Positions 1 to 64,000 of a stretch of DNA of 64,000 bases are shown here, piece after piece. A model generated the notes under the pieces. The model saw nothing but the letters and a program-made list of their open reading frames with translations. It was not told the origin of the DNA and searched no databases. The stretch covers positions 2,418,001 through 2,482,000 of the forward strand of contig NZ_SGXJ01000001.1 of the NCBI RefSeq assembly GCF_004216905.1, read 5' to 3'. The translations under genes were made by a program, and so were the position numbers. Numbering within the stretch: the stretch's first letter is position 1; the number at the start of each line of letters is the position of its first letter. The DNA comes from Kribbella sp. VKM Ac-2569. Lineage in GTDB: Bacteria > Actinomycetota > Actinomycetes > Propionibacteriales > Kribbellaceae.

Positions 1-571
1 TCGCCTCGGCGAGGAACATGAAACGCCAGCCTTCGAGCCCGAACAGGCCATGCCCGTGCTCGATGAGCACGGCTGAGAGCGGCGCACCCAGGACGACCGC
101 AAAAGGGATCGCGATGATGAAGAGGGCGACCATCCTGGCCCGAACCTGACTGGGAAACCAGAGTGTCAACAAGTAGATGACTCCTGGCACGAAGCCCGCC
201 TCTGCGATTCCGAGCAGAACCCGGGCCATGTAGAAGCCCAGCTCCGACTGAACGAAGCCCATCACCCCCGAAATCAGGCCCCAGGTAACCATGATTCGGG
301 CAAGCCAGAGTCGTGCGCCCAGCCGGTGAAGGATGACGTTCGAGGGCACCTCGAACAGCACGTACCCGATGAAGAACAGACCGGCGCCGAGGCCGTAGGC
401 GGCGGTCGAGAGTCCGAGGTCGGCGTTCATCTTCGCTGCCGCGAAGCCGATGTTGACCCGGTCCAGGTAACTGATGACATACATCAGCATGACGAGCGGA
501 ATGAGCCGCGCCGCCGCCTTGCGCGTCGCCGTCTGCAGGGCCACCGAGACACCGGTTGGACTAGTGGTCAT
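1..571 (-). CDS. MFS transporter, anion:cation symporter-like (partial, N-terminal 190 residues)
   Basis: The gene runs off the left edge, so only the N-terminal half is present. The translation begins MTTSPTGVSVALQTATRK and shows an early transmembrane helix followed by YLDRVNIGFA, then the FFIGYVLFEVPSNVILHRLGA segment, both typical of the anion:cation symporter family (4-hydroxyphenylacetate, tartrate and phthalate permease relatives). These carry organic acids across the inner membrane with protons. The gene is divergent from the TetR regulator at 661, and a palindrome lies directly upstream of its ATG at 571, so TetR control is likely. The substrate cannot be inferred. Confidence 0.85.
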   Translation of the reverse strand, partial: MTTSPTGVSVALQTATRKAAARLIPLVMLMYVISYLDRVNIGFAAAKMNADLGLSTAAYGLGAGLFFIGYVLFEVPSNVILHRLGARLWLARIMVTWGLISGVMGFVQSELGFYMARVLLGIAEAGFVPGVIYLLTLWFPSQVRARMVALFIIAIPFAVVLGAPLSAVLIEHGHGLFGLEGWRFMFLAEA

Positions 572-583
572 GACGCCTCCTCG

Positions 584-612
584 TACAGTGTATAGACAAT
601 GAATACACCGTA
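584..612. promoter_or_regulatory. Probable TetR operator between MFS and TetR genes
   Basis: The imperfect palindrome TACAGTGTAT (584-593), nine bases, ATACACCGTA (603-612) matches in 9 of 10 arm positions. It starts 13 bases upstream of the MFS start codon and lies about 50 bases before the TetR start. Position, symmetry and the divergent arrangement fit an operator through which the TetR protein represses the transporter and itself. Confidence 0.7.
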
Positions 613-660
613 AATGAACTTGAGGGAAGAGCTTAGATTCGCGTACGCCGTAGGTGTCTG

Positions 661-1449
661 GTGTACGGTCGAAACGTGACCTCACAGCCGGACCCCAGTC
701 CCACCCGTGCGCCAGAGACCACGGATCGTTCACCGTTACGGCGAGATGGTTCCTCACGGTCGCACGTCGCCGCAGTGACATCGGATGACGTGGTGTCCAC
801 GGCCCTGCGGCAAGCAGGCGAGCGTGGACTGGAGGCACTGTCGATCCGGAGCGTCGCCACCGAACTGGGTATCTCGCCGATGACGATCTACAAGTTCGTG
901 GCGTCGAAGGACGAACTGATCGACGCCATGCTGGTCCTGGCGCTGAACAGGATGGAGATCCCGTACAGCAACGCGCCTGACTGGCAGCAGCGCGTCATCG
1001 ATGTCATGGTCGCGTGGCGAGAGCTCCTGCTGGATCATCCGAGCGTCGTCCAGTTGCTTGTCGAGCGGCGAGTACCTGCACACTCGGAGGGTCTCGGCCG
1101 ACTGGCTGAGCACGTCCTGGCCAACCTCGAGGATGGTGGGCTCACCGGACGGGCCGCGGCCCAGACGTTCTGGCAGCTGTTTTCACTGACATTCGGTCAC
1201 ATCGTCTTCGAGCGCCCGCGTCGCAACATCGACGAGGAGGCGCAGCGCGAGGCCGCGCAAGCCATGGCCGCGACGGCTCAGGCACGAGGCTTCGCCCGCG
1301 TCGCGAATTTGGCCGAGGATCTGACCAACCTCGCGGTCCGGGGGACACTGGAGACTTCGTTGCGGGTGCTGCTCGACGGACTTCCCTCACGAGGCGAGTC
1401 CCAATCTGTCAGCCAGAATGCCGCGGCGAGGGTTCAATTCGGTGAGTAA
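661..1449 (+). CDS. TetR/AcrR family transcriptional regulator
   Basis: The protein has 262 residues. After a long low-complexity N-terminus, residues about 40-90 form a TetR DNA-binding domain with helix-turn-helix LGISPMTIYKFVASKDEL. The C-terminal part resembles the TetR_C ligand domain of tetracycline-repressor-like proteins. The start is GTG at 661. An internal start nearer the HTH is possible because the first 40 residues look disordered. The gene is divergent from the MFS gene with a shared palindrome, the usual layout of a local effector-responsive repressor of an efflux or uptake pump. The ligand is unknown. Confidence 0.88.
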   Translation: MYGRNVTSQPDPSPTRAPETTDRSPLRRDGSSRSHVAAVTSDDVVSTALRQAGERGLEALSIRSVATELGISPMTIYKFVASKDELIDAMLVLALNRMEIPYSNAPDWQQRVIDVMVAWRELLLDHPSVVQLLVERRVPAHSEGLGRLAEHVLANLEDGGLTGRAAAQTFWQLFSLTFGHIVFERPRRNIDEEAQREAAQAMAATAQARGFARVANLAEDLTNLAVRGTLETSLRVLLDGLPSRGESQSVSQNAAARVQFGE

Positions 1450-1768
1450 AACGGTGAGTTGCCGTAGGCCCGAACGAGTCGTCACCCGGCGGCTGAGTTG
1501 TCCGGATGTCGCACGCGGCCTTGGCATTGCCACTGGCATCGGCCGTCCGCAGGCCGCCGTACTCGAGGTTAGAGCTCGGCTCTATTGAGTGCGCTGCTGG
1601 TCCTGATCCAGGACTTCGCGGGCAAGCCCTCCAGCGCGCCAAGACGTCCGCCGGCGCTCGACTACTTCAGCGAGGCCGGCATCTGGACAGGTGGTTCGTG
1701 TCCGGTGAGCGAACGACTTGGTCATGGTCGGTTGCGCAAATGGTTTGGGCCGGGCAGACACTGTCTGT
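1450..1768. other. Intergenic region without a supported gene
   Basis: This 319-base stretch separates the TetR and LAL regulator genes. Short open frames exist, but none has a ribosome binding site or recognisable protein sequence. No clear palindrome or hairpin was seen. It presumably holds the LAL promoter. Confidence 0.5.
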
Positions 1769-4729
1769 ATGGGGGTGGTTCGCGTTAAGGCGGATCTCCG
1801 GCTTGCCGGCCGGGCAGGTGAGCTGCAGTTGCTCGCGGACGCATTGGCAGCCGCCGCAGGCGGTGTGCCGTGCGCGGTGGTGGTTCACGGGGAGGCCGGA
1901 GTTGGCAAGACTCAGCTGGTCCGGGCGGCATCCGACACGCTGCCACCTGATGTGCAGGTCCTCTGGGGGGCCTGTGTGCATTTTTGTCATGCGTCGGTGC
2001 CGTTCGCGCCGGTGACCGGCGCTCTGCAAGGCTGGCTGACGCAGGCTGACGGTGCGGCGCGCGCTGACCTGCTGTTCGGCGCGGACGATCTAGCTGCGCT
2101 CCTGCCGAGCTTGGGTCAGTCCCAGGCGAACGAACCGGGACGGCTGCTGCCGTTGATCGATCTAGTGTTCAGCCGGCTCGCCGACAGGGCGTCGACCGTC
2201 GTGGTGATTGACGACCTGCACTGGGCGGACCGCTCGTCGCTGGATGTCCTCGCCTACCTGATCACCGGGTTCCGTGATCGCCGCCTTGCCGTACTGGCAA
2301 CATGCCGTGACGAGCATCTCGGCGAGGGCCATCCCCTGCACACCTGGCTCGCCGATATGCGCCGCATGCCCGGATTCCAGGAAGTCCACCTCGATCGGCT
2401 AGACCTAGCGGCGACTGAGACACAAATCGCCGGCTTGCTGGGGCGGCAGGTAGACATCGGGCTCGCAGTACAGGTGCACGAGCGCTCTTGCGGAAACCCG
2501 TACCTGACCGAGCTCCTGGTCCGCGGCCTCTCCGGGACTGAACCAAGCCTGCCGTCGGCAGCACCAACAGCGCTGAGGGACGCGTTGCTGGCCAGCTGGC
2601 ACGGCCTGACCGAGCCGGCCAGGCAGGTCACACGCATCCTCGCCGCCGGAGGCCGACCGATCGATCTCGCAGTCCTGGCCGGAGTGTCGTCAACACATCG
2701 TGTCGCCAAATCGCAGCTGTCCGCCTGTCTGACCGAGGCTCGTGATCACGGCGTCCTACGACCCGATGATCGACACCGCCCATGGTTCCGCCATCCACTT
2801 CTCGCCGACATCCTGTACAACGAGACGCCGCCCGACGACGCAGCTCGCCTGCATGCAGCTTACGTACGCGTACTCTGTTCCCGGCCCGAGGTCGCTCCTG
2901 CCCGCGCAGCAGCAGAGCTGGCAGTACACAGCCACCGAGCCGGAATGACCGACGACGCCTACCGATGGTCCTTGATCGCGGCCGAGAACGCGGCCGAGTT
3001 GCACGCCACGGCCGAAGAGGCAATCCACCTAGAACGCGCCTGCTCGTTGTGGGCCCACGTCTCGCCGAACGTCCGAGGAGCACCGGCGGCCCGTGTGGAT
3101 CTGCTGAGCCGTGCGAGCAGCGCCTGCGGCCGAGGAGGGCTGCTCGACTCTGCGGTTCGCCTTGCGGCGGAAGCGTTGATATTGGTCGACCGCAACGTTG
3201 AGCCGTTGCGTGCGAGCACCCTATTGCTCGCCCATTGGAGAGCAATGTATCGGCGCTGGGCGCCCGAGACGACCGTGACCGACGACCTCATCCAGGCGGT
3301 CCGGCTCACGGATGCAGCTCCGGACAGCGCTGAGCGCGCCCTAGCTCTGGGAGCGTTGGCTTTTGCCGAGCGCGTGGACAGGCTGCACGACGAAGCAGCG
3401 ACCCATGCTGAAGACGCCGTGGAGACCGCGCGAAGATCCCGTTCCCAGCTGGCCCTGGCAGCAGCTCTCAGCACCCGCGCTTTCGTTAATTTCGCTGACT
3501 TTGCATCGAACCCGTTGTCGGACGCTGAAGAGGCGGAGCGACTTGCCCGATCGTGCGGCTCGACGGAGTGGCTCGAGGCGGCAGCGATCCAGCGGGTCAG
3601 GTGTTTGCGGAAACTCGGAAGGGATGGCGAGGCCACAGCTGTAGCCAAAGCAGTGTTCGAAGAAGCACTCGCAGCGGGCTCGGAGTGGTCCTATCACCTC
3701 GCCTCATACGCGGCCGACGGGCTGCTGGACGACGGTCGCTGGGACGACTGTCGTGAGCTGCTTCGGCAAGCCTTGGCGGCGCGTTGCGGCGGCATCGCGG
3801 GAGCCTCTGTTCGGCTGATCGCGGCTCAACTTGCCACCCGGTGCGGGCGCACCACGGAAGCCGAACAACACCTGGCCCGTGCTCTTGAGCTTATCTCTGC
3901 GGACACCGCGAATCATCATGTCGCTTTGACCATCGCCGCCGCAGAAGTCTTCATGGCATCGACTGGACCGCAGAAGTCGCTGCAGTGGCTGCAATCCCGG
4001 ATCGACGTGGCAGATGCCGCATACATCGAGGGCCTACTCGTCGATTTCGCTCACGCGGCCGCAGAGACCGCGCAGGCCGCCCGCGATGCGGGAGACACAC
4101 GCGGGGCAGCACAGGCCGCGGCCATGCTGCAAGATCTGCTCGGCAAGTGGCCTCACGAGCCGTTCACGACCTGGAGGCCCGAGGACGCAGACACGACCAT
4201 GGGTAAGGCCCTGCTCGACGCCGAGATAGCACGCTGCCGAGGCGATTCCGGCCAAGCTGAACTTTGGCGTCAAGCGGCCGACAGATGTCATGCCGCGGGA
4301 ATGCCATGGCAGGAAGCAGTGTCACGACTTCAGTGCGCCGAAGCCATCCTCGCCACCGGACCACCGACTTCAACGGTCAGCAATCTGCTGAGGCAAGCCC
4401 ACAAGACTGCCGTCAAACTCGGCGCCAAGCCGCTGCAAACACAGGTCGAGTCGCTCGCACGGATTGCACGCGTCAATCTCAGGCATCCCGTTCCGATCGG
4501 AGGCGCAGCTCAAATGCCAAAGCCGCTGGCGGGGCTGACCGAGCGGGAACGGCAGATCCTGGCCTTCTTGGTCGCGGGGCGATCCAACGGCGAGATCGCC
4601 CAGGAACTGGTCATTAGCGACAAGACCGTCAGCGTCCATGTCTCCAACATCCTGCGAAAGACTGGCACCTCAAGCCGCGTCGAAGCGGCTGCGCTCGCGG
4701 AGCGGCTGGCCGGCCATCACCGCTCTTGA
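1769..4729 (+). CDS. LAL-type (large ATP-binding LuxR) transcriptional regulator
   Basis: The product has 986 residues from the ATG at 1769 (MGVVRVKADLRLAGR); an in-frame upstream ATG at 1718 would add 17 unconvincing residues. Walker A GEAGVGKTQ lies at about 41-49 and Walker B VVVIDDLHWAD at about 144-154, forming an AAA/STAND ATPase module. A helical repeat region of about 500 residues follows. A LuxR-type HTH sits at the extreme C-terminus (about 923-980, LTERERQILAFLVAGRSNGE). Family members sense a ligand through the repeat region and activate sugar-utilisation or secondary-metabolite genes. No target is evident; the nearest catabolic locus starts 5 kb away. Confidence 0.92.
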   Translation: MGVVRVKADLRLAGRAGELQLLADALAAAAGGVPCAVVVHGEAGVGKTQLVRAASDTLPPDVQVLWGACVHFCHASVPFAPVTGALQGWLTQADGAARADLLFGADDLAALLPSLGQSQANEPGRLLPLIDLVFSRLADRASTVVVIDDLHWADRSSLDVLAYLITGFRDRRLAVLATCRDEHLGEGHPLHTWLADMRRMPGFQEVHLDRLDLAATETQIAGLLGRQVDIGLAVQVHERSCGNPYLTELLVRGLSGTEPSLPSAAPTALRDALLASWHGLTEPARQVTRILAAGGRPIDLAVLAGVSSTHRVAKSQLSACLTEARDHGVLRPDDRHRPWFRHPLLADILYNETPPDDAARLHAAYVRVLCSRPEVAPARAAAELAVHSHRAGMTDDAYRWSLIAAENAAELHATAEEAIHLERACSLWAHVSPNVRGAPAARVDLLSRASSACGRGGLLDSAVRLAAEALILVDRNVEPLRASTLLLAHWRAMYRRWAPETTVTDDLIQAVRLTDAAPDSAERALALGALAFAERVDRLHDEAATHAEDAVETARRSRSQLALAAALSTRAFVNFADFASNPLSDAEEAERLARSCGSTEWLEAAAIQRVRCLRKLGRDGEATAVAKAVFEEALAAGSEWSYHLASYAADGLLDDGRWDDCRELLRQALAARCGGIAGASVRLIAAQLATRCGRTTEAEQHLARALELISADTANHHVALTIAAAEVFMASTGPQKSLQWLQSRIDVADAAYIEGLLVDFAHAAAETAQAARDAGDTRGAAQAAAMLQDLLGKWPHEPFTTWRPEDADTTMGKALLDAEIARCRGDSGQAELWRQAADRCHAAGMPWQEAVSRLQCAEAILATGPPTSTVSNLLRQAHKTAVKLGAKPLQTQVESLARIARVNLRHPVPIGGAAQMPKPLAGLTERERQILAFLVAGRSNGEIAQELVISDKTVSVHVSNILRKTGTSSRVEAAALAERLAGHHRS

Positions 4730-4749
4730 CCAGGATGTGCCAGCCGCTC
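4700..4749. terminator. Hairpin at the end of the LAL gene
   Basis: Perfect 11-bp arms GAGCGGCTGGC (4700-4710) and GCCAGCCGCTC (4739-4749) flank a 28-base loop that includes the stop codon of the LAL gene. The hairpin lies between two convergent genes. There is no U-run, so Rho-independent activity is uncertain. Confidence 0.5.
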
Positions 4750-4778
4750 CCTACAGGTGCGCGGGTGGCAGATTCAGC

Positions 4779-5054
4779 CTACCCGGCCAGGGTATGGCGC
4801 CGCCGATACAGCCATACACCACCCAGCATGATGGCCGCGCCACCCAGCGCGGACGCGCCGGCCTGGATGGCCTCCGATATGCGGTCGTCAACCGGGACCT
4901 CAATGGTCACCTGAGGCCGCGGGGACTGGGACACGACCCGAACCGGTCCGCTGGGGTCTGGATCAGGAACCCTTGCTGCCGCGTTGCCTGCGGTGAGCCC
5001 AAGGGCGCTGAATGCGAGCGCCGATACTGCAATGGCAGAACACCTGTGGTTCAC
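4779..5054 (-). CDS. Small secreted or membrane-anchored protein
   Basis: The protein has 91 residues. A signal peptide covers about residues 1-28 (MNHRCSAIAVSALAFSALGL, Ala-rich cleavage region). A short Pro-rich extracellular stretch follows, then a C-terminal hydrophobic helix (GASALGGAAIMLGGVWLYRR) and a basic tail ending RRRHTLAG. The layout resembles a cell-wall or membrane stub, but no LPXTG sorting motif is visible. The GTG start at 5054 is preceded by a strong GGGAGGAA ribosome binding site. It is convergent with the LAL regulator. No function is recognised. Confidence 0.7.
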   Translation of the reverse strand: MNHRCSAIAVSALAFSALGLTAGNAAARVPDPDPSGPVRVVSQSPRPQVTIEVPVDDRISEAIQAGASALGGAAIMLGGVWLYRRRHTLAG

Positions 5055-5195
5055 GATTCCTCCCCTCGCGGCGGGGTTGCCGCTTCACCTCCACGGTCGT
5101 CCAGAACCCCCGTCACCGGATCCTGCGGACCCCCTCAGATCGAAGGAACGACCTCTTAGATTTCGTGCTCTGGTCGACCAGGCGGATGAGCGCTC

Positions 5196-5441
5196 GTGTT
5201 GAGTGTTCTGACCGAGCTCCTACTCGCTGAATGCGACGACCACGGCCCGCGCCCCCTCAACGCGGCATCAAGGTCGCCAGTTCCGCAGGAGAAATCGCTG
5301 CGTCCGTTCGACGCCGACGCCAACGTGAAGCCCGACGCGGCGATCCTCCACCACCTGGCGGCCTGTAACTGGGTCAAGAACGGCCGGCAAGGAGAACGCG
5401 GTGTTCCTCGGACCACCCGGTACCGGCAAGACTCACTGTGA
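5196..5441 (+). pseudogene. IstB-like ATPase remnant (IS21 family)
   Basis: The frame reads ...LTELLLAECDDHGPRPLNAA... then EKSLRPFDADANVKPDAAILHHLAACNWVKNG, which follows the N-terminal pattern of IstB (AAECD..., EKSL..FD, ...HHLA.C.WV). Immediately afterwards the Walker A motif VFLGPPGTGKTH appears in another frame (about 5400-5437). The gene is therefore frameshifted and lacks everything after the P-loop. IstB is the helper ATPase of IS21 transposition. No partner IstA is present. This is decayed mobile DNA. Confidence 0.75.
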
Positions 5442-5873
5442 GACTTGCATCTGGTGGCTCAAGCCATGAGCGCCACCGGTGCAGGACGGATGATCGTTCG
5501 GGCTGACCTCAACCCGACATCGCGAATGGCGCGGTGCGAGAACGCCTCGGGATTGTCGCTGCAGAGGTTGTCGCGTCCGGCCGGTTCGTACGTCCGGCCT
5601 CGGCCTGTCTGCCCGCGGTCGCTGGGTGATCGCTGCCAGGTTGGTGCCTGTGATCGCGACTGACCCGAAAGACTCATTGGCCGCCGGTTGCTCGGTGCGC
5701 CCTTGCTTTGGATTTGTCGTCGTGATCGCCGGCACCGGCCTGGCCCACCGAATCGCTGGCCTGATCAGAAGCCTGGCCGACCAGATGGTCGTGCCTCATC
5801 ACAGTCCTGCTGCGCGGTGACCGCATCCAGGCCGGTGCCGACATCTATCGGGCTCCACCGAGGGAGGAACCGC
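5442..5873. other. Non-coding gap between mobile-element remnants
   Basis: Open frames here show no recognisable protein. The stretch lies between the IstB remnant and the IS110 fragment and probably holds the decayed left flank of the IS110 element. Nothing functional was identified. Confidence 0.4.
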
Positions 5874-6180
5874 ATGTCCATGCTGGCAGGCCAAGTCGAC
5901 TACGTCATCGGTGTCGATACTCACCGCGACACCAACACCGCAGCCGTGGTCACCGATGCGGGTGCCATTATCGCGCAGCAACAGTGCACAACCGACGCCA
6001 TGGGCTACCGACGCGTCGTCGCGTTCGCCGACGAGCATGCACCCGGCCGCCGCGTCTGGGCCATCGAGGGCACCGGCAGCTTCGGCTCCGGGCTCACCAC
6101 CCACCTGTTGGAGCGTGGTGAGTGGGTCGTCGAGATCGACCGGCCGGCCCGACCAGCGCGCCGCGACGGCGCCAAGACCG
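5874..6180 (+). pseudogene. IS110-family transposase, 5' fragment
   Basis: The start ATG at 5874 has an intact ribosome binding site (GGGAGGAA). The translation MSMLAGQVDYVIGVDTHRDT, then AAVVTDAGAI, HAPGRRVWAIEGTGSFGSGL and GEWVVEIDRPARPARRDGAK is the N-terminal DEDD (RuvC-like) domain of IS110 transposases, including the first catalytic Asp in GVDTH and Glu in EGTGS. Homology ends near 6180, where sequence of an oppositely oriented recombinase begins. The frame stays open to 6353 only by reading antisense through that gene. About three quarters of the transposase is missing. Confidence 0.85.
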
Positions 6181-6350
6181 GCGCGGACCGCGACGAGCGC
6201 CTTGTCGAGTCCCGGCCGGGCGCGGGTGGTGCCGGAGTAGGCGCGGTCGAGGTGAATGTGTTCGGGGTCGACGCCGAGGTCGAGCAGGATCTGCCGGTTG
6301 GCTTGGAGGTCCTGCTTGTCGGTCGAGCAGCGGGCGTAGCCGATCAGCAT
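6181..6350 (-). pseudogene. Serine recombinase (resolvase/invertase) N-terminal fragment
   Basis: Read leftwards from the ATG at 6350 the translation is MLIGYARCSTDKQDLQANRQ followed by ILLDLGVDPEHIHLDRAYSG and TTRARPGLDKALVAVRAG. This is the start of a resolvase catalytic domain with the nucleophilic Ser in YARCSTDKQDL and the YSGTTRARPGL segment. It stops just before the conserved DTLVV-KLDRLAR block, exactly where the IS110 fragment ends (about 6180). The DNA-binding domain is absent, so it is not functional. Confidence 0.8.
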
Positions 6351-6359
6351 TGAGACCAT

Positions 6360-6818
6360 GGACGGGAACTGAAACGGATAGCCCCCGTTCACCGGACAGA
6401 TCACCGGACACCTTATGTGAGACACCGCGTCAGGCGGCGAACCGGTAGCCGCTGATGGTGCTGATGGGTGTCCGGTGGGGGTTCCCCTAACGGACAACAA
6501 CCCATCAAGGGGCCTCCTCGACACCCCGCCTAACCTGGCTAATCGTTGTTTCGCGCTGGAAGCTACGGCGAGGCCTACCTTGCGGCTCGGCGCACCCTCG
6601 GGAGTTCTGGAGCTCCGCGAACCCCGAACTCTCGTGGGCCTCCGCCACACGTCCGACGCCTGCATCGTGCACGTCATCCACTGGGGTCACGGCGTACCCG
6701 ACGCGACTCTTCACCTCCGCGACCAACCCGACGGACACCTCACATGCTTCTCGACAGGCGAACCGATCCCCTTCCGCTCCGGGACCGCGGCCCTGCCCGT
6801 CGTCCCCGGCCATCGCGT
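6360..6818. other. Non-coding region between recombinase remnant and AraC gene
   Basis: Frames on both strands (for example + 6475-6855) are open but show no family resemblance and no plausible ribosome binding site. The only structure noticed is the cluster of ACCGGACA/TGTCCGGT words at 6391-6476. Confidence 0.45.
6391..6476. repeat. Possible insertion-sequence terminus with ACCGGACA repeats
   Basis: ACCGGACA occurs twice in direct orientation (6391-6398 and 6403-6410) and once inverted as TGTCCGGT (6469-6476), with flanking C5/G5 runs. Repeated TGTCCGG-type words near the ends are common in actinobacterial IS21-like elements. With an istB remnant 1 kb away this may be an old element end; the assignment is tentative. 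Confidence 0.35.
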
Positions 6819-7700
6819 CTACCCGCTCGAATTTCGACGGTCCGGTGCCGATTGAGAACTGCCAGAGCGGCGGCGGTAGGCGCCCGGTGACATGCCGCAC
6901 AAGCGGTTGAAGGTGGCGTAGAAGCCGCTCTGTGAGCCGAACCCGGCCTCGACGGCGATGGCCGCGGTGGTGGCATTCGTGGTGAGGAGCAGACGTTGCG
7001 CCTCGGCGACGCGACACTGCGTCAAGTACGCGCCGAGTGTGGTGCCGGTGACCCGGCGGAACAGGGTCATCGCGTAGTTCGGGTGCAGGTGCGCGGCCGT
7101 GGCGACCTCGGCGGCGGTGATCGGATCACGGAACTGGGCCATCGCGTATCTCGCCATGAGAGCGGCGTGGCGAACGCCGTCGTCGGTACCGTCCCACTCC
7201 ACAGACGGCAGGTCCGTGCCGCGAACGCTGTGCAGCAGCCGCCGGATGTGCGCCTGGATCTCCAGCATCGCGATTCGGCGCCGCTCGACGGATCCAGTGG
7301 CGAGATCTTCGGTCCATCGGTCGAAGGCGGACAGGTCCAGCACCCCGGCTGCTTCCATCGGGGCAACCACCGGACGCCCGCCGAGCAGTCGGGCGAGGCC
7401 CGCGTCGGGCAGACTCCAGCCGAGCACCGTCCGCACGGGGACGTGAACCCAACCGACGTGGGCACGCAACCTGTCCGCCGCCCCGTCCAGTAGCCGATGC
7501 GGCATCGCAGCCCAGAACAGGCCGACCTCGCCGGGACGGATCTCGGCGACCGTTCCGCCGAACAGGTAGCGCAGCGGCGCGTCGGTCACCACGTTGAGCT
7601 CGATGTCGTCGTGGAGGTGCGCCTGCCGCATCGTCGGTGCCGGCCCGGTGAGACACCAGAGCTCGGGCGTGTGCAGCACGACCGCGGCCGGATAAGACAT
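6819..7700 (-). CDS. AraC-family transcriptional regulator of the GH4/ABC sugar locus
   Basis: The protein has 293 residues. The N-terminal half is a cupin-like sensor domain starting MSYPAAVVLHTPELWCLTG. Two HTH units of the AraC domain lie at about 190-285, with PITAAEVATAAHLHPNYAMT and TAAIAVEAGFGSQSGFYATF as recognition regions and the family signature MSPGAYRRR at the end. MelR-like regulators of this type activate sugar operons. The gene is divergent from a GH4 glycosidase and shares a repeat-containing promoter with it. The same promoter and gene start reappear in damaged form at 18726-18890. Confidence 0.9.
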   Translation of the reverse strand: MSYPAAVVLHTPELWCLTGPAPTMRQAHLHDDIELNVVTDAPLRYLFGGTVAEIRPGEVGLFWAAMPHRLLDGAADRLRAHVGWVHVPVRTVLGWSLPDAGLARLLGGRPVVAPMEAAGVLDLSAFDRWTEDLATGSVERRRIAMLEIQAHIRRLLHSVRGTDLPSVEWDGTDDGVRHAALMARYAMAQFRDPITAAEVATAAHLHPNYAMTLFRRVTGTTLGAYLTQCRVAEAQRLLLTTNATTAAIAVEAGFGSQSGFYATFNRLCGMSPGAYRRRSGSSQSAPDRRNSSG

Positions 7701-7717
7701 CGAGGACCTTAGTTTTC

Positions 7718-7748
7718 AGGAACTTCGGCGGAATCGTCCGGAGGAACT
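7718..7748. promoter_or_regulatory. Direct repeats AGGAACT, candidate AraC-protein site
   Basis: AGGAACT occurs at 7718-7724 and 7742-7748, a 24-bp pitch, between the divergent AraC and GH4 start codons. AraC-type activators bind direct repeats through their two HTH units. The repeats and the bases between them are conserved in the copy at 18726-18756, supporting function. Confidence 0.6.
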
Positions 7749-7799
7749 CTATTCCACTCAGCTCTTAATGTGAAGGCGTTCACCGACGAAGGGACCACG

Positions 7800-9155
7800 A
7801 TGGCGAAAATTGCAATCATCGGCGCGGGCGGGTACGTCTTTCCCTTCCGCCTGATCGGCGATCTGCTCAGCTTTCCTGCCCTGCAGAACAGCACGCTCGC
7901 CCTGATGGACATCGATGCCGAGCGGCTCGAGCGAACTGCGACAGCGGCCCGTGAGCTGATCGAGCACCACGGGCTACCGGCCGCGGTACTCGAAACCACC
8001 GACCGCAAGGAGGCCCTGGATGCCGCTGACTACGTGATCATCACGTTCCAGGTCGGTGGCGTCGATGCGTACCGGCACGACGTCGAGATTCCCCGCAGGT
8101 ACGGGATCGACCAGACGGTCGGCGACACCGTCGGGCCCGGTGGGGTGTTCCGCTTCCTGCGGTCTGTTCCGGCATACCGGGAACTGGCCTCCGATATCCA
8201 CGCTCTCTGTCCAGGAGCGCAGGTGATCAACTACGCCAACCCGATGGCGATGGCGACCTGGTACCTGACCAGCCTGGGACTGCGGCCGGTCGGTCTGTGC
8301 CACAGCGTCCAGGGCACGACCCGCATGCTCGCCCGGGAGCTCGACATTCCCTACGGCGAGGTGCGCTATCTGTCCGCCGGGATCAACCACCAGGCCTGGA
8401 TCCTCGAATTCCGCCGCGGCAACCAGGACCTCTACCCCGATCTGCGACGGCGGATGCAACGCCACCTCAACTGGCAGGACACCACCGGGCTCGCCGACGA
8501 CGACGGTGACCACAGTGGCGTCGACCGGGGCGTGTCCACGTACGAGGGCGGCATCGAACGCGTCCGTACCTCGATCATGGACGCGTTCGGCTACTTCCAC
8601 ACCGAGTCCAGCCACCACGCGTCGGAATATCTGCCGTACTTCCGCAAGAACCCTGAGCTGGTGCGTGACTTCGTGCCGGTGCGCTGGGACTACTACGAGA
8701 TCTGCCGCGACCACGACGAGGACGAGAAGATCATCACGGCCCTGGCCGAGCTCAAGGACGAACTCGCACCTTCGGTCGAGTACGGCGCCGTCATCGTCAA
8801 CAGCATGGAGACGAACCGGCCCGGCGTGATCTACGGCAATGTCGAGAACCGCGAAATCATCCCCAATCTTCCCGAGGGATCCTGCGTAGAGGTTCCCTGC
8901 CTGGTGGACGGCAACGGCATCCAGCCGATCGCCGTGGGGCCGCTCCCGCCCCAGTGCGCGGCGGTGAACCGCACCAACGTGAACGTGCAGGAACTCGCCG
9001 TTCAGGCCGCCCTGACCGGCAACCGCGAACACGTCTACCAAGCCGTCATGTTGGACCCCCTCACCGGCGCCCAGCTCACCCTCCAGCAGATCCGCACCAT
9101 GGTCGACGAACTGTTCGAGGCTCACGCACCCCTCCTTCCCAGCGAATTGCTGTAA
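7800..9155 (+). CDS. Glycoside hydrolase family 4 (MelA-like alpha-galactosidase/alpha-glucosidase)
   Basis: The protein has 451 residues from ATG 7800, preceded by GAAGGGA; an upstream GTG at 7770 is less likely. The N-terminal NAD-binding loop IIGAGG (6-11), the substrate/metal motif INYANPM (144-149), Cys167-His168 (LCHSVQ) and His197 (GINHQAW) are all present. They match the NAD+/Mn2+-dependent GH4 mechanism, which oxidises the sugar C3 before glycosidic bond elimination. It is cytoplasmic. Its neighbours are an AraC regulator and an ABC importer, so it should cleave an imported alpha-glycoside, probably an alpha-galactoside. The exact sugar is inferred. Confidence 0.9.
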   Translation: MAKIAIIGAGGYVFPFRLIGDLLSFPALQNSTLALMDIDAERLERTATAARELIEHHGLPAAVLETTDRKEALDAADYVIITFQVGGVDAYRHDVEIPRRYGIDQTVGDTVGPGGVFRFLRSVPAYRELASDIHALCPGAQVINYANPMAMATWYLTSLGLRPVGLCHSVQGTTRMLARELDIPYGEVRYLSAGINHQAWILEFRRGNQDLYPDLRRRMQRHLNWQDTTGLADDDGDHSGVDRGVSTYEGGIERVRTSIMDAFGYFHTESSHHASEYLPYFRKNPELVRDFVPVRWDYYEICRDHDEDEKIITALAELKDELAPSVEYGAVIVNSMETNRPGVIYGNVENREIIPNLPEGSCVEVPCLVDGNGIQPIAVGPLPPQCAAVNRTNVNVQELAVQAALTGNREHVYQAVMLDPLTGAQLTLQQIRTMVDELFEAHAPLLPSELL

Positions 9156-9194
9156 CGGACGGAGTCAGCCTGCGCAGTCGCAAACAGTCAGGGG

Positions 9195-9581
9195 TTAAGC
9201 CGACCTGCCGCGCAGCTCAGAGGCAAGCGCCGAACGCGCCGGCCTTGCCTCTGAGTCAGCCTTTCCTGCTGTCCACGCAGCGGGTGCGGTCGGGATCAGG
9301 TGGGTTCCGTAGGCGAGGTAGGAGCGGATCGCCAGGATTGCGCCGGCACGGGCCCGCTCGGTGAACTCGAACGGTTCGACGTCGATGGTGACCGGACCGT
9401 TGGCCGGGTTGCGGTACTGGCTGATCGCGGCGACGCATCCGGTGCTGCCCAGTTCGGTTACGGCGATGCCGTCGCCGGTGATTACGACCTTGTCGGGGTC
9501 GAAGGTGTCGTCGAGTGTCGCGAACAGGATGCCGAGGGATCTTGCCGACAGCAACGACCCGCTCGGGCGCATCGAGTCCAA
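9195..9581 (-). pseudogene. ROK-family regulator/kinase, C-terminal fragment
   Basis: The frame of 128 residues carries ...LLSARSLGILFATLDDTFDP followed by DKVVITGDGIAV. This corresponds to the C-terminal block of NagC/XylR-type ROK regulators (ARSLG..LA...DP..VV..G). The HTH, the ATPase/glucokinase core and the zinc motif that precede it in a full protein are missing. It begins 15 bases after the stop of the Gfo/Idh gene. The tail runs through a strong hairpin at 9216-9255. This is the 3' stump of a sugar-sensing repressor that was lost from the locus. Confidence 0.7.
9216..9255. terminator. Strong hairpin between convergent GH4 and ROK/ABC operon ends
   Basis: Perfect 12-bp arms CTCAGAGGCAAG (9216-9227) and CTTGCCTCTGAG (9244-9255) enclose a 16-base GC-rich loop. 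The hairpin is 61 bases after the GH4 stop and could serve both strands. Confidence 0.65.
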
Positions 9582-9595
9582 ATGACCCTCGTCCG

Positions 9596-10699
9596 TCAGA
9601 GACCCAATGGCGCGGTGTGCCAGGCTGTCCTTGGATCCCAGGACTTCAGGACCGCGAGGATGCGATCGTCGGTCTCCGCGGAGATCGCCTCCGCCTGGGC
9701 CTCTTCGAGGACGTCAGCGATCTGAACTGGCGATCCGGTGGCCGCTGAACGCACCGCGGCCTCGACCATTGCGACGCTCATGAGATTCGATCGCGCCTCT
9801 GACTGTGGCGCTTCGCCCGTACGCACGGCTCGGACGAACTCGACCAACGAGCCGGCGATCTGCTCGGGGTCGTCAGCCGCCACCGCCGGCAGCGCCTCAC
9901 CCGAGGCGAGTTCGGCGACGGGCGAGATGTCCCCGTCCCAGACCGCCGTACCGCCGGATGCGCTGGCCCGCCACCGGCTGTTCCACGACGTTTCCAGGCC
10001 CGGGGCGCACCAGCTGCCGGTGAACGTGAAGCGGGTGCCGTCACCGAACCGAAAGATCGCGGACGCGGCCGCGTTGCCGTCGAACCAGCTCCACGACGGG
10101 TTGTACGAGTCGCAGTACACCGACACCGGCTCGGACCCGATCAGCTTGCGGGACAGGTCGAACTGGTGGATCGCCATGTCGACCAGCAACGGCTCGGCCA
10201 TCCGCTCCCGGAAGCCGCCGAAATGCGGCGCCTTGAAGAACTCGCACGACAGCGACCCGATCGGGCCGAGCTCCGCGAGCTGCCGGCCGAAGGCCGCCCC
10301 CAGGCGAAGGTATCGGCGCGATTGCGAAACCATGAGCAACCTGCCGGCGGCTTCGGCGGCCGCGATCATCCTCAGGCACTCCCGAACTGTCTCGGCCTGC
10401 GGCTTCTCGCAGAGCACTGGCAGGCCGTACGACAGGGCAGAGACGCTGACCTGGGGATGCGCGGCGGGCACGGTGACGTCGATGACCGCATCAGCCTCCG
10501 AGCGGTCGACGAGCTCCTCCAAAGACGCGGCGACCGGTACGTCGGCGTACCCGTGCTCGTCGGCCGCGGTCCGGGCCACGTCGACGTCGAGGTCGACGAG
10601 CCCCGCGAGGACGACGTCCGGGTTGGCGGCGATGGTGCGCAGCCAGGCGCGCCCCATCCCGCCGGCTCCGACCTGCAGCAGTCGCAAGGGTTCAGGCAT
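9596..10699 (-). CDS. Gfo/Idh/MocA-family sugar oxidoreductase
   Basis: The protein has 367 residues from ATG 10699 ([20 protein letters not shown]). A Rossmann nucleotide-binding loop VGAGGMG lies at residues 9-15, and the family motif CEKPQ ([10 protein letters not shown]) follows the first domain. The C-terminal half is the alpha/beta substrate domain. Such enzymes use NAD(P) to oxidise or reduce sugar hydroxyls. The start overlaps the ThuA-like stop by 8 bases, so the two are co-translated. The pair recalls ThuB-ThuA of trehalose 3-keto catabolism. With a GH4 enzyme that passes through a 3-keto intermediate, a keto-sugar route is plausible (inference). Confidence 0.88.
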
Positions 10700-11465
10700 C
10701 CGCAGGCTCCTCGATGGGTCCGGTGTACCCATGTCCGTTGAAGAAGTCGCCGGTCTCGTAGCGCAACAGCGTCGGCACCGCACGCTCCGGCCGGTCGGAA
10801 CGGGCCCAGGCGACGCCGTTCGCAATGACCTTACGCACGTCCTTGTGGTGATAAACCGGGTAGTCCTGATCGCCCGGCGAGAAGTAGAAGATCTTCCCGT
10901 GCCCGCGACGGAACGTGCAGCCCGAGCGGAACACCTCGCCGCCGGAGAACGACGACACGAAGACCAGTTCGTCCGGGACCGGGATGTCGAAGTACTCGCC
11001 GTACATCTCCTGCTGCTCGATCACGATCGGATGCGGCACGCCCTGCGCGATCGGATGCGTCGGAGCGACCGTCCACACCAACTCACGGTCCCGCTCACTG
11101 CGCCAACGCAGCGTGCACGTCGTACCCATCAGCTTGCCGAAGATCTTCGACCAGTGCCCCGAATGCAGCACGATCAGGCCCATCCCAGCCAGCACGTGCT
11201 GGTACACGCGGTCGACAACCTTGTCCTCGACCTCGCCGTGCGCGGCATGGCCCCACCAGACCAGTACGTCGGTTTCCGCCAGCACCTCCTCGGTCAGACC
11301 GTGCTCGGGCTCGTCGAGGGTCGTGGTGGAGACCTTGACGTCGGGCAGGTTCTCCGCGATCCCAGCCGCGATCGTCGAGTGCATGCCGTCGGGATAGATC
11401 TCCCGAACGTGCGGCTCCACCTGCTCGTGCCGGTTCTCGCCCCAGACAAGTACACGAATCGTCAT
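10692..11465 (-). CDS. ThuA-like domain protein
   Basis: The protein has 257 residues and begins [15 protein letters not shown]. The whole length is a ThuA/glutamine-amidotransferase-like fold. Diagnostic segments are [29 protein letters not shown] and [20 protein letters not shown], and the [20 protein letters not shown] block near the C-terminus matches the family. ThuA-type proteins accompany Gfo/Idh dehydrogenases in sugar catabolism; their chemistry was first tied to 3-keto-trehalose metabolism. It is cytoplasmic (no signal). It sits between the binding-protein gene and the oxidoreductase. Confidence 0.88.
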
Positions 11466-11494
11466 AGTGTTCTTCCGTCAGATCGATGTCCGGG

Positions 11495-13603
11495 CTATGC
11501 CCAGAACCAGGTTTCGGGGTCGTAGGCGGCCGGTGTGGGGTGGTGCCAGTCGTTCACCAGCCCGCCATTGCCGGTCTGTTCCTTCGTAGGGACGTTCCGC
11601 AGGCCCTCCTTGATGAGCACCACCTGCGGATAGTTCGCGACCGAGCCGATAAAGAACGGACCGTGCTCGAGATGGATCTTCACCATCTGCCAGAGATGGC
11701 TGTCCCGCTTCACTGCGTCCGTCTCGACCCGTACCTTCCCGGCGAGATCCCACAGCCGAGCGATCGGCCCACCAGGCTCCGGCTCCGCCCGAGGCGGCTT
11801 GCGCTTGTACGGGTCCACATCGAGTTGCTGCTTCTCTGCCGCGGTGCCCCGCAGGGCGTAGAACGCCCCTTGCAGCGGCGCCCAGCGAGTCGGCTCCATC
11901 GGCATCAGCCACACCATGTCGGCTGCCATAGTGACCGTGCTCGCTTCCCACGCCGTCTTACAGATCCCCTGGCCCTGCGCCCATCGGTCCTCATAGCTGG
12001 CGGCCGGCACCGGGTTCAGCCGGCTAGCGATGCCGATCGCATCCCAGTGCTTCTTCAGCAGGTGATTCTTCTGCAGCGTCTCGCCACCTGGGGCGGTGTC
12101 GGCGGGGTAGTCGAGATCGATCACCAGTTTTCCGCCGTCGGGCATCTCGCGCTTGCCGTCGCCGTCCTTGTCGACGATGCCCAACTGGTCGAGCATCTTC
12201 TTGGCCAGCTCCGGGTCGTAGCGGACGAAGGAGTCCCGCCACTTCTGGTACGTCGACGGACCCTCCCCGCGGGTGAGCTCCAGCGTCTTCGGGCCGTACC
12301 CACCGGTGGTCAGCTCGCCCGAGTCGAAGTAGACAGACTTCCGTACATCAGCACGGTTGAACGCATAGGACAACGCCTGCCGAAACTTCGGCTCACGGAT
12401 GAGAGCCCGCATCTTCGGCTCGTAGTAATCCTGGTTGAAGAAGAACATCGACCCTGTGCCGGAGCCGCTGTCCCACAGATGCAACTGGTACTTGGTCTTG
12501 GCGACGTTGCGTTTCAGCGGCGCCACGTCGGCCAGGGTCATACCGACGAACGGACCGTGCACGTAGTCGTACGAGCCGTTGTGAATCTTCAGCCGACGGG
12601 TCTCCGACTGGGCGACCACCTCGAAGGACAAGGTATCGAGGTACGGCAACTGATTGCCCTGCTGGTCGACCACCCAGTAGTAGGGATTGCGCTTCCACGT
12701 CGATGAACGACCTTGGTGGTACTCCGCGAGTTGCCACCCGTTCATCGTCGGCGACTTCGGATTGGTCGTGAAGTCGCGCATCTGGTCGAACTTGGTCGTC
12801 CAGTCCTTCGCGACATTGCGGTTGTAGCGGGGGTGATAGGCCTTCAGGTAGTGCTTGGGTTCCATCCAGCCGGCACCGAGTCCACGCTTGACCCAGTTGG
12901 CCAGCAGCTCTGGCAGCATCGGGCTGGGCGCGTCGAACGTCATCACGATCGTGTAGTCGTCGGGCGCGGTGACCTTCGCGACAGTCCCGGTGCCCGACCG
13001 TGCCTCGTCAGGTATGCCTTCGGCGAACTCCTCGTTGAGGACCATGTCCTCCCACCAGAACATGACGTCCTCGGTCGTCCAGGGCTGCCCGTCGGACCAC
13101 TTCAGCCCCTTGCGGAAATGCAAGGTCCAAACCGTATGGTCCGGGTTCGACTCCCAGCTTTCCACCAGACCGGGCGCGATGTCCTTGCCGTCGTTGATCC
13201 AACGTAGCGGCGAATGGCCGTAGAAGTACTCCTTGGTCGCGTACGTCACGTCGTCGGTGCTCGGCAGGTTGAGTTTGCCGCCGTACTTGCCGGACTCCAG
13301 CCAGCGGTGCGGAACCACGTAAGGCCGCTCGGGCAGTCGCTGCTTCACCGGTGGCAGCGAGCCGGCCTGCACCAGCTTGGCCAGCTCGGGGGACTCCCCC
13401 AGCCCTGCGGGGACGGCGAACGGCTTCGCTTCAGAGCCTTTGCGGGCCAGATCCACCTTCGATCCGTTGCCGCTACCGCTCGAGGTGTTCGGACCAGGCG
13501 TGCAGGCCTGTACTGCGAGTACTCCCGCCGCGACGGCGGCACCGCGCAGCAACGTACGGCGGGAGGTTCCTGCCGTACCTACTGCGCTCTCGATCTTGTC
13601 CAT
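11495..13603 (-). CDS. Family 5 extracellular solute-binding lipoprotein (Tat-exported)
   Basis: The protein has 702 residues. Its N-terminus (TSRRTLLRGAAVAAGVLAVQAC) combines a twin-arginine motif (RR at 15-16) with a lipobox ending at Cys34, so it should be exported folded and lipid-anchored. The mature part is an SBP_bac_5 fold with typical segments LVESWESNPDHTVWTLHFRK and LKWSDGQPWTTEDVMFW. At about 700 residues it is longer than the 520-600 of most family members. It delivers substrate to the ABC permeases encoded upstream. The gene follows the ATPase genes, an unusual order. Substrate could be oligosaccharide rather than peptide given the neighbours. Confidence 0.9.
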   Translation of the reverse strand: MDKIESAVGTAGTSRRTLLRGAAVAAGVLAVQACTPGPNTSSGSGNGSKVDLARKGSEAKPFAVPAGLGESPELAKLVQAGSLPPVKQRLPERPYVVPHRWLESGKYGGKLNLPSTDDVTYATKEYFYGHSPLRWINDGKDIAPGLVESWESNPDHTVWTLHFRKGLKWSDGQPWTTEDVMFWWEDMVLNEEFAEGIPDEARSGTGTVAKVTAPDDYTIVMTFDAPSPMLPELLANWVKRGLGAGWMEPKHYLKAYHPRYNRNVAKDWTTKFDQMRDFTTNPKSPTMNGWQLAEYHQGRSSTWKRNPYYWVVDQQGNQLPYLDTLSFEVVAQSETRRLKIHNGSYDYVHGPFVGMTLADVAPLKRNVAKTKYQLHLWDSGSGTGSMFFFNQDYYEPKMRALIREPKFRQALSYAFNRADVRKSVYFDSGELTTGGYGPKTLELTRGEGPSTYQKWRDSFVRYDPELAKKMLDQLGIVDKDGDGKREMPDGGKLVIDLDYPADTAPGGETLQKNHLLKKHWDAIGIASRLNPVPAASYEDRWAQGQGICKTAWEASTVTMAADMVWLMPMEPTRWAPLQGAFYALRGTAAEKQQLDVDPYKRKPPRAEPEPGGPIARLWDLAGKVRVETDAVKRDSHLWQMVKIHLEHGPFFIGSVANYPQVVLIKEGLRNVPTKEQTGNGGLVNDWHHPTPAAYDPETWFWA

Positions 13604-13675
13604 CAGGTCTCCAAAATGGCTTCACGAATCGTCGATTCGATGGGACTGCAATGACGAGAATGCGCGAGGAGCGCG

Positions 13676-14203
13676 CTACGAACAGGCCCTCTCGGTCGAG
13701 AACCACAGATCCTGCGCCAGGTCGAACGTCGCGAAGGAGTAGTTGCCCATCGGGCTCCAGTAGTCGTATTCCTGGCGTGACTCCCCTTGATAGACGAGCA
13801 CGATCTGCCAGGTATCGACGTACAACACCCACACCCGTCGCTGACGGACCACGTCGTCGTCCGAGAAGGTGTACAGCCGCTCCAAACGCACCAAGTTGCC
13901 CACCGCATCGTCATGCGACTCGAGCACCTCGCAAGAGTTCAGTCGAGCAAGCCCTTCGGCCATGCCAGAACTCAGGAGGTCGAGATCCTCGGCTACGACG
14001 GACTCGGGCAATCGGTTCGCCCATGCCGCGAGGTAGGTCTGCGGCGCCGAGGCCTCCGGAGAGAACAGCGCGCCCTCGTGGCCGTCGGGCAACTCGAACG
14101 TGTTCCATGTCGACGGGTGGCGGAATGCGAACCGCCCGAGCGGATCCTGGTAGATCGACACTCCCCGGAACCGCGGCGGGCTCTCCCGCCTCTGTTCGAT
14201 CAC
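13676..14203 (-). CDS. Small uncharacterised protein, DcrB/PsbP-like, coupled to ABC operon
   Basis: The start chosen is GTG 14203, overlapping the ATPase stop as GTGA and preceded by AGGAGG; longer upstream readings are antisense noise. The 175-residue product reads ...VSIYQDPLGRFAFRHPSTWN and ends TFDLAQDLWFSTERACS. The FAFRHPSTW segment is the start signature of the PsbP/DcrB-like fold found in many bacterial envelope proteins. There is no signal peptide. It lies between the transporter ATPase and the binding lipoprotein genes, suggesting a role in transporter assembly or substrate handling. No precise function is known. Confidence 0.75.
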   Translation of the reverse strand: MIEQRRESPPRFRGVSIYQDPLGRFAFRHPSTWNTFELPDGHEGALFSPEASAPQTYLAAWANRLPESVVAEDLDLLSSGMAEGLARLNSCEVLESHDDAVGNLVRLERLYTFSDDDVVRQRRVWVLYVDTWQIVLVYQGESRQEYDYWSPMGNYSFATFDLAQDLWFSTERACS

Positions 14204-15327
14204 GACATCGCCTCCTGAGTACTGTGTGGGGCGACATCGGCAGGCGGCCTCGAATTCCTGCTCGCCGCCGCTCGCACCGCCTCCTCCGCCGAAATCACGG
14301 GAACGTCCGGCAGCGGTTCGGCGCCTTTCAGCTCGAGCGAGTCGGCGAGGTGGCAGGCCGCCAACTGACCGCCACCAAGATCTCGCAGCTGCGGCACCTC
14401 CGTCCTGCATCGATCCTGCGCGTACTTGCACCGCGGATGGAAGTGACATCCGTGCGGCGGGTTGGCCGGCGAGGGCACGTCGCCGGTGAGCAGCGTCGGC
14501 TTGGTCCTCTTGCGCGGGTCCGGTTTTGGCAGCGCCGACAGGAGTGCTTCGGTGTACGGCATCTTCGGGCTGTAGAACAGCTGGTCCGTGGTACCGACCT
14601 CGACGACCTTGCCCAGGTACATCACCGCTACTCGATCGGCGATGTGTTCGACCACCGACAGGTCATGCGAAACGAACAGGTATGTCAGATCGAACTGCGC
14701 CTGGAGACTCTCCAGCAGATTCAGCACCTGTGCCTGCACGGATACGTCCAGCGCCGACACCGGTTCATCGCAGACGATCAGTTTGGGGTTCAGCGCCAAC
14801 GCCCGCGCGATGCCGATCCGCTGCCGCTGACCACCTGAGAACGCGTGGGGGTAACGGCTGGCATGCTCGGGCCGCAACCCGACAACGCTCAGCAGTTCGG
14901 CAACCCGGTCGCGCAGTTCGCGTCCATGATGAGTCCGGTTGATCACCATCGGCTCGGCGATGATCCGGCCGACCGTCATCCGCGCGTCGAGCGAGGAGAA
15001 CGGGTCCTGGAAGATGATCTGCATCTCCGGACGCAGCCGCTTCAGCTGCCGGCGGTCCGCAGTCCCGATGTCGACCGGGCCCAGCTCTTCGTGATGATAG
15101 ACAACCTCGCCACCGGTCGGCTCCTCCAGGCGCAGGACGGTCCGGCCCGTCGTACTCTTGCCGCAGCCACTCTCACCTACGAGTCCGAACGTCTCACCGC
15201 GATTGATGGTGAAGTCGACGCCATCGACGGCCTTGACCTGACCGACGACCCGGCGAAGCAGGCCGTTCTTGACCGGGAAGTGCTTCGTCAAGCCGGTGAC
15301 CTCGAGCAGCGGATCAGACATCGTCAT
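14200..15327 (-). CDS. Dipeptide/oligopeptide-type ABC transporter ATPase (DppF/OppF-like)
   Basis: The protein has 375 residues. Walker [10 protein letters not shown] is near residue 51, the Q-loop [15 protein letters not shown] follows, and the signature [14 protein letters not shown] precedes Walker [13 protein letters not shown]. The C-terminal oligopeptide-transporter extension with a CxxxCxxxxx cysteine cluster ([15 protein letters not shown]) is characteristic of OppF/DppF and in some relatives binds an Fe-S cluster. It couples ATP hydrolysis to import with the partner ATPase encoded at 15324-16427. The start ATGA overlaps the upstream stop. Confidence 0.93.
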
Positions 15328-16427
15328 TCCTCCTCTTCACGCTCGGACACCGTGTCGACTGCGACGTCGAGAGGGGTGCACCCTGGATAGAGATGGCAGC
15401 GCACACCGTGTCCGTCGACCCCGCCTTCGACCGGCGCCTCGATCGGCACCACCGTGTCGCACAGGCCCTTCATCGCGCTCGGACACCGCGGGTGGAACGG
15501 GCAGCCCGGCACGGTCGAATACGGATCCGGGACGCCGCCCTTCATCGTCTCCAGCGGCTGTCCGCGCCCGACACCTATCCGTGGTATCGAACGGAGCAAG
15601 GAGATCGTGTACGGGTGCTTCGGGTTGTAGAACAGGTCGTCGACAGGCGCCCGCTCGACGACCCGGCCGAGATACATGACGACCACGTCGTCGCACAGCT
15701 GGGCCACGACGCCCATCGAGTGAGTGATGAACATGATCGACATGCCGGACTCGGCCTGCAGGTCACGCATCAGCTGCAGGATCTGCGCTTCGGTCGTCAC
15801 GTCCAGCGCCGTCGTCGGTTCATCGGCGATCAGCAGTGTCGGCGTACATGACAAGGCCATCGCGATCATCGCGCGCTGACGCATGCCGCCGGACAGCTGG
15901 TGCGGGTAGGTTCGCGCCACCTGTTCCGGGTTGGGCATTCCGACTCGGCGCAGCACCTCGACGGCCCGCCGCCGCGCTTCGTCCTTGTCTCGCGTCTGGT
16001 GCAGCCGGACTGCTTCCTCGATCTGGTCTCCGATGGGGTAGACCGGGTTGAGCGAGGTCATCGGCTCCTGGAAGATCATCGAGATCTCCTTGCCCCGAAT
16101 GGACCGCATCTCCCGGCCCTGCGGATCCAGCGAGGTCAGGTCGACAGCCTCCGGCCGCGACCGGAACAGGATTCGACCCTTGCTGATCGTGCCGGCCTTC
16201 TCGACGATCTGGAGGATCGCGCGAGCCGTCACGCTCTTGCCGCAACCGCTCTCCCCGACGATGCCGAGGACCTTGCCTTGCGGCACGTCGAAGTTCACGC
16301 CGTTGAGTGCGTTCACCTTGCCCAGCGGTGTTTTGAACTCGACGTGCAGGTTCTGCACGCTGACGACAGCGTCGGCCGGTGTCCGCGCGCCGGGGGCGGT
16401 CGCGGTGGGTGTCGAGGTCGGCGTCAT
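15324..16427 (-). CDS. Dipeptide/oligopeptide-type ABC transporter ATPase (DppD/OppD-like)
   Basis: The protein has 367 residues. Walker [11 protein letters not shown]-loop [15 protein letters not shown], signature [15 protein letters not shown] and Walker [15 protein letters not shown] are all intact, followed by the OppD-type C-terminal extension with [14 protein letters not shown]. It pairs with the OppF-like subunit encoded immediately downstream with a 4-base overlap. It follows the DppC-like permease after a 66-base spacer. It is part of one minus-strand operon from 18603 to 9596. Confidence 0.93.
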
Positions 16428-16493
16428 CCTGTGTACTCCTTGCCTCAGGCTGCTGGTCTGCGTCGTACGAGAGCGGTCGGTTGCCGCTGCGGC

Positions 16494-17606
16494 TTATCCG
16501 TAGGGATCCACGGCGTCCCGGATGCCGTCACCGAGCAGCTGGAAACAGGTGACGGCGACGATGACCGCGAACGCCGGAATCAAGAGCCACGGGTACGACG
16601 TCACGACGTTGACGTCCTGTGCGTCCTGCAGCAGCACGCCCCAACTGATCGCCGGATCCTGCATGCCGATGCCGAGGAACGAGAGCGACGTCTCGGCGAC
16701 GATGCCCATCGGGATCGCCAGCATCGTGACCGCGACGATGTGGCTCAGCGAGTTCGGGATCATGTGGGTGCGAATGATGCGCGCATGGCCACTGCCGGCC
16801 GCCCGCGCCGCCTTCACGTAGTCGGCTCCGGCGTACGACATCACCTTCGCGCGCAGCGCCCGGGCCAAGCCGGCCCATCCGACCAGCGACAGGATGACCG
16901 ACATGAAGAAGTAGCGCTCGGGTACCGACATGTCGCGGGGCAGGATCGCCGCCAGCGTCGCCCAGAGCGGTAGTGTCGGAACCGATGAGACGATCTCGAT
17001 GACGCGCTGGATCACCGTGTCGGTGATCCCGGCGAAGTAGCCCGAGATCGTGCCGATGATCACCGCCAGGACGGTCGCGATCGCAGTCCCGAGCAGACCG
17101 ATGCTCAGTGAGACCTGTGCGCCTTTCACCGTACGGGCGAAGACGTCGCGCCCGGAGGAATCGCCGCCCCAGATCAGCACCTTGCCGCTGCCCGGTGTGA
17201 ACAGGTGGCGGTCGGTCTCGATCAGGCCGAACAGCTTGTAGTTCCAGCCCTTGCCGAACAGGTGCAGCCGATCCGGGTGCTCGCAGTCGGAGGTGTAGAC
17301 GTACTCGAAGTCCTTGATCTCCTGCCGCAGCGCACACATCGCCGGTCCGCCGCTCCACACGATCCGCGACGGCACCGCGAACTTGGCGCTGGTGTCGACC
17401 GCCGCCGGATCGTTCGGCGCCACGAAGGGGGCGAACAATGCGACCAGGTACAGGAACAGCAGGACGATCCCACCGCCGACCGCGAGCTTGCTCTGCCGGA
17501 AGCGGCGAATCATCAAGCGGGTTTGAGAGATTTCGGCGACGTCAGCGCCCTTCTCGGCCGGCGCGGTCACGTCCGGATCGGTCGAGATTACTCCGAGGCT
17601 TGCCAT
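16494..17606 (-). CDS. ABC transporter permease (DppC/OppC-like)
   Basis: The start ATG 17606 (MASLGVISTD) is chosen because it follows the DppB-like stop by about ten bases; upstream extension would overlap deeply. The 370-residue protein has an N-terminal OppC_N helix (LAVGGGIVLLFLYLVALFAP), a periplasmic insert of about 90 residues, then the BPD_transp_1 core with the EAA-type loop YVKAARAAGSGHARIIRTHM. It forms the inner-membrane channel with the DppB-like partner. Confidence 0.92.
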   Translation of the reverse strand: MASLGVISTDPDVTAPAEKGADVAEISQTRLMIRRFRQSKLAVGGGIVLLFLYLVALFAPFVAPNDPAAVDTSAKFAVPSRIVWSGGPAMCALRQEIKDFEYVYTSDCEHPDRLHLFGKGWNYKLFGLIETDRHLFTPGSGKVLIWGGDSSGRDVFARTVKGAQVSLSIGLLGTAIATVLAVIIGTISGYFAGITDTVIQRVIEIVSSVPTLPLWATLAAILPRDMSVPERYFFMSVILSLVGWAGLARALRAKVMSYAGADYVKAARAAGSGHARIIRTHMIPNSLSHIVAVTMLAIPMGIVAETSLSFLGIGMQDPAISWGVLLQDAQDVNVVTSYPWLLIPAFAVIVAVTCFQLLGDGIRDAVDPYG

Positions 17607-17616
17607 CACACGCCTT

Positions 17617-18603
17617 TCAGTCCACCGCGCGAACGCGTGGGTCGAGCCAGCCCAGTGCGAGGTCCGCCAGCAGGTTGCCGACAATCAGCAACCCGGACAG
17701 CACCACCAGCAACGACGCCGAGAGATAGAGATCCTGCTCGGTCAGTGATGTGAGGAACAGCGGCCCGATCGTCGGCAGGTTCAATACCACGCTGACGATC
17801 GCCTCGCCCCCGATCAGTGCCGGCAGCACGCCCCCGAGGGCCATCACCAACGGATGGAAAGCGTTGCGCACGGCATGCTTCCAGATCACCCGGCGTTCGA
17901 TCACACCTTTGGCGCGAGCCGTCTGGATGTACTGCTGGTTGAGTACGTCGAGCAGGTTGGCCCGCATCACCCTGGTCAGTCCCGCGGTGCCGCCGGCGGC
18001 GATGATCACCATCGGCACCCAGGCATGGCTGAGCAGATCGGTGAACTTGCCGAAACTCCACGGTGCATTCGCGTAGTCGCGCGAGAACAGGCCGCCGACG
18101 TCGAGGTTCAGCCATCGTGACGCGATCACCAGGATGATCAAGGCCAGCAAGAACTCGGGGATCGCGACGCCGATGAACTGCACCGAGGTGACGAGATTGT
18201 CCGGCAGGCTGTAGCGATGGGTCGCTGAGTAGACCCCCACGGGTATCGCGATCAGCCAGGCGATCATGAGGGCTCCGAAGCTCAGCATGATCGAGTAGCC
18301 CAGACGTCCCGAAATCAGGTCGGCGACCTCCTCCTTCTGGCTGAACGAGTAGCCGAGATCGCCCCGGGCAAAGCCGCCGGCCCACTTCCAGTACTGCGTG
18401 ACGAAGGAATCGTTGAGGCCGTAGCGAGCCTCGAGGGCCGTGATCTGCTCCTGAGGAACAGTGCCTCCGCGCGACTGCAGCTGCTGGATCTCAGCTGTCA
18501 ACGCATTCCCCGGCGGCGCCTGCACCATGAGGAAGCTGGCGACCGAGATGATGAACAGGGTGATCACCCCGTAGAGCAACCTGCGGATGATGAAACCGAT
18601 CAT
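17617..18603 (-). CDS. ABC transporter permease (DppB/OppB-like)
   Basis: The protein has 328 residues and begins MIGFIIRRLLYGVITLFIIS, the usual first helix of DppB. It carries the N-terminal TM-PBP2 region, a cytoplasmic EAA loop (YIQTARAKGVIERRVIWKHA) and six predicted membrane helices. It is the first gene of the minus-strand transporter-catabolic operon. Its promoter region (18604-18780) contains a LacI-type palindrome and the copied AraC-site region. Confidence 0.92.
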   Translation of the reverse strand: MIGFIIRRLLYGVITLFIISVASFLMVQAPPGNALTAEIQQLQSRGGTVPQEQITALEARYGLNDSFVTQYWKWAGGFARGDLGYSFSQKEEVADLISGRLGYSIMLSFGALMIAWLIAIPVGVYSATHRYSLPDNLVTSVQFIGVAIPEFLLALIILVIASRWLNLDVGGLFSRDYANAPWSFGKFTDLLSHAWVPMVIIAAGGTAGLTRVMRANLLDVLNQQYIQTARAKGVIERRVIWKHAVRNAFHPLVMALGGVLPALIGGEAIVSVVLNLPTIGPLFLTSLTEQDLYLSASLLVVLSGLLIVGNLLADLALGWLDPRVRAVD

Positions 18604-18659
18604 GGCGGGTCTCCCGGCAGCAGCTTGAGTCCGTCAGATTTCGAGCGAATCACGTGTCA

Positions 18660-18673
18660 TCGAAGCGCTTCGA
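18660..18673. promoter_or_regulatory. LacI/GalR-type operator upstream of the ABC operon
   Basis: TCGAAGCGCTTCGA is a perfect 14-bp palindrome with the central CG step typical of LacI-family operators in actinobacteria. It lies 57 bases upstream of the DppB-like start codon. No LacI-family gene is in the window, so the repressor must be encoded elsewhere. Confidence 0.65.
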
Positions 18674-18725
18674 CGCGTTAACCGTGTCGAGAGATTAGGA
18701 CTCCCGACTTGCGCGGTCAAGAGTT

Positions 18726-18756
18726 AGTTCCTCCGGACGATTACGCCGAAGTTCCT
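18726..18756. promoter_or_regulatory. Second copy of the AraC-site direct repeats
   Basis: AGTTCCT occurs at 18726-18732 and 18750-18756, the same 24-bp pitch as the inverted copy at 7718-7748. The 17 bases between differ at only one position. It lies between the ABC operon start and the damaged AraC copy, so the AraC protein may also act on the transporter operon. Confidence 0.6.
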
Positions 18757-18773
18757 GAAAAATAAGGTCCTCG

Positions 18774-18912
18774 ATGTCTTATCCGGCCGCGGTCGTGCTG
18801 CACTCGCCCGAGACGACATCGAGCTCAACGTGGTGACCGACGCACCGAGCACTGTCTCTTATGTCCTGACAGGCGCGGACGCTGCGCGCATCCCGAACGA
18901 ACGTCCTGGCGC
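18774..18912 (+). pseudogene. Remnant of a duplicated AraC regulator gene
   Basis: From ATG 18774 the translation MSYPAAVVLHSPE matches the intact AraC at 7700 in all but one residue. A 52-base deletion relative to that gene then shifts the frame and causes an early stop. In the next frame DDIELNVVTDAP continues the match before similarity ends near 18828. The promoter upstream is also copied. The remnant is divergent from the ABC operon just as the intact gene is divergent from GH4. Confidence 0.8.
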
Positions 18913-19148
18913 TGTCCGAGCCCGCATTGACGAGCGCGACGTACCACGCTGAAGTAGGTCAGTTCATCTATCACCTCAGCCGCGCGGCGCGTAAGCACGT
19001 CGAATACTCCGGCGGCATCGGTGAGTTCGGCGATCACGGTCGCCCCGACCAGGAACACCAGCACCGGCGCGACCCGCACCAAACATCCACTCGTCGACCA
19101 CGGCAACGCGCCGCTGACCAGCGCGACCAGCCCGCCGAGCAGGCTCAC
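18825..19148 (-). pseudogene. ArsB/NadC-type anion permease, N-terminal remnant
   Basis: Residues 1-60 of this frame read SLLGGLVALVSGALPW, VRVAPVLVFLVGATVIAELT and DAAGVFDVLTRRAAE, the first two membrane segments of ArsB-like/ion-transporter permeases. After about residue 63 the sequence becomes non-membrane and unrelated. Only about one seventh of a normal permease remains, with no downstream segments. It abuts the AraC remnant, so the region is a patchwork of truncated genes. Confidence 0.6.
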
Positions 19149-19193
19149 CCACTACCGCGGCGGTGATCACGGCTCAGCTACTCGACCGCATTG

Positions 19194-19934
19194 TCAGGCC
19201 GGGCTCACTGTCGGCTCGAGGCGGACCAGTCCCTCGGGCAGTGCGTCGGCCCATTCAGCCATCTCAGCGGTGACCCGGAACATCATCGCCGCGATGAACG
19301 GTTGAGCCTGCTCATCCGAGCCGGTGCCGAAGGATTCCAGGCGCCAGTCTCGCCAATTGGCGTGCAGGACGTCGTACACCTCGTCGATCTGAGCGCGGGT
19401 GAACCGGCTGGGCACCACGCATAACTGTCGTGGCAGTTTCGGCGACAACTGCCGGATCACCGCGTCCACATCGGTGGCAGCGACGACCAACACTTCCTGC
19501 TCCGGGGAGGGACGGAAGATCGCCAGGTGGACGATCGGTCCGGACGACTCGCGGTCGCGGAGGTCAACGTCCAGCTCGACCACGCCGTGCCGCCAGCCAC
19601 CGGGCGGCGGCGGGCACGGCGGGTCCCTCCGAACTGCACGCGCCTCCCGAGCAGGGATCTCCGCCGACAACACCTCGACCTCGATGCTCTCGTCACGCCA
19701 GATCCCAACCACCGAGACGTAGCCCAGACCTCGGTCCGCTGCGATGCCGGCAGCGACCGCCTCGCCATCTGCCCCGATCAACCGAACCGACCGATCCGAC
19801 TTCCAACCCGGCGCTTTCCACGTCAAATCATGCACACGGGCCAAGTCCAACCAATCACCGTCCGCCCCGGCCACGAACCGCCCCCAAGTCCGAACCCTGT
19901 CCCCCACCCCGAACACCAAATCCCTCGCCGCCAT
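19194..19934 (-). CDS. Hypothetical protein
   Basis: The protein has 246 residues, begins MAARDLVFGVGDRVRTWGRF, and has good actinobacterial codon bias. It has no signal peptide or membrane helix. The C-terminal half contains a mixed alpha/beta segment (EVLVVAATDVDAVIRQLSPK) and an acidic, aromatic-rich tail. I do not recognise the family. It stands alone between decayed DNA and a gene-free stretch, with no operon partner. Confidence 0.65.
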   Translation of the reverse strand: MAARDLVFGVGDRVRTWGRFVAGADGDWLDLARVHDLTWKAPGWKSDRSVRLIGADGEAVAAGIAADRGLGYVSVVGIWRDESIEVEVLSAEIPAREARAVRRDPPCPPPPGGWRHGVVELDVDLRDRESSGPIVHLAIFRPSPEQEVLVVAATDVDAVIRQLSPKLPRQLCVVPSRFTRAQIDEVYDVLHANWRDWRLESFGTGSDEQAQPFIAAMMFRVTAEMAEWADALPEGLVRLEPTVSPA

Positions 19935-20461
19935 AACTACATGCTGCTCCGCCCGAACACTTTCGGCATGCCCTCACAGCCCGCCGTACCGCGGGACCAA
20001 GCCTCCAGGCGCTACGAGTTCGGCGTAAGTCCGCGCCGACCGAGATAGTTCCTCGGCGGGCCTGGGCGAGGGCTACACCCACACGACCTCGACAACGGCA
20101 CCCGCACGACGTACGAACGCGAAGGCCTGATGCCTCGCTATCGACTGCTGCCGTCGCCGACGGCTGAGTGCATCAACCGCCGTTCGAGATCCCGGCCGTT
20201 GGCAGTGTGCTGTCCGTTGGCCCAGCCCACGATGCGGGGGTGGACCGAATGCGCGACGGCCGGCTCTCACCGCCAGAGCGGCGAGAGCAGCTTGGCGCCC
20301 GCCACCAATCACAACGTCGATGCCGAACGGCGCCACTCGGCCGAGAACGATGATCCCTGTTTGGTCCCGTACTTCGTGACGAAGTGCTTCCCCAACACCT
20401 TGCTACCATCAATCTAGCAGTTTCGCCCAATTCTACTCGGCCGGTAGTTGAGGTGAGTATA
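19935..20461. other. Gene-free stretch, possibly decayed DNA
   Basis: About 530 bases hold no supported gene. The minus strand near 20217-20240 translates as RIVGWANGQHT, faintly like the IS3 integrase motif RxIVGW, but stops interrupt it on both sides. It is probably the eroded edge of an old mobile element plus the promoter of the following lipoprotein gene. Confidence 0.4.
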
Positions 20462-21529
20462 TTGCGGACATGGAGAATGCGTATAGCTGTTCTCGTCGCG
20501 ATCGGAGTACTCTGCTCGGCCTGCGGTAACCAGGTCCCAACGAGTCATTCGGCCGCGAAGGCGACGGACTGCGTGGTACTGGAACGTTTGAACGCTCCGG
20601 CCTACTCCCTCGCGTTCGACAAGGTGAAGGACGCGTTATGGTTCCCGGTCATGGAAATCGGAGGCAAATCGAGCCTCCATCGCTATGATCTCGCGACCGG
20701 ACAACAGTTTCAGTATCCGCTGCCGGACTCCGGCTACAACGGTCCTGTCACGACCACCGTTATCACCAGCGATGGCGCGGTATGGGTCAATCTGCCGTAC
20801 GCTGTCGCGCGCTGGGATCCAATCCGAGAAACGATAACCACAACGTCGATCCCTGCGAACGCCGAAGGTCAGCTCCCTGGAGCAGTTGACACGACCCAGC
20901 CCCTGGCTGGCACATGGATTTCAACCCTCATTGCGGACGGCGACGGGGTGCTGATCGGCCGCCTCAACGTTCCCTATCTCCAACGGGTGTCCAGCGACGG
21001 CACAACGTCGAGAGCCTTTGACTTGCCCAACGGGTACGAGGGCACCAAGAAAATCGCTCGAGCGGGTAGTACGCTGATCGTGGCGCCGGGTTGGTTATCT
21101 AACGAGTCGGTGACAGACGCCCTAGCAATTGCGTCGAGCACAACGAAGCACACGGACATTATCCCATTGAACGGTCTCTATGATCTTGGCGGGACCATCG
21201 CCGCGCTGACTCAGAACGGTTTGGTAAAGGCCGACACTGGCGAACCCCTGTCGTCGACGCTCGTACCGGATCCCTCCGCGGATGCCTTGTTGGCACAGAA
21301 CGGTGAAGCCGAGGTCGCGTACAGCCCATCCAGGCACACTCTGGAACGTGCCGTGGGAACCGAGGTCGCGACCCTTCAGTTGAACAGTCGCGAGGCACCT
21401 GCCGCTGGAGGAAATGGGACTTCAGTGAAAGCTTGGGAAGGCGTTACGGCGTTGGCACAAGGTCCCGAGGCCACCGTGTTCGCCCTTCGCGCCAATGGGA
21501 CCGAGCTGTGCGAATGGGCATCCGGGTAA
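20462..21529 (+). CDS. Lipoprotein with beta-propeller-like (Vgb-type) repeats
   Basis: A TTG start at 20462 is preferred because GAGGTGAG sits five bases upstream; an ATG at 20477 is the alternative. The N-terminus RMRIAVLVAIGVLCSAC is a lipoprotein signal with the acylated Cys near residue 21. The mature part has repeated segments such as LHRYDLATGQQFQYPLPD and SDGAVWVNLPYAVARWDP, resembling the blades of streptogramin-lyase-like propellers. It is probably a surface-anchored binding protein. No enzymatic residues are identified and it stands alone. Confidence 0.75.
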   Translation: MRTWRMRIAVLVAIGVLCSACGNQVPTSHSAAKATDCVVLERLNAPAYSLAFDKVKDALWFPVMEIGGKSSLHRYDLATGQQFQYPLPDSGYNGPVTTTVITSDGAVWVNLPYAVARWDPIRETITTTSIPANAEGQLPGAVDTTQPLAGTWISTLIADGDGVLIGRLNVPYLQRVSSDGTTSRAFDLPNGYEGTKKIARAGSTLIVAPGWLSNESVTDALAIASSTTKHTDIIPLNGLYDLGGTIAALTQNGLVKADTGEPLSSTLVPDPSADALLAQNGEAEVAYSPSRHTLERAVGTEVATLQLNSREAPAAGGNGTSVKAWEGVTALAQGPEATVFALRANGTELCEWASG

Positions 21530-21669
21530 CGGCATTCCCGGCCGGTCTACCGACCCGCGAGAGTCCGGCCGAGGAGCACCCTGCGGGACCCGTGCCACTA
21601 AACCTCGCTTTGCAGTAGACGATGTGATCGCGGTGGTCGACACGCGGCCTGGATGTAGAGAAAAGCCTT

Positions 21670-21736
21670 ACCTGCGAAGGGATTCTGGACTTGCCTCGAG
21701 CTCAGAATGACCCGAGAGGGAAGGCACTTCGCAGGT
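21670..21736. repeat. Inverted repeat at the left end of an IS1380 remnant
   Basis: ACCTGCGAAG (21670-21679) is repeated in inverted form as CTTCGCAGGT (21727-21736), just before the transposase-like frames. It likely marks the decayed terminal inverted repeat of the element. Confidence 0.5.
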
Positions 21737-21739
21737 GAA

Positions 21740-22083
21740 AGTACAACGAGGCGTCCCGCGGTCATGGTGGCGGCTCATGGGCGGGGTGTCGCCTCGCATG
21801 CCGGGTCGCGGCTGCTGGCCGATCTGGCCGAGGTCACCGGTTTGTCCCATGCCTTCAGGGAGGCGTTGAGCGGGCTTCGTCAGCGCGCGGTTCGAGGCAT
21901 GATCCGCGCCGGGTGGTGGTCGACCTCGCGGCGATGCTGTCCGATGGTGGCGAGGCGATCTCGGATCTGGCGGTGTTGCGTGACCAGCCCGATCTGTTCG
22001 GCCCGGTCGCCTCGACCGCCAAACCCTGTCGAGGGCTTGGCCAGTATCGACGAGACCGTCTTGGGTCGGTTGCGCCAAGCGTG
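21740..22083 (+). pseudogene. IS1380-family transposase, frameshifted N-terminal remnant
   Basis: Three successive frames carry one protein. First comes VAAHGRGVASHAGSRLLADL with AEVTGLSHAF (to about 21900). A shifted frame then reads RVVVDLAAMLSDGGEAISDL followed by AVLRDQPDLFGPVAS (about 21911-22015). After another shift ASIDETVLGRLRQA ends near 22083. This is the N-terminal block of actinobacterial IS1380 transposases (...DLA.MLADGG.AI.DLAVLRDQP.LFG.VAS). The DDE catalytic core is absent. The element is dead. Confidence 0.82.
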
Positions 22084-22320
22084 TGCGGCGGGGTGCGATA
22101 CACAGCGTCGCGCCCTGGCCGTCTACCTCGCCCGCATTTGGTCCTGCATACGGCCTAAGCGCCTCGCTAAATGGGTGCTGGCCCCGATGGTCACTGCGGC
22201 CGGTGTCGCGCATGGTGGAGGCAGGACGCAACTGGGGCGAACGGTGCATTTCATGTGGTGCCGTTGGCGGCAGCGGCGTCTACTTTCGTTCCCCAGTGTT
22301 CGTGAGAGGACGTACCTTCA

Positions 22321-22632
22321 GTGACCACCGTGGCCCGCTCCGTGAAAATGACCGTGCATGAGGCCCGCCAGCGCCTGCAACACGAACGCAACTCTCGTCT
22401 CACCCAACTCAGCGCCATCGAAGACGGTGCCGCCCTTGCGGACGGGGACCTTGCAACGGCGCAGACAGCCGCCATCCGGCGCGTGCTGACCGAGATCACG
22501 GCAGCTGAAGACCGCCTGACCGACGGCACCTATGGCACGTGCCAGGGCTGCAGCACCCGCATTCCGGTTGAACGACTGGAGATCCTGCCCTACGTGAGCT
22601 ACTGCGTCAGCTGTCAGCAGCGCGCCACCTGA
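22321..22632 (+). CDS. TraR/DksA-type zinc-finger protein (first copy)
   Basis: The protein has 103 residues. The N-terminal two thirds form a predicted coiled-coil hairpin (EARQRLQHERNSRLTQLSAI), and the C-terminus has a four-Cys zinc finger, CQGC...CVSC (GTCQGCSTRIPVERLEILPY). DksA/TraR proteins act in the RNA polymerase secondary channel and tune stress transcription. Canonical DksA coiled-coil-tip acidic residues cannot be assigned with confidence in this short version. It is the first gene of the stress island and starts just after the IS1380 remnant, with a second homologue 110 bases on. Confidence 0.85.
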   Translation: MTTVARSVKMTVHEARQRLQHERNSRLTQLSAIEDGAALADGDLATAQTAAIRRVLTEITAAEDRLTDGTYGTCQGCSTRIPVERLEILPYVSYCVSCQQRAT

Positions 22633-22741
22633 TCGGCGCCTACCAAAATCGGGCCACGGACCGAGGTGGTGCTGCGCTGCTCCCCCGTGGATGGCCTGTC
22701 CAATCTGTTGTCTTCTGACGCCTTGTAAAGGGTGTGAAGTC

Positions 22742-23137
22742 TTGAGCTACACATTCGCCACTGTTCGCCGGACCGAACTCGGTCCCGAGGACCTGGACGC
22801 GCTGCGCGCATGCCTTCATGATGAGCGTCGGTTCCGGCTGGAGCAGTTGGACGGCCTCGGCGAGACCTGGCCGAGGCCCGACGATCTGCCGGCCTGCCAG
22901 CACGCGCAAGCGCATGAAGAGGTGCTGACCGCTCTTGCCGCGGCCGCCCAGCTGGTGCTCACCGATGTCGATGCCGCGCTGAGCCGGATGGACGCCGGCC
23001 TGTACGGCGGCTGTCACCTCTGCGACCGGCCCATTCCGCTGGCGAGCCTGCGCATCCTGCCGCACGCCCGGTACTGCGGCCCGTGCCACCAACTCAAGGA
23101 GTCAGTCTCGTGGCGCCTCAAGAACGCAGTCTCGTGA
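22742..23137 (+). CDS. TraR/DksA-type zinc-finger protein (second copy)
   Basis: A TTG start at 22742 (SYTFATVRRTELGPEDL) with GGGTGTGAAG upstream is preferred. ATG 22691 would add a Cys-rich leader MACPICCLLTPCKGC that lacks a ribosome binding site. The 131-residue product has a helical N-terminus (ACLHDERRFRLEQLDGL) and a zinc finger with CHLC (GGCHLCDRPIPLASLRILPH) and CGPC. It overlaps the next start by 28 bases. The three homologues in this island probably act at RNA polymerase under energy stress. Confidence 0.78.
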   Translation: MSYTFATVRRTELGPEDLDALRACLHDERRFRLEQLDGLGETWPRPDDLPACQHAQAHEEVLTALAAAAQLVLTDVDAALSRMDAGLYGGCHLCDRPIPLASLRILPHARYCGPCHQLKESVSWRLKNAVS

Positions 23138-23955
23138 CTCCGGGCTCGCGTACACCGTTTCCGCGTACGGCGGGGCTACGGCGCCGTGGTACGTGGTCGG
23201 CCAGCCAGCGGTCGTCCGGCGTGGCGATCGACCTGGGCAGTGCCCGCACCAGGGCCTGGATGCCGGACCCTGGTCTGATCGTCGACGAGCCCACGATCAT
23301 CTCGCCTGGCGCGGACTGCGGCAGTCGTCCCGTGCACCGCGGCGTCGTCGTCGACGAGGCGGGGGCCGCTTGCATACTCGAGCGCCTCCTCGGCAATCGA
23401 GCCGGCCTCGGTCACTACTCGATGGTTGTCTTGACCACTCCGGTCCTGTGCGCTGGTCAGCACCAGAGCGTGGGCCGGGCCGCACTGGAGGTTCTCGATA
23501 CGCGGGTCGTGCTGACCATTGACAGTGTGAAAGCCGCCGCGCTCGGAGCAGGAGCTGACTTGGCCCGGCCACTGCTGGTGCTGGACATCGGAGCAGGCCT
23601 GACCGAAGTGGGTTTGCTAGTGGATGGTGGCGTGACACAGGCCCATCGGTTGGACGTGGGAACCTCCGATCTTGGCGCGACCACGACCGTTGCCGAGCTC
23701 GTGCGGTCGATCGTCGCAGTGGTGACCGATCTCCTGAGCCATGACTGCGGTGGACTGGTTGTCGATGCCTTGGACCGTGGGCCGCTACTCACCGGAGGCG
23801 GCGCGCTGCGTCCGGAGATCACCTACCGGCTGGCCAAACAGCTGGCGGCGCCGGTGCGGCCTGCTCCCGCCCCCCAGACTGCCGCCGTCCGCGGCGCCGG
23901 TCTGGCCATGGTCGCCGCCGACCGCCACCCCACCCTGACCGGCCAGCCTCTGTGA
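23110..23955 (+). CDS. MreB-like actin/Hsp70-fold ATPase, divergent
   Basis: The start is GTG 23110, nine bases after AAGGAG; it overlaps the DksA-like gene. The 281-residue protein has a phosphate-1 loop AIDLGSARTRAW, the MreB-like segment GLIVDEPTIISPG, phosphate-2 LLVLDIGAGLTEVGLLVDGG and an adenosine motif LLTGGGALRPEI. Compared with MreB (about 340 residues) it is short and lacks the central insertions, so it may not polymerise. It lies in a stress/regulatory cluster rather than with mreC/mreD. Confidence 0.75.
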   Translation: MAPQERSLVTPGSRTPFPRTAGLRRRGTWSASQRSSGVAIDLGSARTRAWMPDPGLIVDEPTIISPGADCGSRPVHRGVVVDEAGAACILERLLGNRAGLGHYSMVVLTTPVLCAGQHQSVGRAALEVLDTRVVLTIDSVKAAALGAGADLARPLLVLDIGAGLTEVGLLVDGGVTQAHRLDVGTSDLGATTTVAELVRSIVAVVTDLLSHDCGGLVVDALDRGPLLTGGGALRPEITYRLAKQLAAPVRPAPAPQTAAVRGAGLAMVAADRHPTLTGQPL

Positions 23956-24023
23956 TTCCACGGCGCCTATCCGTTTGGCCGCCGGCACCGCCCCACCCGA
24001 CTGCGTCGCGAAAAGGGCGGATA

Positions 24024-25016
24024 GTGGGCATAGCAGTCATCGAGAAAGGCCGGCTGGGAATGGCGTTGTTCTGGCGAATCTTCGGACTCAATGCGGTGGT
24101 GCTCGGGGCGGCCACGGCGTTGCTGTTGTGGGCGCCGGTGACAGTGTCGGTCCCGGTGGCCCTGGCTGAGGCTGTTGTCCTGATCGGCGGCCTGGGCGTC
24201 ATGCTCGTAGCCAACGCCGTCCTGCTACACGTCGGCCTGGCACCGCTGGAGCGCGTCACTCGCCGAATGGCCACGGTGGATCTCCTCCGCCCCGGCCAGC
24301 GCGTGTCAGTGACCGGCGACGGCGGTGTGCCGGACCTCGTTCGCGCGTTCAACGACATGTTGGACCGGCTCGAGAACGAGCGGGCCACGAGCAGCGCGCG
24401 GGCGCTGTCGGCCCAAGAGGGCGAGAGGCGCCGCATCGCGCAGGAACTCCACGACGAGGTCGGGCAGAGCATGACCGCGGTGCTGCTCGAGCTGAAGCGC
24501 GCCGCCGACCGCACCCAGGATCCCCTTCTGCGAACCGACCTTCAGCACGCCCAGGAGACCACTCGCGCCAGCCTGGACGACGTACGTCGACTCGCGGGGA
24601 GGCTGCGCCCCGGCGTGCTGGAGGATCTCGGTCTCATCAGCGCCTTGACCACCCTGACGACCGATCTGTCCACCCACACAGGGCTGACGGTGCACCGACA
24701 GTTCGACGCCGACCTGCCCCAGTTGGACCAGCAAACAGAACTGGTGCTCTACCGAGTCGCCCAGGAAAGTCTCACCAATGTCGCCCGGCACGCTGAGGCC
24801 ACAGAGGTCACAGTCCGCTTGTACCGCGCTGGTGACGTCGTGCGACTGCTGATCTGTGACGATGGCCGTGGGATCGGCCTCGCGCATGAGGGCGCCGGGA
24901 TCCGCGGAATGCGCGAGCGTTCCCTGCTGATCGGAGCGACCCTGGACCTCGAAGGCGCTCCTCAGGGCGGCGTTCAAGTGAACCTTTCCGTACCGCTTTC
25001 GCACAGAGGCGGATGA
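24024..25016 (+). CDS. NarL-type sensor histidine kinase
   Basis: A GTG start at 24024 after AAAAGGG gives 330 residues. Two membrane helices (about 16-37 and 45-70) enclose almost no extracellular loop. A HAMP segment (LAPLERVTRRMATVD) follows, then the HisKA_3 motif ERRRIAQELHDEVGQ with phospho-acceptor His143. The HATPase core has the N-box RVAQESLTNVARHA and G-box CDDGRGI. With no sensory ectodomain it probably detects a membrane or cytoplasmic signal. The stop overlaps the response regulator start (ATGA). Confidence 0.93.
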   Translation: MGIAVIEKGRLGMALFWRIFGLNAVVLGAATALLLWAPVTVSVPVALAEAVVLIGGLGVMLVANAVLLHVGLAPLERVTRRMATVDLLRPGQRVSVTGDGGVPDLVRAFNDMLDRLENERATSSARALSAQEGERRRIAQELHDEVGQSMTAVLLELKRAADRTQDPLLRTDLQHAQETTRASLDDVRRLAGRLRPGVLEDLGLISALTTLTTDLSTHTGLTVHRQFDADLPQLDQQTELVLYRVAQESLTNVARHAEATEVTVRLYRAGDVVRLLICDDGRGIGLAHEGAGIRGMRERSLLIGATLDLEGAPQGGVQVNLSVPLSHRGG

Positions 25017-25678
25017 CGATGCCGGCACAGGCGCCTATTCGCATCCTGCTCGCCGACGACCACGCGCTGGTTCGTCGCGGAGTGCGGCTCATCCTGGACA
25101 GCGAACCTGACCTGATGGTCGTCGCTGAGGCCGGCGACGGCGCAGAAGCTGTCGCCGCAGCCCGGCGCCAGCCCGTCGACCTGGCGATTCTCGACGTCGC
25201 GATGCCACGGATGACCGGACTGCAGGCAGCTCGGGAGTTGTCCATTCTCCTTCCTGATCTGCGTATCTTGATGCTGTCGATGTACGACGATGTGCAGTAC
25301 TTCTTCAAAGCACTCAGATCCGGAGCGTCCGGTTACGTCCTGAAATCGGTCGCCGACCGCGACCTGGTGGAGGCCTGCCGGGCCGCGATCCGGGGTGAGC
25401 CCTTCCTCTACCCGGGTGCGGTCACCGCCCTGATTCGCGACTACCTGGACCGCGCTCGGCGTGGTGAGGGTGTGCCTGAGCGGGTTCTCACCGTCCGCGA
25501 GGAAGAGGTCCTCAAGCTCGTCGCGGAGGGTCACTCCTCCAAGGAGATCGCGGAAGAGCTGTTCATCAGCGTCAAAACGGTCGAACGGCACCGGGCGAAC
25601 ATGCTGCACAAGCTCGGCCTACGCGACCGTCTCGACCTCACCCGCTACGCCATCCGCGCCGGCCTGATCGAACCGTGA
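25013..25678 (+). CDS. NarL/FixJ-family response regulator
   Basis: The protein has 221 residues. The receiver domain has the acidic pair DD at 15-16, phospho-acceptor Asp61 (LAILDVAMPRMTG) and Lys in YVLKSV. The LuxR-type HTH lies at about 155-213 (LTVREEEVLKLVAEGHSSKE). It is encoded together with the kinase. The first 50-bp bipartite element begins 34 bases after its stop codon. NarL-type dimers bind inverted repeats, so this protein is the prime candidate for recognising those elements (inference). Confidence 0.93.
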   Translation: MTMPAQAPIRILLADDHALVRRGVRLILDSEPDLMVVAEAGDGAEAVAAARRQPVDLAILDVAMPRMTGLQAARELSILLPDLRILMLSMYDDVQYFFKALRSGASGYVLKSVADRDLVEACRAAIRGEPFLYPGAVTALIRDYLDRARRGEGVPERVLTVREEEVLKLVAEGHSSKEIAEELFISVKTVERHRANMLHKLGLRDRLDLTRYAIRAGLIEP

Positions 25679-25711
25679 TGGTGTGACCGGGTGATCGAGT
25701 TCGAGGCCCGG

Positions 25712-25761
25712 TTGCCGATGTTCGGCAAGGAAGAGCGGTCGCCTTGGCCGGACTCGGGCAT
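25712..25761 (+). promoter_or_regulatory. 50-bp bipartite element, copy 1 (upstream of third DksA-like gene)
   Basis: The palindrome TTGCCGATGTTCGGCAA occupies 25712-25728. Sixteen bases follow, then the second site TGGCCGGACTCGGGCAT (25745-25761). The element ends 122 bases before the GTG at 25884. It matches the layout of four other copies in the window. Confidence 0.72.
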
Positions 25762-25883
25762 ATCTACCGCGGGCGTGGGGCGGCATTGTGGGCCTGAGCC
25801 GGGACAGCAATCCGACAGGTCTCGAGGTTGCTGTGTGTCCAAGTGACCAGCCCGGTTGCCCCGTTGCGATGCAAGGAGGTCCC

Positions 25884-26411
25884 GTGACCAAGCCCAGATA
25901 TGCGGTCCCGACTCGCAAGTGCCGCGGCCGGGCGGACGTGGACGTGAATGGTCTCCGCGCGGATCTTGAGCAACTCCGGCGGTTCCGGGTCGAACAGCTC
26001 AACGAGCTCACCGCCGACATCGCGATCGGATCCGATGATGCGGAGGACGAGGTCGCGTCCGCGTTGATGACAGCCGCGGCAACGGCCCTGGCCGACATCG
26101 ATGCCGCGTTGCACCGCATCGATGAGGACCGTTTCGGAATGTGCCAGGGGTGCGGCGACGACATCGCCGTGGACCGCCTGACGGCGCTGCCGATGGCCAG
26201 CCTGTGCATGTCCTGCCAGTACGCAACGGAGGCAAGCGGTTCCGGCCGCGAACAGTCTCCACGGCGGCGCAGCGGTCTGCGACCCATCCCCGCACGGTCG
26301 GCCCGGAGTGTTCCGCGCCGACAGGCAAACGGCGAACCAGGTCCTCGAGACATTGTCGATGCGTGGGGCTATGACTCGTTTCCAGCCAGCGATCCGCCCG
26401 CGAACTGGTGA
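25884..26411 (+). CDS. TraR/DksA-type zinc-finger protein (third copy, extended C-terminus)
   Basis: The GTG start at 25884 follows an AAGGAGG ribosome binding site. The 175-residue product has a coiled-coil-like N-terminus (RADLEQLRRFRVEQLNELTA), a zinc finger CQGC...CMSC (about residues 89-113), then a basic linker and an acidic/aromatic tail with DSFPASDPP. That ESFPASDPP-like tail recurs in small actinobacterial stress proteins. It is preceded by the bipartite element, and the ctaD gene follows 97 bases later on the same strand. Confidence 0.83.
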   Translation: MTKPRYAVPTRKCRGRADVDVNGLRADLEQLRRFRVEQLNELTADIAIGSDDAEDEVASALMTAAATALADIDAALHRIDEDRFGMCQGCGDDIAVDRLTALPMASLCMSCQYATEASGSGREQSPRRRSGLRPIPARSARSVPRRQANGEPGPRDIVDAWGYDSFPASDPPANW

Positions 26412-26508
26412 AGGGCAACAGCAGAAGCGCACTACGAGGACTTGATGGAGGAGCGGCCGTGGTGGTGAATCTGACCCGTATGACCCTGCGTGGCGTCGGA
26501 GCAGTTCG

Positions 26509-28302
26509 ATGACCGGCGTCGCGGAACGGGCGACGATGACAAGAGTTGTCACAGCGGCAGGAGGGCGCCGCCCGCTGGGCCGTGCGGTGGTGCGTGTCCT
26601 CACCACCACAGATCACAAGTTGATCGGGCAGCTGTACCTGATCACGTCGTTCGCGTTCTTCCTGATCGGCGGTCTGATGGCGCTGCTGATGCGTGCCGAG
26701 CTGGCCAAGCCGGGCCTGCAGATCGTGAACGAAGAGGTGTACAACCAGCTGTTCACGATGCACGGCACGATCATGCTGCTGCTGTTCGCGACCCCGCTGT
26801 TCGTCGGCTTCGCCAACGTCATCATGCCGATCCAGATCGGTGCCCCCGACGTCGCGTTCCCACGGCTGAACATGTTCAGCTATTGGCTGTTCCTGTTCGG
26901 CGGGCTCATCGCCTTCAGTGGATTCTTCACTCCCGGCGGCGCAGCGAGCTTCGGCTGGACCGGCTACGCACCGCTGTCCAACGCGGTCCGCTCCCCGGGC
27001 ATCGGCGGCGACCTGTGGATCATGGGTCTGTGGATGGCCGGCCTGGGCACCATCCTCGGCGCCGTCAACTTCATCACCACGATCATCACCCTCCGAGCGC
27101 CCGGGATGACCATGTTCCGGATGCCGATCTTCACCTGGAACACTCTCATCACGTCGATCATGGTGCTAGTGGCGTTCCCGATCCTGGCGGCGGCGCTGCT
27201 GGTGCTGGAGGCGGATCGAACACTCGGGGCCCATGTCTTCGACGCGGCCAACGGCGGGCCGATACTGTGGCAGCACCTGTTCTGGTTCTTCGGCCATCCC
27301 GAGGTGTACATCATCGCGTTGCCGTTCTTCGGCATCGTGACCGAGGTCCTGCCGGTGTTCAGCCGTAAACCCGTCTTCGGCTACATGGGGCTTGTCGGCG
27401 CGACGCTGGCGATCGCCGCGTTGTCGTTGACGGTGTGGGCACATCACATGTTCGCCACTGGCGCGGTGAGTTTGCCGTTCTTCTCGTTCATGTCGTTCTT
27501 GATCGCGGTGCCGACCGGGGTGAAGTTCTTCAACTGGATAGGAACGATCTGGGGCGGCTCAGTGTCGTTCGAGACCCCGATGTTGTGGTCACTCGGGTTC
27601 ATGACGACGTTTTTGTTCGGCGGTCTGACGGGCGTCATCCTGGCCTCGCCGACCCTGGACTATCAGGTCACGGACACCTATTTCGTGGTGGCGCATTTCC
27701 ACTACGTGGTCTTCGGCACCGTGGTGTTCGCGATGTTCGCCGGGTTCTACTTCTGGTGGCCGAAGATGACCGGCCGCATGCTCGACGAGCGGCTGGGCAA
27801 GCTGCACTTCTGGATGCTGTTCATCGGGTTCCACACCACGTTCCTGGTGCAGCACTGGCTCGGTGTCGAGGGCATGCCGCGGCGCTACGCCGACTACAGC
27901 CCGACCGAGGGCTTCACCACGCTGAACCAGATCTCCAGCGTCGGCGCCTTCATCCTCGGCGCCTCGACTTTGCCGTTCCTCTACAACGTCTACAAGACCT
28001 ACCGCCGAGCACCTTTGGTGGGAGTGGACGACCCGTGGGGCTGGGGCCGTTCCCTGGAGTGGGCGACCAACTGCCCTCCACCGCGGCACAACTTCGAGAA
28101 GCTGCCCCGGATCCGATCCGAAAGCCCCGCCTTCGACCGACACCACCCAGAGGTAGCGCTCGCGGAGTACCCGGGCAACCGCGCGCCGGCGGACAATCTG
28201 CTGGATGCCAGCGACGACGAGGGACGCGTGGAGAACCTGGAAGAGAACATGCAACAACAACACCCCGACGGGTCAGGCCGAGACGTTGACTCGCCAGAGT
28301 GA
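26509..28302 (+). CDS. ctaD: Cytochrome c oxidase subunit I, orphan copy
   Basis: The protein has 597 residues with 12 membrane helices. Heme and copper ligands are all present: His85 (MHGTIM), His263 with Tyr267 (FGHPEVY), His312-His313 (AHHMF), and His396/His398 (AHFHYV). The K-pathway Lys is in TGVKFFNW. Family A-type aa3 oxidase subunit I reduces O2 with electrons from cytochrome c. No subunit II, III or IV gene is nearby, so it must replace the housekeeping subunit or use its partners. It follows a DksA-like gene that carries the bipartite element. Confidence 0.93.
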
Positions 28303-28330
28303 CCCCGGATCCTGCCGTCTTCGACGTACC

Positions 28331-28356
28331 CCGTTCCGCGCCGCTGCGCGCAACGG
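28331..28356. terminator. Hairpin after ctaD
   Basis: Arms CCGTT..GCGC (28331 on) and GCGC..AACGG (to 28356) flank a four-base loop CGCT with a small internal mismatch. The hairpin is 29 bases beyond the ctaD stop and lies between convergent genes. Confidence 0.45.
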
Positions 28357-28509
28357 GCTCGGCAGCCGTCACCACCTATAGACTCGTTGCATGACCTGAT
28401 GCCGCGGCGCTTCCTGCGGCCCAGGGTAGGCGCGGAGGTCAGGCTCAAACGCGCTGGCTGTTCAGTCTCGGCCGGGGCCGGGCACGCCCGCCTGGCGTGC
28501 GAGATAGGT

Positions 28510-29679
28510 TCAGCTGCGGCGGGCGTCGCTGCGTCGTCGAGAGACAGGCGGGGAGTCTTTCTCGCGGGTATGGCCGGGTGTCGGCGAGACTGCCGCCAGG
28601 TTTGTCAGATTGGCCAGCACGTCTTGGTAGGCCTTGTTGAAGCTGGCGATGCCGTTGTCCTCCAGGGTGCGACCGACGGCGGTCATGTCGATGCCGACGG
28701 CTGCCAAGCGCTCCATCAGTTCGGCTGCCTTCGGCACGCCGTTGTCGACGGTGCGAGCCATCGTGCCGTGATCCTCGAAGGCGGCGATGGTTGCTTCGGG
28801 CAAGGTCGTGACCGTTTCGCGGCCGATGAGTTCCTCGACATAGCGGGTGTCGCGGTCCTTGGGGTTCTTGGTGGACGTCGAGGCCCACAGTGGACGCTGG
28901 ACATCTGCGCCCAGGCCGGCGAGCCGGTGCCAACGTTTGGTAGAGAACTGTTCGGTGAACAGCCTGTACGCCAGCTTGGCCTGCGCGACCGCGGCCTGGC
29001 CGCGCAAAGCGAGCGCCTCGTCAGTGCCGAGCGCCTCGAGTCGCTGGTCGACCTCGGTGTCGACCCGGCTGACGAAGAACGAGGCGACGCTGCTGACAGT
29101 CGAAGGATCGCCGCCGTTCGCGGTGAACGTCTCCAGCCCGGACAAGTAGGCCTCGACGATCTCGGCGTACCGGGACAGCGAGAACAGCAGCGTCACGTTG
29201 ATGCTGGCCCCCTCGCCGATCAGTGTTTCGACGGCGGTGACACCTTCCGCAGTTGCGGGAATCTTCACGAGCAGATTGGGTTGGGCGATACGACGGCGTA
29301 GCCAGCGCGCGGCGGCGATGGTGCCGGACGCGTCGTGAGCCAGCTGGGGAGACACCTCCACCGACACGAAACCATCGACGCAGTCACCCCTGTCGAAGAC
29401 CGGTCGCAGTACGGTGAGCGCCTGATAGGCGTCAGAGATGACCAGTTCCCAGTACGCCTCGTCCACCGACTTGCCGGCGGCCATCAGTTCCGAGAACTGT
29501 TCGTCGTAGTCGTGGGAGCCGATGATGCTCCGGGCGAAGATCGTCGGGTTCGCGGTAACGCCGCGGATCCCGTCGGCGACCATCCGAGCCAGAGTGCCGT
29601 CACGCAGATAGGCGCGCGTGAGGTTGTCGAGCCATGGGCTCTGTCCGAAGTGGCCGTAGAGGTGTTCCAGCTTGGTCAT
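28510..29679 (-). CDS. tal: Transaldolase
   Basis: The protein has 389 residues, the length of the actinobacterial transaldolase subfamily. Conserved blocks are GVTANPTIFARSI near the N-terminus, LLVKIPATAEGVTAVETLI with the Schiff-base Lys in VKIPAT, and INVTLLFSLSRYAEIVEAYL. WASTSTKNP near residue 265 is the family's phosphate-binding segment. It exchanges three-carbon units in the non-oxidative pentose phosphate pathway. It lies 54 bases downstream of the membrane protein gene on the same strand and probably shares its promoter, which carries bipartite element copy 2. Confidence 0.94.
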   Translation of the reverse strand: MTKLEHLYGHFGQSPWLDNLTRAYLRDGTLARMVADGIRGVTANPTIFARSIIGSHDYDEQFSELMAAGKSVDEAYWELVISDAYQALTVLRPVFDRGDCVDGFVSVEVSPQLAHDASGTIAAARWLRRRIAQPNLLVKIPATAEGVTAVETLIGEGASINVTLLFSLSRYAEIVEAYLSGLETFTANGGDPSTVSSVASFFVSRVDTEVDQRLEALGTDEALALRGQAAVAQAKLAYRLFTEQFSTKRWHRLAGLGADVQRPLWASTSTKNPKDRDTRYVEELIGRETVTTLPEATIAAFEDHGTMARTVDNGVPKAAELMERLAAVGIDMTAVGRTLEDNGIASFNKAYQDVLANLTNLAAVSPTPGHTREKDSPPVSRRRSDARRS

Positions 29680-29733
29680 GGTGTTCTCGGTTTCCCTGGC
29701 ATCGGCCAGCTCCGGCTATCGAGGACGGGTTGT

Positions 29734-30486
29734 TCATTTGTCCGTGTCGTGGAGCAGGTCGTCCCAGTCAATGGAGGCGCGACCTACCGCGCCGTCTCCC
29801 AGCACGAACCTGCTGGGGTCTCCGGCTGCTCTGGGTCCGGACGCCAGCCACGCGGCCATGCCGTGCGCGGTGCGGCGCTCGATCTCGTCGAGATACGCCC
29901 GGCGCTCGTCCACGATCCGCAACCGCTGCAGCGGCGAGCCGGCTCTTTGCAGAGCCGAGAAGCTGGCCCGCCACGCCACGCAGAGAGCTTCGTCGCTCAG
30001 GGCATCCGGCGCGATGTGAGGCTTCGGCGCCTGATCTGGTTCGGTCCCCAAGATGGCTGCCATCGCCGACTTTGACGAGCGGTCGGCACGATCTAAGTGG
30101 AGAGGCGGAGGTGCCGAGCCGGCCAGATGGCCGTGTTCGCGGAGCCAGCGAACGCAGTAGCGAATCGCATACGGGGATGCCCCGACGAGGATGGCCAGCA
30201 GTAGCACCGCTGTCGGCGCGCCTACCAAGGTGCTCATGCCGATGAACGAAATCGTGCCACCCGCGGTGAGGGCCGTGCTGCGGGCCACAATCCGTCGTCG
30301 CTCCCGCGGAGGCCGGCTCGGACCGTCGGGGTCCGCCAAGGCGACCATGGCCACGACTGCACCCGTGAGAGCCGCCAGGACAAGCAGCATGATGACGTTC
30401 GTGAGCGACCAGGTGAAGGCCATGGCTGCTCCCGCGGCCCCGAGCACACCACAGAAGAACAACCAGAAGACTCGATAGGCCTTCAT
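29734..30486 (-). CDS. Membrane protein of unknown function
   Basis: The protein has 250 residues. Two N-terminal helices (VFWLFFCGVLGAAGAAMAFT and VIMLLVLAALTGAVVAMVAL) and another pair around 85-115 (TAGGTISFIGMSTLVGAP..) are separated by a basic cytoplasmic loop. The C-terminal 130 residues are soluble and charged (ERRAYLDEIERRTAHGMAAW). I do not recognise the family. It is the promoter-proximal gene of the tal pair, with bipartite element copy 2 upstream, suggesting expression with the stress genes. Confidence 0.72.
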   Translation of the reverse strand: MKAYRVFWLFFCGVLGAAGAAMAFTWSLTNVIMLLVLAALTGAVVAMVALADPDGPSRPPRERRRIVARSTALTAGGTISFIGMSTLVGAPTAVLLLAILVGASPYAIRYCVRWLREHGHLAGSAPPPLHLDRADRSSKSAMAAILGTEPDQAPKPHIAPDALSDEALCVAWRASFSALQRAGSPLQRLRIVDERRAYLDEIERRTAHGMAAWLASGPRAAGDPSRFVLGDGAVGRASIDWDDLLHDTDK

Positions 30487-30779
30487 GGTGTGTTCTCCTG
30501 CGCCGTAGCGGGCGCGGGGAGGCGGGCTGCGACTGATTGGTCCACGACAAACCTCCTGACGCCGGCGGGCGGATCCCGAAGGAGACGGCCCCTGACTCGT
30601 CCATGCACACGAGCGACAGCCCGCCGGGGATCCGTGCCTGGGAGCTCCGCGGCCGTGCTCGTGCAGCTACGACTGTGCCTCGGCGGGGCGATGACAGGTA
30701 TGACCACGATCGGCGAACCTGTGACGGCCTTGATGGCCGACGCCCGGCAACGACGGCCCCTTGGGCAGGGTCGGGTTGG
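30487..30779. other. Intergenic region carrying bipartite element copy 2
   Basis: About 290 bases separate the membrane-protein start from the PucR stop. Short frames on both strands are not supported. The right part holds the regulatory element at 30701-30750. Confidence 0.5.
30701..30750 (-). promoter_or_regulatory. 50-bp bipartite element, copy 2 (upstream of membrane protein-tal)
   Basis: Read on the minus strand the first site is TTGCCGGGCGTCGGCCA (30750-30734). Sixteen bases later comes TTCGCCGATCGTGGTCA (30717-30701). It ends 214 bases before the start codon at 30486. It is strongly similar to copy 3 even in the spacer (GTCACAGG immediately before the second site in both). Confidence 0.72.
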
Positions 30780-32018
30780 CTAGGCGTGGGCTTCCGCGCC
30801 CGATGGAAGGTCTCGGGCGGGCCAGTCGAGGAGTCGTGCGCCGAGGACGGCGATGTGCAGCGTGAACCGTTGTGCCGGGTCGCCCGGGTCGTGTCCGGTC
30901 ATGGTCTTGACCTTGTCCAGCCGGTAGGTGACGGTGCGGACCGACATGTTCAGGCGCCGGGCTGCCTCGGTTGCGACCTCACCGGTCGCGAAGTATGCCT
31001 CGAGAGTCTGCAGCAGCGGCTCTGCGCCGCCGCGGGCCTGGGTCAGCGGGCCGAGCACGGCCTGGATGAGATCGACGATGGCGGCCTGGTCGCGGACCAG
31101 TACCCGGTAGACGAGCATGTCGCGGGCATCGACGACGGGCATGTCGAGTTGCAGCCGCTCGGCCAGGGTCAGCGCTTCTCGCGCCTCTTCGTAGGAGCGG
31201 GCGATGCCGTACGAGCCGGGGTAGGGCCGGCCCGTTGTGACGCGCCATTCGCGGCCCGACCGGTGACGGATCAACGCGTCGTGGATCAGGGTCCCCACGC
31301 CCTGGGTGATGGTGCGGGGTGCCGTGCTGGGGGCGGTCGCCGGGATCAGCACCACGAGAAGGCCTTCTTTGGTGGCGACGAGCACTTCACGGTCCCCGAA
31401 ACGGTCAAGGATGAAGAGTTCCAGCATGTTCACGCTGGTGTCGCCTTCGGGGAGTCCGTCGGCGGGGCGGGCCAGTACGACCTGGTGCGGCCGGCCGAGG
31501 TCGAGTCCGAACGGTTCGGCGCGTTCCACAATTCCGGCGACGTCGGGGTCGCCGCGTAGGAGGTCGTCGACCAGTTCGCGGCGCAGGGATTCCTCCTGCC
31601 GGATCAGGTGCTGAGTCGCGATCTGGTAGCTGTCGACGAGGACGGCGATCGCTTCGCCGACAGCGCGAAGGACCGCTTGTGCAGAAGCGCGGACGGTGTC
31701 GCGGTCGCGGTACGGCACGACGTCGGGCAGGTCCCGCCACATCCGCCAGGCGGCTGACAGGTAGAGGTCGACGACGCGTCCGGCGGGGATGCCCTGTTCG
31801 GCGGCGCGGCGCCCGAGTTCGCGGACGATCGCCAATTCATGTTCACGGGGCCGTCGCCCGGAGATCGCGGCGTCCGCGAGCAGGGTGAGGTATTCGACCA
31901 GCAGCTCGAGCGGCGCCTGGGAGTCTCCGGCGGCAGCTTGCGCGATCGCCGTCAGCCATGCTTCATCGGCGCTGTTCGTGTCGGAACCGGGCCACCTCAG
32001 CCCCCTGGACTCGCTCAT
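30780..32018 (-). CDS. PucR/CdaR-type transcriptional regulator
   Basis: The protein has 412 residues. A helical N-terminal domain, a GGDEF-like middle domain (RPHQVVLARPADG region) and a C-terminal PucR HTH (about 340-400, LEAYFATGEVATEAARRLNM then SVRTVTYRLDKV) are recognisable. Such proteins usually activate a local catabolic operon. The gene is divergent from the USP-aceE operon, and the intergenic space carries bipartite element copy 3, so it may be both a member and a modulator of that operon's control. Confidence 0.88.
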   Translation of the reverse strand: MSESRGLRWPGSDTNSADEAWLTAIAQAAAGDSQAPLELLVEYLTLLADAAISGRRPREHELAIVRELGRRAAEQGIPAGRVVDLYLSAAWRMWRDLPDVVPYRDRDTVRASAQAVLRAVGEAIAVLVDSYQIATQHLIRQEESLRRELVDDLLRGDPDVAGIVERAEPFGLDLGRPHQVVLARPADGLPEGDTSVNMLELFILDRFGDREVLVATKEGLLVVLIPATAPSTAPRTITQGVGTLIHDALIRHRSGREWRVTTGRPYPGSYGIARSYEEAREALTLAERLQLDMPVVDARDMLVYRVLVRDQAAIVDLIQAVLGPLTQARGGAEPLLQTLEAYFATGEVATEAARRLNMSVRTVTYRLDKVKTMTGHDPGDPAQRFTLHIAVLGARLLDWPARDLPSGAEAHA

Positions 32019-32076
32019 GCCGCTCCCGTCGCAATGGATCTACGCAGGTCTCGGGCCATGTCCCAGTAGAGCATCG

Positions 32077-32126
32077 TTGCCGGACGTCGGCCATAAGCCT
32101 GGTCACAGGTTCGCCGATCGGCGCCC
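32077..32126 (+). promoter_or_regulatory. 50-bp bipartite element, copy 3 (USP-aceE operon / PucR gene)
   Basis: First site TTGCCGGACGTCGGCCA (32077-32093), 16-base spacer, second site TTCGCCGATCGGCGCCC (32110-32126). The element ends 70 bases before the USP start and lies 59 bases upstream of the divergent PucR start. The second site itself contains the palindrome CGCCGATCGGCG. Confidence 0.75.
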
Positions 32127-32196
32127 TACCTGCCTGACCGCTGGAGCGGCACAGTCGAAGCCGCTGGGGTACCAAGAGCTGGAGCGGAGCGGCGAC

Positions 32197-33189
32197 ATGA
32201 CCAAGACAACTGCTGTAATGAACCGCGGCCGTCGGCCGGTCCTGGTGGGTGTCGACGGCTCGGTATCCGCGCAGGCCGCGCTCGCCTGGGCGGCCGCCGA
32301 GGCGGCGTACCGACGCTGCCCGCTGCACATCGTTCACACCTTCACCTGGCCGATGATCGGCGACCCCTTCGGCCTGGACCTGACCGAACCGATGAACGAC
32401 AGCCTCCGGGCCGCGGCCGGTTGGATCCTCGCCGAGGCGAAGGACCAGGCCCGCCAGGCTGCGCCCGACATTACGGTCACCGCCGAGTTGTTTGCTGCGG
32501 CCGCGGCACCGACGCTGCTGAGCCAGGCACAGGACGCGCAGTTGGTGGTCGTCGGCAGTCGAGGCCTCGGTGGCTTCCGCGGCCTGCTGGTGGGGTCGGT
32601 CAGCTCGACCGTGGCCGCGCACGCCCCGTGCCCGGTGATCGTCGTTCACCCGCATCGAGACGGTACGGCGTTCCCCGCGTCGCCGACCGGCCGGGTCGTG
32701 ATAGGCGTCGACGGGTCGGAGGTCTCGGCCGCGGCGATCCGTTTCGCCTTCCAGGAGGCGGCACGCCGCCGCGTCGGAATCACCGCCGTACATGCCGCGA
32801 TGCCGACCCGTCAGCACCCGTCACTGCGTGTCCCCGCGGACATCGTCGAGCAGGTCGACCGGCAACTGTTCGCCGAGGCGATGGAAAGCAAGCGGGTACT
32901 CATCCCCGGCATCGACGTGAAGACCAAACTCGTCCACAGCCACCCGGTCCAGGCGCTGCTCGACGAGGCTGACGGCGCCGAGCTGATCGTGGTCGGGTCG
33001 CGTGGGCGCGGCGGCTTCACCGGCATGCTGCTGGGCTCGATCAGCCTGGCCGTGCTGCACCACGCCGCCTGTCCGGTCGCGGTCGTCCACCCCCACCGAA
33101 GCAAGTCCGACAAGCCAATGCCTGCGCAGCAGCCGATCCTCCAGATCGCCGCACCGCATCGTTTCGCGGATCTGAAGGAGCTGTCATGA
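32197..33189 (+). CDS. Universal stress protein with two tandem USP domains
   Basis: The ATG at 32197 follows GGAGCGG. The 330-residue product has two USP folds (about 14-148 and 165-310). Each starts with the VGVDGS strand-loop and ends with an ATP-binding signature G-2x-G-9x-[22 protein letters not shown] in the first and [20 protein letters not shown] in the second. Tandem USPs of this kind are hallmark members of actinobacterial hypoxia/dormancy regulons. Its stop overlaps the aceE start by four bases, tying stress protein and pyruvate dehydrogenase expression together. Confidence 0.93.
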
Positions 33190-35939
33190 CACCGACACCG
33201 CAAGGCCTGCCAGAAAGCCTTGGTTTGCACAGCCAACTGCTCGACCTGGACCCGTCGGAGACTCAGGAGTGGCTGGAGTCGATCGATCAGGTCGTCGACC
33301 ACGCGGGGCAGAACAGGGCGCGGTACCTGCTGCTCAGCATCCTGCAGCGAGCCCGCGACCGGCGCGTCGGTGTCGCGAATCTCCGCAGTACCGACTACCT
33401 GAACACGATCGCTCCTGATGCTGAGCCGGAGTTCCCTGGCGATGAGCACATCGAGCGGCGGATCCGGGCCTACAACCGCTGGAACGCCGCGGTCATGGTC
33501 CATCGCGCGCAACGGCCCGGCATCGGCGTCGGCGGGCACATCTCCACCTACGCCTCCGCAGCGGCGCTGTTCGAGGTCGGCTTCAACCACTTCTTCCGCG
33601 GCCACGACGCCCCCGGCGGCGGCGACCAGATCTATTTTCAAGGACACGCCTCCCCCGGCGTCTACGCCCGCGCGTTCCTGGAAGGACGACTCACCAGCGA
33701 CCAACTCGACGGCTTCCGGCAGGAGATCTCCCACGCCGGCGCAGGCGGCGGGTTACCGTCCTACCCGCACCCGCGGCTGATGCCGGACTTCTGGGAGTTT
33801 CCAACGGTCTCCATGGGGCTGGGCCCGCTCAACGCGATCTACCAGGCCCGCTTCAACCGGTACCTGCACAACCGCGGTCTCAAGGACACCCGCCAGCAGC
33901 GTGTGTGGGCCTTCCTCGGCGACGGTGAGATGGACGAGCCGGAATCCCTCGGCGCGATCGGCGTCGCCGCCCGTGAAGAGCTCGACAACCTGACCTTCGT
34001 CGTCAACTGCAACCTGCAGCGCCTCGATGGCCCGGTCCGCGGCAACGGCAAAATCATCCAGGAACTCGAGTCGTACTTCCGCGGCGCCGGCTGGAACGTC
34101 ATCAAGGTGATCTGGGGCCGCGAATGGGATCCGCTGCTGGCCGCCGACACCGACGGCGCGCTGCTCAACCTGATGAACACCACACCCGACGGCGACTTCC
34201 AGACGTACAAGGCCGAGTCCGGCGCGTTCGTGCGCGAACACTTCTTCGGCCGCGACCCGCGCACGGCGGCCATGGTCGAGCATCTGTCCGACAACGAGAT
34301 CTGGAACCTCAAACGCGGTGGTCACGACTATCGCAAGCTGTACGCCGCGTACCGGGCGGCCACCGAGCACACCGGACAGCCCACGGTGATCCTGGCCAAG
34401 ACCATCAAGGGATGGACCCTCGGCTCCCACTTCGAGGGCCGCAACTCCACCCACCAGATGAAGAAACTCACCCTCGACGATCTCAAGGGGTTCCGCGACC
34501 GGCTGTTCCTCGATATCCCCGACTCGGCGCTCGACGCGGTCAAACCGCCGTACTACCGGCCACCGGAGGACGCGCCAGAACTGCAATACCTGCACGAGCG
34601 GCGCCGCGCTCTCGGCGGGTACCTGCCCGCCCGCAGAGTCACCAGCAAACCGCTCACGCTGCCGGGCGAGGCCGCGTACGCAGTCGCACGGCGCGGCTCA
34701 GGCCGGCAAGAGGTCGCCACCACGATGGCGTTCGTCCGACTACTCAAGGACCTCATGAAAGACCCGCAGATCGGCCACCGATTTGTGCCGATCATCCCCG
34801 ACGAGGCCCGCACCTTCGGCCTGGATTCCCTCTTCCCGTCCAAGAAGATCTACTCCCCGCACGGACAGCACTACCTTTCGGTCGATCGCGGGCAGATGCT
34901 GAGCTATCAGGAAGACGCCCGAGGTGTCCTTCTGCATGAAGGCATCACCGAGGCCGGCTCCGCCGCGTCCTGGACAGCCGCGGGTACGTCGTACGCCACC
35001 CACGGTGAGCCGATGATCCCGCTGTACATTTTCTACTCGATGTTCGGGTTCCAGCGCACCGGCGACCAACTCTGGGCAGCTGCGGACCAGATGACCAGAG
35101 GGTTCCTGCTCGGGGCCACCGCAGGTCGAACCACCCTGAACGGTGAAGGCCTCCAGCACCAGGACGGCCATTCGTTGCTACTGGCATCCACCAATCCCGC
35201 GTGCATCGCGTACGACGCGGCCTACGCCTTCGAACTCGGCCACATCACCGCCGACGCACTCCGGCGCATGTACGGCGAACCGCGACCAGGCGAAGGCCAG
35301 AACGTCTTCTACTACCTCACCCTCTACAACGAACCGATCAGCCAGCCTGCCGAGCCCGACCACGTCGACATCGACGGCATTCTCGCCGGGATGCATTGCT
35401 ACTCCCTCGCTCCCGATGGCGACGGCCCGAAGGCACAAATCCTTGCCTCCGGCATCGCGATGCCCTGGGCGCTGGAGGCGCAACGCCTACTGCACACCGA
35501 CTGGGGAGTCCACGCCGCCGTGTGGTCGGTGACGTCCTGGACCCAACTACGCCGTGACGCACTCGCCGCAGAGGAGTGGAATCAGTCCCACCCCGACCAG
35601 CGTCCCCGCCTTCCCTACGTCACGAGGCGGCTGGCCGACACCGTCGGTCCAGTCCTCGCGGTCTCGGACTGGATGCGCGCGGTGCCCGACCAGATCGCTC
35701 CGTTCGTCCGCAGGCCTTGGACGTCACTGGGCGCCGACGGATTCGGCCACTCCGACACCCGCGCCGCGCTGCGCCGCCACTTCGGGATCGACGCGCAATC
35801 AATCGTCGTGCGAACGCTGCAGCAGTTGGCCGAGTGCGGCGAGCTGGACGACTCGGTCCAGCGGTTGGCCAGGTCGACCTACCTGACTGGGCAGGAGCAG
35901 GCGGACACGGCGTCCAGGGGCGATGGCACCCCACAGTAG
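33186..35939 (+). CDS. aceE: Pyruvate dehydrogenase E1 component (homodimeric type)
   Basis: The protein has 917 residues, the size of homodimeric AceE. The thiamin diphosphate motif [15 protein letters not shown] begins near residue 245 and continues to [20 protein letters not shown]. Other family blocks are [20 protein letters not shown] and the central [18 protein letters not shown] region. It decarboxylates pyruvate and acetylates the E2 lipoyl domain. No E2 or E3 gene is adjacent, so it must dock on a complex encoded elsewhere, perhaps as a stress-specific E1. It is translationally coupled to the USP gene. Confidence 0.95.
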
Positions 35940-35978
35940 CCCCGCGGCCCCCCACAGGACTGCGTTCCAGGAGGAATC

Positions 35979-36923
35979 ATGCGCGTGTTCGTAGCCGGTG
36001 CAACCGGAGTCATCGGCCGCCGGCTGCTGCCCGTACTCACCTCCCAGGGCCATGAGGTGATCGGGTTAGCGCGCTCGTACGGCGCCGCCGTCGAGGTCGA
36101 GATGCTGGGAGCTGTGGTCGCCGAAGCCGATGCGCTGGACTCCGACGCGCTGACCCGGGTCGTCACGGACGCTGCACCCGACGCGGTCATCCACCTGCTC
36201 ACCGCGATCCCGGCCAAGATCAACCCGCGGCGGATGAGCCGCGACTTCGCGCAGACCAACCGGCTCCGCACCGAAGGCACCCGCAACCTGCTGTACGCCG
36301 CACAACAGGCCGGCGCCAAACGCATCATCACCCAAGGCCTGGCCTGCATCTACGAACCGAACACGTGGGTCCCGGCCACCGAGGTCACGCCGTTATGGCG
36401 GGATCCACCCCGGCAGTTCGCCCCGGTGCTCGCCGCCCTGCGGACGCTTGAACAGCGCACCAGGCAGGCAGATGGGCTGGTACTACGGCTAGGGCAGCTC
36501 TACGGCCACGGCACGATCTATGGCAGACACGGATCATTCGTCCGTCAGGTACAGGCCGGGAAGATACCGCTCATCGGCTCCGGCGACGGCACCTTCTCCT
36601 TCACCCACGTCGACGACGCCGCCTCAGCCATCGCCGCGGCGCTGCACAGCCACGTCCGCGGCGCGCTCAACATCGTCGACGACGAGCCGGCGCCAGTCCG
36701 AGAGTGGCTGCCCATCCTGGCCGAACTGCTAGAGGCTCCCCCACCGAAGCACATACCCCTGGCCCTTGCCAGATTGACCGCCGGAGCCTGGGGAGTCGCC
36801 TTCATGACCCAGCTGCGCGGCGCCGACAACACCCTCGCCCGGCGCACCCTCGACTGGGCCCCGCACTACAGCTCATGGCGACAGGGACTCGCAGCGGAAC
36901 TGACCCACGCCGCGCATCCCTGA
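35979..36923 (+). CDS. NAD-dependent epimerase/dehydratase family protein (atypical SDR)
   Basis: The protein has 314 residues. The Rossmann motif GATGVIG at 7-13 and DAVIHLLTAIP (about 67-77) define an extended/atypical SDR. The usual catalytic YxxxK is not evident: the equivalent segment reads GLACIYEPNTW with no Lys four residues on, so it may bind NAD(P) without classic epimerase activity. It follows aceE by 39 bases with a GGAGGAA ribosome binding site. The role is unknown, possibly redox sensing or quinone/flavin-linked. Confidence 0.85.
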   Translation: MRVFVAGATGVIGRRLLPVLTSQGHEVIGLARSYGAAVEVEMLGAVVAEADALDSDALTRVVTDAAPDAVIHLLTAIPAKINPRRMSRDFAQTNRLRTEGTRNLLYAAQQAGAKRIITQGLACIYEPNTWVPATEVTPLWRDPPRQFAPVLAALRTLEQRTRQADGLVLRLGQLYGHGTIYGRHGSFVRQVQAGKIPLIGSGDGTFSFTHVDDAASAIAAALHSHVRGALNIVDDEPAPVREWLPILAELLEAPPPKHIPLALARLTAGAWGVAFMTQLRGADNTLARRTLDWAPHYSSWRQGLAAELTHAAHP

Positions 36924-37012
36924 TCCGAGAGGCGACAACCAGGAGAGACCCGGTGACAACCCACCGCGGCCGGGGAACGTTGGCTCCACCAACCTTCCGA
37001 TGGGTTCGCGTA

Positions 37013-37062
37013 TTGCCGATCATCGGCAACCACAAAGGGTCCAACTCAGCCGACGAATGGCG
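37013..37062 (+). promoter_or_regulatory. 50-bp bipartite element, copy 4 (upstream of doxX)
   Basis: First site TTGCCGATCATCGGCAA (37013-37029) is a perfect palindrome. After 16 bases comes TCAGCCGACGAATGGCG (37046-37062). It ends 62 bases before the DoxX start. Confidence 0.74.
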
Positions 37063-37124
37063 GTGCTAGTCCGTGGCCGCCGGACAAGCATGGAAGTACA
37101 TCGACGCTCTAGAAGGAGCAGATT

Positions 37125-37556
37125 ATGAGTACTGAGGGGCGCACCGCCCGCACACCAAGCCGGGAGACACTGTCCGACCCGGCCTACCAGGCATTCCTGG
37201 TCCTGCGAACCGTCTTCACGGTGGCCCCGATCGTGTTCGGCCTGGACAAGTTCGCCAACCTGCTCACCGACTGGCCCGGCTACCTGGCCCCCTGGATCAA
37301 CGACATCGTTCCCGGCTCCGGCCAAGACGCCATGTACCTCATCGGCGTCATCGAAATCGTCGCCGGCATCGCCGTCGCCCTGATCCCCCGCTACGGCGCA
37401 CTCCTCGTCGCCGCCTGGCTCGCAGGCATCATCATCAACCTGCTCACCCTCTCAGGCTTCTACGACGTCGCCCTACGCGACTTCGGCCTCCTCGTCGCCG
37501 CCCTCGCCCTGGCCCGCCTCGCCACCAAATACGCCCCGGCTCGCCACAGCTCCTAA
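37125..37556 (+). CDS. DoxX-family membrane protein
   Basis: The protein has 143 residues with four predicted helices. After a short N-terminal tail it has FLVLRTVFTVAPIVFGLDKF, then MYLIGVIEIVAGIAVALIPR, GALLVAAWLAGIIINLLTLS and a final helix (GLLVAALALARLA). DoxX proteins are membrane partners of quinone/redox and thiol-stress enzymes. The ATG follows AGAAGGAG. Bipartite element copy 4 lies 62 bases upstream, placing it with the aceE and V-ATPase genes. Confidence 0.87.
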   Translation: MSTEGRTARTPSRETLSDPAYQAFLVLRTVFTVAPIVFGLDKFANLLTDWPGYLAPWINDIVPGSGQDAMYLIGVIEIVAGIAVALIPRYGALLVAAWLAGIIINLLTLSGFYDVALRDFGLLVAALALARLATKYAPARHSS

Positions 37557-37620
37557 CGAGAACAACGAACAGTTCATGGCCCCGTAGACAAAGGCTCCGC
37601 CCACCCGCTGATCTGGTCCT

Positions 37621-37652
37621 TCGGCGGTGTGATCCGCCGATTCCGGCCGGAA
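37621..37652. terminator. Hairpin and palindrome after doxX
   Basis: Arms TCGGCGG (37621-37627) and CCGCCGA (37634-37640) form a 7-bp stem, followed directly by the 12-bp palindrome TTCCGGCCGGAA (37641-37652). The hairpin could terminate doxX, and the palindrome lies about 85 bases before the slipin start and could be an operator. Confidence 0.45.
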
Positions 37653-37736
37653 CGGGGCAACTAGTTCTTGGCACATGTCCGTCAGTCGTCGAGTGTCTAT
37701 CGACGAGACCGCGGGCGACGTCCTAACGGAGAAGAA

Positions 37737-38762
37737 ATGATCGTCCTTTATCTACTACTCGCAGCGATGGCAGTGGGCCTCATCGGGTCGGCGGCGTGCG
37801 TCCGCGTGGTCAAGCAGTTCGAGCGAGGCGTCGTGTTCCGGTTTGGCCGGGTGCGCCCGACGATCCGGCCGCCTGGTCTTGCCTTGCTGGTGCCGATCGC
37901 CGACCGGCTGCAGAAGGTCAACATGCAGATCATCACGATGCCAGTTCCCGCACAGGACGGCATTACCCGCGACAACGTGACGGTCCGCGTCGATGCGGTC
38001 GTCTATTTCAACGTAGTCGATCCGGTGCGGGCGGCCGTCGACGTCGAGGACTACATCTCGGCCATCGGCCAGGTCGCGCAGACGTCTCTGCGCTCGATCA
38101 TCGGCAAGAGTGACCTGGACGACTTGCTGTCCAACCGGGAACGTCTCAACCAGGGGATGGAGCTGATGATCGACAGCCCGGCGTTGGACTGGGGTGTCCA
38201 TATTGAGCGGGTGGAGATCAAGGACGTAGCGCTGCCGGAGACGATGAAGCGGTCGATGTCGCGCCAGGCCGAGGCGGAGCGGGAGCGGCGGGCCCGCATC
38301 ATCACCGCGGACGGCGAACTGCAGGCCTCGGAGAAGCTCGGGCAGGCCGCCGAGGTGATGACAGAGCACCCAGCCGCGCTGCAATTGCGTCTGCTGCAGA
38401 CTGTCGTCGAGGTCGCTGCCGAGAAGAACTCCACGCTGGTGCTGCCCTTCCCGGTCGAGCTGCTCCGGTTTCTAGAGCGATCGACACCGCCGGAGCCCGT
38501 CAAGGCAACCGGCGCCGAGCAAGCGACGCCGACTACAGCACCGGTCGCGAGGAACGGCTCGTCGGCGGCTGACATCGCACCGGTCCGCGAGATCGAGCAG
38601 GCCCAGCGCACCAGTGGGCCGATCTCATTCGATTCGTTGACGGCATCCCCAGCGGTCATGGCCAAACCGCCGGCCCTGCCTGTCCCCGAAACGGCCGGGT
38701 TGGCACAACGTCAGTGGGGTGGACTCCACGCCGGTTGTGCCGACCCGGCGTGGCAACCGTGA
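37737..38762 (+). CDS. Slipin/stomatin-like SPFH (band 7) protein
   Basis: The ATG at 37737 after GGAGAAGAA gives 341 residues; an in-frame ORF extension to 37668 is not translated. One N-terminal membrane anchor (IVLYLLLAAMAVGLIGSAAC) is followed by the SPFH domain (RVVKQFERGVVFRFGRVRPT through LPETMKRSMSRQAEAERERR) and a coiled coil. The C-terminal 80 residues are Pro/Ala-rich and probably disordered. Slipins scaffold membrane microdomains and often act with an NfeD-type protease partner, which is absent here. Confidence 0.92.
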   Translation: MIVLYLLLAAMAVGLIGSAACVRVVKQFERGVVFRFGRVRPTIRPPGLALLVPIADRLQKVNMQIITMPVPAQDGITRDNVTVRVDAVVYFNVVDPVRAAVDVEDYISAIGQVAQTSLRSIIGKSDLDDLLSNRERLNQGMELMIDSPALDWGVHIERVEIKDVALPETMKRSMSRQAEAERERRARIITADGELQASEKLGQAAEVMTEHPAALQLRLLQTVVEVAAEKNSTLVLPFPVELLRFLERSTPPEPVKATGAEQATPTTAPVARNGSSAADIAPVREIEQAQRTSGPISFDSLTASPAVMAKPPALPVPETAGLAQRQWGGLHAGCADPAWQP

Positions 38763-38832
38763 GGACGCGCGATCGGCGTGCAGTTGGTGGTCGTCCGGCA
38801 CGTATCTGCCGGTGAAGGAAAGGAATCGTGAC

Positions 38833-39912
38833 ATGGCAACCGTCTCGTTCAAGGGAGCCACCCGGGTGTATCCGGGCTCCGACGCCCCGGCCGTCGACGG
38901 GCTGGACCTGGACATCGCCGACGGCGAGTTCATGGTCCTCGTCGGCCCGTCGGGGTGCGGGAAGTCCACCTCGTTGCGGATGCTTGCCGGGCTCGAAGAG
39001 GTCAACGAGGGCAAGATCTACATCGGCGACCGCGACGTCACAGACTTTCCGCCCAAAGAGCGTGACATCGCGATGGTGTTCCAGAACTACGCGCTCTACC
39101 CACACATGACGGTCGCCGACAACATGGGCTTTGCCCTCAAGATGCAGAGCCTGCCCAAGGACGAGCGGACCAAGCGCGTCACCGAGGCGGCCAAGCTGCT
39201 CGGCATCGAGGAATACCTCGACCGCAAGCCGAAGGCGTTGTCCGGCGGTCAGCGTCAACGCGTCGCGATGGGCCGCGCGATCGTGCGGAACCCACAGGTC
39301 TTCCTGATGGACGAGCCGCTGTCGAACCTCGACGCCAAGCTGCGGGTCCAGACCCGCACCCAGATCGCCGAACTCCAGCACCGCCTGGACGTCACCACCG
39401 TCTATGTAACCCATGACCAGATCGAGGCGATGACGATGGGCGACCGGGTCGCCGTCCTGAAGGACGGCCGGCTGCAGCAGGTCGACACGCCACTGGGCCT
39501 CTACGACCGGCCGAAGAACGTGTTCGTCGCGGGCTTCATGGGCTCGCCGGCGATGAACCTGATCGAGGCGGAGATCACCGACGGCGGGGCGAAGATCGGC
39601 GACTATGTGGTGCCGATCGAGCGTGCCCTGCTGGCGAAGTCCGGTAACGACAAGACGCTGGTGCTGGGCATCCGGCCGGAGGCGTTCCATCTCGCGGACG
39701 AAGGGCTGGCGGTGAAGGTCGGGGTGATCGAGGAGCTCGGCTCGGACGCATTCCTCTACGGCATCGCGGAGCACTCCAGCCTGAACCAGCACATCATCGC
39801 CCGGATCAGCACCCGGATGCACAGCGAGACGGGCGCCATCGTGCACCTCGCCCCGCAGCCCGAGAAGCTGCACCTCTTCTCGACCTCTACCGGGCTGCGT
39901 CTCAGCGCCTGA
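38833..39912 (+). CDS. MsiK/UgpC-type multi-sugar ABC transporter ATPase, orphan
   Basis: The protein has 359 residues from ATG 38833. Walker A GPSGCGKST at 38-46, Q-loop FQNYALYPHMTV, signature LSGGQRQRVAMGRAI from about 136 and Walker B VFLMDEPLSNLD are intact. The C-terminal TOBE/MalK-like regulatory domain (residues 240-359) is present. In actinobacteria a single MsiK-like ATPase serves many sugar importers whose operons lack their own ATPase, consistent with this isolated gene. It lies 70 bases after the slipin gene and ends before a strong hairpin. Confidence 0.9.
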   Translation: MATVSFKGATRVYPGSDAPAVDGLDLDIADGEFMVLVGPSGCGKSTSLRMLAGLEEVNEGKIYIGDRDVTDFPPKERDIAMVFQNYALYPHMTVADNMGFALKMQSLPKDERTKRVTEAAKLLGIEEYLDRKPKALSGGQRQRVAMGRAIVRNPQVFLMDEPLSNLDAKLRVQTRTQIAELQHRLDVTTVYVTHDQIEAMTMGDRVAVLKDGRLQQVDTPLGLYDRPKNVFVAGFMGSPAMNLIEAEITDGGAKIGDYVVPIERALLAKSGNDKTLVLGIRPEAFHLADEGLAVKVGVIEELGSDAFLYGIAEHSSLNQHIIARISTRMHSETGAIVHLAPQPEKLHLFSTSTGLRLSA

Positions 39913-40282
39913 CCGCTTCGTACTCTGCCGGCGGACCCGGGTCAGCCGTGGACTGTATGTCCGGCCACACCCGCCCAGTGAGCTACGGCCAGGTTCGCCA
40001 ACAGCACGCTGACCGAAAGCGGAGCGCCGTATCAGAAGCGGGCCCCCGGGCAACGCGGTCCTCGCAACACCTCGATGTGAGGAGTTGCGAGGACCGTGTC
40101 GTATTCGAAGGAGTGCGCTGGTCTGCTGCGGTTGGGGATGCTGGGGTATCGGTGCCTGGTGCGGGGCTCTCGGGGGCGGCACGGCAACCAGCTCGAGGCT
40201 TCGACGCAGCCTGCTGCGCTGGTTCGGGTGCCTGCTGGTGCGGCTCTCCGTTGAAGGTCGTCCGCCGCGGTCTTGCTGGGTG
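39913..40282. other. Intergenic region between convergent genes
   Basis: About 370 bases hold no supported gene; a long minus-strand frame here is antisense to the ATPase gene. The only clear structure is the terminator hairpin at 40056-40096. Confidence 0.55.
40056..40096. terminator. Strong bidirectional hairpin between ATPase gene and terC
   Basis: Perfect 13-bp arms CGGTCCTCGCAAC (40056-40068) and GTTGCGAGGACCG (40084-40096) continue, after one mismatch, into a CCTC/GAGG stem closing a five-base loop. Its position between convergent genes fits a two-way transcription terminator. Confidence 0.75.
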
Positions 40283-41317
40283 TCAGTCGCCGGCGGCGTC
40301 GGTCTTCGACCCGTTGTCGCGAGACCCCCCGGCATCGCGCTCGGCCCGCGCGGCGAGGAGCCTTACGCTCGCCAGCGAAGCGATCACGGTGACGGTCAGG
40401 ACCCCGGCGATGACGCTCAACGAGACGCCTGTGCTGATTTCGGGGACATCGACGGGCTGCGCGTCGTTGATGAACGGGAGGTTGTTCTCGTGCAGCGCGT
40501 GCAGGATCAGTTTGCCCCCGATGAAAGCCAGGATCGCGGCGAGGCCGTAGGACAGGTAGATGAGACGGTCCAGGAGACCGTCGATGAGGAAATACAGCTG
40601 CCGTAGCCCCAGCAGGGAGAACGCGGTGGCGGTGAAAACGATGAAGACACTCTGGGTGAGGCCGAAGATCGCCGGGATGGAGTCCAGCGCGAACAGGACG
40701 TCGGTGCCGCCGATGGCCACCATGACCAGCAGCATCGGAGTCATCACCCGACGGCCCTGGTCGATGGTGAACAGTCGGTCGCGGTCGTAGGTTTCAGAGG
40801 TCCTCAGGAACCTCTTGGCGACGCGGACGATGACGTTGTTCGCCGATCGGCCGGTCGTGGTCCCGGGTTTGAGCATTTGGCCGGCGGTGACGAGCAAAGT
40901 CAGCCCGAAGATGTAGAACACGAAGGCATAGGAGTTGACGAGCGCAGCGCCGAGGAAGATGAAGACGGTGCGCGCGAGGAGAGAGAACACGATGCCGAAC
41001 AGCAACGCCTTCTGCTGGTCGGCGCGAGGCACTTTGAAGCTGGCCATGATGATGAGGAACACGAAGAGGTTGTCGACCGACAACGCCTTCTCCGTCAGGT
41101 AGCTGGCGAAGTATTCGCTGCCCAGCGTCCCGTCGCCCAGGAGCCAGACGCCGACGCCGAACAAGACGGCGATGCCCACGTAGATGGCTGACCAGATTCC
41201 AGCCTCGCGGAGCGTCGGAGTATGTGCGGTGCGCACATGGAAGAAGAAGTCGAACAGCAGCAGGGCAAGGATCCCGAGGATCGTCAGGGCCCAGACGAGT
41301 GAGGGAACATGCATCAA
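40283..41317 (-). CDS. TerC-family integral membrane protein
   Basis: The protein has 344 residues with about nine helices. Conserved acidic membrane motifs DNLFVFLIIMASF and GGTDVLFALDSIPAIFGLTQ are the metal-binding signatures of TerC/Alx proteins, now linked to manganese export and metallation of secreted enzymes. Its start overlaps the V-ATPase B stop by four bases, so it is the last gene of the V-ATPase operon. A C-terminal extension of about 40 residues is charged. The coupling to a proton/sodium pump is unusual. Confidence 0.92.
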   Translation of the reverse strand: MMHVPSLVWALTILGILALLLFDFFFHVRTAHTPTLREAGIWSAIYVGIAVLFGVGVWLLGDGTLGSEYFASYLTEKALSVDNLFVFLIIMASFKVPRADQQKALLFGIVFSLLARTVFIFLGAALVNSYAFVFYIFGLTLLVTAGQMLKPGTTTGRSANNVIVRVAKRFLRTSETYDRDRLFTIDQGRRVMTPMLLVMVAIGGTDVLFALDSIPAIFGLTQSVFIVFTATAFSLLGLRQLYFLIDGLLDRLIYLSYGLAAILAFIGGKLILHALHENNLPFINDAQPVDVPEISTGVSLSVIAGVLTVTVIASLASVRLLAARAERDAGGSRDNGSKTDAAGD

Positions 41318-42732
41318 GCATCGGTCGCTGTCACGGACGCCTCGTGGTGGTAATGCGCAAGGTGTTCAGCGCTGACGCGTTTCAGCTCGGCTGCCGGGAA
41401 GGGTGCCAGGAGTTGCCAGCCCACCTCGAGGGTGTCGGTCAGAGTACGGCGGGCTGGTCCTTGGCCGAGATAGGTGCGTTCGAAGGCTGCGGCGAAGGCC
41501 AGATAGCGCCGGTCCTCTGTGGGTAGTCCGCTCTCGCCGACGATCGACATCAGCCGTCGGACCTCACGGCCGCGGGCGTAGCAGGCGTACAGCTGGTCGG
41601 CGAGGCCGCGGTGATCGTCTCGGGTCTTGCCGACGCCGATGCCTGCGTTCATCAGGCGCGACAGTGACGGCAGTACGTCGATCGGTGGCTGGATGCCTTG
41701 CCGGTCGAGGTCACGCGACAGCACGATCTGGCCTTCGGTGATGTAGCCGGTGAGGTCCGGGATCGGATGGGTGATGTCGTCGTCGGGCATGGTGAGGATC
41801 ATCAGTTGGGTCAGTGATCCGGTGCCGCCGCGGACTCGGCCGGCCCGTTCGTACAGGGAGGCCAGGTCGGTGTACATGTAGCCCGGGTACCCCCGGCGCC
41901 CCGGCATCTCCTCCCGCGCGGCGGAGATCTCGCGCAGCGCTTCGCAGTAAGCGGTCATGTCGGTCATCACGACCAGGACGTGCCGGTGCTGTTCGAACGC
42001 CAGGTATTCGGCCATGGTGAGCGCGACCCGCGGTGTCAGCAGCCGTTCGATCGTGGGATCGTCGGCCAGGTTCAACAGGAGGACGCTGCGCGCGGCAGCC
42101 CCACCGGTGAGGAACTCCGTGCGGAAGAACTCCGCCTCCCGACGAGTAACGCCCATGGCAGCGAAGATGACCACGACCTCGGCATCGTCGCCGGGCACCC
42201 GGGCCTGCGCGGCAATCCGGGCGGCAAGGCTGTTCGCAGGAAGCCCGGCGCCGGAGAAGATCGGCAACTTCTGGCCCCGGACCAAGGTGATGAGTCCGTC
42301 GATCGCCGACACACCGGTTTCGATGAACTGGTCGGGGTGTGCGCGGGTGATCGGGTTGAGCGGCAGTCCGTTGACGTGGCGGTAGTCGTCCGGGACGGGT
42401 TGCGGGCCGCCGTCGCGTGGCCTGCCGGCTCCGTCGAGGACGCGGCCGAAATAGTCGTTGCCGACACCGGTCCTGGCGGCGCGGCCGCGGGTGAGTACGG
42501 AGGTTTGACGGCGTCCGATTCCGACGGTTCCACCGAAGACCTGGACGATCGCCGTTGACCCGTCGAGCTCGAGCACCTGGCCTTCCCGGACCGGGCCGTC
42601 GCCGGTTTCGACCTCGACCAGTTCGCCGTACCCGACGCCGTCCATCCCGTCCACGACGATGAGGGGCCCGGCCACCCGGGTCACCGTGCGATGCCCGACC
42701 GTGAAGGGGGATTGGGCGTCGGTGGTGGTCAC
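41314..42732 (-). CDS. atpB: V/A-type ATP synthase subunit B
   Basis: The GTG start at 42732 overlaps the A-subunit stop (GTGA) and gives 472 residues. The protein carries the non-catalytic nucleotide fold typical of subunit B: the P-loop is replaced by IFSGAGLPANSLAARIA, and EFFRTEFLTGGAA, YLAFEQHRHVLVVMTDMTAY and REEMPGRRGYPGYMYTDLAS are classic B signatures. It alternates with A in the A3B3 hexamer. Length is normal for the family. The symbol follows V-type nomenclature (also ntpB). Confidence 0.94.
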   Translation of the reverse strand: MTTTDAQSPFTVGHRTVTRVAGPLIVVDGMDGVGYGELVEVETGDGPVREGQVLELDGSTAIVQVFGGTVGIGRRQTSVLTRGRAARTGVGNDYFGRVLDGAGRPRDGGPQPVPDDYRHVNGLPLNPITRAHPDQFIETGVSAIDGLITLVRGQKLPIFSGAGLPANSLAARIAAQARVPGDDAEVVVIFAAMGVTRREAEFFRTEFLTGGAAARSVLLLNLADDPTIERLLTPRVALTMAEYLAFEQHRHVLVVMTDMTAYCEALREISAAREEMPGRRGYPGYMYTDLASLYERAGRVRGGTGSLTQLMILTMPDDDITHPIPDLTGYITEGQIVLSRDLDRQGIQPPIDVLPSLSRLMNAGIGVGKTRDDHRGLADQLYACYARGREVRRLMSIVGESGLPTEDRRYLAFAAAFERTYLGQGPARRTLTDTLEVGWQLLAPFPAAELKRVSAEHLAHYHHEASVTATDA

Positions 42733-44528
42733 AGCGAGCTCATTTCTTCGGCGATCCGCTGGATGAGGCGGCTCGCGGATTCGTGGATGTTGTCGGCGGG
42801 CCAGCGACGCATCCGGCCGAGGTCGGCCAGCACACTCGCTGCCGTGATGTCGGTAATGGCGACGCCCTGCTGGAGCGCTGACCTCATCGCGGCGCCGGCC
42901 TCGTGGACAACGCGCAGCATCGCCAGCAGTCGCTGCGGTGGACAGGACGCGTCGAGGTCGTCGAACGAGGACTGTTGAAGCAGGTCTTCTCGCAAGGCTT
43001 GCCCGATGCGCAGGGTGATCCGTTGTTCGGCAGCCAGCGCTTCGACGCCGAGCAGCGACACCACCTCCTGTAAGACGCCCTCGTCTTGCAACGAGGCGGC
43101 CGCCCAGCGACGCAGTGGCGACCAGTCGGCGCTGATCTCCCTGTCGAACCATGCGTCGAGGCCGTACTGCGAGAAGCTGCGCAGCCAGTTCACCGCAGGG
43201 AAATGACGTTGCCGGGACAGTGCGGTGTCGAGCGCCCAGAAGCAGCCCGCGAGCCGCAGGCTGTTCTGGGTGATGGGCTCGGAGAAGTCACCGCCGGCCG
43301 GTGAAACCGCGCCGACGACCGTCACCGAGCCGGTGCGTTCCGGCGTGCCGAGGCACTGGACCGCGCCGGCCCGTTCGTAGAAGCCGGCCAGCCGGGTCGC
43401 CAGGTAGGCGGGGTAGCCGTCCTCGGCGGGCATCTCCTCGAGCCGGCTCGACACCTCACGCAGCGCCTCCCCCCAGCGGCTGGTCGAGTCGGCCATCATG
43501 GCGACGTCGTAGCCCTGGTCCCGGTAGTACTCCGCGATCGTGATCCCGCTGTAGATACTGGCTTCCCGGGCCGCGACCGGCATGTTGGAGGTGTTGGCGA
43601 TCAACACGGTGCGCTCCATCAGGGGCGCGCCCGTGCGCGGATCGGTCAGCTGAGGGAACTCCTCGAGCACCTCGGTCAGTTCGTTGCCGCGTTCGCCGCA
43701 GCCGACGTAGATAACGATGTCTGCGGTCGAGAACTTGGCCAGTGCCTGTTCCAGCACGGTTTTGCCGGTCCCGAAGCCGCCCGGGATGATGGCGCTGCCG
43801 CCGCGGGCGACCGGGAAGAGCAGGTCGAGGACCCGTTGGCCGGTGATCAGCGGTACGGTCAGCGGCAGCCGGTCCGCGACCGGGCGGGCGCGGCGCAACG
43901 GCCAGCGGCGCAGCATCGCGATCGGATGCCCGTCGATGTCGACGACGGGGTCGAGGACGGTGGCTGGGCCGGGATGGATCGCGCTGATGATGCCGGCCGC
44001 ACCGGCGGGCACCAGGATCCGGTGTTCGATGGCGTGTCCCTCGGGAACCGATCCGAGCAGGTCACCGGGCCCGACGCGGTCACCGACCTCCACGGCGGGC
44101 CGGAAATCCCAGTGGCGGTTGCGGTCGAGCCGGTGGGGGTCCGCGCCTCTAGCGATGTACAGGTTGCCGTCCGTGCTCAGATTCTCCAGCGGTCGCTGGG
44201 TGCCGTCGAGGATGCCGCCGAGGAGTCCGGGGCCGAGTTCGGCGTACAGCGGTTCACCGGTCGCCTCGACCGGTTCGCCGACCTGGAGTCCCGTGGTGTC
44301 TTCGAAGACCTGCATCACCACCAGGTCGCCGTCGAGCTTGATGACCTCGCCCAGCAGTCTCTCGGTCCCGACCCGCACCACGTCGAACAGGCGGGTATGG
44401 GGCAGATCGGTCGCGCTGATCACCGGGCCGGAGATCCTGACGACTCGGCCGGTATCGCTGGTCACCGTCCGGGCCAGTCCGGAGCGGCCCAGTGGTGCTG
44501 GCTCGGTGTGTGGTCTGGTCGTGGTCAT
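42729..44528 (-). CDS. atpA: V/A-type ATP synthase catalytic subunit A
   Basis: The start ATG 44528 overlaps the F-subunit stop (ATGA). The protein has 599 residues. Catalytic Walker A is GGFGTGKTVLEQAL (family consensus GPFGSGKT, here with Gly for Pro and Thr for Ser). VGCGERGNELTEVLEEFPQL contains the catalytic Glu, and MMADSTSRWGEALREVSSRL is the A-subunit signature. The V-type 90-residue insertion near residues 110-200 is present, which separates it from F1-beta. It hydrolyses or makes ATP in the rotary complex. Confidence 0.95.
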   Translation of the reverse strand: MTTTRPHTEPAPLGRSGLARTVTSDTGRVVRISGPVISATDLPHTRLFDVVRVGTERLLGEVIKLDGDLVVMQVFEDTTGLQVGEPVEATGEPLYAELGPGLLGGILDGTQRPLENLSTDGNLYIARGADPHRLDRNRHWDFRPAVEVGDRVGPGDLLGSVPEGHAIEHRILVPAGAAGIISAIHPGPATVLDPVVDIDGHPIAMLRRWPLRRARPVADRLPLTVPLITGQRVLDLLFPVARGGSAIIPGGFGTGKTVLEQALAKFSTADIVIYVGCGERGNELTEVLEEFPQLTDPRTGAPLMERTVLIANTSNMPVAAREASIYSGITIAEYYRDQGYDVAMMADSTSRWGEALREVSSRLEEMPAEDGYPAYLATRLAGFYERAGAVQCLGTPERTGSVTVVGAVSPAGGDFSEPITQNSLRLAGCFWALDTALSRQRHFPAVNWLRSFSQYGLDAWFDREISADWSPLRRWAAASLQDEGVLQEVVSLLGVEALAAEQRITLRIGQALREDLLQQSSFDDLDASCPPQRLLAMLRVVHEAGAAMRSALQQGVAITDITAASVLADLGRMRRWPADNIHESASRLIQRIAEEMSSL

Positions 44529-44866
44529 TGCCGGCCTCCGCTGGGGGTGAAGGTGATCTGGTAGCCGATCGCGCGGGCGAGCAGGTCGCGCAGCGCCGCG
44601 TCCTTGGCGGCGGAGACCTCGCCATCCTCGTCGGGGAGGCTCAGGATGAGCGGGGAGGCCTGTTTGGTCCAGGTCGCGCGGACCGACGGTCCGACGAGCG
44701 ACCACAGTGCCCCGTGTACGGCGATCACCGCGGCTCGGCCGTCGGCGATCTCCTGGGCGACCGCGGCGATGGTCTGGTCGGCGCCGGAGGCGGTGATGGT
44801 TCGGGCGCCGCCGAGACGGAACCCCGTGGCGGTCGCGGGGGTGGCGATGACCAGCGCGTCGGTCAT
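44525..44866 (-). CDS. atpF: V/A-type ATP synthase subunit F
   Basis: An ATG at 44866 preceded by GGAAGGGAC is preferred over one at 44902 that lacks a good ribosome binding site. The 113-residue product starts MTDALVIATPATATGFRLGG, matching the subunit F pattern (a regulatory Rossmann-like domain with GFRLGG). It then has IADGRAAVIAVHGALWSLVG and a C-terminal helix. Subunit F sits on the central stalk with D and restrains rotation. Its position between C and A follows the usual V-type order. Confidence 0.85.
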   Translation of the reverse strand: MTDALVIATPATATGFRLGGARTITASGADQTIAAVAQEIADGRAAVIAVHGALWSLVGPSVRATWTKQASPLILSLPDEDGEVSAAKDAALRDLLARAIGYQITFTPSGGRQ

Positions 44867-44901
44867 GGGCTTGTCCCTTCCGGGCGGCGCCGTCGTGTTC
44901 A

Positions 44902-45903
44902 TCAGACGAGCAGGTCTCGGACGTCATGAGCGTGAGCCGTGCCGGCGAGAAGGAGCCGGATGGTGCGCGCCTCGCATTCGACGGCCAGCACGTAGCCCAC
45001 GGGCACGTCGGCTCCGAGGGGGTCGCCGCGTCGCAGGCCGCGCACGGCTTGGCGCCACAGGTCCACATCCAGGTCCCACTCGAGCGCGATGAGGTCCCCG
45101 TCGTGGAGGTGTCGTTCAAGGGGTTCTCGCCAGCCAGGGCGAGTGGCCGCTGCGGGTTGCGGATCCCCGCGCCGGGCGGCCAGCAGCGCAGGCACGGGGA
45201 TCAGGCCTGCGGGCAGGACACGTGGTGTCTGGAGTGCCGGATCGCCCAGTACGGCGAGCAGGTTGGCCCGATCGCATTCGGCCTGGATCAGCTCCAGGAT
45301 CGGGCGAGCCGCCCGGCCGACCCATTCCAGCCGGTCGGTCCATCCGTCGATCGCGGCTGCCGCGATGGTGGTCTCAAGCTCATCGGGGTCGCCGGTCAGT
45401 TCGTAGCGTTCCCAGGCCGGCGGAAGAGCCCGGGCGGTCAGCGGGTCAGGCAGCCGGTGTGCCGCCAGCCGGATGACTGCCGTGGTGCCGTCGGGTGCTG
45501 CGGCGATGTCGGCGGCGGAGCGCTGGTCGAGCGCACCGACACCCATCACCGCGGCAAGCCGGTCAGCGGCGGGCTGCCCGGTGCACGCCCCCCGCAGCAG
45601 CGCAAGGGTGTCGTGCAGGTCGTGCCGGGCCAGCAGCACCCCGACCGCAGTGCCGGCAATACCGCCGTACAGTCCCCGGACTCCGCGCAGTTGGTCGCGC
45701 AGCCGGCGCGCGACAGCGTCGAGGAGCGGGTTACCTGCCTGGTCGCGGCTCAGGTAGGGGCGGTAGATCGACGTGGCCAGCCGTTCGGCGGCTGCGTCGC
45801 GGGACAGGCCGGCGAGCTGGTCGTAGTCGAACCGGGCGAGCAGGCCGGGTAGCCGTGCCCGCAGCCGGGTGTTGCCGGCGATGAAGTCGGCTCGGGCTGT
45901 CAT
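44902..45903 (-). CDS. atpC: V/A-type ATP synthase subunit C (V-type d homologue)
   Basis: The ATG 45903 (MTARADFIAGNTRLRARLPG) overlaps the E-subunit stop by four bases. The 333-residue protein is helical throughout with repeats such as LPGLLARFDYDQLAGLSRDA and LARHDLHDTLALLRGACTG, the pattern of the funnel-shaped C subunit that caps the rotor ring. Sequence identity in this subunit is always low; assignment rests on size, helical content and operon position. It links the central stalk to the membrane rotor. Confidence 0.82.
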   Translation of the reverse strand: MTARADFIAGNTRLRARLPGLLARFDYDQLAGLSRDAAAERLATSIYRPYLSRDQAGNPLLDAVARRLRDQLRGVRGLYGGIAGTAVGVLLARHDLHDTLALLRGACTGQPAADRLAAVMGVGALDQRSAADIAAAPDGTTAVIRLAAHRLPDPLTARALPPAWERYELTGDPDELETTIAAAAIDGWTDRLEWVGRAARPILELIQAECDRANLLAVLGDPALQTPRVLPAGLIPVPALLAARRGDPQPAAATRPGWREPLERHLHDGDLIALEWDLDVDLWRQAVRGLRRGDPLGADVPVGYVLAVECEARTIRLLLAGTAHAHDVRDLLV

Positions 45904-46466
45904 GAGTCTTGCTCCCAGGAGCGGCTCAGCCCGACGCGGACCTCCGGCCACAGGTTCGCAAGCCTGGTGGGAAAGGTGTTGTCGATGTAGCGGCCCCGGT
46001 CGTCCTCGGCGATGGCGCCGCCGGTGCCGAGGTCGGCGACCAGCCTCACCGACGGGTCTGGGCGTAGCGTCGCGGCGTCGGCCGGGTGGACGCGGAGCGT
46101 GGTGGCGTGAGGCAGCGCGGCGAGTATTTCGTCCACGCAGGCGACCGCGGCCTTCACGCCGACCTGGCTTCCCGGGAGTGTGAGCAACTGCGCCCGGACC
46201 TTGTCGAGGACCTCCTCCAGCGCGTCGTCCCGGGCGGTCCGGACCGCCCGGCGCGCACCCGAGCGCGCTGCGGTCAAAAGGCTCTGTGCCTCCTGCCGGG
46301 CTGCGGCCTCGGCTGCCGTCACGGCGTCCGTCTGGAGCCTGGCTCCGCGTTCGCGGGCATCGGCGACAATCTGGGCTGCCTGCCGGCGTCGGTTCTGTTG
46401 GGCCTTCTCGTGCTCTGCTGCTCCTTCTTCCTCCAGTGCGGTGAGCAGATCGCGCAGCGCCATCAT
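45900..46466 (-). CDS. atpE: V/A-type ATP synthase subunit E (peripheral stalk)
   Basis: The protein has 188 residues. The N-terminal half is a long Ala/Gln/Arg-rich coiled coil (EEEGAAEHEKAQQNRRRQAA). The C-terminal globular half has VRAQLLTLPGSQ and LVADLGTGGAIAEDDRGRYI followed by NTFPTRL, the typical subunit E ending. With subunit H it forms the stator stalks. The start overlaps the K stop by four bases. Confidence 0.86.
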   Translation of the reverse strand: MMALRDLLTALEEEGAAEHEKAQQNRRRQAAQIVADARERGARLQTDAVTAAEAAARQEAQSLLTAARSGARRAVRTARDDALEEVLDKVRAQLLTLPGSQVGVKAAVACVDEILAALPHATTLRVHPADAATLRPDPSVRLVADLGTGGAIAEDDRGRYIDNTFPTRLANLWPEVRVGLSRSWEQDS

Positions 46467-46687
46467 TTGCCGCCGAGCAGCAAGATGATCATCGCCGAGA
46501 CCGCGAACCCGAGGATGACCAGCGTTTCCGGGATGGCGACGAGCAGGATCGCGCGGCCGGTCAGTTCAGGTTTCTCCGCCACAGCGCCCATGGCTGCGGC
46601 TCCGATGCGGGCCTGGGCGTAGCCGGTGGCCAGTGCGGACAGTCCGACGGCGAGGCCGGCTGCTAGGGCGATCAGTCCGAGTTCCAT
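46463..46687 (-). CDS. atpK: V/A-type ATP synthase proteolipid subunit K (rotor ring)
   Basis: An ATG at 46687 gives a 74-residue two-helix hairpin: MELGLIALAAGLAVGLSALA..., then AILLVAIPETLVILGFAVSA. The ion-carrying Glu is in IPETL of helix 2. At 8 kDa it is a single hairpin, unlike the 16-kDa doubled K subunit of many V-type pumps, so the ring should have one carboxylate per hairpin. A Thr follows the Glu, a position used in some sodium-binding rings, but other sodium ligands are not clear. Proton or sodium specificity is left open. Confidence 0.9.
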   Translation of the reverse strand: MELGLIALAAGLAVGLSALATGYAQARIGAAAMGAVAEKPELTGRAILLVAIPETLVILGFAVSAMIILLLGGK

Positions 46688-46700
46688 GATGTTTGTCCTT

Positions 46701-48638
46701 TCAGACCGGTGACCCGGCCGGGACCGGCTCGGGTGTGGCGCGGACGTGGGATGGGAGGCCAGTGGCGCTGTCCGGCTCGGAGCCGGTGGCAACAGCACCG
46801 CCGAGCGGCGCGAAGAGTCGGCCACCGCCCTCGTAGAACTGTCCGAAGAACTCCACATAGTGAAGGCGAAGCGCCTGGATCGTCGGGCTGAACGCCGCGA
46901 GGGCGAGATTCAGCGCGTGAAACAAGGTGGCCACCAGGAGTCCGAGCAGCAGCGGTCCCCGGGCGCCGAGCTGGTTGGCGACCTCAGCCAGGTAGGTCGA
47001 GGCGAGGCCGACCGCCGCCAGCCGCAGGTAGGACAAGACGTTGCCGAGGGCACCGAGCAGATCGAGCGGGCCCAGCAGCAGCCCGAGCGCGCCCTGGGAC
47101 ACACAGGCCACCACGACACCGACAACGAGAGCGGCGACCGCAGGGGTCAGCACCCCCGCGGGGAATCCCGCGGCGACGACACCGGCCAGGCCGAAAAGCC
47201 CGGCCAGCACCAGCAGGGTTCCCGCCTTCGAGGCAATCTGTCGGCGGTGGTTTCCGCGGGCCGCCGTCCATACGCCCAGCAGCAATCCCAAGACGACATG
47301 GACCATGCCGATGGCCAGGGCGAACAGCAGCAATGGTTGGAGCGCTGTCGGGCCACCCCGGTAGAACCACAGCGCCGGCATGCCGATGCTGTGGCCCAGG
47401 CTGCCGAGCGCTTCGCCGTACAGGAAGCCGAAGAGAATCGTCCAGGCTCCGCCCAAAGCCATCACCCGGCCGACCTGGCCGACTGTGCTGTTCTTGGGCC
47501 AGTGCGATCTGAACCACCACGCGCCAGCCAGCAGGAGGCCGCCGTAGACGACGTCGCCGACCATCACGCCGAAGAAGATCGGCAGCACCAGTGCCGTCAG
47601 ACCCGTGGGGTCCAGGTCGCCGCGCGCCGGCCAGGACAACAGCCCAACCAACTGCTGGAACGGCTGCCAGCCGGGCCGGTTGCGCAGCAGGACCGGCTTG
47701 TCCTCGACCGATTCGCTGGTGTCGAGGCGCTCGACGGCGACGGCCGGGCCGAGGCGGTCGGCCAGTGCGCGCTCGACCTGTTCGGTCTGCTTGGTCGGGA
47801 CCCAGAGCCTCAGGATGAACGTACGCGAGGACAGGTCCGCCTGTGCGGCAGCGACAGCTCGTTCGGCTCGGGCCTGCAGCACGGCGATGGTGGCGTGCAG
47901 CGACCCCGCGACGGGGATGACCGTCGCGGCCAGTTCGGCCTGGACGCGGTTGCGTTCGCCGGGCAGCTTGGCGAGCCGTTCGCGCATCGCCTCGACGGTC
48001 GCACGCAGCGACTTGCCGGCGTAGGCCGCGGGGACCCCGACCTCGACGATGCGTTCGGTGCCGAGCAGGGCATTGACGTCGGGCAGGTCGGCGCGGCGAA
48101 GAACGAGCAGGCAGCCGACCGGTCCGCCGGGCGTCGCCGTCGAGGTGACCATCAGGTGCCCGCGGCCGAGCAGTTCGGCGAGTTGCCGGTTCAGCTCGGG
48201 GACGATTCGCAGGTCCGGGTCGTCGAGGACCAGCGCGATGCTGGCCAGGCCCAGGTTCGCCAGTTGCCGATCGTTGAGCCGGCCCAGTTCGGGCACGAGC
48301 GGCTGTAGCGCGTCGAGGGCGTCGATGGACCGGGGCAGTGCCTCGGCCTCGCCGCGTAGTTCCTCGTCTTCGGCCAGCAGCTTTGCTACCTGGGGTTCGA
48401 GGTGGTCGAGGGTGGTCCGCAGGGCGGTGTCGCTCAGCACGGTGCCGGTCGCGGGCTGGCCGGCGAGCGGCATCATGGCGTCGGTGCGGGCGATGAGGTC
48501 CGCCAGGTCGGGCGGGGTCTCGCCGGGATCGACGACGGTCACGACTTCGGCCAGCCGCAGTTCCTGCAGGGCTGTCAGGGCGTCGTCCAGGCGCGGTCTG
48601 AGTCCGGCGACCTCGAGTTGGGTGAGTGGGACCATCAT
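46701..48638 (-). CDS. atpI: V/A-type ATP synthase subunit I (a-subunit homologue)
   Basis: The protein has 645 residues. The N-terminal 330 residues are soluble with two coiled-coil arms (for example LRATVEAMRERLAKLPGERN). The C-terminal half has about eight membrane helices, including LVLPIFFGVMVGDVVYGGLL and the helix GALGNVLSYLRLAAVGLAST. The latter holds the conserved channel Arg in SYLRL. It forms the stator ion half-channels next to the K ring. It overlaps the H-subunit stop by four bases. Confidence 0.93.
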   Translation of the reverse strand: MMVPLTQLEVAGLRPRLDDALTALQELRLAEVVTVVDPGETPPDLADLIARTDAMMPLAGQPATGTVLSDTALRTTLDHLEPQVAKLLAEDEELRGEAEALPRSIDALDALQPLVPELGRLNDRQLANLGLASIALVLDDPDLRIVPELNRQLAELLGRGHLMVTSTATPGGPVGCLLVLRRADLPDVNALLGTERIVEVGVPAAYAGKSLRATVEAMRERLAKLPGERNRVQAELAATVIPVAGSLHATIAVLQARAERAVAAAQADLSSRTFILRLWVPTKQTEQVERALADRLGPAVAVERLDTSESVEDKPVLLRNRPGWQPFQQLVGLLSWPARGDLDPTGLTALVLPIFFGVMVGDVVYGGLLLAGAWWFRSHWPKNSTVGQVGRVMALGGAWTILFGFLYGEALGSLGHSIGMPALWFYRGGPTALQPLLLFALAIGMVHVVLGLLLGVWTAARGNHRRQIASKAGTLLVLAGLFGLAGVVAAGFPAGVLTPAVAALVVGVVVACVSQGALGLLLGPLDLLGALGNVLSYLRLAAVGLASTYLAEVANQLGARGPLLLGLLVATLFHALNLALAAFSPTIQALRLHYVEFFGQFYEGGGRLFAPLGGAVATGSEPDSATGLPSHVRATPEPVPAGSPV

Positions 48639-49015
48639 GGTCGGCTTACCTCGTCCTGTGATGACCGTGTCTGTTGCGGCAGCACCGCGGCGACGACAGT
48701 TGCGATGTCGTGGTCGCGGCGCCGGGCGGCGATCGCAGTCAGATCGGCGGCGTGGCGGTTGCCGGCCTGGGTCAACCGGGCGGCCTCGGCGCGGGCGGCG
48801 GACAGGATCGCGGTTGTCCGTTGCCGCGCCACCTCCGCCGCCTGCGCTTCGGCCTCGGCGATGAGGTGATCCGCCTGCACTTGAGCTAGTGCCACCTCAT
48901 CGCCGGCTTGGTTCGCCGCCGCCAGTCGGGCGGCGATCGAGGTCTCGAGCTCGCGTACCAACTCGTGCGGTGTCGCCTGTGCGACCGTATCGCTGTCGTC
49001 GTGCGCGCGGCTCAT
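48635..49015 (-). CDS. V/A-type ATP synthase subunit H/G-like (peripheral stalk)
   Basis: The protein has 126 residues and is almost entirely Ala/Gln/Glu/Arg coiled coil from residue 20 to 110 (ELETSIAARLAAANQAGDEV, ADHLIAEAEAQAAEVARQRT). That matches the short stator subunit H (also called G or NtpF) that pairs with E. Sequence similarity is uninformative in such proteins, so the call rests on the coiled coil and operon position. Start and stop overlap both neighbours by four bases. Confidence 0.75.
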   Translation of the reverse strand: MSRAHDDSDTVAQATPHELVRELETSIAARLAAANQAGDEVALAQVQADHLIAEAEAQAAEVARQRTTAILSAARAEAARLTQAGNRHAADLTAIAARRRDHDIATVVAAVLPQQTRSSQDEVSRP

Positions 49016-49680
49016 GCTGCGCTCCGACTGCGGTCACGCCCGTCGCTGGTCGCATCGCGGGAGGCCCGGCGGGCCCGGGCGCGTCTGAGCCGGGCGTGCT
49101 CCTCGCGTTCGCGCTCGTCCAGCGTGAGCGCGATCCGGCGCGCCTCGTCGTGCAACTGAGGGAGCACGATGTTGTCCAAGGCATTGACCTGCGTGGTGGT
49201 CCGGGCGATCTCCGTGGCCAGCCGTCGTACGCTGAGCTCGACCGCGCACAGGTCCAGGAGCCACTCGAGTTGCTCCTCGTAGGCCAGCGCGACGGTGTCG
49301 AGGTGGGCCGAGGCTAGGGCGGGTGCCCAGCCGCGGGTGGCTGTGTTGCGGCGGACGGGGTCATGGCTCAGATCGAAGACGTGGACCCCTGCCACGGTCC
49401 GAGACCGCAGCTCCGCGCCGATCCCTGTGGCGGCGGTCAGCGCGCCCGATGCGAGTGCCTCGGGGCCGCACACGGCGGTGGCCTCGTCAAGGCGTTGCCG
49501 GGCTTGAACGGCGAGGGTCCGCAGCCGTTCCAATCCGTCCAGCAGTTCGGTCTGGTGGTGCCGGAACTCCCGCACCAGCGCGGTTCGTTTGTCTTTGAGC
49601 AGATCGCGGCCTTGAGCGACGAAGACCGCCCGCCGCCGGCGGTCCAGCAGTTCACTTCGGGTAGCAACAAGGGATTGCAT
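49012..49680 (-). CDS. atpD: V/A-type ATP synthase subunit D (central stalk)
   Basis: The protein has 222 residues. The N-terminal helix carries LDRRRRAVFVAQGRDLLKDK RTALV, in which LLKDKR is the conserved signature of subunit D. The C-terminal region LATEIARTTTQVNALDNIVL ending in PQLHDEARRI is the other diagnostic block (family RTTRRVNALE). It is the rotating axle in the A3B3 hexamer. It is the first gene of the operon here, whereas D usually comes last. The 50-bp regulatory element lies 63 bases upstream. Confidence 0.93.
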   Translation of the reverse strand: MQSLVATRSELLDRRRRAVFVAQGRDLLKDKRTALVREFRHHQTELLDGLERLRTLAVQARQRLDEATAVCGPEALASGALTAATGIGAELRSRTVAGVHVFDLSHDPVRRNTATRGWAPALASAHLDTVALAYEEQLEWLLDLCAVELSVRRLATEIARTTTQVNALDNIVLPQLHDEARRIALTLDEREREEHARLRRARARRASRDATSDGRDRSRSAA

Positions 49681-49743
49681 GGCACACTCCCGGATGCGTG
49701 ATCGGGTACCTCTGAGACTGCCGTTGCGGCGCTTCGCCGGGTA

Positions 49744-49793
49744 TTGGCACCTTCGGCGAAGGTCGCATCTCGTTGATTGCCGGGAACCGGCAA
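49744..49793 (-). promoter_or_regulatory. 50-bp bipartite element, copy 5 (V-ATPase operon)
   Basis: Read on the minus strand, TTGCCGGTTCCCGGCAA (49793-49777) is followed after 16 bases by TTCGCCGAAGGTGCCAA (49760-49744). It ends 63 bases before the D-subunit start codon at 49680, almost the same distance as for doxX (62) and USP (70). Confidence 0.75.
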
Positions 49794-49938
49794 TGGTGCA
49801 GCTGGCCCGAAGGTCGTTCTCAACCGAACGTTTGTGGTGCGGCGCAACGCCTTGGGATGCGGGTTCGACGACCGGGGCGCCCTGCTCACGGCAGGTGGGC
49901 GGATGCGAGGCACCGGATCTTGCTGCCGGGCAGGTACG

Positions 49939-51723
49939 TCACGAGACGGGCGGGAGGTCCCGGAGGGCGAGAGCGGCCTGGATGAGGGCGGCGTGGGTCA
50001 GGGCCTGGGGGTAGTTGCCGAGATGTTCGCCGGTCGTGGGGTCCAGTTCCTCGGCGTACAGGCCGAGCGGGCTGGCTCGGTCCAGCAGTTCGGTGAACAG
50101 GTCGAGGGCCTCGCGGCGGCGGTCGTCAAGCGCCAGCGCTTCAACCAGCCAGAAGGAACAGGGCAGGAACGCGCCCTCGGTGCCCGGCAGCCCGTCACGC
50201 CCCGGTGGGTATCGATACAGCAAGGGACCCTCGGCACTCAGTTGGCTGCGGATGGCGTCCAGTGTCCCGCGGACGCGCAGTGATCCGCGCTCCTCGAGTC
50301 CGATCCGGGGCAGGATGAGGAGAGCGGCGTCGAGCTCCTGTGAGCCGTAGCTTCTGGTGTAGCTACCGATGCCGGTGTCGAAACCCAGCTTCTTGACCTC
50401 GATGCGGATCGCCTCGCGGGCGGCCTGCCAGCGTTGTCGCCGACGTTCGGAGAGCCGGTGCGTCTCGGCGATCCGCAGGGCTCGGTCGAGCGCCAGCCAG
50501 GCCATCAGCTTGGAATGCACGTGATGGACCTGGTCCCCGCGGACCTCCCAGATGCCTGCGTCCGGCTCACTCCACCGTCGCGTCACAAGGTCGGCGAAAC
50601 CTCGCATCGCGCGCCACGTTTCGGAGTACAACGGATGACCCGCCTGCACGAGAGTCCAGGCGGCGTCGAGCACCCATCCGTAGCCGTCAAGTTGATGTTG
50701 CTGGGCCGCACCATTGCCCACCCGGACCGGGACACTGCCGCCGTAGCCCGGCCAGTTTCGCAGGCCACGTTCTGGGGGTGCTTGTCGACCGTCCAAGGTG
50801 AGCAGGACCGGTAGCCGGGGACGTTGCACGCGACTGGCGTGCAGCAACCACCACAGGAACCCTCGGGCTTCCTCGACCATGCCGACACCGAGGAACGCCG
50901 CGATCCCGATGCTTGCGTCACGGGGCCAGGCAAAGCGGTAGTCCCAGTTCCGCACCCCGCCGAGCTGCTCGGGAAGTGAGGTAGTCGGCGCGGCCACCGA
51001 CGCACCGGACGGCGAGTACGTCAACAGGCGCAGCGTCAGCAGGCTGCGAAGCACTTCCTCACGAAAGGGCAACCCCTGGTCGACCCGAGCCGTCCAGGCA
51101 CGCCACCGGCTCTCGTCCTCGGTGAGCAGCGCCCAGGCGGTGGCAGCCTGAACCTGGATCAGCGGTTCCCGATGCGCGATTGTGAGGACGAACGTGACTG
51201 GCCGATCAGGGGTAACCGTGAAGGGCGTCGGCATGCCGGGCTCGATGGCCGGCCCGGCATCGCAGCTCAGCGACATCGCCAGCGCGCCCCACTCGCACAC
51301 GAGATCCTGACCGCGGCGTCGGTTGCGCGGCTGTGTGTGCTCCTCACCGCGGCGCGGGTCGAACTCGACCAGAGCCTCAACGGCGCCGCCCTCTGCGGAC
51401 AATCGCCGCACGAGGACCGTCGCAGGCAACAGGCGTCCGGCTACCTCGGCCACCATCGCCTCGGTCAGTGTCAGCTTGCCGCGGGGGGTGATCCAGGTGG
51501 TCTCCAGGGTCGCGGTGTGGAGGCGGTACTTGCGCTCGACAACAGTGGAGATGGCGGCTGGTCCCAACCGGAATCTGCCTGCGTCAGAACCGCCAACAAG
51601 TGCTCCGAAGACCGGGGCGCCGTCGAAGCGCGGCGCGCACAGCCAGTCGAGGGAGCCGTCGCTGGAGACGAGTGCCGCGGTGCGGGTGTCACCCAGCAGC
51701 CCATAGTCGGCGATCGGCTTCAT
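49939..51723 (-). CDS. Glycoside hydrolase family 15 protein (glucoamylase/trehalase-like)
   Basis: The ATG at 51723 (MKPIADYGLLGDTRTAALVS) follows the upstream stop by one base; the result is 594 residues. The N-terminal beta-sandwich (residues 1-220) precedes the (alpha/alpha)6 barrel. GGVRNWDYRFAWPRDASIGI, SEPDAGIWEVRGD with the probable general-acid Glu, and FLPCSFWLVEALAL with the probable base Glu are GH15 signatures. Actinobacterial members include trehalases and glucoamylases; the substrate is not decided. No signal peptide is present, so it is cytoplasmic and may mobilise storage sugar. Confidence 0.92.
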   Translation of the reverse strand: MKPIADYGLLGDTRTAALVSSDGSLDWLCAPRFDGAPVFGALVGGSDAGRFRLGPAAISTVVERKYRLHTATLETTWITPRGKLTLTEAMVAEVAGRLLPATVLVRRLSAEGGAVEALVEFDPRRGEEHTQPRNRRRGQDLVCEWGALAMSLSCDAGPAIEPGMPTPFTVTPDRPVTFVLTIAHREPLIQVQAATAWALLTEDESRWRAWTARVDQGLPFREEVLRSLLTLRLLTYSPSGASVAAPTTSLPEQLGGVRNWDYRFAWPRDASIGIAAFLGVGMVEEARGFLWWLLHASRVQRPRLPVLLTLDGRQAPPERGLRNWPGYGGSVPVRVGNGAAQQHQLDGYGWVLDAAWTLVQAGHPLYSETWRAMRGFADLVTRRWSEPDAGIWEVRGDQVHHVHSKLMAWLALDRALRIAETHRLSERRRQRWQAAREAIRIEVKKLGFDTGIGSYTRSYGSQELDAALLILPRIGLEERGSLRVRGTLDAIRSQLSAEGPLLYRYPPGRDGLPGTEGAFLPCSFWLVEALALDDRRREALDLFTELLDRASPLGLYAEELDPTTGEHLGNYPQALTHAALIQAALALRDLPPVS

Positions 51724-51724
51724 C

Positions 51725-52201
51725 TCAACGGGCCTGGAGCAGCAGGCCGAGCACGGCACCGTAGACAAGGTGGGCGGCGATGGTTACGGCTGGAGTCTGC
51801 ACGCCATAGTTGAGGGCGAGCAGACCCGGTGGCTCGAGCACGGCCCGGCTCGCGGGTCCGGCGCGGTGTGACGCCATCCGGGGATGCAAACCGGGGAGCA
51901 CTGGAAGCAGCACCATCAGCGCAACTGCGACATGCAGAAGGCCGAGCAGCCCGCCCAGCCACCAGGTGGCTCGATGCAGCAGGGCGAACACGGTCGCGTA
52001 GCCAAGCGCGAACACCTGGCCGACAACGAGGTGGATGAGGAACCCTGCGGCCCGGGCACGGTCGGGGTCCTCTGTTACCAGGGTGCCGAGTACGAGCGGA
52101 AGGTCCAGCCGGGTGAGGCCGGCCAGCTGCGCGGTGATCATCACGGCAGTCAGCGCGGAGGTGGCCACCAACCCGAATATCGCCCACCCGAACCAGTCCA
52201 C
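51725..52201 (-). CDS. Small membrane protein, unknown
   Basis: The protein has 158 residues with four predicted helices (WAIFGLVATSALTAVMITAQ; GFLIHLVVGQVFALGYATVF; WLGGLLGLLHVAVALMVLLP; a C-terminal helix VTIAAHLVYGAVLGLLLQ). A soluble loop HPRMASHRAG lies between the third and fourth. I recognise only a general resemblance to small actinobacterial membrane proteins encoded next to stress genes. It is immediately upstream of and coupled to the GH15 gene. Confidence 0.75.
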   Translation of the reverse strand: MDWFGWAIFGLVATSALTAVMITAQLAGLTRLDLPLVLGTLVTEDPDRARAAGFLIHLVVGQVFALGYATVFALLHRATWWLGGLLGLLHVAVALMVLLPVLPGLHPRMASHRAGPASRAVLEPPGLLALNYGVQTPAVTIAAHLVYGAVLGLLLQAR

Positions 52202-52392
52202 GACGTCGCCTCTCAGGCTCGTCGGCTACGGATGAACCGAAGGCGCCGACAGTCGTCCGTAGAGCGGCGGCCGGCCAGGCGAGAAGAAGAGCACAACGGC
52301 GATCGCTGGTATGGGCCGCGCACTCCCCCGGTTTCACGAACCAAGGCGCACCTCCTCGCGCATCAGGCGCCTAGAGAGCGACCGCGCAGTTG

Positions 52393-52407
52393 TATCGTAA
52401 CACGATA
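52393..52407. promoter_or_regulatory. Palindromic MarR operator
   Basis: TATCGTAACACGATA is a perfect palindrome with 6-bp arms and a three-base centre. It lies 54 bases upstream of the MarR start in an AT-rich patch that includes a -10-like TATAGT. It probably mediates autoregulation. Confidence 0.68.
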
Positions 52408-52460
52408 TAGTTGGTTTTTGTGGCCGGGTCTCCCGGTGAAACCACTGAGGACGTGATCAC

Positions 52461-52913
52461 ATGCAGCCCGACACGATGCACGACGAGCAGGCGGCAGAGC
52501 CGTTGACGAAGGCGGATTTCGAGGCGTTGGCTCGTTTCCGCTTCGGCATCCGCCGGTACCTGCGCTTCAGCGAGCAGGCCGTCCGCGGTCATGGCCTGAC
52601 GCCGCAGCAGTACCAGTTGATGCTGGCGTTGAAGGGGTTTCCCAGCCGTGAGTGGGCGACCTTGACCGAGTTGGCCGACCGTCTCCAGTTGCGTCACCAC
52701 AGCGTCGTGGAACTCGTGAACCGTGCGCAGGCGCAAGATCTCGTGACCAGGGCGTCAGATCCGACGGACGCCAGAGTTGTCCGGGTGGAGTTGACGCGGC
52801 ACGGCGAGCGGGCGTTGGCACGGCTGAGTGCACTGCACCGCGATGAGCTTCAACGCTTGGGTACCGCCCTTGCAGTGCCCGACTGGAGCGACACTGCCGA
52901 CGGTGCAGCATGA
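52461..52913 (+). CDS. MarR-family transcriptional regulator
   Basis: The protein has 150 residues. The winged-helix core reads LTPQQYQLMLALKGFPSREW then ATLTELADRLQLRHHSVVEL and the wing TRASDPTDARVVRVELTRHG, a textbook MarR pattern. The HHSVVELVNR recognition helix is typical of a widespread actinobacterial subgroup. It is translationally coupled (ATGA) to a DUF488 gene. An upstream palindrome suggests autorepression. The ligand is unknown. Confidence 0.92.
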   Translation: MQPDTMHDEQAAEPLTKADFEALARFRFGIRRYLRFSEQAVRGHGLTPQQYQLMLALKGFPSREWATLTELADRLQLRHHSVVELVNRAQAQDLVTRASDPTDARVVRVELTRHGERALARLSALHRDELQRLGTALAVPDWSDTADGAA

Positions 52914-53275
52914 CACGCCACACTGTCCGGGTCCGCAGGATCTACGATCACCCCGCAGCCGACGACGGCATCAGGGTCTTGGTCGATCGGGTGTGGCCGC
53001 GAGGGATCCGCAAGGACGCCGCCGCCATCGACGAATGGGCCAAGGAGGTCGCACCGTCGACGGAGCTCCGCAAGTGGTACGGCCATGTACCGGAGAAGTT
53101 CGCGCAGTTCGAGGCACGCTACCGCGACGAGCTGGCAACAGAGGCCGGACGGACCGCGCTGGACCACCTGCGCACGCTGGCGAAACGCGATGCCCTGACC
53201 TTGGTGACCGCAACCAGGGACGTGGACCACAGCCAGGCAACGGTCCTGGCACGGCTGCTGAGCGAACCCCGCTGA
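52910..53275 (+). CDS. DUF488 family protein
   Basis: The protein has 121 residues. It has the DUF488 signature RVLVDRVWPRGIRKDAAAID followed by EWAKEVAPSTELRKWYGHVP and the closing strand DALTLVTATRDVDHSQA. Family members are frequently paired with MarR regulators and annotated as uncharacterised; a nucleic-acid or small-molecule role has been guessed but is not established. There is no signal peptide. It is co-translated with the MarR gene. Confidence 0.9.
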   Translation: MTRHTVRVRRIYDHPAADDGIRVLVDRVWPRGIRKDAAAIDEWAKEVAPSTELRKWYGHVPEKFAQFEARYRDELATEAGRTALDHLRTLAKRDALTLVTATRDVDHSQATVLARLLSEPR

Positions 53276-53354
53276 TTCCCTTTGCCAGCCGGACCAATAG
53301 ACCGCGCTCCGCTGGTGGCACACCTCACTCGCGTGTCGGACAGCTCCGGCCATG

Positions 53355-53762
53355 CTACTGACCGGGGCGGTTCCTGATTTGCAGGCCAGGACGGCGACGA
53401 TGAATGGTCAGGTAGGACAGGCCGGTGGTACCGGCGGTGATGTTGCGGGTCGAACCGCGGGGCAACCAGACAACGTTGCCGTCAGCAAGAGTCTGTTCTT
53501 CGTCGGGTGTACCGACTCTGCCGTCACCCGCGACGACGACGAGTAGCACGTCGAGATCCGGCTCGCTATGGGTGTCCACGCGCTGCCTGGCAGGCAGATG
53601 GATGAGGTTCGCGTCGAGCTGGCGCCCTGGCTCGGTGAGGGTCCACCGGGCACCCGACGGTACGGGCGAGTCATCGACGAGTTCGTGCACGTCGAGCAGG
53701 ACCCGCACCGTCGGCTGCTCAGGCAGTAGGGCAGCTGGAACAGCCGGCGACTCCTCAGGCAT
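53355..53762 (-). CDS. Cupin-domain protein
   Basis: The start ATG 53762 shares one base with the stop of the hemerythrin-like gene (TGATG), so the genes are coupled. The 135-residue product has a small beta-barrel: ARWTLTEPGRQLDANLIHLP, then RVDTHSEPDLDVLLVVVAGD with a probable metal site (HSE), and NVVWLPRGSTRNI. It could be a metal-dependent sensor or enzyme. Function is unknown, and likely linked to the adjacent hemerythrin/DUF2249 protein. Confidence 0.82.
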   Translation of the reverse strand: MPEESPAVPAALLPEQPTVRVLLDVHELVDDSPVPSGARWTLTEPGRQLDANLIHLPARQRVDTHSEPDLDVLLVVVAGDGRVGTPDEEQTLADGNVVWLPRGSTRNITAGTTGLSYLTIHRRRPGLQIRNRPGQ

Positions 53763-54481
53763 CACTGGGCGACCCGGCCGATCCGTACGCGCCATTCGTC
53801 GGGCCCGGCCTGCAGGTAGTCCCAGCTGAAGGCGCCGGCGTGAATGGCTTCGAACTCCCGGCGTAACGGCTTGGGGTCGTGGCTATTGACCAGGATGAAC
53901 GCCTCTCCCGGAGCCAGCCGGGCGTACCGGGCGAACACGCGTGGATGACGGCCGCCACGAGCGATCCGCCGTACGTCGATGACCGTCGGTCGTTCGACCT
54001 GTTCCCCCGCGAGGTAAGCCCGCAGGTCGGCGGCCAGCAACGACGGATCCACGCCAGGCAAGCCGGCCAGCGCGGGGAGCAACACCGACTCCTCGATCTG
54101 AAGCTGGGCATCCAAGGCCGCCGTGATCATCATGCCGAGCCTCGCCACATCAACCGGGCCCGCAGCCGCGATTTCGTCGATCTGAGCATTGAGCGCTGCG
54201 GCTCCCACTCGGAGAGCCTCGACCAGAAGCCGTGTCTCATCATCCTCGGACGCGGGCGCATAGAGATCCCGATCCGCGGTGACCAGATATCGGCGCACTT
54301 CATGGAGGCAGAAGTCCACCAACTCCGCAGACCATGGCCCGGCGCCCTGGGTAACTGGTTGCGCCGTGGTCAGCTCCGCCAGTCCGGACATTAGTCGCTC
54401 GTGGGCCTCGTGGACGGCACCGCGAGCGATGACGTCCGGGTCGGTCTCGGTCGCCTGGATGAAGATCTCCGCAGCCGGCAT
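53762..54481 (-). CDS. Hemerythrin-like HHE domain fused to DUF2249
   Basis: The protein has 239 residues. The N-terminal helical bundle has metal-ligand candidates His24 and His27 (HEAHERL), His60 (CLHEVRRYL) and the E-rich helix LDAQLQIEESVLLPAL. From about 165 it switches to a DUF2249 (TusA-like) fold (VIDVRRIARGGRHPRVFARY to DYLQAGPDEWRVRI). Such fusions occur with NO/O2-responsive genes and respiratory nitrate systems. The ATG follows AAGGAGAG. It is divergent from the 7Fe ferredoxin, with an inverted repeat between. Confidence 0.85.
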   Translation of the reverse strand: MPAAEIFIQATETDPDVIARGAVHEAHERLMSGLAELTTAQPVTQGAGPWSAELVDFCLHEVRRYLVTADRDLYAPASEDDETRLLVEALRVGAAALNAQIDEIAAAGPVDVARLGMMITAALDAQLQIEESVLLPALAGLPGVDPSLLAADLRAYLAGEQVERPTVIDVRRIARGGRHPRVFARYARLAPGEAFILVNSHDPKPLRREFEAIHAGAFSWDYLQAGPDEWRVRIGRVAQ

Positions 54482-54513
54482 CGTGCACTCTCCTTACATC
54501 GCTGTTTTCAATG

Positions 54514-54540
54514 ATTATTACATGTGATATTTGTAGTAAT
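54514..54540. promoter_or_regulatory. Inverted repeat between hemerythrin-like and ferredoxin genes
   Basis: ATTATTACA (54514-54522) and TGTAGTAAT (54532-54540) are inverted with 8 of 9 positions matching, in an AT-rich island 27 bases before the ferredoxin start. It is a probable operator for both divergent units. The ArsR-like regulator encoded two genes on is a candidate. Confidence 0.65.
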
Positions 54541-54566
54541 TACAAGCGCTGATGAGGGAGTCGGTT

Positions 54567-54893
54567 GTGACCTACGTGATTGCGTTGCCGTGTGTCGATC
54601 TGAAGGATCGCGCATGCGTCGAGGAGTGCCCGGTCGACTGCATCTACGAGGGCGGGCGCTCCCTGTACATCCATCCCGAGGAGTGCATCGACTGCGGCGC
54701 CTGTGAACCCGTCTGCCCGGTCGAGGCGATCTTCTACGAGGACGATCTGCCCGAGCAGTGGAAGGACTACCAGGCCGCAAACGCGGGATTCTTCGACGAG
54801 CTCGGTTCTCCAGGCGGGGCCTTCAAGGTGGGCGCTATGCCCCACGACCATCCCCTCATCGCGGCACTACCGCCGCAGGAGCAGGCAAGCTGA
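54567..54893 (+). CDS. fdxA: 7Fe ferredoxin ([3Fe-4S][4Fe-4S])
   Basis: A GTG start at 54567 after GAGGGAG gives 108 residues and the family-standard beginning [20 protein letters not shown]. Cys9, 17, 21, 25 and the second cluster Cys40, 43, 46, 50 ([12 protein letters not shown]) are all present, matching the seven-iron ferredoxins of actinobacteria such as FdxA. It carries electrons to redox enzymes in the cytoplasm; in mycobacteria FdxA is induced by hypoxia/NO. The regulator at 54899 follows by six bases. Confidence 0.94.
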
Positions 54894-54898
54894 CCACC

Positions 54899-55600
54899 AT
54901 GACCAGGACTGACCAGACGGCCGGCGATCAGCCCCGCCGACAAGCACTGCTCGAAGCCCTGCGCGCCGCCGACGCACCGCAGGGGGTCACCGAACTCGCC
55001 GACCAACTCGGCATCCACCCGAACACGGTCCGCTTCCACCTCGACGCCCTCGTGACGCAAGGAGTGGTCGACCGCCAACTCCAGAAACCGGCAGGGCGAG
55101 GACGGCCGCGGACTGCGTACACACCACATCCCGGGATGGACCGAGGCGGCCGGCGTCAGTACCACCTACTGGCCAAGATCCTGCTCGGTCAGCTGTCCAC
55201 CAATCCCGATGCCGGCGCCGCGGCCGAGGCCGCGGGCCGCAACTGGGGCGGCTACCTGGTCGAGCACATCCCCCCGTCCCATCAGATCGGCGTCGCCGAG
55301 GCCACCCAGCGGCTGAGCGCGATGATGACCGACCTCGGTTTCGCCCCGGAACCCGACGGCGACGCAGCCGCTCGCATCAGGCTGCGGCACTGCCCGTTCC
55401 TGGAACTCGCGGAGGAGTACTCGTCCACCTTGTGCCCGCTGCATCTCGGCCTGATGCGAGGTGCCCTCACCGAGATCCGCGCACCGATCACCGCGACAAG
55501 CCTCGAGCCGTTCGCCGAGCCCGATGCCTGCATCGTCCACCTCTCCCCCGCCCGCAGCACCGGCGCCCAGGCGCACAATCGTCGCAACAGGAGCACATGA
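54899..55600 (+). CDS. ArsR-like winged-helix regulator with C-terminal cysteine motif
   Basis: The ATG 54899 gives 233 residues. An N-terminal winged helix (GVTELADQLGIHPNTVRFHL with DALVTQGVVDR) is followed by a ligand region. A C-terminal motif RHCPFLELAEEYSSTLCPLH has two Cys and one His, reminiscent of SufR-type Fe-S sensing regulators. It follows the ferredoxin and overlaps the cupin gene by four bases, so it probably senses redox/Fe-S state and controls this cluster (inference). Confidence 0.85.
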   Translation: MTRTDQTAGDQPRRQALLEALRAADAPQGVTELADQLGIHPNTVRFHLDALVTQGVVDRQLQKPAGRGRPRTAYTPHPGMDRGGRRQYHLLAKILLGQLSTNPDAGAAAEAAGRNWGGYLVEHIPPSHQIGVAEATQRLSAMMTDLGFAPEPDGDAAARIRLRHCPFLELAEEYSSTLCPLHLGLMRGALTEIRAPITATSLEPFAEPDACIVHLSPARSTGAQAHNRRNRST

Positions 55601-55968
55601 TGTACCTCACCAGGATCGGCACCACGCCCCGGCGCCGCGCGCCAATCCCCGGAGGTCCGACGATGGAAGTACTCGTCGCGGCCGAGACTTCCGACAACAT
55701 CGCGATGGTCCAGGTATGGATCCCGCCCGGCGGCGGCCTGCCCGAACACGACCACGGACCCTCGGAAATCGTCCTGGTCCACGTCTCGGGCTCGATCGAG
55801 CTTCAGCAAGGCGACCAACAGCACAGACTCGGCCCCGGCACCGTCGCACACATCGCCACAGGGGAACGCGTCAGCCTGACCAACCCAGGAACCGAACCCG
55901 CCGTCATGATGATCGTCGCCTCACCGCCCGACTTCGTCGCGCGAATCACGCGTTGGCCGGCCGCATAG
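55597..55968 (+). CDS. Cupin-domain protein
   Basis: The ATG at 55597 overlaps the regulator stop (ATGA). The 123-residue protein is a single cupin barrel with the metal motif GGGLPEHDHGPSEIVLVHVS (H-x-H-x4-E) and the second motif region GTVAHIATGERVSLTNPGTE, in which the usual late His is at HIATGE. It may be a small metalloenzyme or a sensor partner of the regulator. A substrate cannot be inferred. Confidence 0.87.
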   Translation: MMYLTRIGTTPRRRAPIPGGPTMEVLVAAETSDNIAMVQVWIPPGGGLPEHDHGPSEIVLVHVSGSIELQQGDQQHRLGPGTVAHIATGERVSLTNPGTEPAVMMIVASPPDFVARITRWPAA

Positions 55969-56046
55969 GGGCCATCGGCAACCACGCCGGGAATCCGCCA
56001 CGATCCCCCGAGCCCGGATGCAACGACGGATCCAGAAGGAGCAATA

Positions 56047-56478
56047 GTGAACGCCGCACCAGCCGCCGTAGCCACTGCCGCCGTCTTCATCTGGCTCGGC
56101 ATGGTGCTCGCCATCTCCTTCCTGGAGACGCCACTCAAGTTCCGCGCCCCAGGCGTTGACATCCCCATCGGGCTCGGCATCGGCCGCATCGTCTTCAGGA
56201 CGCTCAACCGTATCGAGATCGCATTGGCGCTGGTTGCGCTGGCGACGATCGCCGTGGGACGGCCGACCGGTTCCGTAGCGGCTCTCACAGCGGCGATCCT
56301 GGTCATCCTGGCCGGACAACTCATCGCCATCCGGCCCCAACTCAACCGGCGCACCGACCGCGTCCTCACCGGTCAGCACCCGCCTCGGTCGAGCATGCAC
56401 CTGTACTACGTCGGTCTCGAGGCAGCCAAGGTGCTCACCTTGGCAGCGCTCGGAATCTGCCTCCTCGTGGCGGACTGA
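56047..56478 (+). CDS. Four-helix membrane protein, unknown
   Basis: The protein has 143 residues with four helices (VATAAVFIWLGMVLAISFLE; IALALVALATIAVG; LTAAILVILAGQLIAI; AAKVLTLAALGICLLVA). The loop PLKFRAPGVDIPIGLGIGRI and the SMHLYYVGLEAAK segment are conserved in a family of small bacterial integral membrane proteins of unknown role, which I can place only loosely. It follows the cupin gene after 78 bases with AGAAGGAG before the GTG start. Confidence 0.75.
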   Translation: MNAAPAAVATAAVFIWLGMVLAISFLETPLKFRAPGVDIPIGLGIGRIVFRTLNRIEIALALVALATIAVGRPTGSVAALTAAILVILAGQLIAIRPQLNRRTDRVLTGQHPPRSSMHLYYVGLEAAKVLTLAALGICLLVAD

Positions 56479-56485
56479 TTCGCAC

Positions 56486-57363
56486 TTGAGGCGACACCGC
56501 CTCCGTGACCTCAGCCCTCGGGCCAATGCGGATCTCACAGCAATACGGTTCTGGGGTTGGGCATCGGTAGCAGCCAACATCGGCATCTTGACCACAGGCG
56601 GTCTGGTGCGTCTGACAGGTTCGGGACTCGGCTGCCCAACCTGGCCGCAATGCACCGACGCGTCGTACGTCCCGCACAGCGCGATGGGAATCCACGCAGC
56701 GATCGAATTCGGGAACCGGATGGTGACCATCGCGGTGGCCGCGGTCGCGGTCGTGACGTGGCTGGTCGTGATGCTCCATCGGCCGCCGCGGACAGACCTG
56801 CGCCGGTTGGCCACGTTCGTCGCGCTCGGTGTGCCTTTGCAGGCTGCAATCGGCGGACCGTGACACTGGCGCGCCGCGCCGGCGCCTCAGCTGATCCGAA
56901 CATGCCACAGGCGGTGAGGGCACTGGCTGCAACATGCCTGATCACGACCTGGCTGGTGCTTGCACTGGGCGCTGTGGCCACTGGCGCTGGCCCGCACGCC
57001 GGCGACCCCGATTCAGGACGCAACGGCTTCGACGAAACGGCGATCAGTCAACTGCACACCGCCGCGGTCTGCGTGTTGTTCGGCGCGACGGTGGCGCTGG
57101 TAGTCGTTGCCCGGACGACGCAGACCACCCCACCCGTCCGACGGTTGTCCACCGCGGTGCTGGTGACCGAACTCGCCCAGGGCGCAATCGGTTTCACTCA
57201 GTACTTCACCGGCCTCCCGTGGGGGCTGGTGCTGGTACACATGACCCCGGCTGCGGTGCTCACAGCGCTGGTCACTGTCTTGTTCGACCACAGCTCCGCC
57301 CGTGACCAGGCCCGAGATGTAGCGGCAGATCTCAACCGTCCGCCGAGGCAAAAGTGTGAGTAA
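56486..57363 (+). pseudogene. ctaA: Heme A synthase (CtaA/COX15) gene, disrupted
   Basis: The first part (56486-56863, TTG start) carries ILTTGGLVRLTGSGLGCPTW with PQCT and the first heme His in GIHAAIEFGNR, then stops after LGVPLQAAIGG. A second frame continues with the later half: TAISQLHTAAVCVLFGATVA (third His) and LPWGLVLVHMTPAAVLTAL (fourth His). The segment that normally follows GG, with the second heme His, is missing. Deletion plus frameshift makes it a pseudogene, unless a sequencing error is involved. Confidence 0.85.
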
Positions 57364-57377
57364 AGGGTGAGTTGGGG

Positions 57378-57400
57378 CCCGGAAGTTGATCACTTCCGGG
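57378..57400. terminator. Hairpin after tRNA-Thr and ctaA remnant
   Basis: Perfect 9-bp arms CCCGGAAGT (57378-57386) and ACTTCCGGG (57392-57400) close a five-base loop. The hairpin lies 20 bases downstream of the tRNA 3' end (minus strand), followed there by GGCCCC rather than a U-run. It can serve both strands. Confidence 0.65.
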
Positions 57401-57419
57401 TTATATGACCAGGTCGGAG

Positions 57420-57492
57420 AGCCGGTGAGGGGACTCGAACCCCTAACCCCCGCTTTACAAGAGCGGTGCGCTGCCAGTTGCGCCACACCGGC
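57420..57492 (-). tRNA. tRNA-Thr (anticodon TGT)
   Basis: On the minus strand the sequence folds as a cloverleaf: acceptor GCCGGTG pairs with CACCGGC, the anticodon stem CCGCT/AGCGG closes loop CTTGTAA (anticodon TGT, reads ACA), and the T-arm contains GGTTCGAGTCC. CCA is not encoded. Length 73 with the discriminator base. Confidence 0.93.
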
Positions 57493-57519
57493 CGGTGTGC
57501 GGATACATACTAGAGGATT

Positions 57520-58728
57520 GTGTGGGGGGTGCTGCGGGGGTCGGGGGCGTTTCGGAGCCTTTGGGGGGCTCGGGCGGTGTCCTTCTTGGGGGACTCGCTG
57601 GGATTGGTGGCGTTGCTGCTTTATGTGCAGGCGTCGACCGGGGCCGCGTTCGCGGTGGCCCTGCTCCTGTTGGCGGGGGACTTTGTGCCGGGGTTGTTCG
57701 GGGCGTTCGCGGGGGTGGTGGGCGATCGGTTCGATCTCAAGCGGGTGATGGTGGCGTGCGACCTGGTCCAGGGCGTCCTGACCGTCGCCATGGCCCTCAT
57801 CCTTCCGCCACTCACACTGCTCTTGGTCATGGTGGCGGTCAGGAGTGTCACGGCGCAGGTGTTTCAGGCGGCTTCGCGGAGTGCGATGCCGGCGTTGGTG
57901 CGGGACGACCAACTCGAGGCGGCCAACTCGGCGCTCGGGGCGGGGACGAACGGGCTGGAGGCGGTCGGCCCGATCATCGCGGCGGGGTTGTTCCTGGTCA
58001 CCGACGTACGTGGGATCCTGCTGATCGACGCCGCGACGTTCTTCATCTCCACGGGCCTGCTCACCAGGCTGCCGAAGATCTCACCGTCCGAACTGAATCA
58101 AAACAGTGTGTTCAAAGACGCACGTGACGGGCTGGGATACATCCTCAGAACGGCCCAGATCCGCGTCATCGGGATCGGGTTCTTCGCGACGGTCGTGTTC
58201 AACGGGGTGGACGACGTCGCGATGGTGTTCCTCGCGAAGGACGAGTTGCACGGGAGCGATTCGGCGTCGGCGACGTTGTACGCCGGGGTTGGCATCGGGC
58301 TGATCGTCGGCTTCGCGATCCTAGCGCGGTACGCGGGCCGCCTGAAGATGCCGGTTCTCATCCTCCTCGGGTTCGCCGTGAGCAGCGTCGGCAATCTGGT
58401 CACCGGTCTCGCGTGGGCGATCTGGGCTGCGCTCGCGCTGCAGGTGATCCGCGGGCTCGGGATCGCGGGCGTCGACGTCGGCGTCAACACGCACCTGCAA
58501 CGCGTCGTACCGCCGCACCTGCGTAGCCGCGTCTTCGGCAATCTGTACGGCGCGATCGGTCTCGCGGCCGGGATCTCGTACGTGTGCGGCGGGCTGCTCC
58601 TGCAGCACACAGACGCCCGTACGACGTTTGTCGTCGCCGGCGCCGGTGGGTTGATCGCTACGGTTGCGACTGCGCTCGGAGTTCGGCAATCGGGCGACGA
58701 AGAGCGCGAGCCCCCGGTACGGCGATGA
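57520..58728 (+). CDS. MFS transporter (efflux type)
   Basis: The protein has 402 residues with 12 predicted helices. The segment ARAVSFLGDSLGLVALLLYV at the N-terminus and the inter-helix motif GVVGDRFDLKRVMVACDLVQ match MFS_3-type (EntS/MacB-like efflux) carriers. Substrate unknown, probably a drug or siderophore exporter. A GTG start at 57520 is used; the first bases lie just after the tRNA. The last 71 bases overlap the convergent MFS gene. Confidence 0.88.
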   Translation: MWGVLRGSGAFRSLWGARAVSFLGDSLGLVALLLYVQASTGAAFAVALLLLAGDFVPGLFGAFAGVVGDRFDLKRVMVACDLVQGVLTVAMALILPPLTLLLVMVAVRSVTAQVFQAASRSAMPALVRDDQLEAANSALGAGTNGLEAVGPIIAAGLFLVTDVRGILLIDAATFFISTGLLTRLPKISPSELNQNSVFKDARDGLGYILRTAQIRVIGIGFFATVVFNGVDDVAMVFLAKDELHGSDSASATLYAGVGIGLIVGFAILARYAGRLKMPVLILLGFAVSSVGNLVTGLAWAIWAALALQVIRGLGIAGVDVGVNTHLQRVVPPHLRSRVFGNLYGAIGLAAGISYVCGGLLLQHTDARTTFVVAGAGGLIATVATALGVRQSGDEEREPPVRR

Positions 58729-59839
58729 GCGCGATCACGGCCATCACGAGGAACGCCGCCAACGGGTGATCGACGAGCAGGCCGACGACGACCGCGACGA
58801 CCAGGCCGCCGAGGTTGCCGGCCATCCAGATCAGGCCGGCCGCGGTGCCTTCGGCTTCTCCGGTACGGCGCTCGACGAGCTCGAGCACGATCGGCAGCGC
58901 CGGGAGGAGGAGCAGGCCGATCACGGTGATCGCGACGAAGCCGGTGACCGCGCCCGGAGCGAGCGCGAGTAGTACGCAGGCGGCTGCCGTGACGGTCAGG
59001 CTGACGACGAGGAGGCGAGATTCGGCGCGGCGGCGTACCACGAGGATCGGGATGGTGGCGCTGCCGACGACGCCGGCGATGACCTGCAGCAGGAGGATCG
59101 TGCTTGCGGTGCCGCCGCTGACGCCGGCCGGTTCGAGGAGCGCTTGGGCGAAGGTGCTCATGGCAACGAAAACGCCGAACGGGAAGATCGCGAGGACACA
59201 CAGGCGGCGGATCAAGGGGTCGCCCCAGGCGGCCGCCAACGCACCACGGTCGGAGCGTGGAGCGGAAGAAGTGTGGGATTCGACGGGGCCGCGGATGGCG
59301 ATGGCGAGGACGATTGCCGCCAGGACGCAGAAGATGGCGCTGACGGTGAGCATGGCGGGGATGGACGAGGACGTCGTGAAGACGGCGGAGAGCAGGAAGG
59401 CGATCACCATTCCGGCGAAGATGCTGGCGGTGCCGATGGCGATGCCGGTGGGGCGGTCCTTCTCCTCCAGGTACCGGCCGGTGATGCCGGTGATGGCGTT
59501 CAGGACCAGCGGCTGCGCGATCGACGCGAGGATCTGACCCGCGAGCAGCCAGCCGAAGTCGTCGCCGATCAAACGCACCACGGCACCCAGGGCAGTCAGT
59601 ACGGCGCCCGCGAGCAGCCCGCCCCGGAACCAGCGGTCCAGCGCGAGGCCGCAAGGGATCGCGAGTACGACGTACAGCAGCGGGAAGACCTGGGCGAGCC
59701 AGCCGATCGCGCTCTCGGACACGCCGTACCGGGAGGCGGCGACGGTGGTGACGCCCGCGAAGTTCAGCCAGACCAGCTGGGTCGCCGCGCCGACCAGGGA
59801 ATAGCCGACGATCGCCGACCACCGGCTCCGGATTTGCAT
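58658..59839 (-). CDS. MFS transporter (nitrate/nitrite- or organic anion-type fold)
   Basis: The protein has 393 residues with 12 helices. Segments VGAATQLVWLNFAGVTTVAA, LYVVLAIPCGLALDRWFRGG and GDDFGWLLAGQILASIAQPL follow the general MFS pattern (motif A variant PCGLALDRWFR). The family resembles small actinobacterial MFS carriers near FLVCR/CynX-type proteins; the substrate is unknown. It is convergent with, and overlaps by 71 bases, the neighbouring MFS gene. Confidence 0.86.
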   Translation of the reverse strand: MQIRSRWSAIVGYSLVGAATQLVWLNFAGVTTVAASRYGVSESAIGWLAQVFPLLYVVLAIPCGLALDRWFRGGLLAGAVLTALGAVVRLIGDDFGWLLAGQILASIAQPLVLNAITGITGRYLEEKDRPTGIAIGTASIFAGMVIAFLLSAVFTTSSSIPAMLTVSAIFCVLAAIVLAIAIRGPVESHTSSAPRSDRGALAAAWGDPLIRRLCVLAIFPFGVFVAMSTFAQALLEPAGVSGGTASTILLLQVIAGVVGSATIPILVVRRRAESRLLVVSLTVTAAACVLLALAPGAVTGFVAITVIGLLLLPALPIVLELVERRTGEAEGTAAGLIWMAGNLGGLVVAVVVGLLVDHPLAAFLVMAVIALIAVPGARALRRPIAELRAQSQP

Positions 59840-59874
59840 GGGCGCACTTTACGGCCTAGGCGTAGAAATGAGGC

Positions 59875-61251
59875 ATGGTTGATTGGGAGGGGCCGCTCAC
59901 GGAGGCGTACGAGCGGGCGACGGCGTACCTGGACGGGCTTCCGGAACGGCGGGTGGGGCCGCGGGCGAGCGCCAAAGAGCTTCACGAGACGCTCGGTGGA
60001 CCGCTGCCGAGTGGGCCGACGGATCCGCGGGAAGTGATCGCGCGGCTCGCGGAGGGGGTCGAGGACGGGCTCCTGCCTAGCGGGAGCGGCCGGTTCTTCG
60101 GGTTCGTGTTCGGCGGCGCCACGCCGGCGTCGCTCGCGGCGGACTGGCTCACGACGACGTGGGACCAGAATGCCGGCCTGTACGCCGCTTCGCCGGCGGC
60201 CGCTGTGGTCGAGGACATCACCGCGGGCTGGCTGGTCGACCTCTTCGGGCTCCCACGCGGTACGTCGGTGGGTTTCGTGACCGGCGCGCAGATGGCGAAC
60301 TTCACCGGGTTGGCCGCCGCGCGGCACGAGGTACTGCGGCGAGCCGGGTGGGACGTCGAACGGGACGGCCTGATCGGCGCGCCCCCGATCCGCGTGCTTG
60401 CCGGGGCGGAGCGGCACGACACGATCGACCGGGCGCTGCGGTTCCTGGGGCTGGGGACGAGCTGCATCGTGCCGATCGCCGTCGACGGCCAAGGCCGGAT
60501 GCGCCCCGACGCGCTCACCGAGGCGCTGAACGACGACGGTCCACAGATTGTCTGTGCACAGGTCGGAAACGTGAACACCGGAGCGTCCGACCCGGTTCGG
60601 GAGATCTGCGACGTCGCGCACGCGCACCAGGCCTGGGTGCACGTCGACGGTGCCTTCGGTCTCTGGGCAACGGTCAGCTCACAGCTGAGCGCGCTCGTCG
60701 ACGGGATCGAGCTGGCCGACTCGTGGGCGACCGACGCGCACAAGTGGCTCAACGTGCCGTACGACTCCGGCCTCGTCCTGTGCGCTCATCCCGAGGCCCA
60801 TCGCGCCGCGATGTCGATCCGCGCCGCCTACCTGATCCAGGACGAGAACGGCGAACGCGACTCGCTCGACTTCAACCCGGAGTTCTCGCGACGAGCCCGC
60901 GGCATCCCCGTGTACGCCGCGATTCGCGCACTCGGCCACACCGGCATCGCCGAGATCGTCGACCGCTGCCACGCGATGGCGCTGCGGTTCGCCGACATTC
61001 TGGCGGCCAACGACGTGCAGGTGCTGAACGACGTGGTCCTCAACCAGGTCCTGGTCCGGTTCGGGGACGACGACACTGTCACCCGGCGCGTGGTCACTGA
61101 GGTTCAGGACGAGGGCACCTGCTGGATGTCGGGCACCACCTGGCAGGGCCGGGCCGCGATGCGCATCTCGGTCTCCAACTGGACCACCGGACCGGCCGAC
61201 ATCGACCGCTCGGCGGAAACTGTGCTCGCGGTGTTGCGGAAAGTTTCCTGA
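59875..61251 (+). CDS. PLP-dependent group II decarboxylase-like enzyme
   Basis: The protein has 458 residues. The PLP Lys is Lys290 in WATDAHKWLNVPYDSG, and HVDGAFGLWA places the cofactor Asp at 258. GRFFGFVFGGATPASLAADW in the N-terminal half and FVTGAQMANFTGLAAARHEV complete the fold-type I decarboxylase pattern. Related actinobacterial enzymes act on aromatic amino acids or act as aldehyde-forming synthases; the substrate is not decided here. It stands alone, 35 bases after a divergent MFS start. Confidence 0.9.
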   Translation: MVDWEGPLTEAYERATAYLDGLPERRVGPRASAKELHETLGGPLPSGPTDPREVIARLAEGVEDGLLPSGSGRFFGFVFGGATPASLAADWLTTTWDQNAGLYAASPAAAVVEDITAGWLVDLFGLPRGTSVGFVTGAQMANFTGLAAARHEVLRRAGWDVERDGLIGAPPIRVLAGAERHDTIDRALRFLGLGTSCIVPIAVDGQGRMRPDALTEALNDDGPQIVCAQVGNVNTGASDPVREICDVAHAHQAWVHVDGAFGLWATVSSQLSALVDGIELADSWATDAHKWLNVPYDSGLVLCAHPEAHRAAMSIRAAYLIQDENGERDSLDFNPEFSRRARGIPVYAAIRALGHTGIAEIVDRCHAMALRFADILAANDVQVLNDVVLNQVLVRFGDDDTVTRRVVTEVQDEGTCWMSGTTWQGRAAMRISVSNWTTGPADIDRSAETVLAVLRKVS

Positions 61252-61319
61252 CGGTCGGTGTCGATTTCCGCGGTGGTCGCCCGACGCAGGGGTGTACGAC
61301 GACCACCCAGGAGGAAACG

Positions 61320-61616
61320 ATGTCGTTCCAGGCGTACTTGGACAAGATCGAGGAAAAGACCGGAAAGACCCCGCGGGAGCTGGTCGACGAGGCTCATCAG
61401 CGGGGGTACGGCGCCGCGGACGTGAAGTCCGGCACGATCCTGGACTGGCTGAAGGCGGACTACGAGCTCGGCCGCGGCCACGGGATGGCGCTGGTGCACG
61501 TGATCAAGAACGGCGCGCAGATCAGCGACAAGCACGTCGGCACCACGGGCACGCACTCGGACCCGAGCAACATGCTCTGGCTGGACGGTAAGGCAACGAA
61601 CCCGGCGCTACGGTAG
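61320..61616 (+). CDS. DUF4287 domain protein
   Basis: The protein has 98 residues. The core FQAYLDKIEEKTGKTPRELV with GTILDWLKADYELGRGHGMA and LVHVIKNG matches the DUF4287 family of small helical proteins. A short C-terminal extension (HVGTTGTHSDPSNMLW) is specific. ATG follows AGGAGGAAACG. The function is unknown. Confidence 0.9.
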   Translation: MSFQAYLDKIEEKTGKTPRELVDEAHQRGYGAADVKSGTILDWLKADYELGRGHGMALVHVIKNGAQISDKHVGTTGTHSDPSNMLWLDGKATNPALR

Positions 61617-61620
61617 GCGG

Positions 61621-62367
61621 GTGGATTCGAAGAAATCGCCCCGCGACAAGTGGATCACCGTCTACGGGCGCAAACCCGTGCTGGAGGCGCTGCACGATCC
61701 GAGCCTGTCGGTGGCGAAGGTCGTGCTCGCCGACAACGCGACCGGCAACTCGATGCAGGAGATCCTGCGGGCCGCAGAACGGTACGGAACGCCGGTCGAG
61801 CGGGCGACCGCCAGCCGGGTGAAGTGGCTGGCCGGAAACGGCAAGCACGACCAGGGCGTGGTCGCGGACGTGGACGCGCCCCGGATGACGCCGCTGGAGG
61901 AGTTCGTGCGGGCCCGCGGAAAACGGCCGACCAACGTTTTCCTGCTCGACGGCGTGACCAATCCCGGAAACGTCGGAATGATTCTGCGGACCGCGACCGG
62001 CGCCGGGTTCGACGGCGTGATCCTCCCCCGGGCCGGTACGCCGCACGTCGGGCCGCTCGTCATCAAGGCGTCGGCCGGCGTCGCGTTCCAGGCACCGATC
62101 GTGAACACGTCGACGGCGAAGGCGGCGGTCGATGTACTGCGGAACGCCGGGTACCACGTGTACGGGTTGTCGGCGCGTTCGCAGGACTCGCTGTTCAAGA
62201 CCGAGCTCGCCCCGCGCGCGGTCTACGTGCTCGGCGGTGAGACCAACGGGATCACGGTCGCCACCGACTCCGACCTGCAGATCCCCCTGCACTCCGGCGT
62301 CGAGTCGCTGAACGTCGCCGTCGCCGCGGCAGTGGTCGCCTTCGAGGTCACCAACCGCCGAGGCTAG
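61621..62367 (+). CDS. TrmH/SpoU-family RNA 2'-O-methyltransferase
   Basis: The protein has 248 residues. An N-terminal substrate domain (VYGRKPVLEALHDPSLSVAK) precedes a SPOUT knot with motif 1 LLDGVTNPGNVGMILRTATG, motif 2 RAVYVLGGETNGI and motif 3 IPLHSGVESLNVAVAAAVVA, in which the catalytic Arg is in ILRTA and the cofactor loop is motif 3. It methylates the ribose of a tRNA or rRNA nucleotide using SAM. The start is four bases after the DUF4287 stop. Convergent overlap with the next gene is four bases. Confidence 0.92.
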   Translation: MDSKKSPRDKWITVYGRKPVLEALHDPSLSVAKVVLADNATGNSMQEILRAAERYGTPVERATASRVKWLAGNGKHDQGVVADVDAPRMTPLEEFVRARGKRPTNVFLLDGVTNPGNVGMILRTATGAGFDGVILPRAGTPHVGPLVIKASAGVAFQAPIVNTSTAKAAVDVLRNAGYHVYGLSARSQDSLFKTELAPRAVYVLGGETNGITVATDSDLQIPLHSGVESLNVAVAAAVVAFEVTNRRG

Positions 62368-62984
62368 CCTGTGATCTTCTTGGCGAGTGCCTCCGCGGTC
62401 TCGCGTGTGTAGCCGCCGGAGATCTGGACCTCGCCGCCGGTGATCGCGGACTGCACGGCTGGTGCCGCAGCCACCTCGCCGTGGACGACGATCGCCAGCA
62501 GATTCGCCGGCGGCTCCTGCTTGGCGATGCTGGCAGTCAGCTGGCCGAAGAGCTTGGTGCCCTCCGGGTCGAGGTTGAGGTTCACGTACCACGAGGTGCC
62601 CCTGGCCGGGTCGAACCCGGACTTCACCTCGGACACGTTGCTGCCGTCGAGCTCGACCTTGCCCAGCGTGTAGACGTTGCCCTTGTCGTCACACGCCGTA
62701 CCGGCCAGCGAGGGAGTCGCGCAGTGACCGGGCTTCGAGGTGAGCACGCGGCGGAACTCGACCGCCTTGGGATCGGACGGTTTGGTGCGGGCCGGCGGGG
62801 TGGACTCGTGCGCAACCGGTTTGCCGTCGCCGCGGTTCACGAACAGGACGAGGCCGGTGACGATCAGTACGACGAGGAACAGGATGAGCCCGCCGACGAT
62901 GAGCAGCGGACCTTTCGAACGCTTGGGAGGAACCTGCGCGTACGGCGGTGGTCCGGGTGGATAAGGACCAGGCGGCTGCGTCAT
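62364..62984 (-). CDS. Membrane-anchored protein with SecD P1-like domain
   Basis: The protein has 206 residues. A Pro/Gly/Tyr-rich cytoplasmic tail (TQPPGPYPPGPPPYAQVPPK) and one membrane helix (GPLLIVGGLILFLVVLIVTG) precede an extracytoplasmic domain. That domain contains YVNLNLDPEGTKLFGQLTAS and LLAIVVHGEVAAAPAVQSAI, ending GGEVQISGGYTRETAEALA. This matches the first periplasmic head subdomain of SecD, as in the SecDF P1 head family. It is a free-standing P1 domain without the SecD channel. Role in export or signalling is unknown. Confidence 0.85.
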   Translation of the reverse strand: MTQPPGPYPPGPPPYAQVPPKRSKGPLLIVGGLILFLVVLIVTGLVLFVNRGDGKPVAHESTPPARTKPSDPKAVEFRRVLTSKPGHCATPSLAGTACDDKGNVYTLGKVELDGSNVSEVKSGFDPARGTSWYVNLNLDPEGTKLFGQLTASIAKQEPPANLLAIVVHGEVAAAPAVQSAITGGEVQISGGYTRETAEALAKKITG

Positions 62985-63003
62985 GGGACACCATGCTAGG
63001 TAA

Positions 63004-63903
63004 TCAGGAAGTCACCTTGAGCAGCCGTGCGGCGAGTTCGGCGTTGCGCCGGGCAAACGGCTGCCACAACGCAGGCGTCGCTGCCACTCGCTCCCGCGCC
63101 GTCGCCTCGCCCACCGCGCGCTGCGTCCACGTGCACATCCGCCCGCTCCTCAGCTCGAACCGCACGAGTACGCCGTCCGCCCACCCGTACACGTCCGCGT
63201 CCCGCGGCTCCATCCACGCAACCTTCTGCTCAGCACAGATCCACTCGAGCGCTTCGATCTCCCCCTGCACCTTCGCCGCGAACTCGTACCGCAACTCACC
63301 CGCCGCCCGGTCACGTCGTCGTACCAGCTCGCTCCGCAACGTCTCGACCGAGGCCGGTTCCTTCAAAAGTACGGCGATCGCCGTCCGCGCCAACGCGTCC
63401 CGATCCGCCGGTCCGATCCCGAACAGCCGACCGAACTCCTCCGCCGAACCGTCGCCCGCCACGGTGTATTGCAGCGGCAGCACCCGATGCAGACCCGAGA
63501 TCGCCCGCCGGATCCGTAACCCACCGAGATACGGCCCGAAGTGTGGCCCGCCACCGCTGATCGTGTGTTCGAAACGCAAACCGGGCTTGGATCCGTCCGC
63601 GAGCCGGATGTAGCCGACCACCTCCGCGCCGCCCTCGGTACGGTTCCAGCGCGGCTTGGAATGTTCGAGCAGATTGCGTTCGAGCCAGGCCGCTTCGTGT
63701 TCGGAATCGCACCAAACACCTTCCACCCGGGCGATCCGCCGTACCATCCGCTGCAGATGCGGCCGGTCGCCGAGATTCACCCAGTACGACTGCACGCGCC
63801 GCCGCAGATTGCGAGCCCGGCCGATATACAGAACCTTCCCGGCGTCGTCACGGAAGCGATAGACACCCGGCCCGGCCGGCAACTCCCGAACGCTGCGGAT
63901 CAT
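63004..63903 (-). CDS. GIY-YIG nuclease, UvrC N-terminal-like (Cho-type)
   Basis: The protein has 299 residues. The GIY-YIG catalytic core is at the N-terminus: PAGPGVYRFRDDAGKVLYIG then RARNLRRRVQSYW with the nuclease Arg, and EAAWLERNLLEHSKPRWN with the metal Glu. A UVR-type region (RRRDRAAGELRYEFAAKVQG) lies near residues 205-225. It lacks the second nuclease and helix-hairpin-helix domains of UvrC, so it resembles the accessory repair nuclease Cho. Function: incision of damaged DNA (family knowledge). Confidence 0.88.
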   Translation of the reverse strand: MIRSVRELPAGPGVYRFRDDAGKVLYIGRARNLRRRVQSYWVNLGDRPHLQRMVRRIARVEGVWCDSEHEAAWLERNLLEHSKPRWNRTEGGAEVVGYIRLADGSKPGLRFEHTISGGGPHFGPYLGGLRIRRAISGLHRVLPLQYTVAGDGSAEEFGRLFGIGPADRDALARTAIAVLLKEPASVETLRSELVRRRDRAAGELRYEFAAKVQGEIEALEWICAEQKVAWMEPRDADVYGWADGVLVRFELRSGRMCTWTQRAVGEATARERVAATPALWQPFARRNAELAARLLKVTS

Positions 63904-64000
63904 CTGGGTCCTCGCTGGATTACCGGACAGGGCCTTGCCCAGTGTGCACGATCCGACCGGCGGAGTGACCGGCCGGTGGAGTGTTTGAAACGAATGCGGG
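63904..64000. other. Right-edge sequence without a gene
   Basis: The last 97 bases lie upstream of the GIY-YIG gene start and contain no supported open frame; they presumably hold its promoter. Confidence 0.4.

Follow-up and report, generated by a model that had tools for sequence, protein, structure and literature searches.

The V/A-type rotary ATPase operon of Thermus ends with the gene for subunit D. The Thermus thermophilus enzyme has the same set of subunits as that encoded by the Kribbella operon described here, in which the D gene is first instead of last. Unlike its Thermus counterpart, the Kribbella operon occurs beside a complete F-type operon in the same genome and includes a gene of the TerC family. 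The clade of operons with D in first place offers a testable answer to the question why some bacteria have a V/A-type enzyme beside a full F-type one. In Thaumarchaeota, transfer of whole V-type atp operons has been tied to habitat stress, and H+ pumping has been proposed (PMC6863869, available excerpt).

The operon was analysed in a window of 64,000 nucleotides of Kribbella DNA, and its features are listed in Table 1. The preliminary description had named nine subunits in the order D-H-I-K-E-C-F-A-B followed by TerC, with 4-base overlaps at most junctions and a TerC-family gene overlapping the stop of B, and all of this was borne out by ten ORFs on the minus strand, with H placed by position and E assigned weakly. 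Overlaps of 4 bases were found at six of the eight internal junctions (D-H, H-I, K-E, E-C, F-A, and A-B); I and K are separated by 13 bases, C and F by 35 bases (or joined by a 1-base overlap if an upstream ATG is taken as the start), and B and TerC share 1 base (TGATG). The Pfam cut-offs were passed by A, B, C, F, I, K, D, and TerC, and NCBIfam equivalog cut-offs were missed by several of B, D, C, F, I, and K.

Table 1. Features of the V/A-type ATPase locus and its surroundings in the window
Feature	Position	Strand	Evidence
Subunit D, central stalk, first gene	49012..49680	-	PF01813 123.8 bits; TIGR00309 above cut-off
Putative subunit H, peripheral stalk, 126 aa	48635..49015	-	Place and alignable proteins in related operons
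Subunit I, membrane stator	46701..48638	-	PF01496 62.5 bits; top PDB match 5y5x_N (V-type ATP synthase subunit I)
Subunit K, c ring, 74 aa, single hairpin	46463..46687	-	PF00137 64.5 bits
Subunit E (weakly assigned), peripheral stalk	45900..46466	-	PF01991 23.3 bits vs cut-off 24.2
Subunit C	44902..45903	-	PF01992 66.4 bits
Subunit F	44525..44866	-	PF01990 37.9 bits
Subunit A, catalytic, P-loop GGFGTGKT	42729..44528	-	PF00006, PF16886, PF22919; NF003220 777.3 bits
Subunit B, GTG start	41314..42732	-	PF00006, PF22919; NF003235 693.8 bits
TerC/Alx-family membrane protein	40283..41314	-	PF03741; TIGR03718 343.5 bits vs cut-off 246.4
Palindrome TTGCCGGGAACCGGCAA (+ strand), upstream of D	49777..49793		Exact match; present at each of the 7 Kribbella operons
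Conserved block ACCTTCGCCGAAGGTGCCAATACCCG (minus strand), between palindrome and D	49738..49763		Alignment of 7 Kribbella upstream regions
Palindrome TTGCCGGGAACCGGCAA, copy upstream of DoxX-like gene	37013..37029		Exact match
Palindrome TTGCCGGGAACCGGCAA, copy upstream of DksA/TraR-type zinc-finger gene with COX1 behind	25712..25728		Exact match

Subunit A has the P-loop, the extra barrel-sandwich domain, and the VA-type C-terminal domain, all above cut-off. Subunit E scored 36.4 bits against NF002629, far under the cut-off of 184. The putative subunit H, for which no Pfam or NCBIfam match was found, was assigned because it sits between D and I and because proteins that align with it occupy the corresponding position in related operons. 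Subunit K (...YAQARIG...AIPETLVILGF) can be aligned, the Q and the PET included, with the K subunits of V-type ATP synthase in 8yy1, 6qum, and 5gar, and the PDB chains that best match subunits K and I are ones we take to be from Thermus. Purifying selection acts on each of the ten genes, whose dN/dS values against three other Kribbella range from 0 to 0.35.

A complete F-type operon, with a, c, b, delta, alpha, gamma, beta, and epsilon all above the Pfam cut-off, is present in the same Kribbella genome. The V/A operon is separate from this housekeeping operon and therefore encodes a second rotary ATPase, as had been suggested from the window. The accompanying statement that most actinobacteria rely on an F-type enzyme agrees with the rarity of the V-type in the class, where 16 of 394 genomes, the one under study among them, have subunit D. 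Three other Kribbella have a distant V-type enzyme.

Operons with D first were found in Kribbella, a Propionibacteriales MAG, Jiangella/Nocardioides/Janibacter, and Rubrobacter, and form a clade with an SH-aLRT of 100 both in the A tree (16 rows) and in the B tree (18 rows). Rows shorter than 450 residues (A) or 380 residues (B) were dropped, repeat entries for Kribbella and Jiangella loci already represented and four incomplete or odd loci were left out of both trees, and three long-branch loci were additionally left out of the B tree. The unusual place of D is a true rearrangement and is not general among actinobacteria; it marks the whole clade and is no peculiarity of this operon. The phylogeny of A and B had also been expected to identify a donor, and both trees place the D-first clade beside one copy each from G622 and G663 (presumably Coriobacteriia, members of the same phylum) and a Hydrogenedentes MAG. 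The operons of G622 and G663 have the order H-I-K-E-C-F-A-B-D, which is the same save for D at the end, and, unlike most D-first operons, have no TerC or P2A gene within 300 bases downstream. The best non-actinobacterial tblastn matches of subunit A were archaeal (52-55% identity); a recent archaeal donor was unsupported by the trees, and the deep forks of the A tree are weak (SH-aLRT 70). The D-first operon is present in 7 of 38 Kribbella, near-identical copies occur in two families, copies are also borne on plasmids (one of them incomplete), and the operon position is empty in G007. The lineage is patchy and mobile and has spread horizontally among actinobacteria. None of the matches listed in literature searches for Kribbella, for Rubrobacter, or for TerC together with V-type ATPase dealt with this operon.

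The preliminary description had also placed the operon under a stress promoter. That part did not hold for a DosR-type box: when the window was searched with a consensus of this box, the 15 best matches scored 13 to 15 of 20 positions, none lay upstream of D, and two were inside the D gene. What stands there instead is the conserved palindrome, which has 5 exact sites in the genome, 3 of them within the window; 20 of the 27 exact sites in the seven operon-bearing Kribbella are within 28 kb of D. The surrounding island contains Usp, aceE, COX1, a DksA/TraR protein, a two-component pair, and the DoxX-like gene, and a response regulator of the island is encoded at 25013-25678. Usp and GAF genes lie next to the operon of Rubrobacter radiotolerans.

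In 13 of 17 D-first operons, B is followed within 300 bases by a gene for a divalent-cation transporter of the Mn2+/Ca2+ families, either TerC/Alx or a P2A ATPase; none of the 58 other V/A loci with that much room downstream of B has one there. TerC/Alx genes are common in Kribbella (2 to 6 matches per genome), so that a single association could be due to chance. Terminal TerC was found in six of the seven Kribbella (K. pratensis has the operon without it) and in the MAG; elsewhere in the clade B is followed by a P2A cation ATPase or by neither gene, the latter applying to three of five Rubrobacter within 300 bases of B. The TerC genes of two D-first lineages, Kribbella and Nocardioides/Janibacter, are 40% identical to each other, as against 70% identity to a resident Kribbella paralog, and a single inherited gene was rejected; TerC became associated with the operon separately in two lineages. 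Among the models, TIGR01522 (PMR1-type) scored best for the downstream P2A ATPases of relatives, though the scores stay below its equivalog cut-off (764.2 bits vs 798.3 in Janibacter), and the Janibacter protein passes TIGR01517 (PMCA-type) by a bare 0.6 bits (507.6 vs 507.05). The Jiangella/Janibacter P2A is 61% identical to a P-type ATPase on a Pseudonocardia plasmid; that of Rubrobacter, at about 42% identity, is no closer to it than other P2A genes are and is not supported as its ortholog. In two other Kribbella, the distant V-type operon likewise has P-type ATPase genes on its upstream side. Export or delivery of Mn2+ has been reported for relatives (PMC10550928, available portion), and the TerC/Alx protein of the window, which passes the TIGR03718 cut-off and belongs to a metal homeostasis family, may have such activity.

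The V-ATPase leaders of Jiangella/Nocardioides/Janibacter scored 61.9 to 67.2 bits in four of four cases with a covariance model (R1) built without them, with which the E. coli alx leader scored 47.6 bits and the next best sequence 15.6. By this model the leader, which in Jiangella lies at 4626-4730 of locus L083, belongs with the yybP-ykoY RNAs (Mn2+ riboswitches) and may sense Mn2+. It contains the motifs GGGGAGUA, UCGUCA, and AGACC, and its first spacer is 17 bases long in E. coli alx and Jiangella and 16 in Janibacter and N. ferulae. For mntP, Mn2+ has been reported to bind more tightly at high pH. The gathering score of RF00080 was reached by none of these leaders, two of which had no match even at E up to 5. 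The E. coli alx leader went unmatched as well, and of the nine sub-threshold matches seen with E allowed up to 1, six coincide with R1 sites elsewhere in these genomes. An initial two-motif pattern matched in 1 of 197 genomes of the class, and that match was judged from its sequence to be unrelated. The three-motif pattern, whose third motif was picked after comparison of the Jiangella leader with that of E. coli alx, matched in 60 of 384 genomes (reversed control pattern, 3); the N. ferulae leader is one base off this pattern and was found by the covariance model. Among 30 loci of these genomes read from the three-motif pattern, an RNA of the same class directly precedes TerC in 21, and the next gene is neither TerC nor P2A in the other nine. 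The window has no yybP-ykoY RNA at the operon (best R1 score 13.2 bits, at 36333-36430, away from the operon start), and no riboswitch of the alx-type class was found near the other Kribbella operons; the regulatory link to Mn2+ therefore does not extend to this copy.

The enzyme is probably a conditional rotary ATPase coupled to H+. We infer its direction, its ion, and the metal link in our preferred reading, that of an ATP-driven H+ pump tied to Mn2+/pH stress, to which we give slightly less than an even chance. Counting against it are the missing riboswitch at this copy, the K. pratensis operon without TerC and the three Rubrobacter operons with neither TerC nor P2A within 300 bases of B, the number of TerC/Alx genes in Kribbella, the P-type ATPase genes at the distant V-type operon, the P2A scores below the PMR1-type cut-off, and the Thermus-like c ring. 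When Mn2+ overload, an alkaline shift, or dormancy-like stress hampers respiration or the F-type enzyme, the V/A-ATPase would uphold the proton gradient and give back protons exchanged by divalent-cation exporters, so that TerC/Alx or the P2A ATPase could go on exporting or delivering Mn2+. The Kribbella operon, placed in a stress island, would probably be controlled by the factor that binds the island palindrome. The yeast Golgi pairs a V-ATPase with PMR1, and a bacterial counterpart is conceivable in which the D-first enzyme would serve as the proton pump of a two-part module devoted to Mn2+/Ca2+ export, alongside a co-transcribed PMR1-like P2A or TerC/Alx protein, one branch being switched on by an alx-type Mn2+/alkaline-pH riboswitch; we consider this narrower proposal rather unlikely. 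If the preferred reading is true, rotary ATPases would be part of the bacterial manganese/pH stress response, and alx-type riboswitch control would extend to a rotary ATPase.

The Thermus-type enzyme is able to run in either direction, and with its single-hairpin, Thermus-like c ring the Kribbella enzyme may run as an ATP synthase. It could then be a backup synthase making ATP at low proton-motive force, or a dormancy ATPase holding the membrane potential, in hypoxia or starvation, with TerC merely sharing the operon. The placement with Usp, aceE, COX1, the DksA/TraR protein, and the two-component pair, the palindrome common to the operon and some island genes, and the Usp and GAF genes in R. 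radiotolerans would fit such a role, but it leaves unexplained the repeated downstream cation transporters and the alx-type leaders of the sister clade, and we regard it as possible though doubtful. Translocation of Na+ as in Enterococcus hirae is improbable. The Q in helix 1 and the PET in helix 2 of subunit K, a motif we take to be that of Na+ ligands, would be compatible with it, but Thermus-type subunit K has the same residues in the alignment, and the Thermus-type enzyme is H+-coupled. V-type ATPases of enterococci and clostridia do have Na+ riboswitches ahead of them (PMC9337991, available excerpt), whereas Rfam scans at gathering score gave only one tRNA in the window and four Rubrobacter loci and no family in seven other related loci. 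Little credence is given to a mobile passenger without strong use to its host and kept by chance after transfer, for although the patchy distribution, the near-identical copies in two families, and the plasmid copies would suit it, every subunit and TerC are under purifying selection and the upstream block is conserved.

As far as the available parts of the cited reports go, the Thaumarchaeota case (PMC6863869) resembles that of Kribbella in the whole-operon transfer of a variant rotary ATPase, the tie to stress, and the proposed H+ pumping. It differs in being archaeal, in the presence of one type, A or V, in each cultivated species, and in its tie to acid and pressure with no metal exporter. 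A metal-ion riboswitch precedes V-type ATPase genes in enterococci and clostridia (PMC9337991) as in Jiangella/Nocardioides/Janibacter; its class is that of Na+ in the former and alx/yybP-ykoY in the latter, and there is none in the Kribbella window. The Na+ class was the only one found among literature matches on riboswitches with V-type ATPases. The known yybP-ykoY riboswitches with Alx, MntP, or MeeY (PMC9603457; PMC10550928) are alike in the TerC/Alx family and the leader motifs; unlike these cases, the RNA of this class in Jiangella/Nocardioides/Janibacter precedes a rotary ATPase operon.

The ten genes of the operon were read on the reverse strand in the order D-H-I-K-E-C-F-A-B-TerC. Profile searches of the window proteins gave Pfam scores above the cut-off for D, I, K, C, F, A, B, and TerC, placed subunit E slightly below it (23.3 against 24.2 bits), and yielded no family match for subunit H, which was assigned because an alignable small protein sits between D and I in related operons. 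Of the nine subunits with D first named in the preliminary description, the order and seven members were confirmed by these searches; E remains under the cut-off and H is recognized by its place and by the alignable proteins there. The 4-base overlaps claimed for most junctions were found at 6 of the 8 ATPase-internal junctions, and TerC overlaps B by one base. Inspection by eye located features expected of a working enzyme: the P-loop in subunit A, the SYLRL stretch with its arginine in subunit I, and the PET glutamate in subunit K. In comparisons with three other Kribbella, dN/dS ranged from 0 to 0.35 across all ten genes.

The closest named relative of subunit A was that of Kribbella soli (98%). 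The source genome (8.43 Mb in 13 contigs) contains four strong matches to PF00006, two of them within the V/A operon, and a fifth, weaker match that was taken to be Rho. The proposal that the enzyme is a second rotary ATPase was checked by searching for an F-type atp operon; eight genes on contig 5 match eight F-type subunits above the Pfam cut-off, and since this set is complete the V/A enzyme is additional. With the source genome included in each count, PF01813 (subunit D) was detected in 10 of 147 relatives, every one of the same genus; at class level it was present in 16 of 394 genomes, and at phylum level in 93 of 396. Among 38 Kribbella genomes (G000-G037), the D-first operon was present in seven (the source genome, G011, G016, G017, G019, G022, and G033), another V-type operon, I-K-F-E-A-B-D, was present in three (G012, G025, and G030, at loci L135, L136, and L134, respectively), and subunit D was not found in 28.

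The order D-H-I-K-E-C-F-A-B was shared by the seven Kribbella, a Propionibacteriales MAG (over two contigs), Jiangella muralis, two Nocardioides, Janibacter terrae, and five genomes from one family of the phylum, called Rubrobacter because one of the five was 100% identical to plasmid 1 of Rubrobacter radiotolerans over 9 kb. Subunit F was undetected in one D-first operon (L070), as was subunit K in that of N. ferulae (L082), where subunit I is split. D-first operons formed one clade with SH-aLRT 100 both in the tree of subunit A (16 rows, without the MAG, whose row was too short) and in that of subunit B (18 rows, including the MAG and a Pseudonocardia plasmid). Adjoining it through a weak fork were three D-last copies, one from each of two members of the phylum (G622 and G663) and one from a Hydrogenedentes MAG; genome G541 joined them in the A tree. 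The three Kribbella with I-K-F-E-A-B-D fell in a distant clade. Because the D-first operons form one clade beside D-last copies, the simplest reading is a single relocation of D to the first position, in that clade's ancestor. The preliminary description would have been refuted by the same order throughout actinobacteria; the order is not general there, but neither is it unique, being common to one clade.

Several carriers point to mobility. Janibacter terrae and Nocardioides flavus, members of different families, share 99.5% identity over 18,006 bases including the operon, and the operon of R. radiotolerans sits on a 191-kb plasmid. On a 58-kb plasmid of Pseudonocardia broussonetiae the operon is reduced to F-A-B and a P-type ATPase, and an integrase gene lies close to F; this is an incomplete remnant of the D-first clade. 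An alx-type RNA occurs elsewhere on this plasmid. In Kribbella genome G007 the island of the window is present without the ATPase block; in our own gene calls, MarR and DUF488 genes, which in the window lie past the block, come next after Band-7. Judged from this empty site, the ABC gene, TerC, ATPase, GH15, and DUF6789 block is a cassette that varies within an island common to these genomes.

A cation transporter gene accompanies most D-first operons. In six of the seven Kribbella and in the MAG, a codirectional TerC lies no more than 300 bases past the end of B, and none was found at that distance in K. pratensis; a P-type ATPase takes this place in all four Jiangella/Nocardioides/Janibacter operons (the sister branch) and in 2 of 5 Rubrobacter. 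Together, 13 of 17 D-first operons are followed in this way, in the same direction, and none of 58 other V/A loci (those of 63 with at least 300 bases of downstream room) shows either gene in that stretch, a comparison that could miss other P-type classes because the model was built from D-first neighbours. Two observations speak against exclusiveness of the link: a P-type ATPase lies upstream of the distant V-type operon in two of the three Kribbella that carry one, and at two loci of the class the P-type model matches weakly at 1.4 and 5.1 kb downstream.

The downstream P-type ATPase was assigned to class P2A from its domains and best models; the top model was TIGR01522 (PMR1-type), with a score under the cut-off, and the Janibacter protein exceeds the PMCA-type cut-off by 0.6 bits. 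TerC also lies about 1.4 kb upstream of D in the Nocardioides and Janibacter islands (three of the four in that branch), and these proteins are 40% identical to the window TerC, compared with 70% for a resident Kribbella TerC and 74% for the V-linked TerC of the MAG; the two TerC associations therefore arose apart. Between TerC and the ATPase operon of the Janibacter island stands a gene resembling ribosome hibernation factors (NF052287, with a score under the cut-off), and it recurs in the N. flavus twin island. The B tree suggests that P2A was likely the earlier state of the Pseudonocardia/Jiangella/Kribbella branch, and that TerC may have taken its slot in Kribbella. PMR1-type pumps carry Ca2+ and Mn2+, and a Mn-sensing riboswitch reportedly controls a Mn2+/Ca2+ ATPase in Streptococcus. 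PMC10550928 ascribes Mn efflux activity to TerC/Alx proteins. Mn2+ would thus be what the two transporter types share.

Upstream of D in the sister branch, a promoter-like stretch (TTGACA...TAATCT in Janibacter) is followed by a leader with the motifs GAAGGGGAGTA...ATCGTCA...AAGACCTTC (TCGACA in N. ferulae). The excised leader is predicted to fold into a closing helix, an internal loop, a second helix, and two hairpins; a longer stretch is predicted to fold preferentially with a rival downstream hairpin that occupies the 3' side of the closing helix, and such hairpins are frequent in riboswitches. All three motifs occur in the E. coli alx leader, the first spacer being 17 bases there and in Jiangella. 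The three-motif pattern was found in 60 of 384 class genomes (the reversed control in 3), and TerC was the next gene by HMM at 21 of 30 loci read, once in pieces.

A covariance model of alx-type RNA (yybP-ykoY, the Mn2+ riboswitch class), R1, was built from 29 of these 30 loci, with no V-ATPase leader included and one row being another copy from a Jiangella genome; 21 of its 25 pairs have changes on both sides. Searched against 39 loci (751,454 bases), R1 gave 61.9 to 67.2 bits for the four V-ATPase leaders and 47.6 for the alx leader of E. coli, with no other score above 15.6. With 150 candidates scored per genome, the four sister-branch genomes gave at least 6, 6, 6, and 8 matches, of which at least 4, 4, 2, and 4 lie on the V-ATPase island contig less than about 20 kb from the operon leader, and three of these genomes have a match directly before TerC. 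In the source genome, R1-type RNA stands ahead of two resident TerC genes; it was not found before the Kribbella V-ATPase. The Rfam model RF00080 gave no match at gathering score at the R1-type sites examined, and none on E. coli alx; six of nine weak matches listed from 12 genomes coincide with R1 sites in both position and strand, in support of the class label. The leader is assigned to the alx/yybP-ykoY class, and the actinobacterial RNAs are candidate Mn2+ sensors. In E. coli, according to PMC9603457, the mntP switch is turned on by Mn2+ together with alkaline pH. This actinobacterial RNA form lies mostly before TerC and is below gathering score or without a match in RF00080 where examined. 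Several copies stand together in one mobile actinobacterial island: the V-ATPase operon follows one of them and TerC another, and others precede genes without an assigned role (one a DUF2784 gene).

In Kribbella, the palindrome TTGCCG-N5-CGGCAA and, after it, a second conserved block lie upstream of D in all seven operons, and the region further upstream diverges. Exact copies occur at five places in the source genome, three of them in the window. By hand count, 20 of 27 exact sites in the seven genomes lie less than 28 kb from D; the motif was discovered in this window, so the source-genome count is post hoc and the other six genomes (17 of 22 near D) are the better test. Twelve of the 38 Kribbella genomes have no exact site, and G007, without the ATPase, has two, before COX1 and before the DoxX-like gene. 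The palindrome may be the binding site of a factor controlling the island, perhaps the LuxR-type response regulator. The sites may also mark an unnamed regulon. Of the genes scanned around COX1, none encodes a further oxidase subunit.

Coordinates of the operon and associated features
Feature	Sequence	Position	Context
V/A-ATPase operon with TerC	window	40283-49680 (-)	ten genes
Exact palindrome	window	49777	before D
Exact palindrome	window	37013	before DoxX-like gene
Exact palindrome	window	25712	before DksA/TraR-type gene and COX1
Near copies of palindrome	window	30734 and 32077	before Usp-aceE and gene 29734
LuxR-type response regulator	window	25013-25678	possible factor
COX1	window	26587-28302	terminal oxidase subunit I, stress island
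alx-type RNA	L081 (Janibacter island)	2080-2192, 4393-4496, 16429-16537	
Hibernation factor-like gene	L081 (Janibacter island)	3246-4340	
alx-type RNA	L250	10183-10277 (-)	
alx-type RNA	L083 (Jiangella)	16270-16364	
alx-type RNA	L209 (Pseudonocardia plasmid)	7586-7700	

From the anatomy and associations observed, we infer direction, ion, and physiological role as follows. Most likely, ATP hydrolysis in A3B3 would turn D-F and the K ring, and H+ would be exported through I. The K ring resembles that of the Thermus-type enzyme, which makes H+ a likelier ion than Na+, and the enzyme might also run in reverse and make ATP. The gradient built up in this way would support or balance the export of Mn2+ or another divalent cation, through TerC in Kribbella and through P2A in other D-first operons. 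According to PMC9603457, too much Mn2+ damages Fe-S and heme proteins in E. coli and makes its cytoplasm more alkaline. Such excess could impair respiration, and a separate ATP-driven pump would then be sensible.

Among the literature matches listed (open-licence full texts), none connected a V/A-ATPase with TerC or with a riboswitch of the alx type. Related ideas are found in two reports, one on transferred V-type operons in Thaumarchaeota (PMC6863869) and one on Na+ riboswitches before V-type ATPases (PMC9337991).
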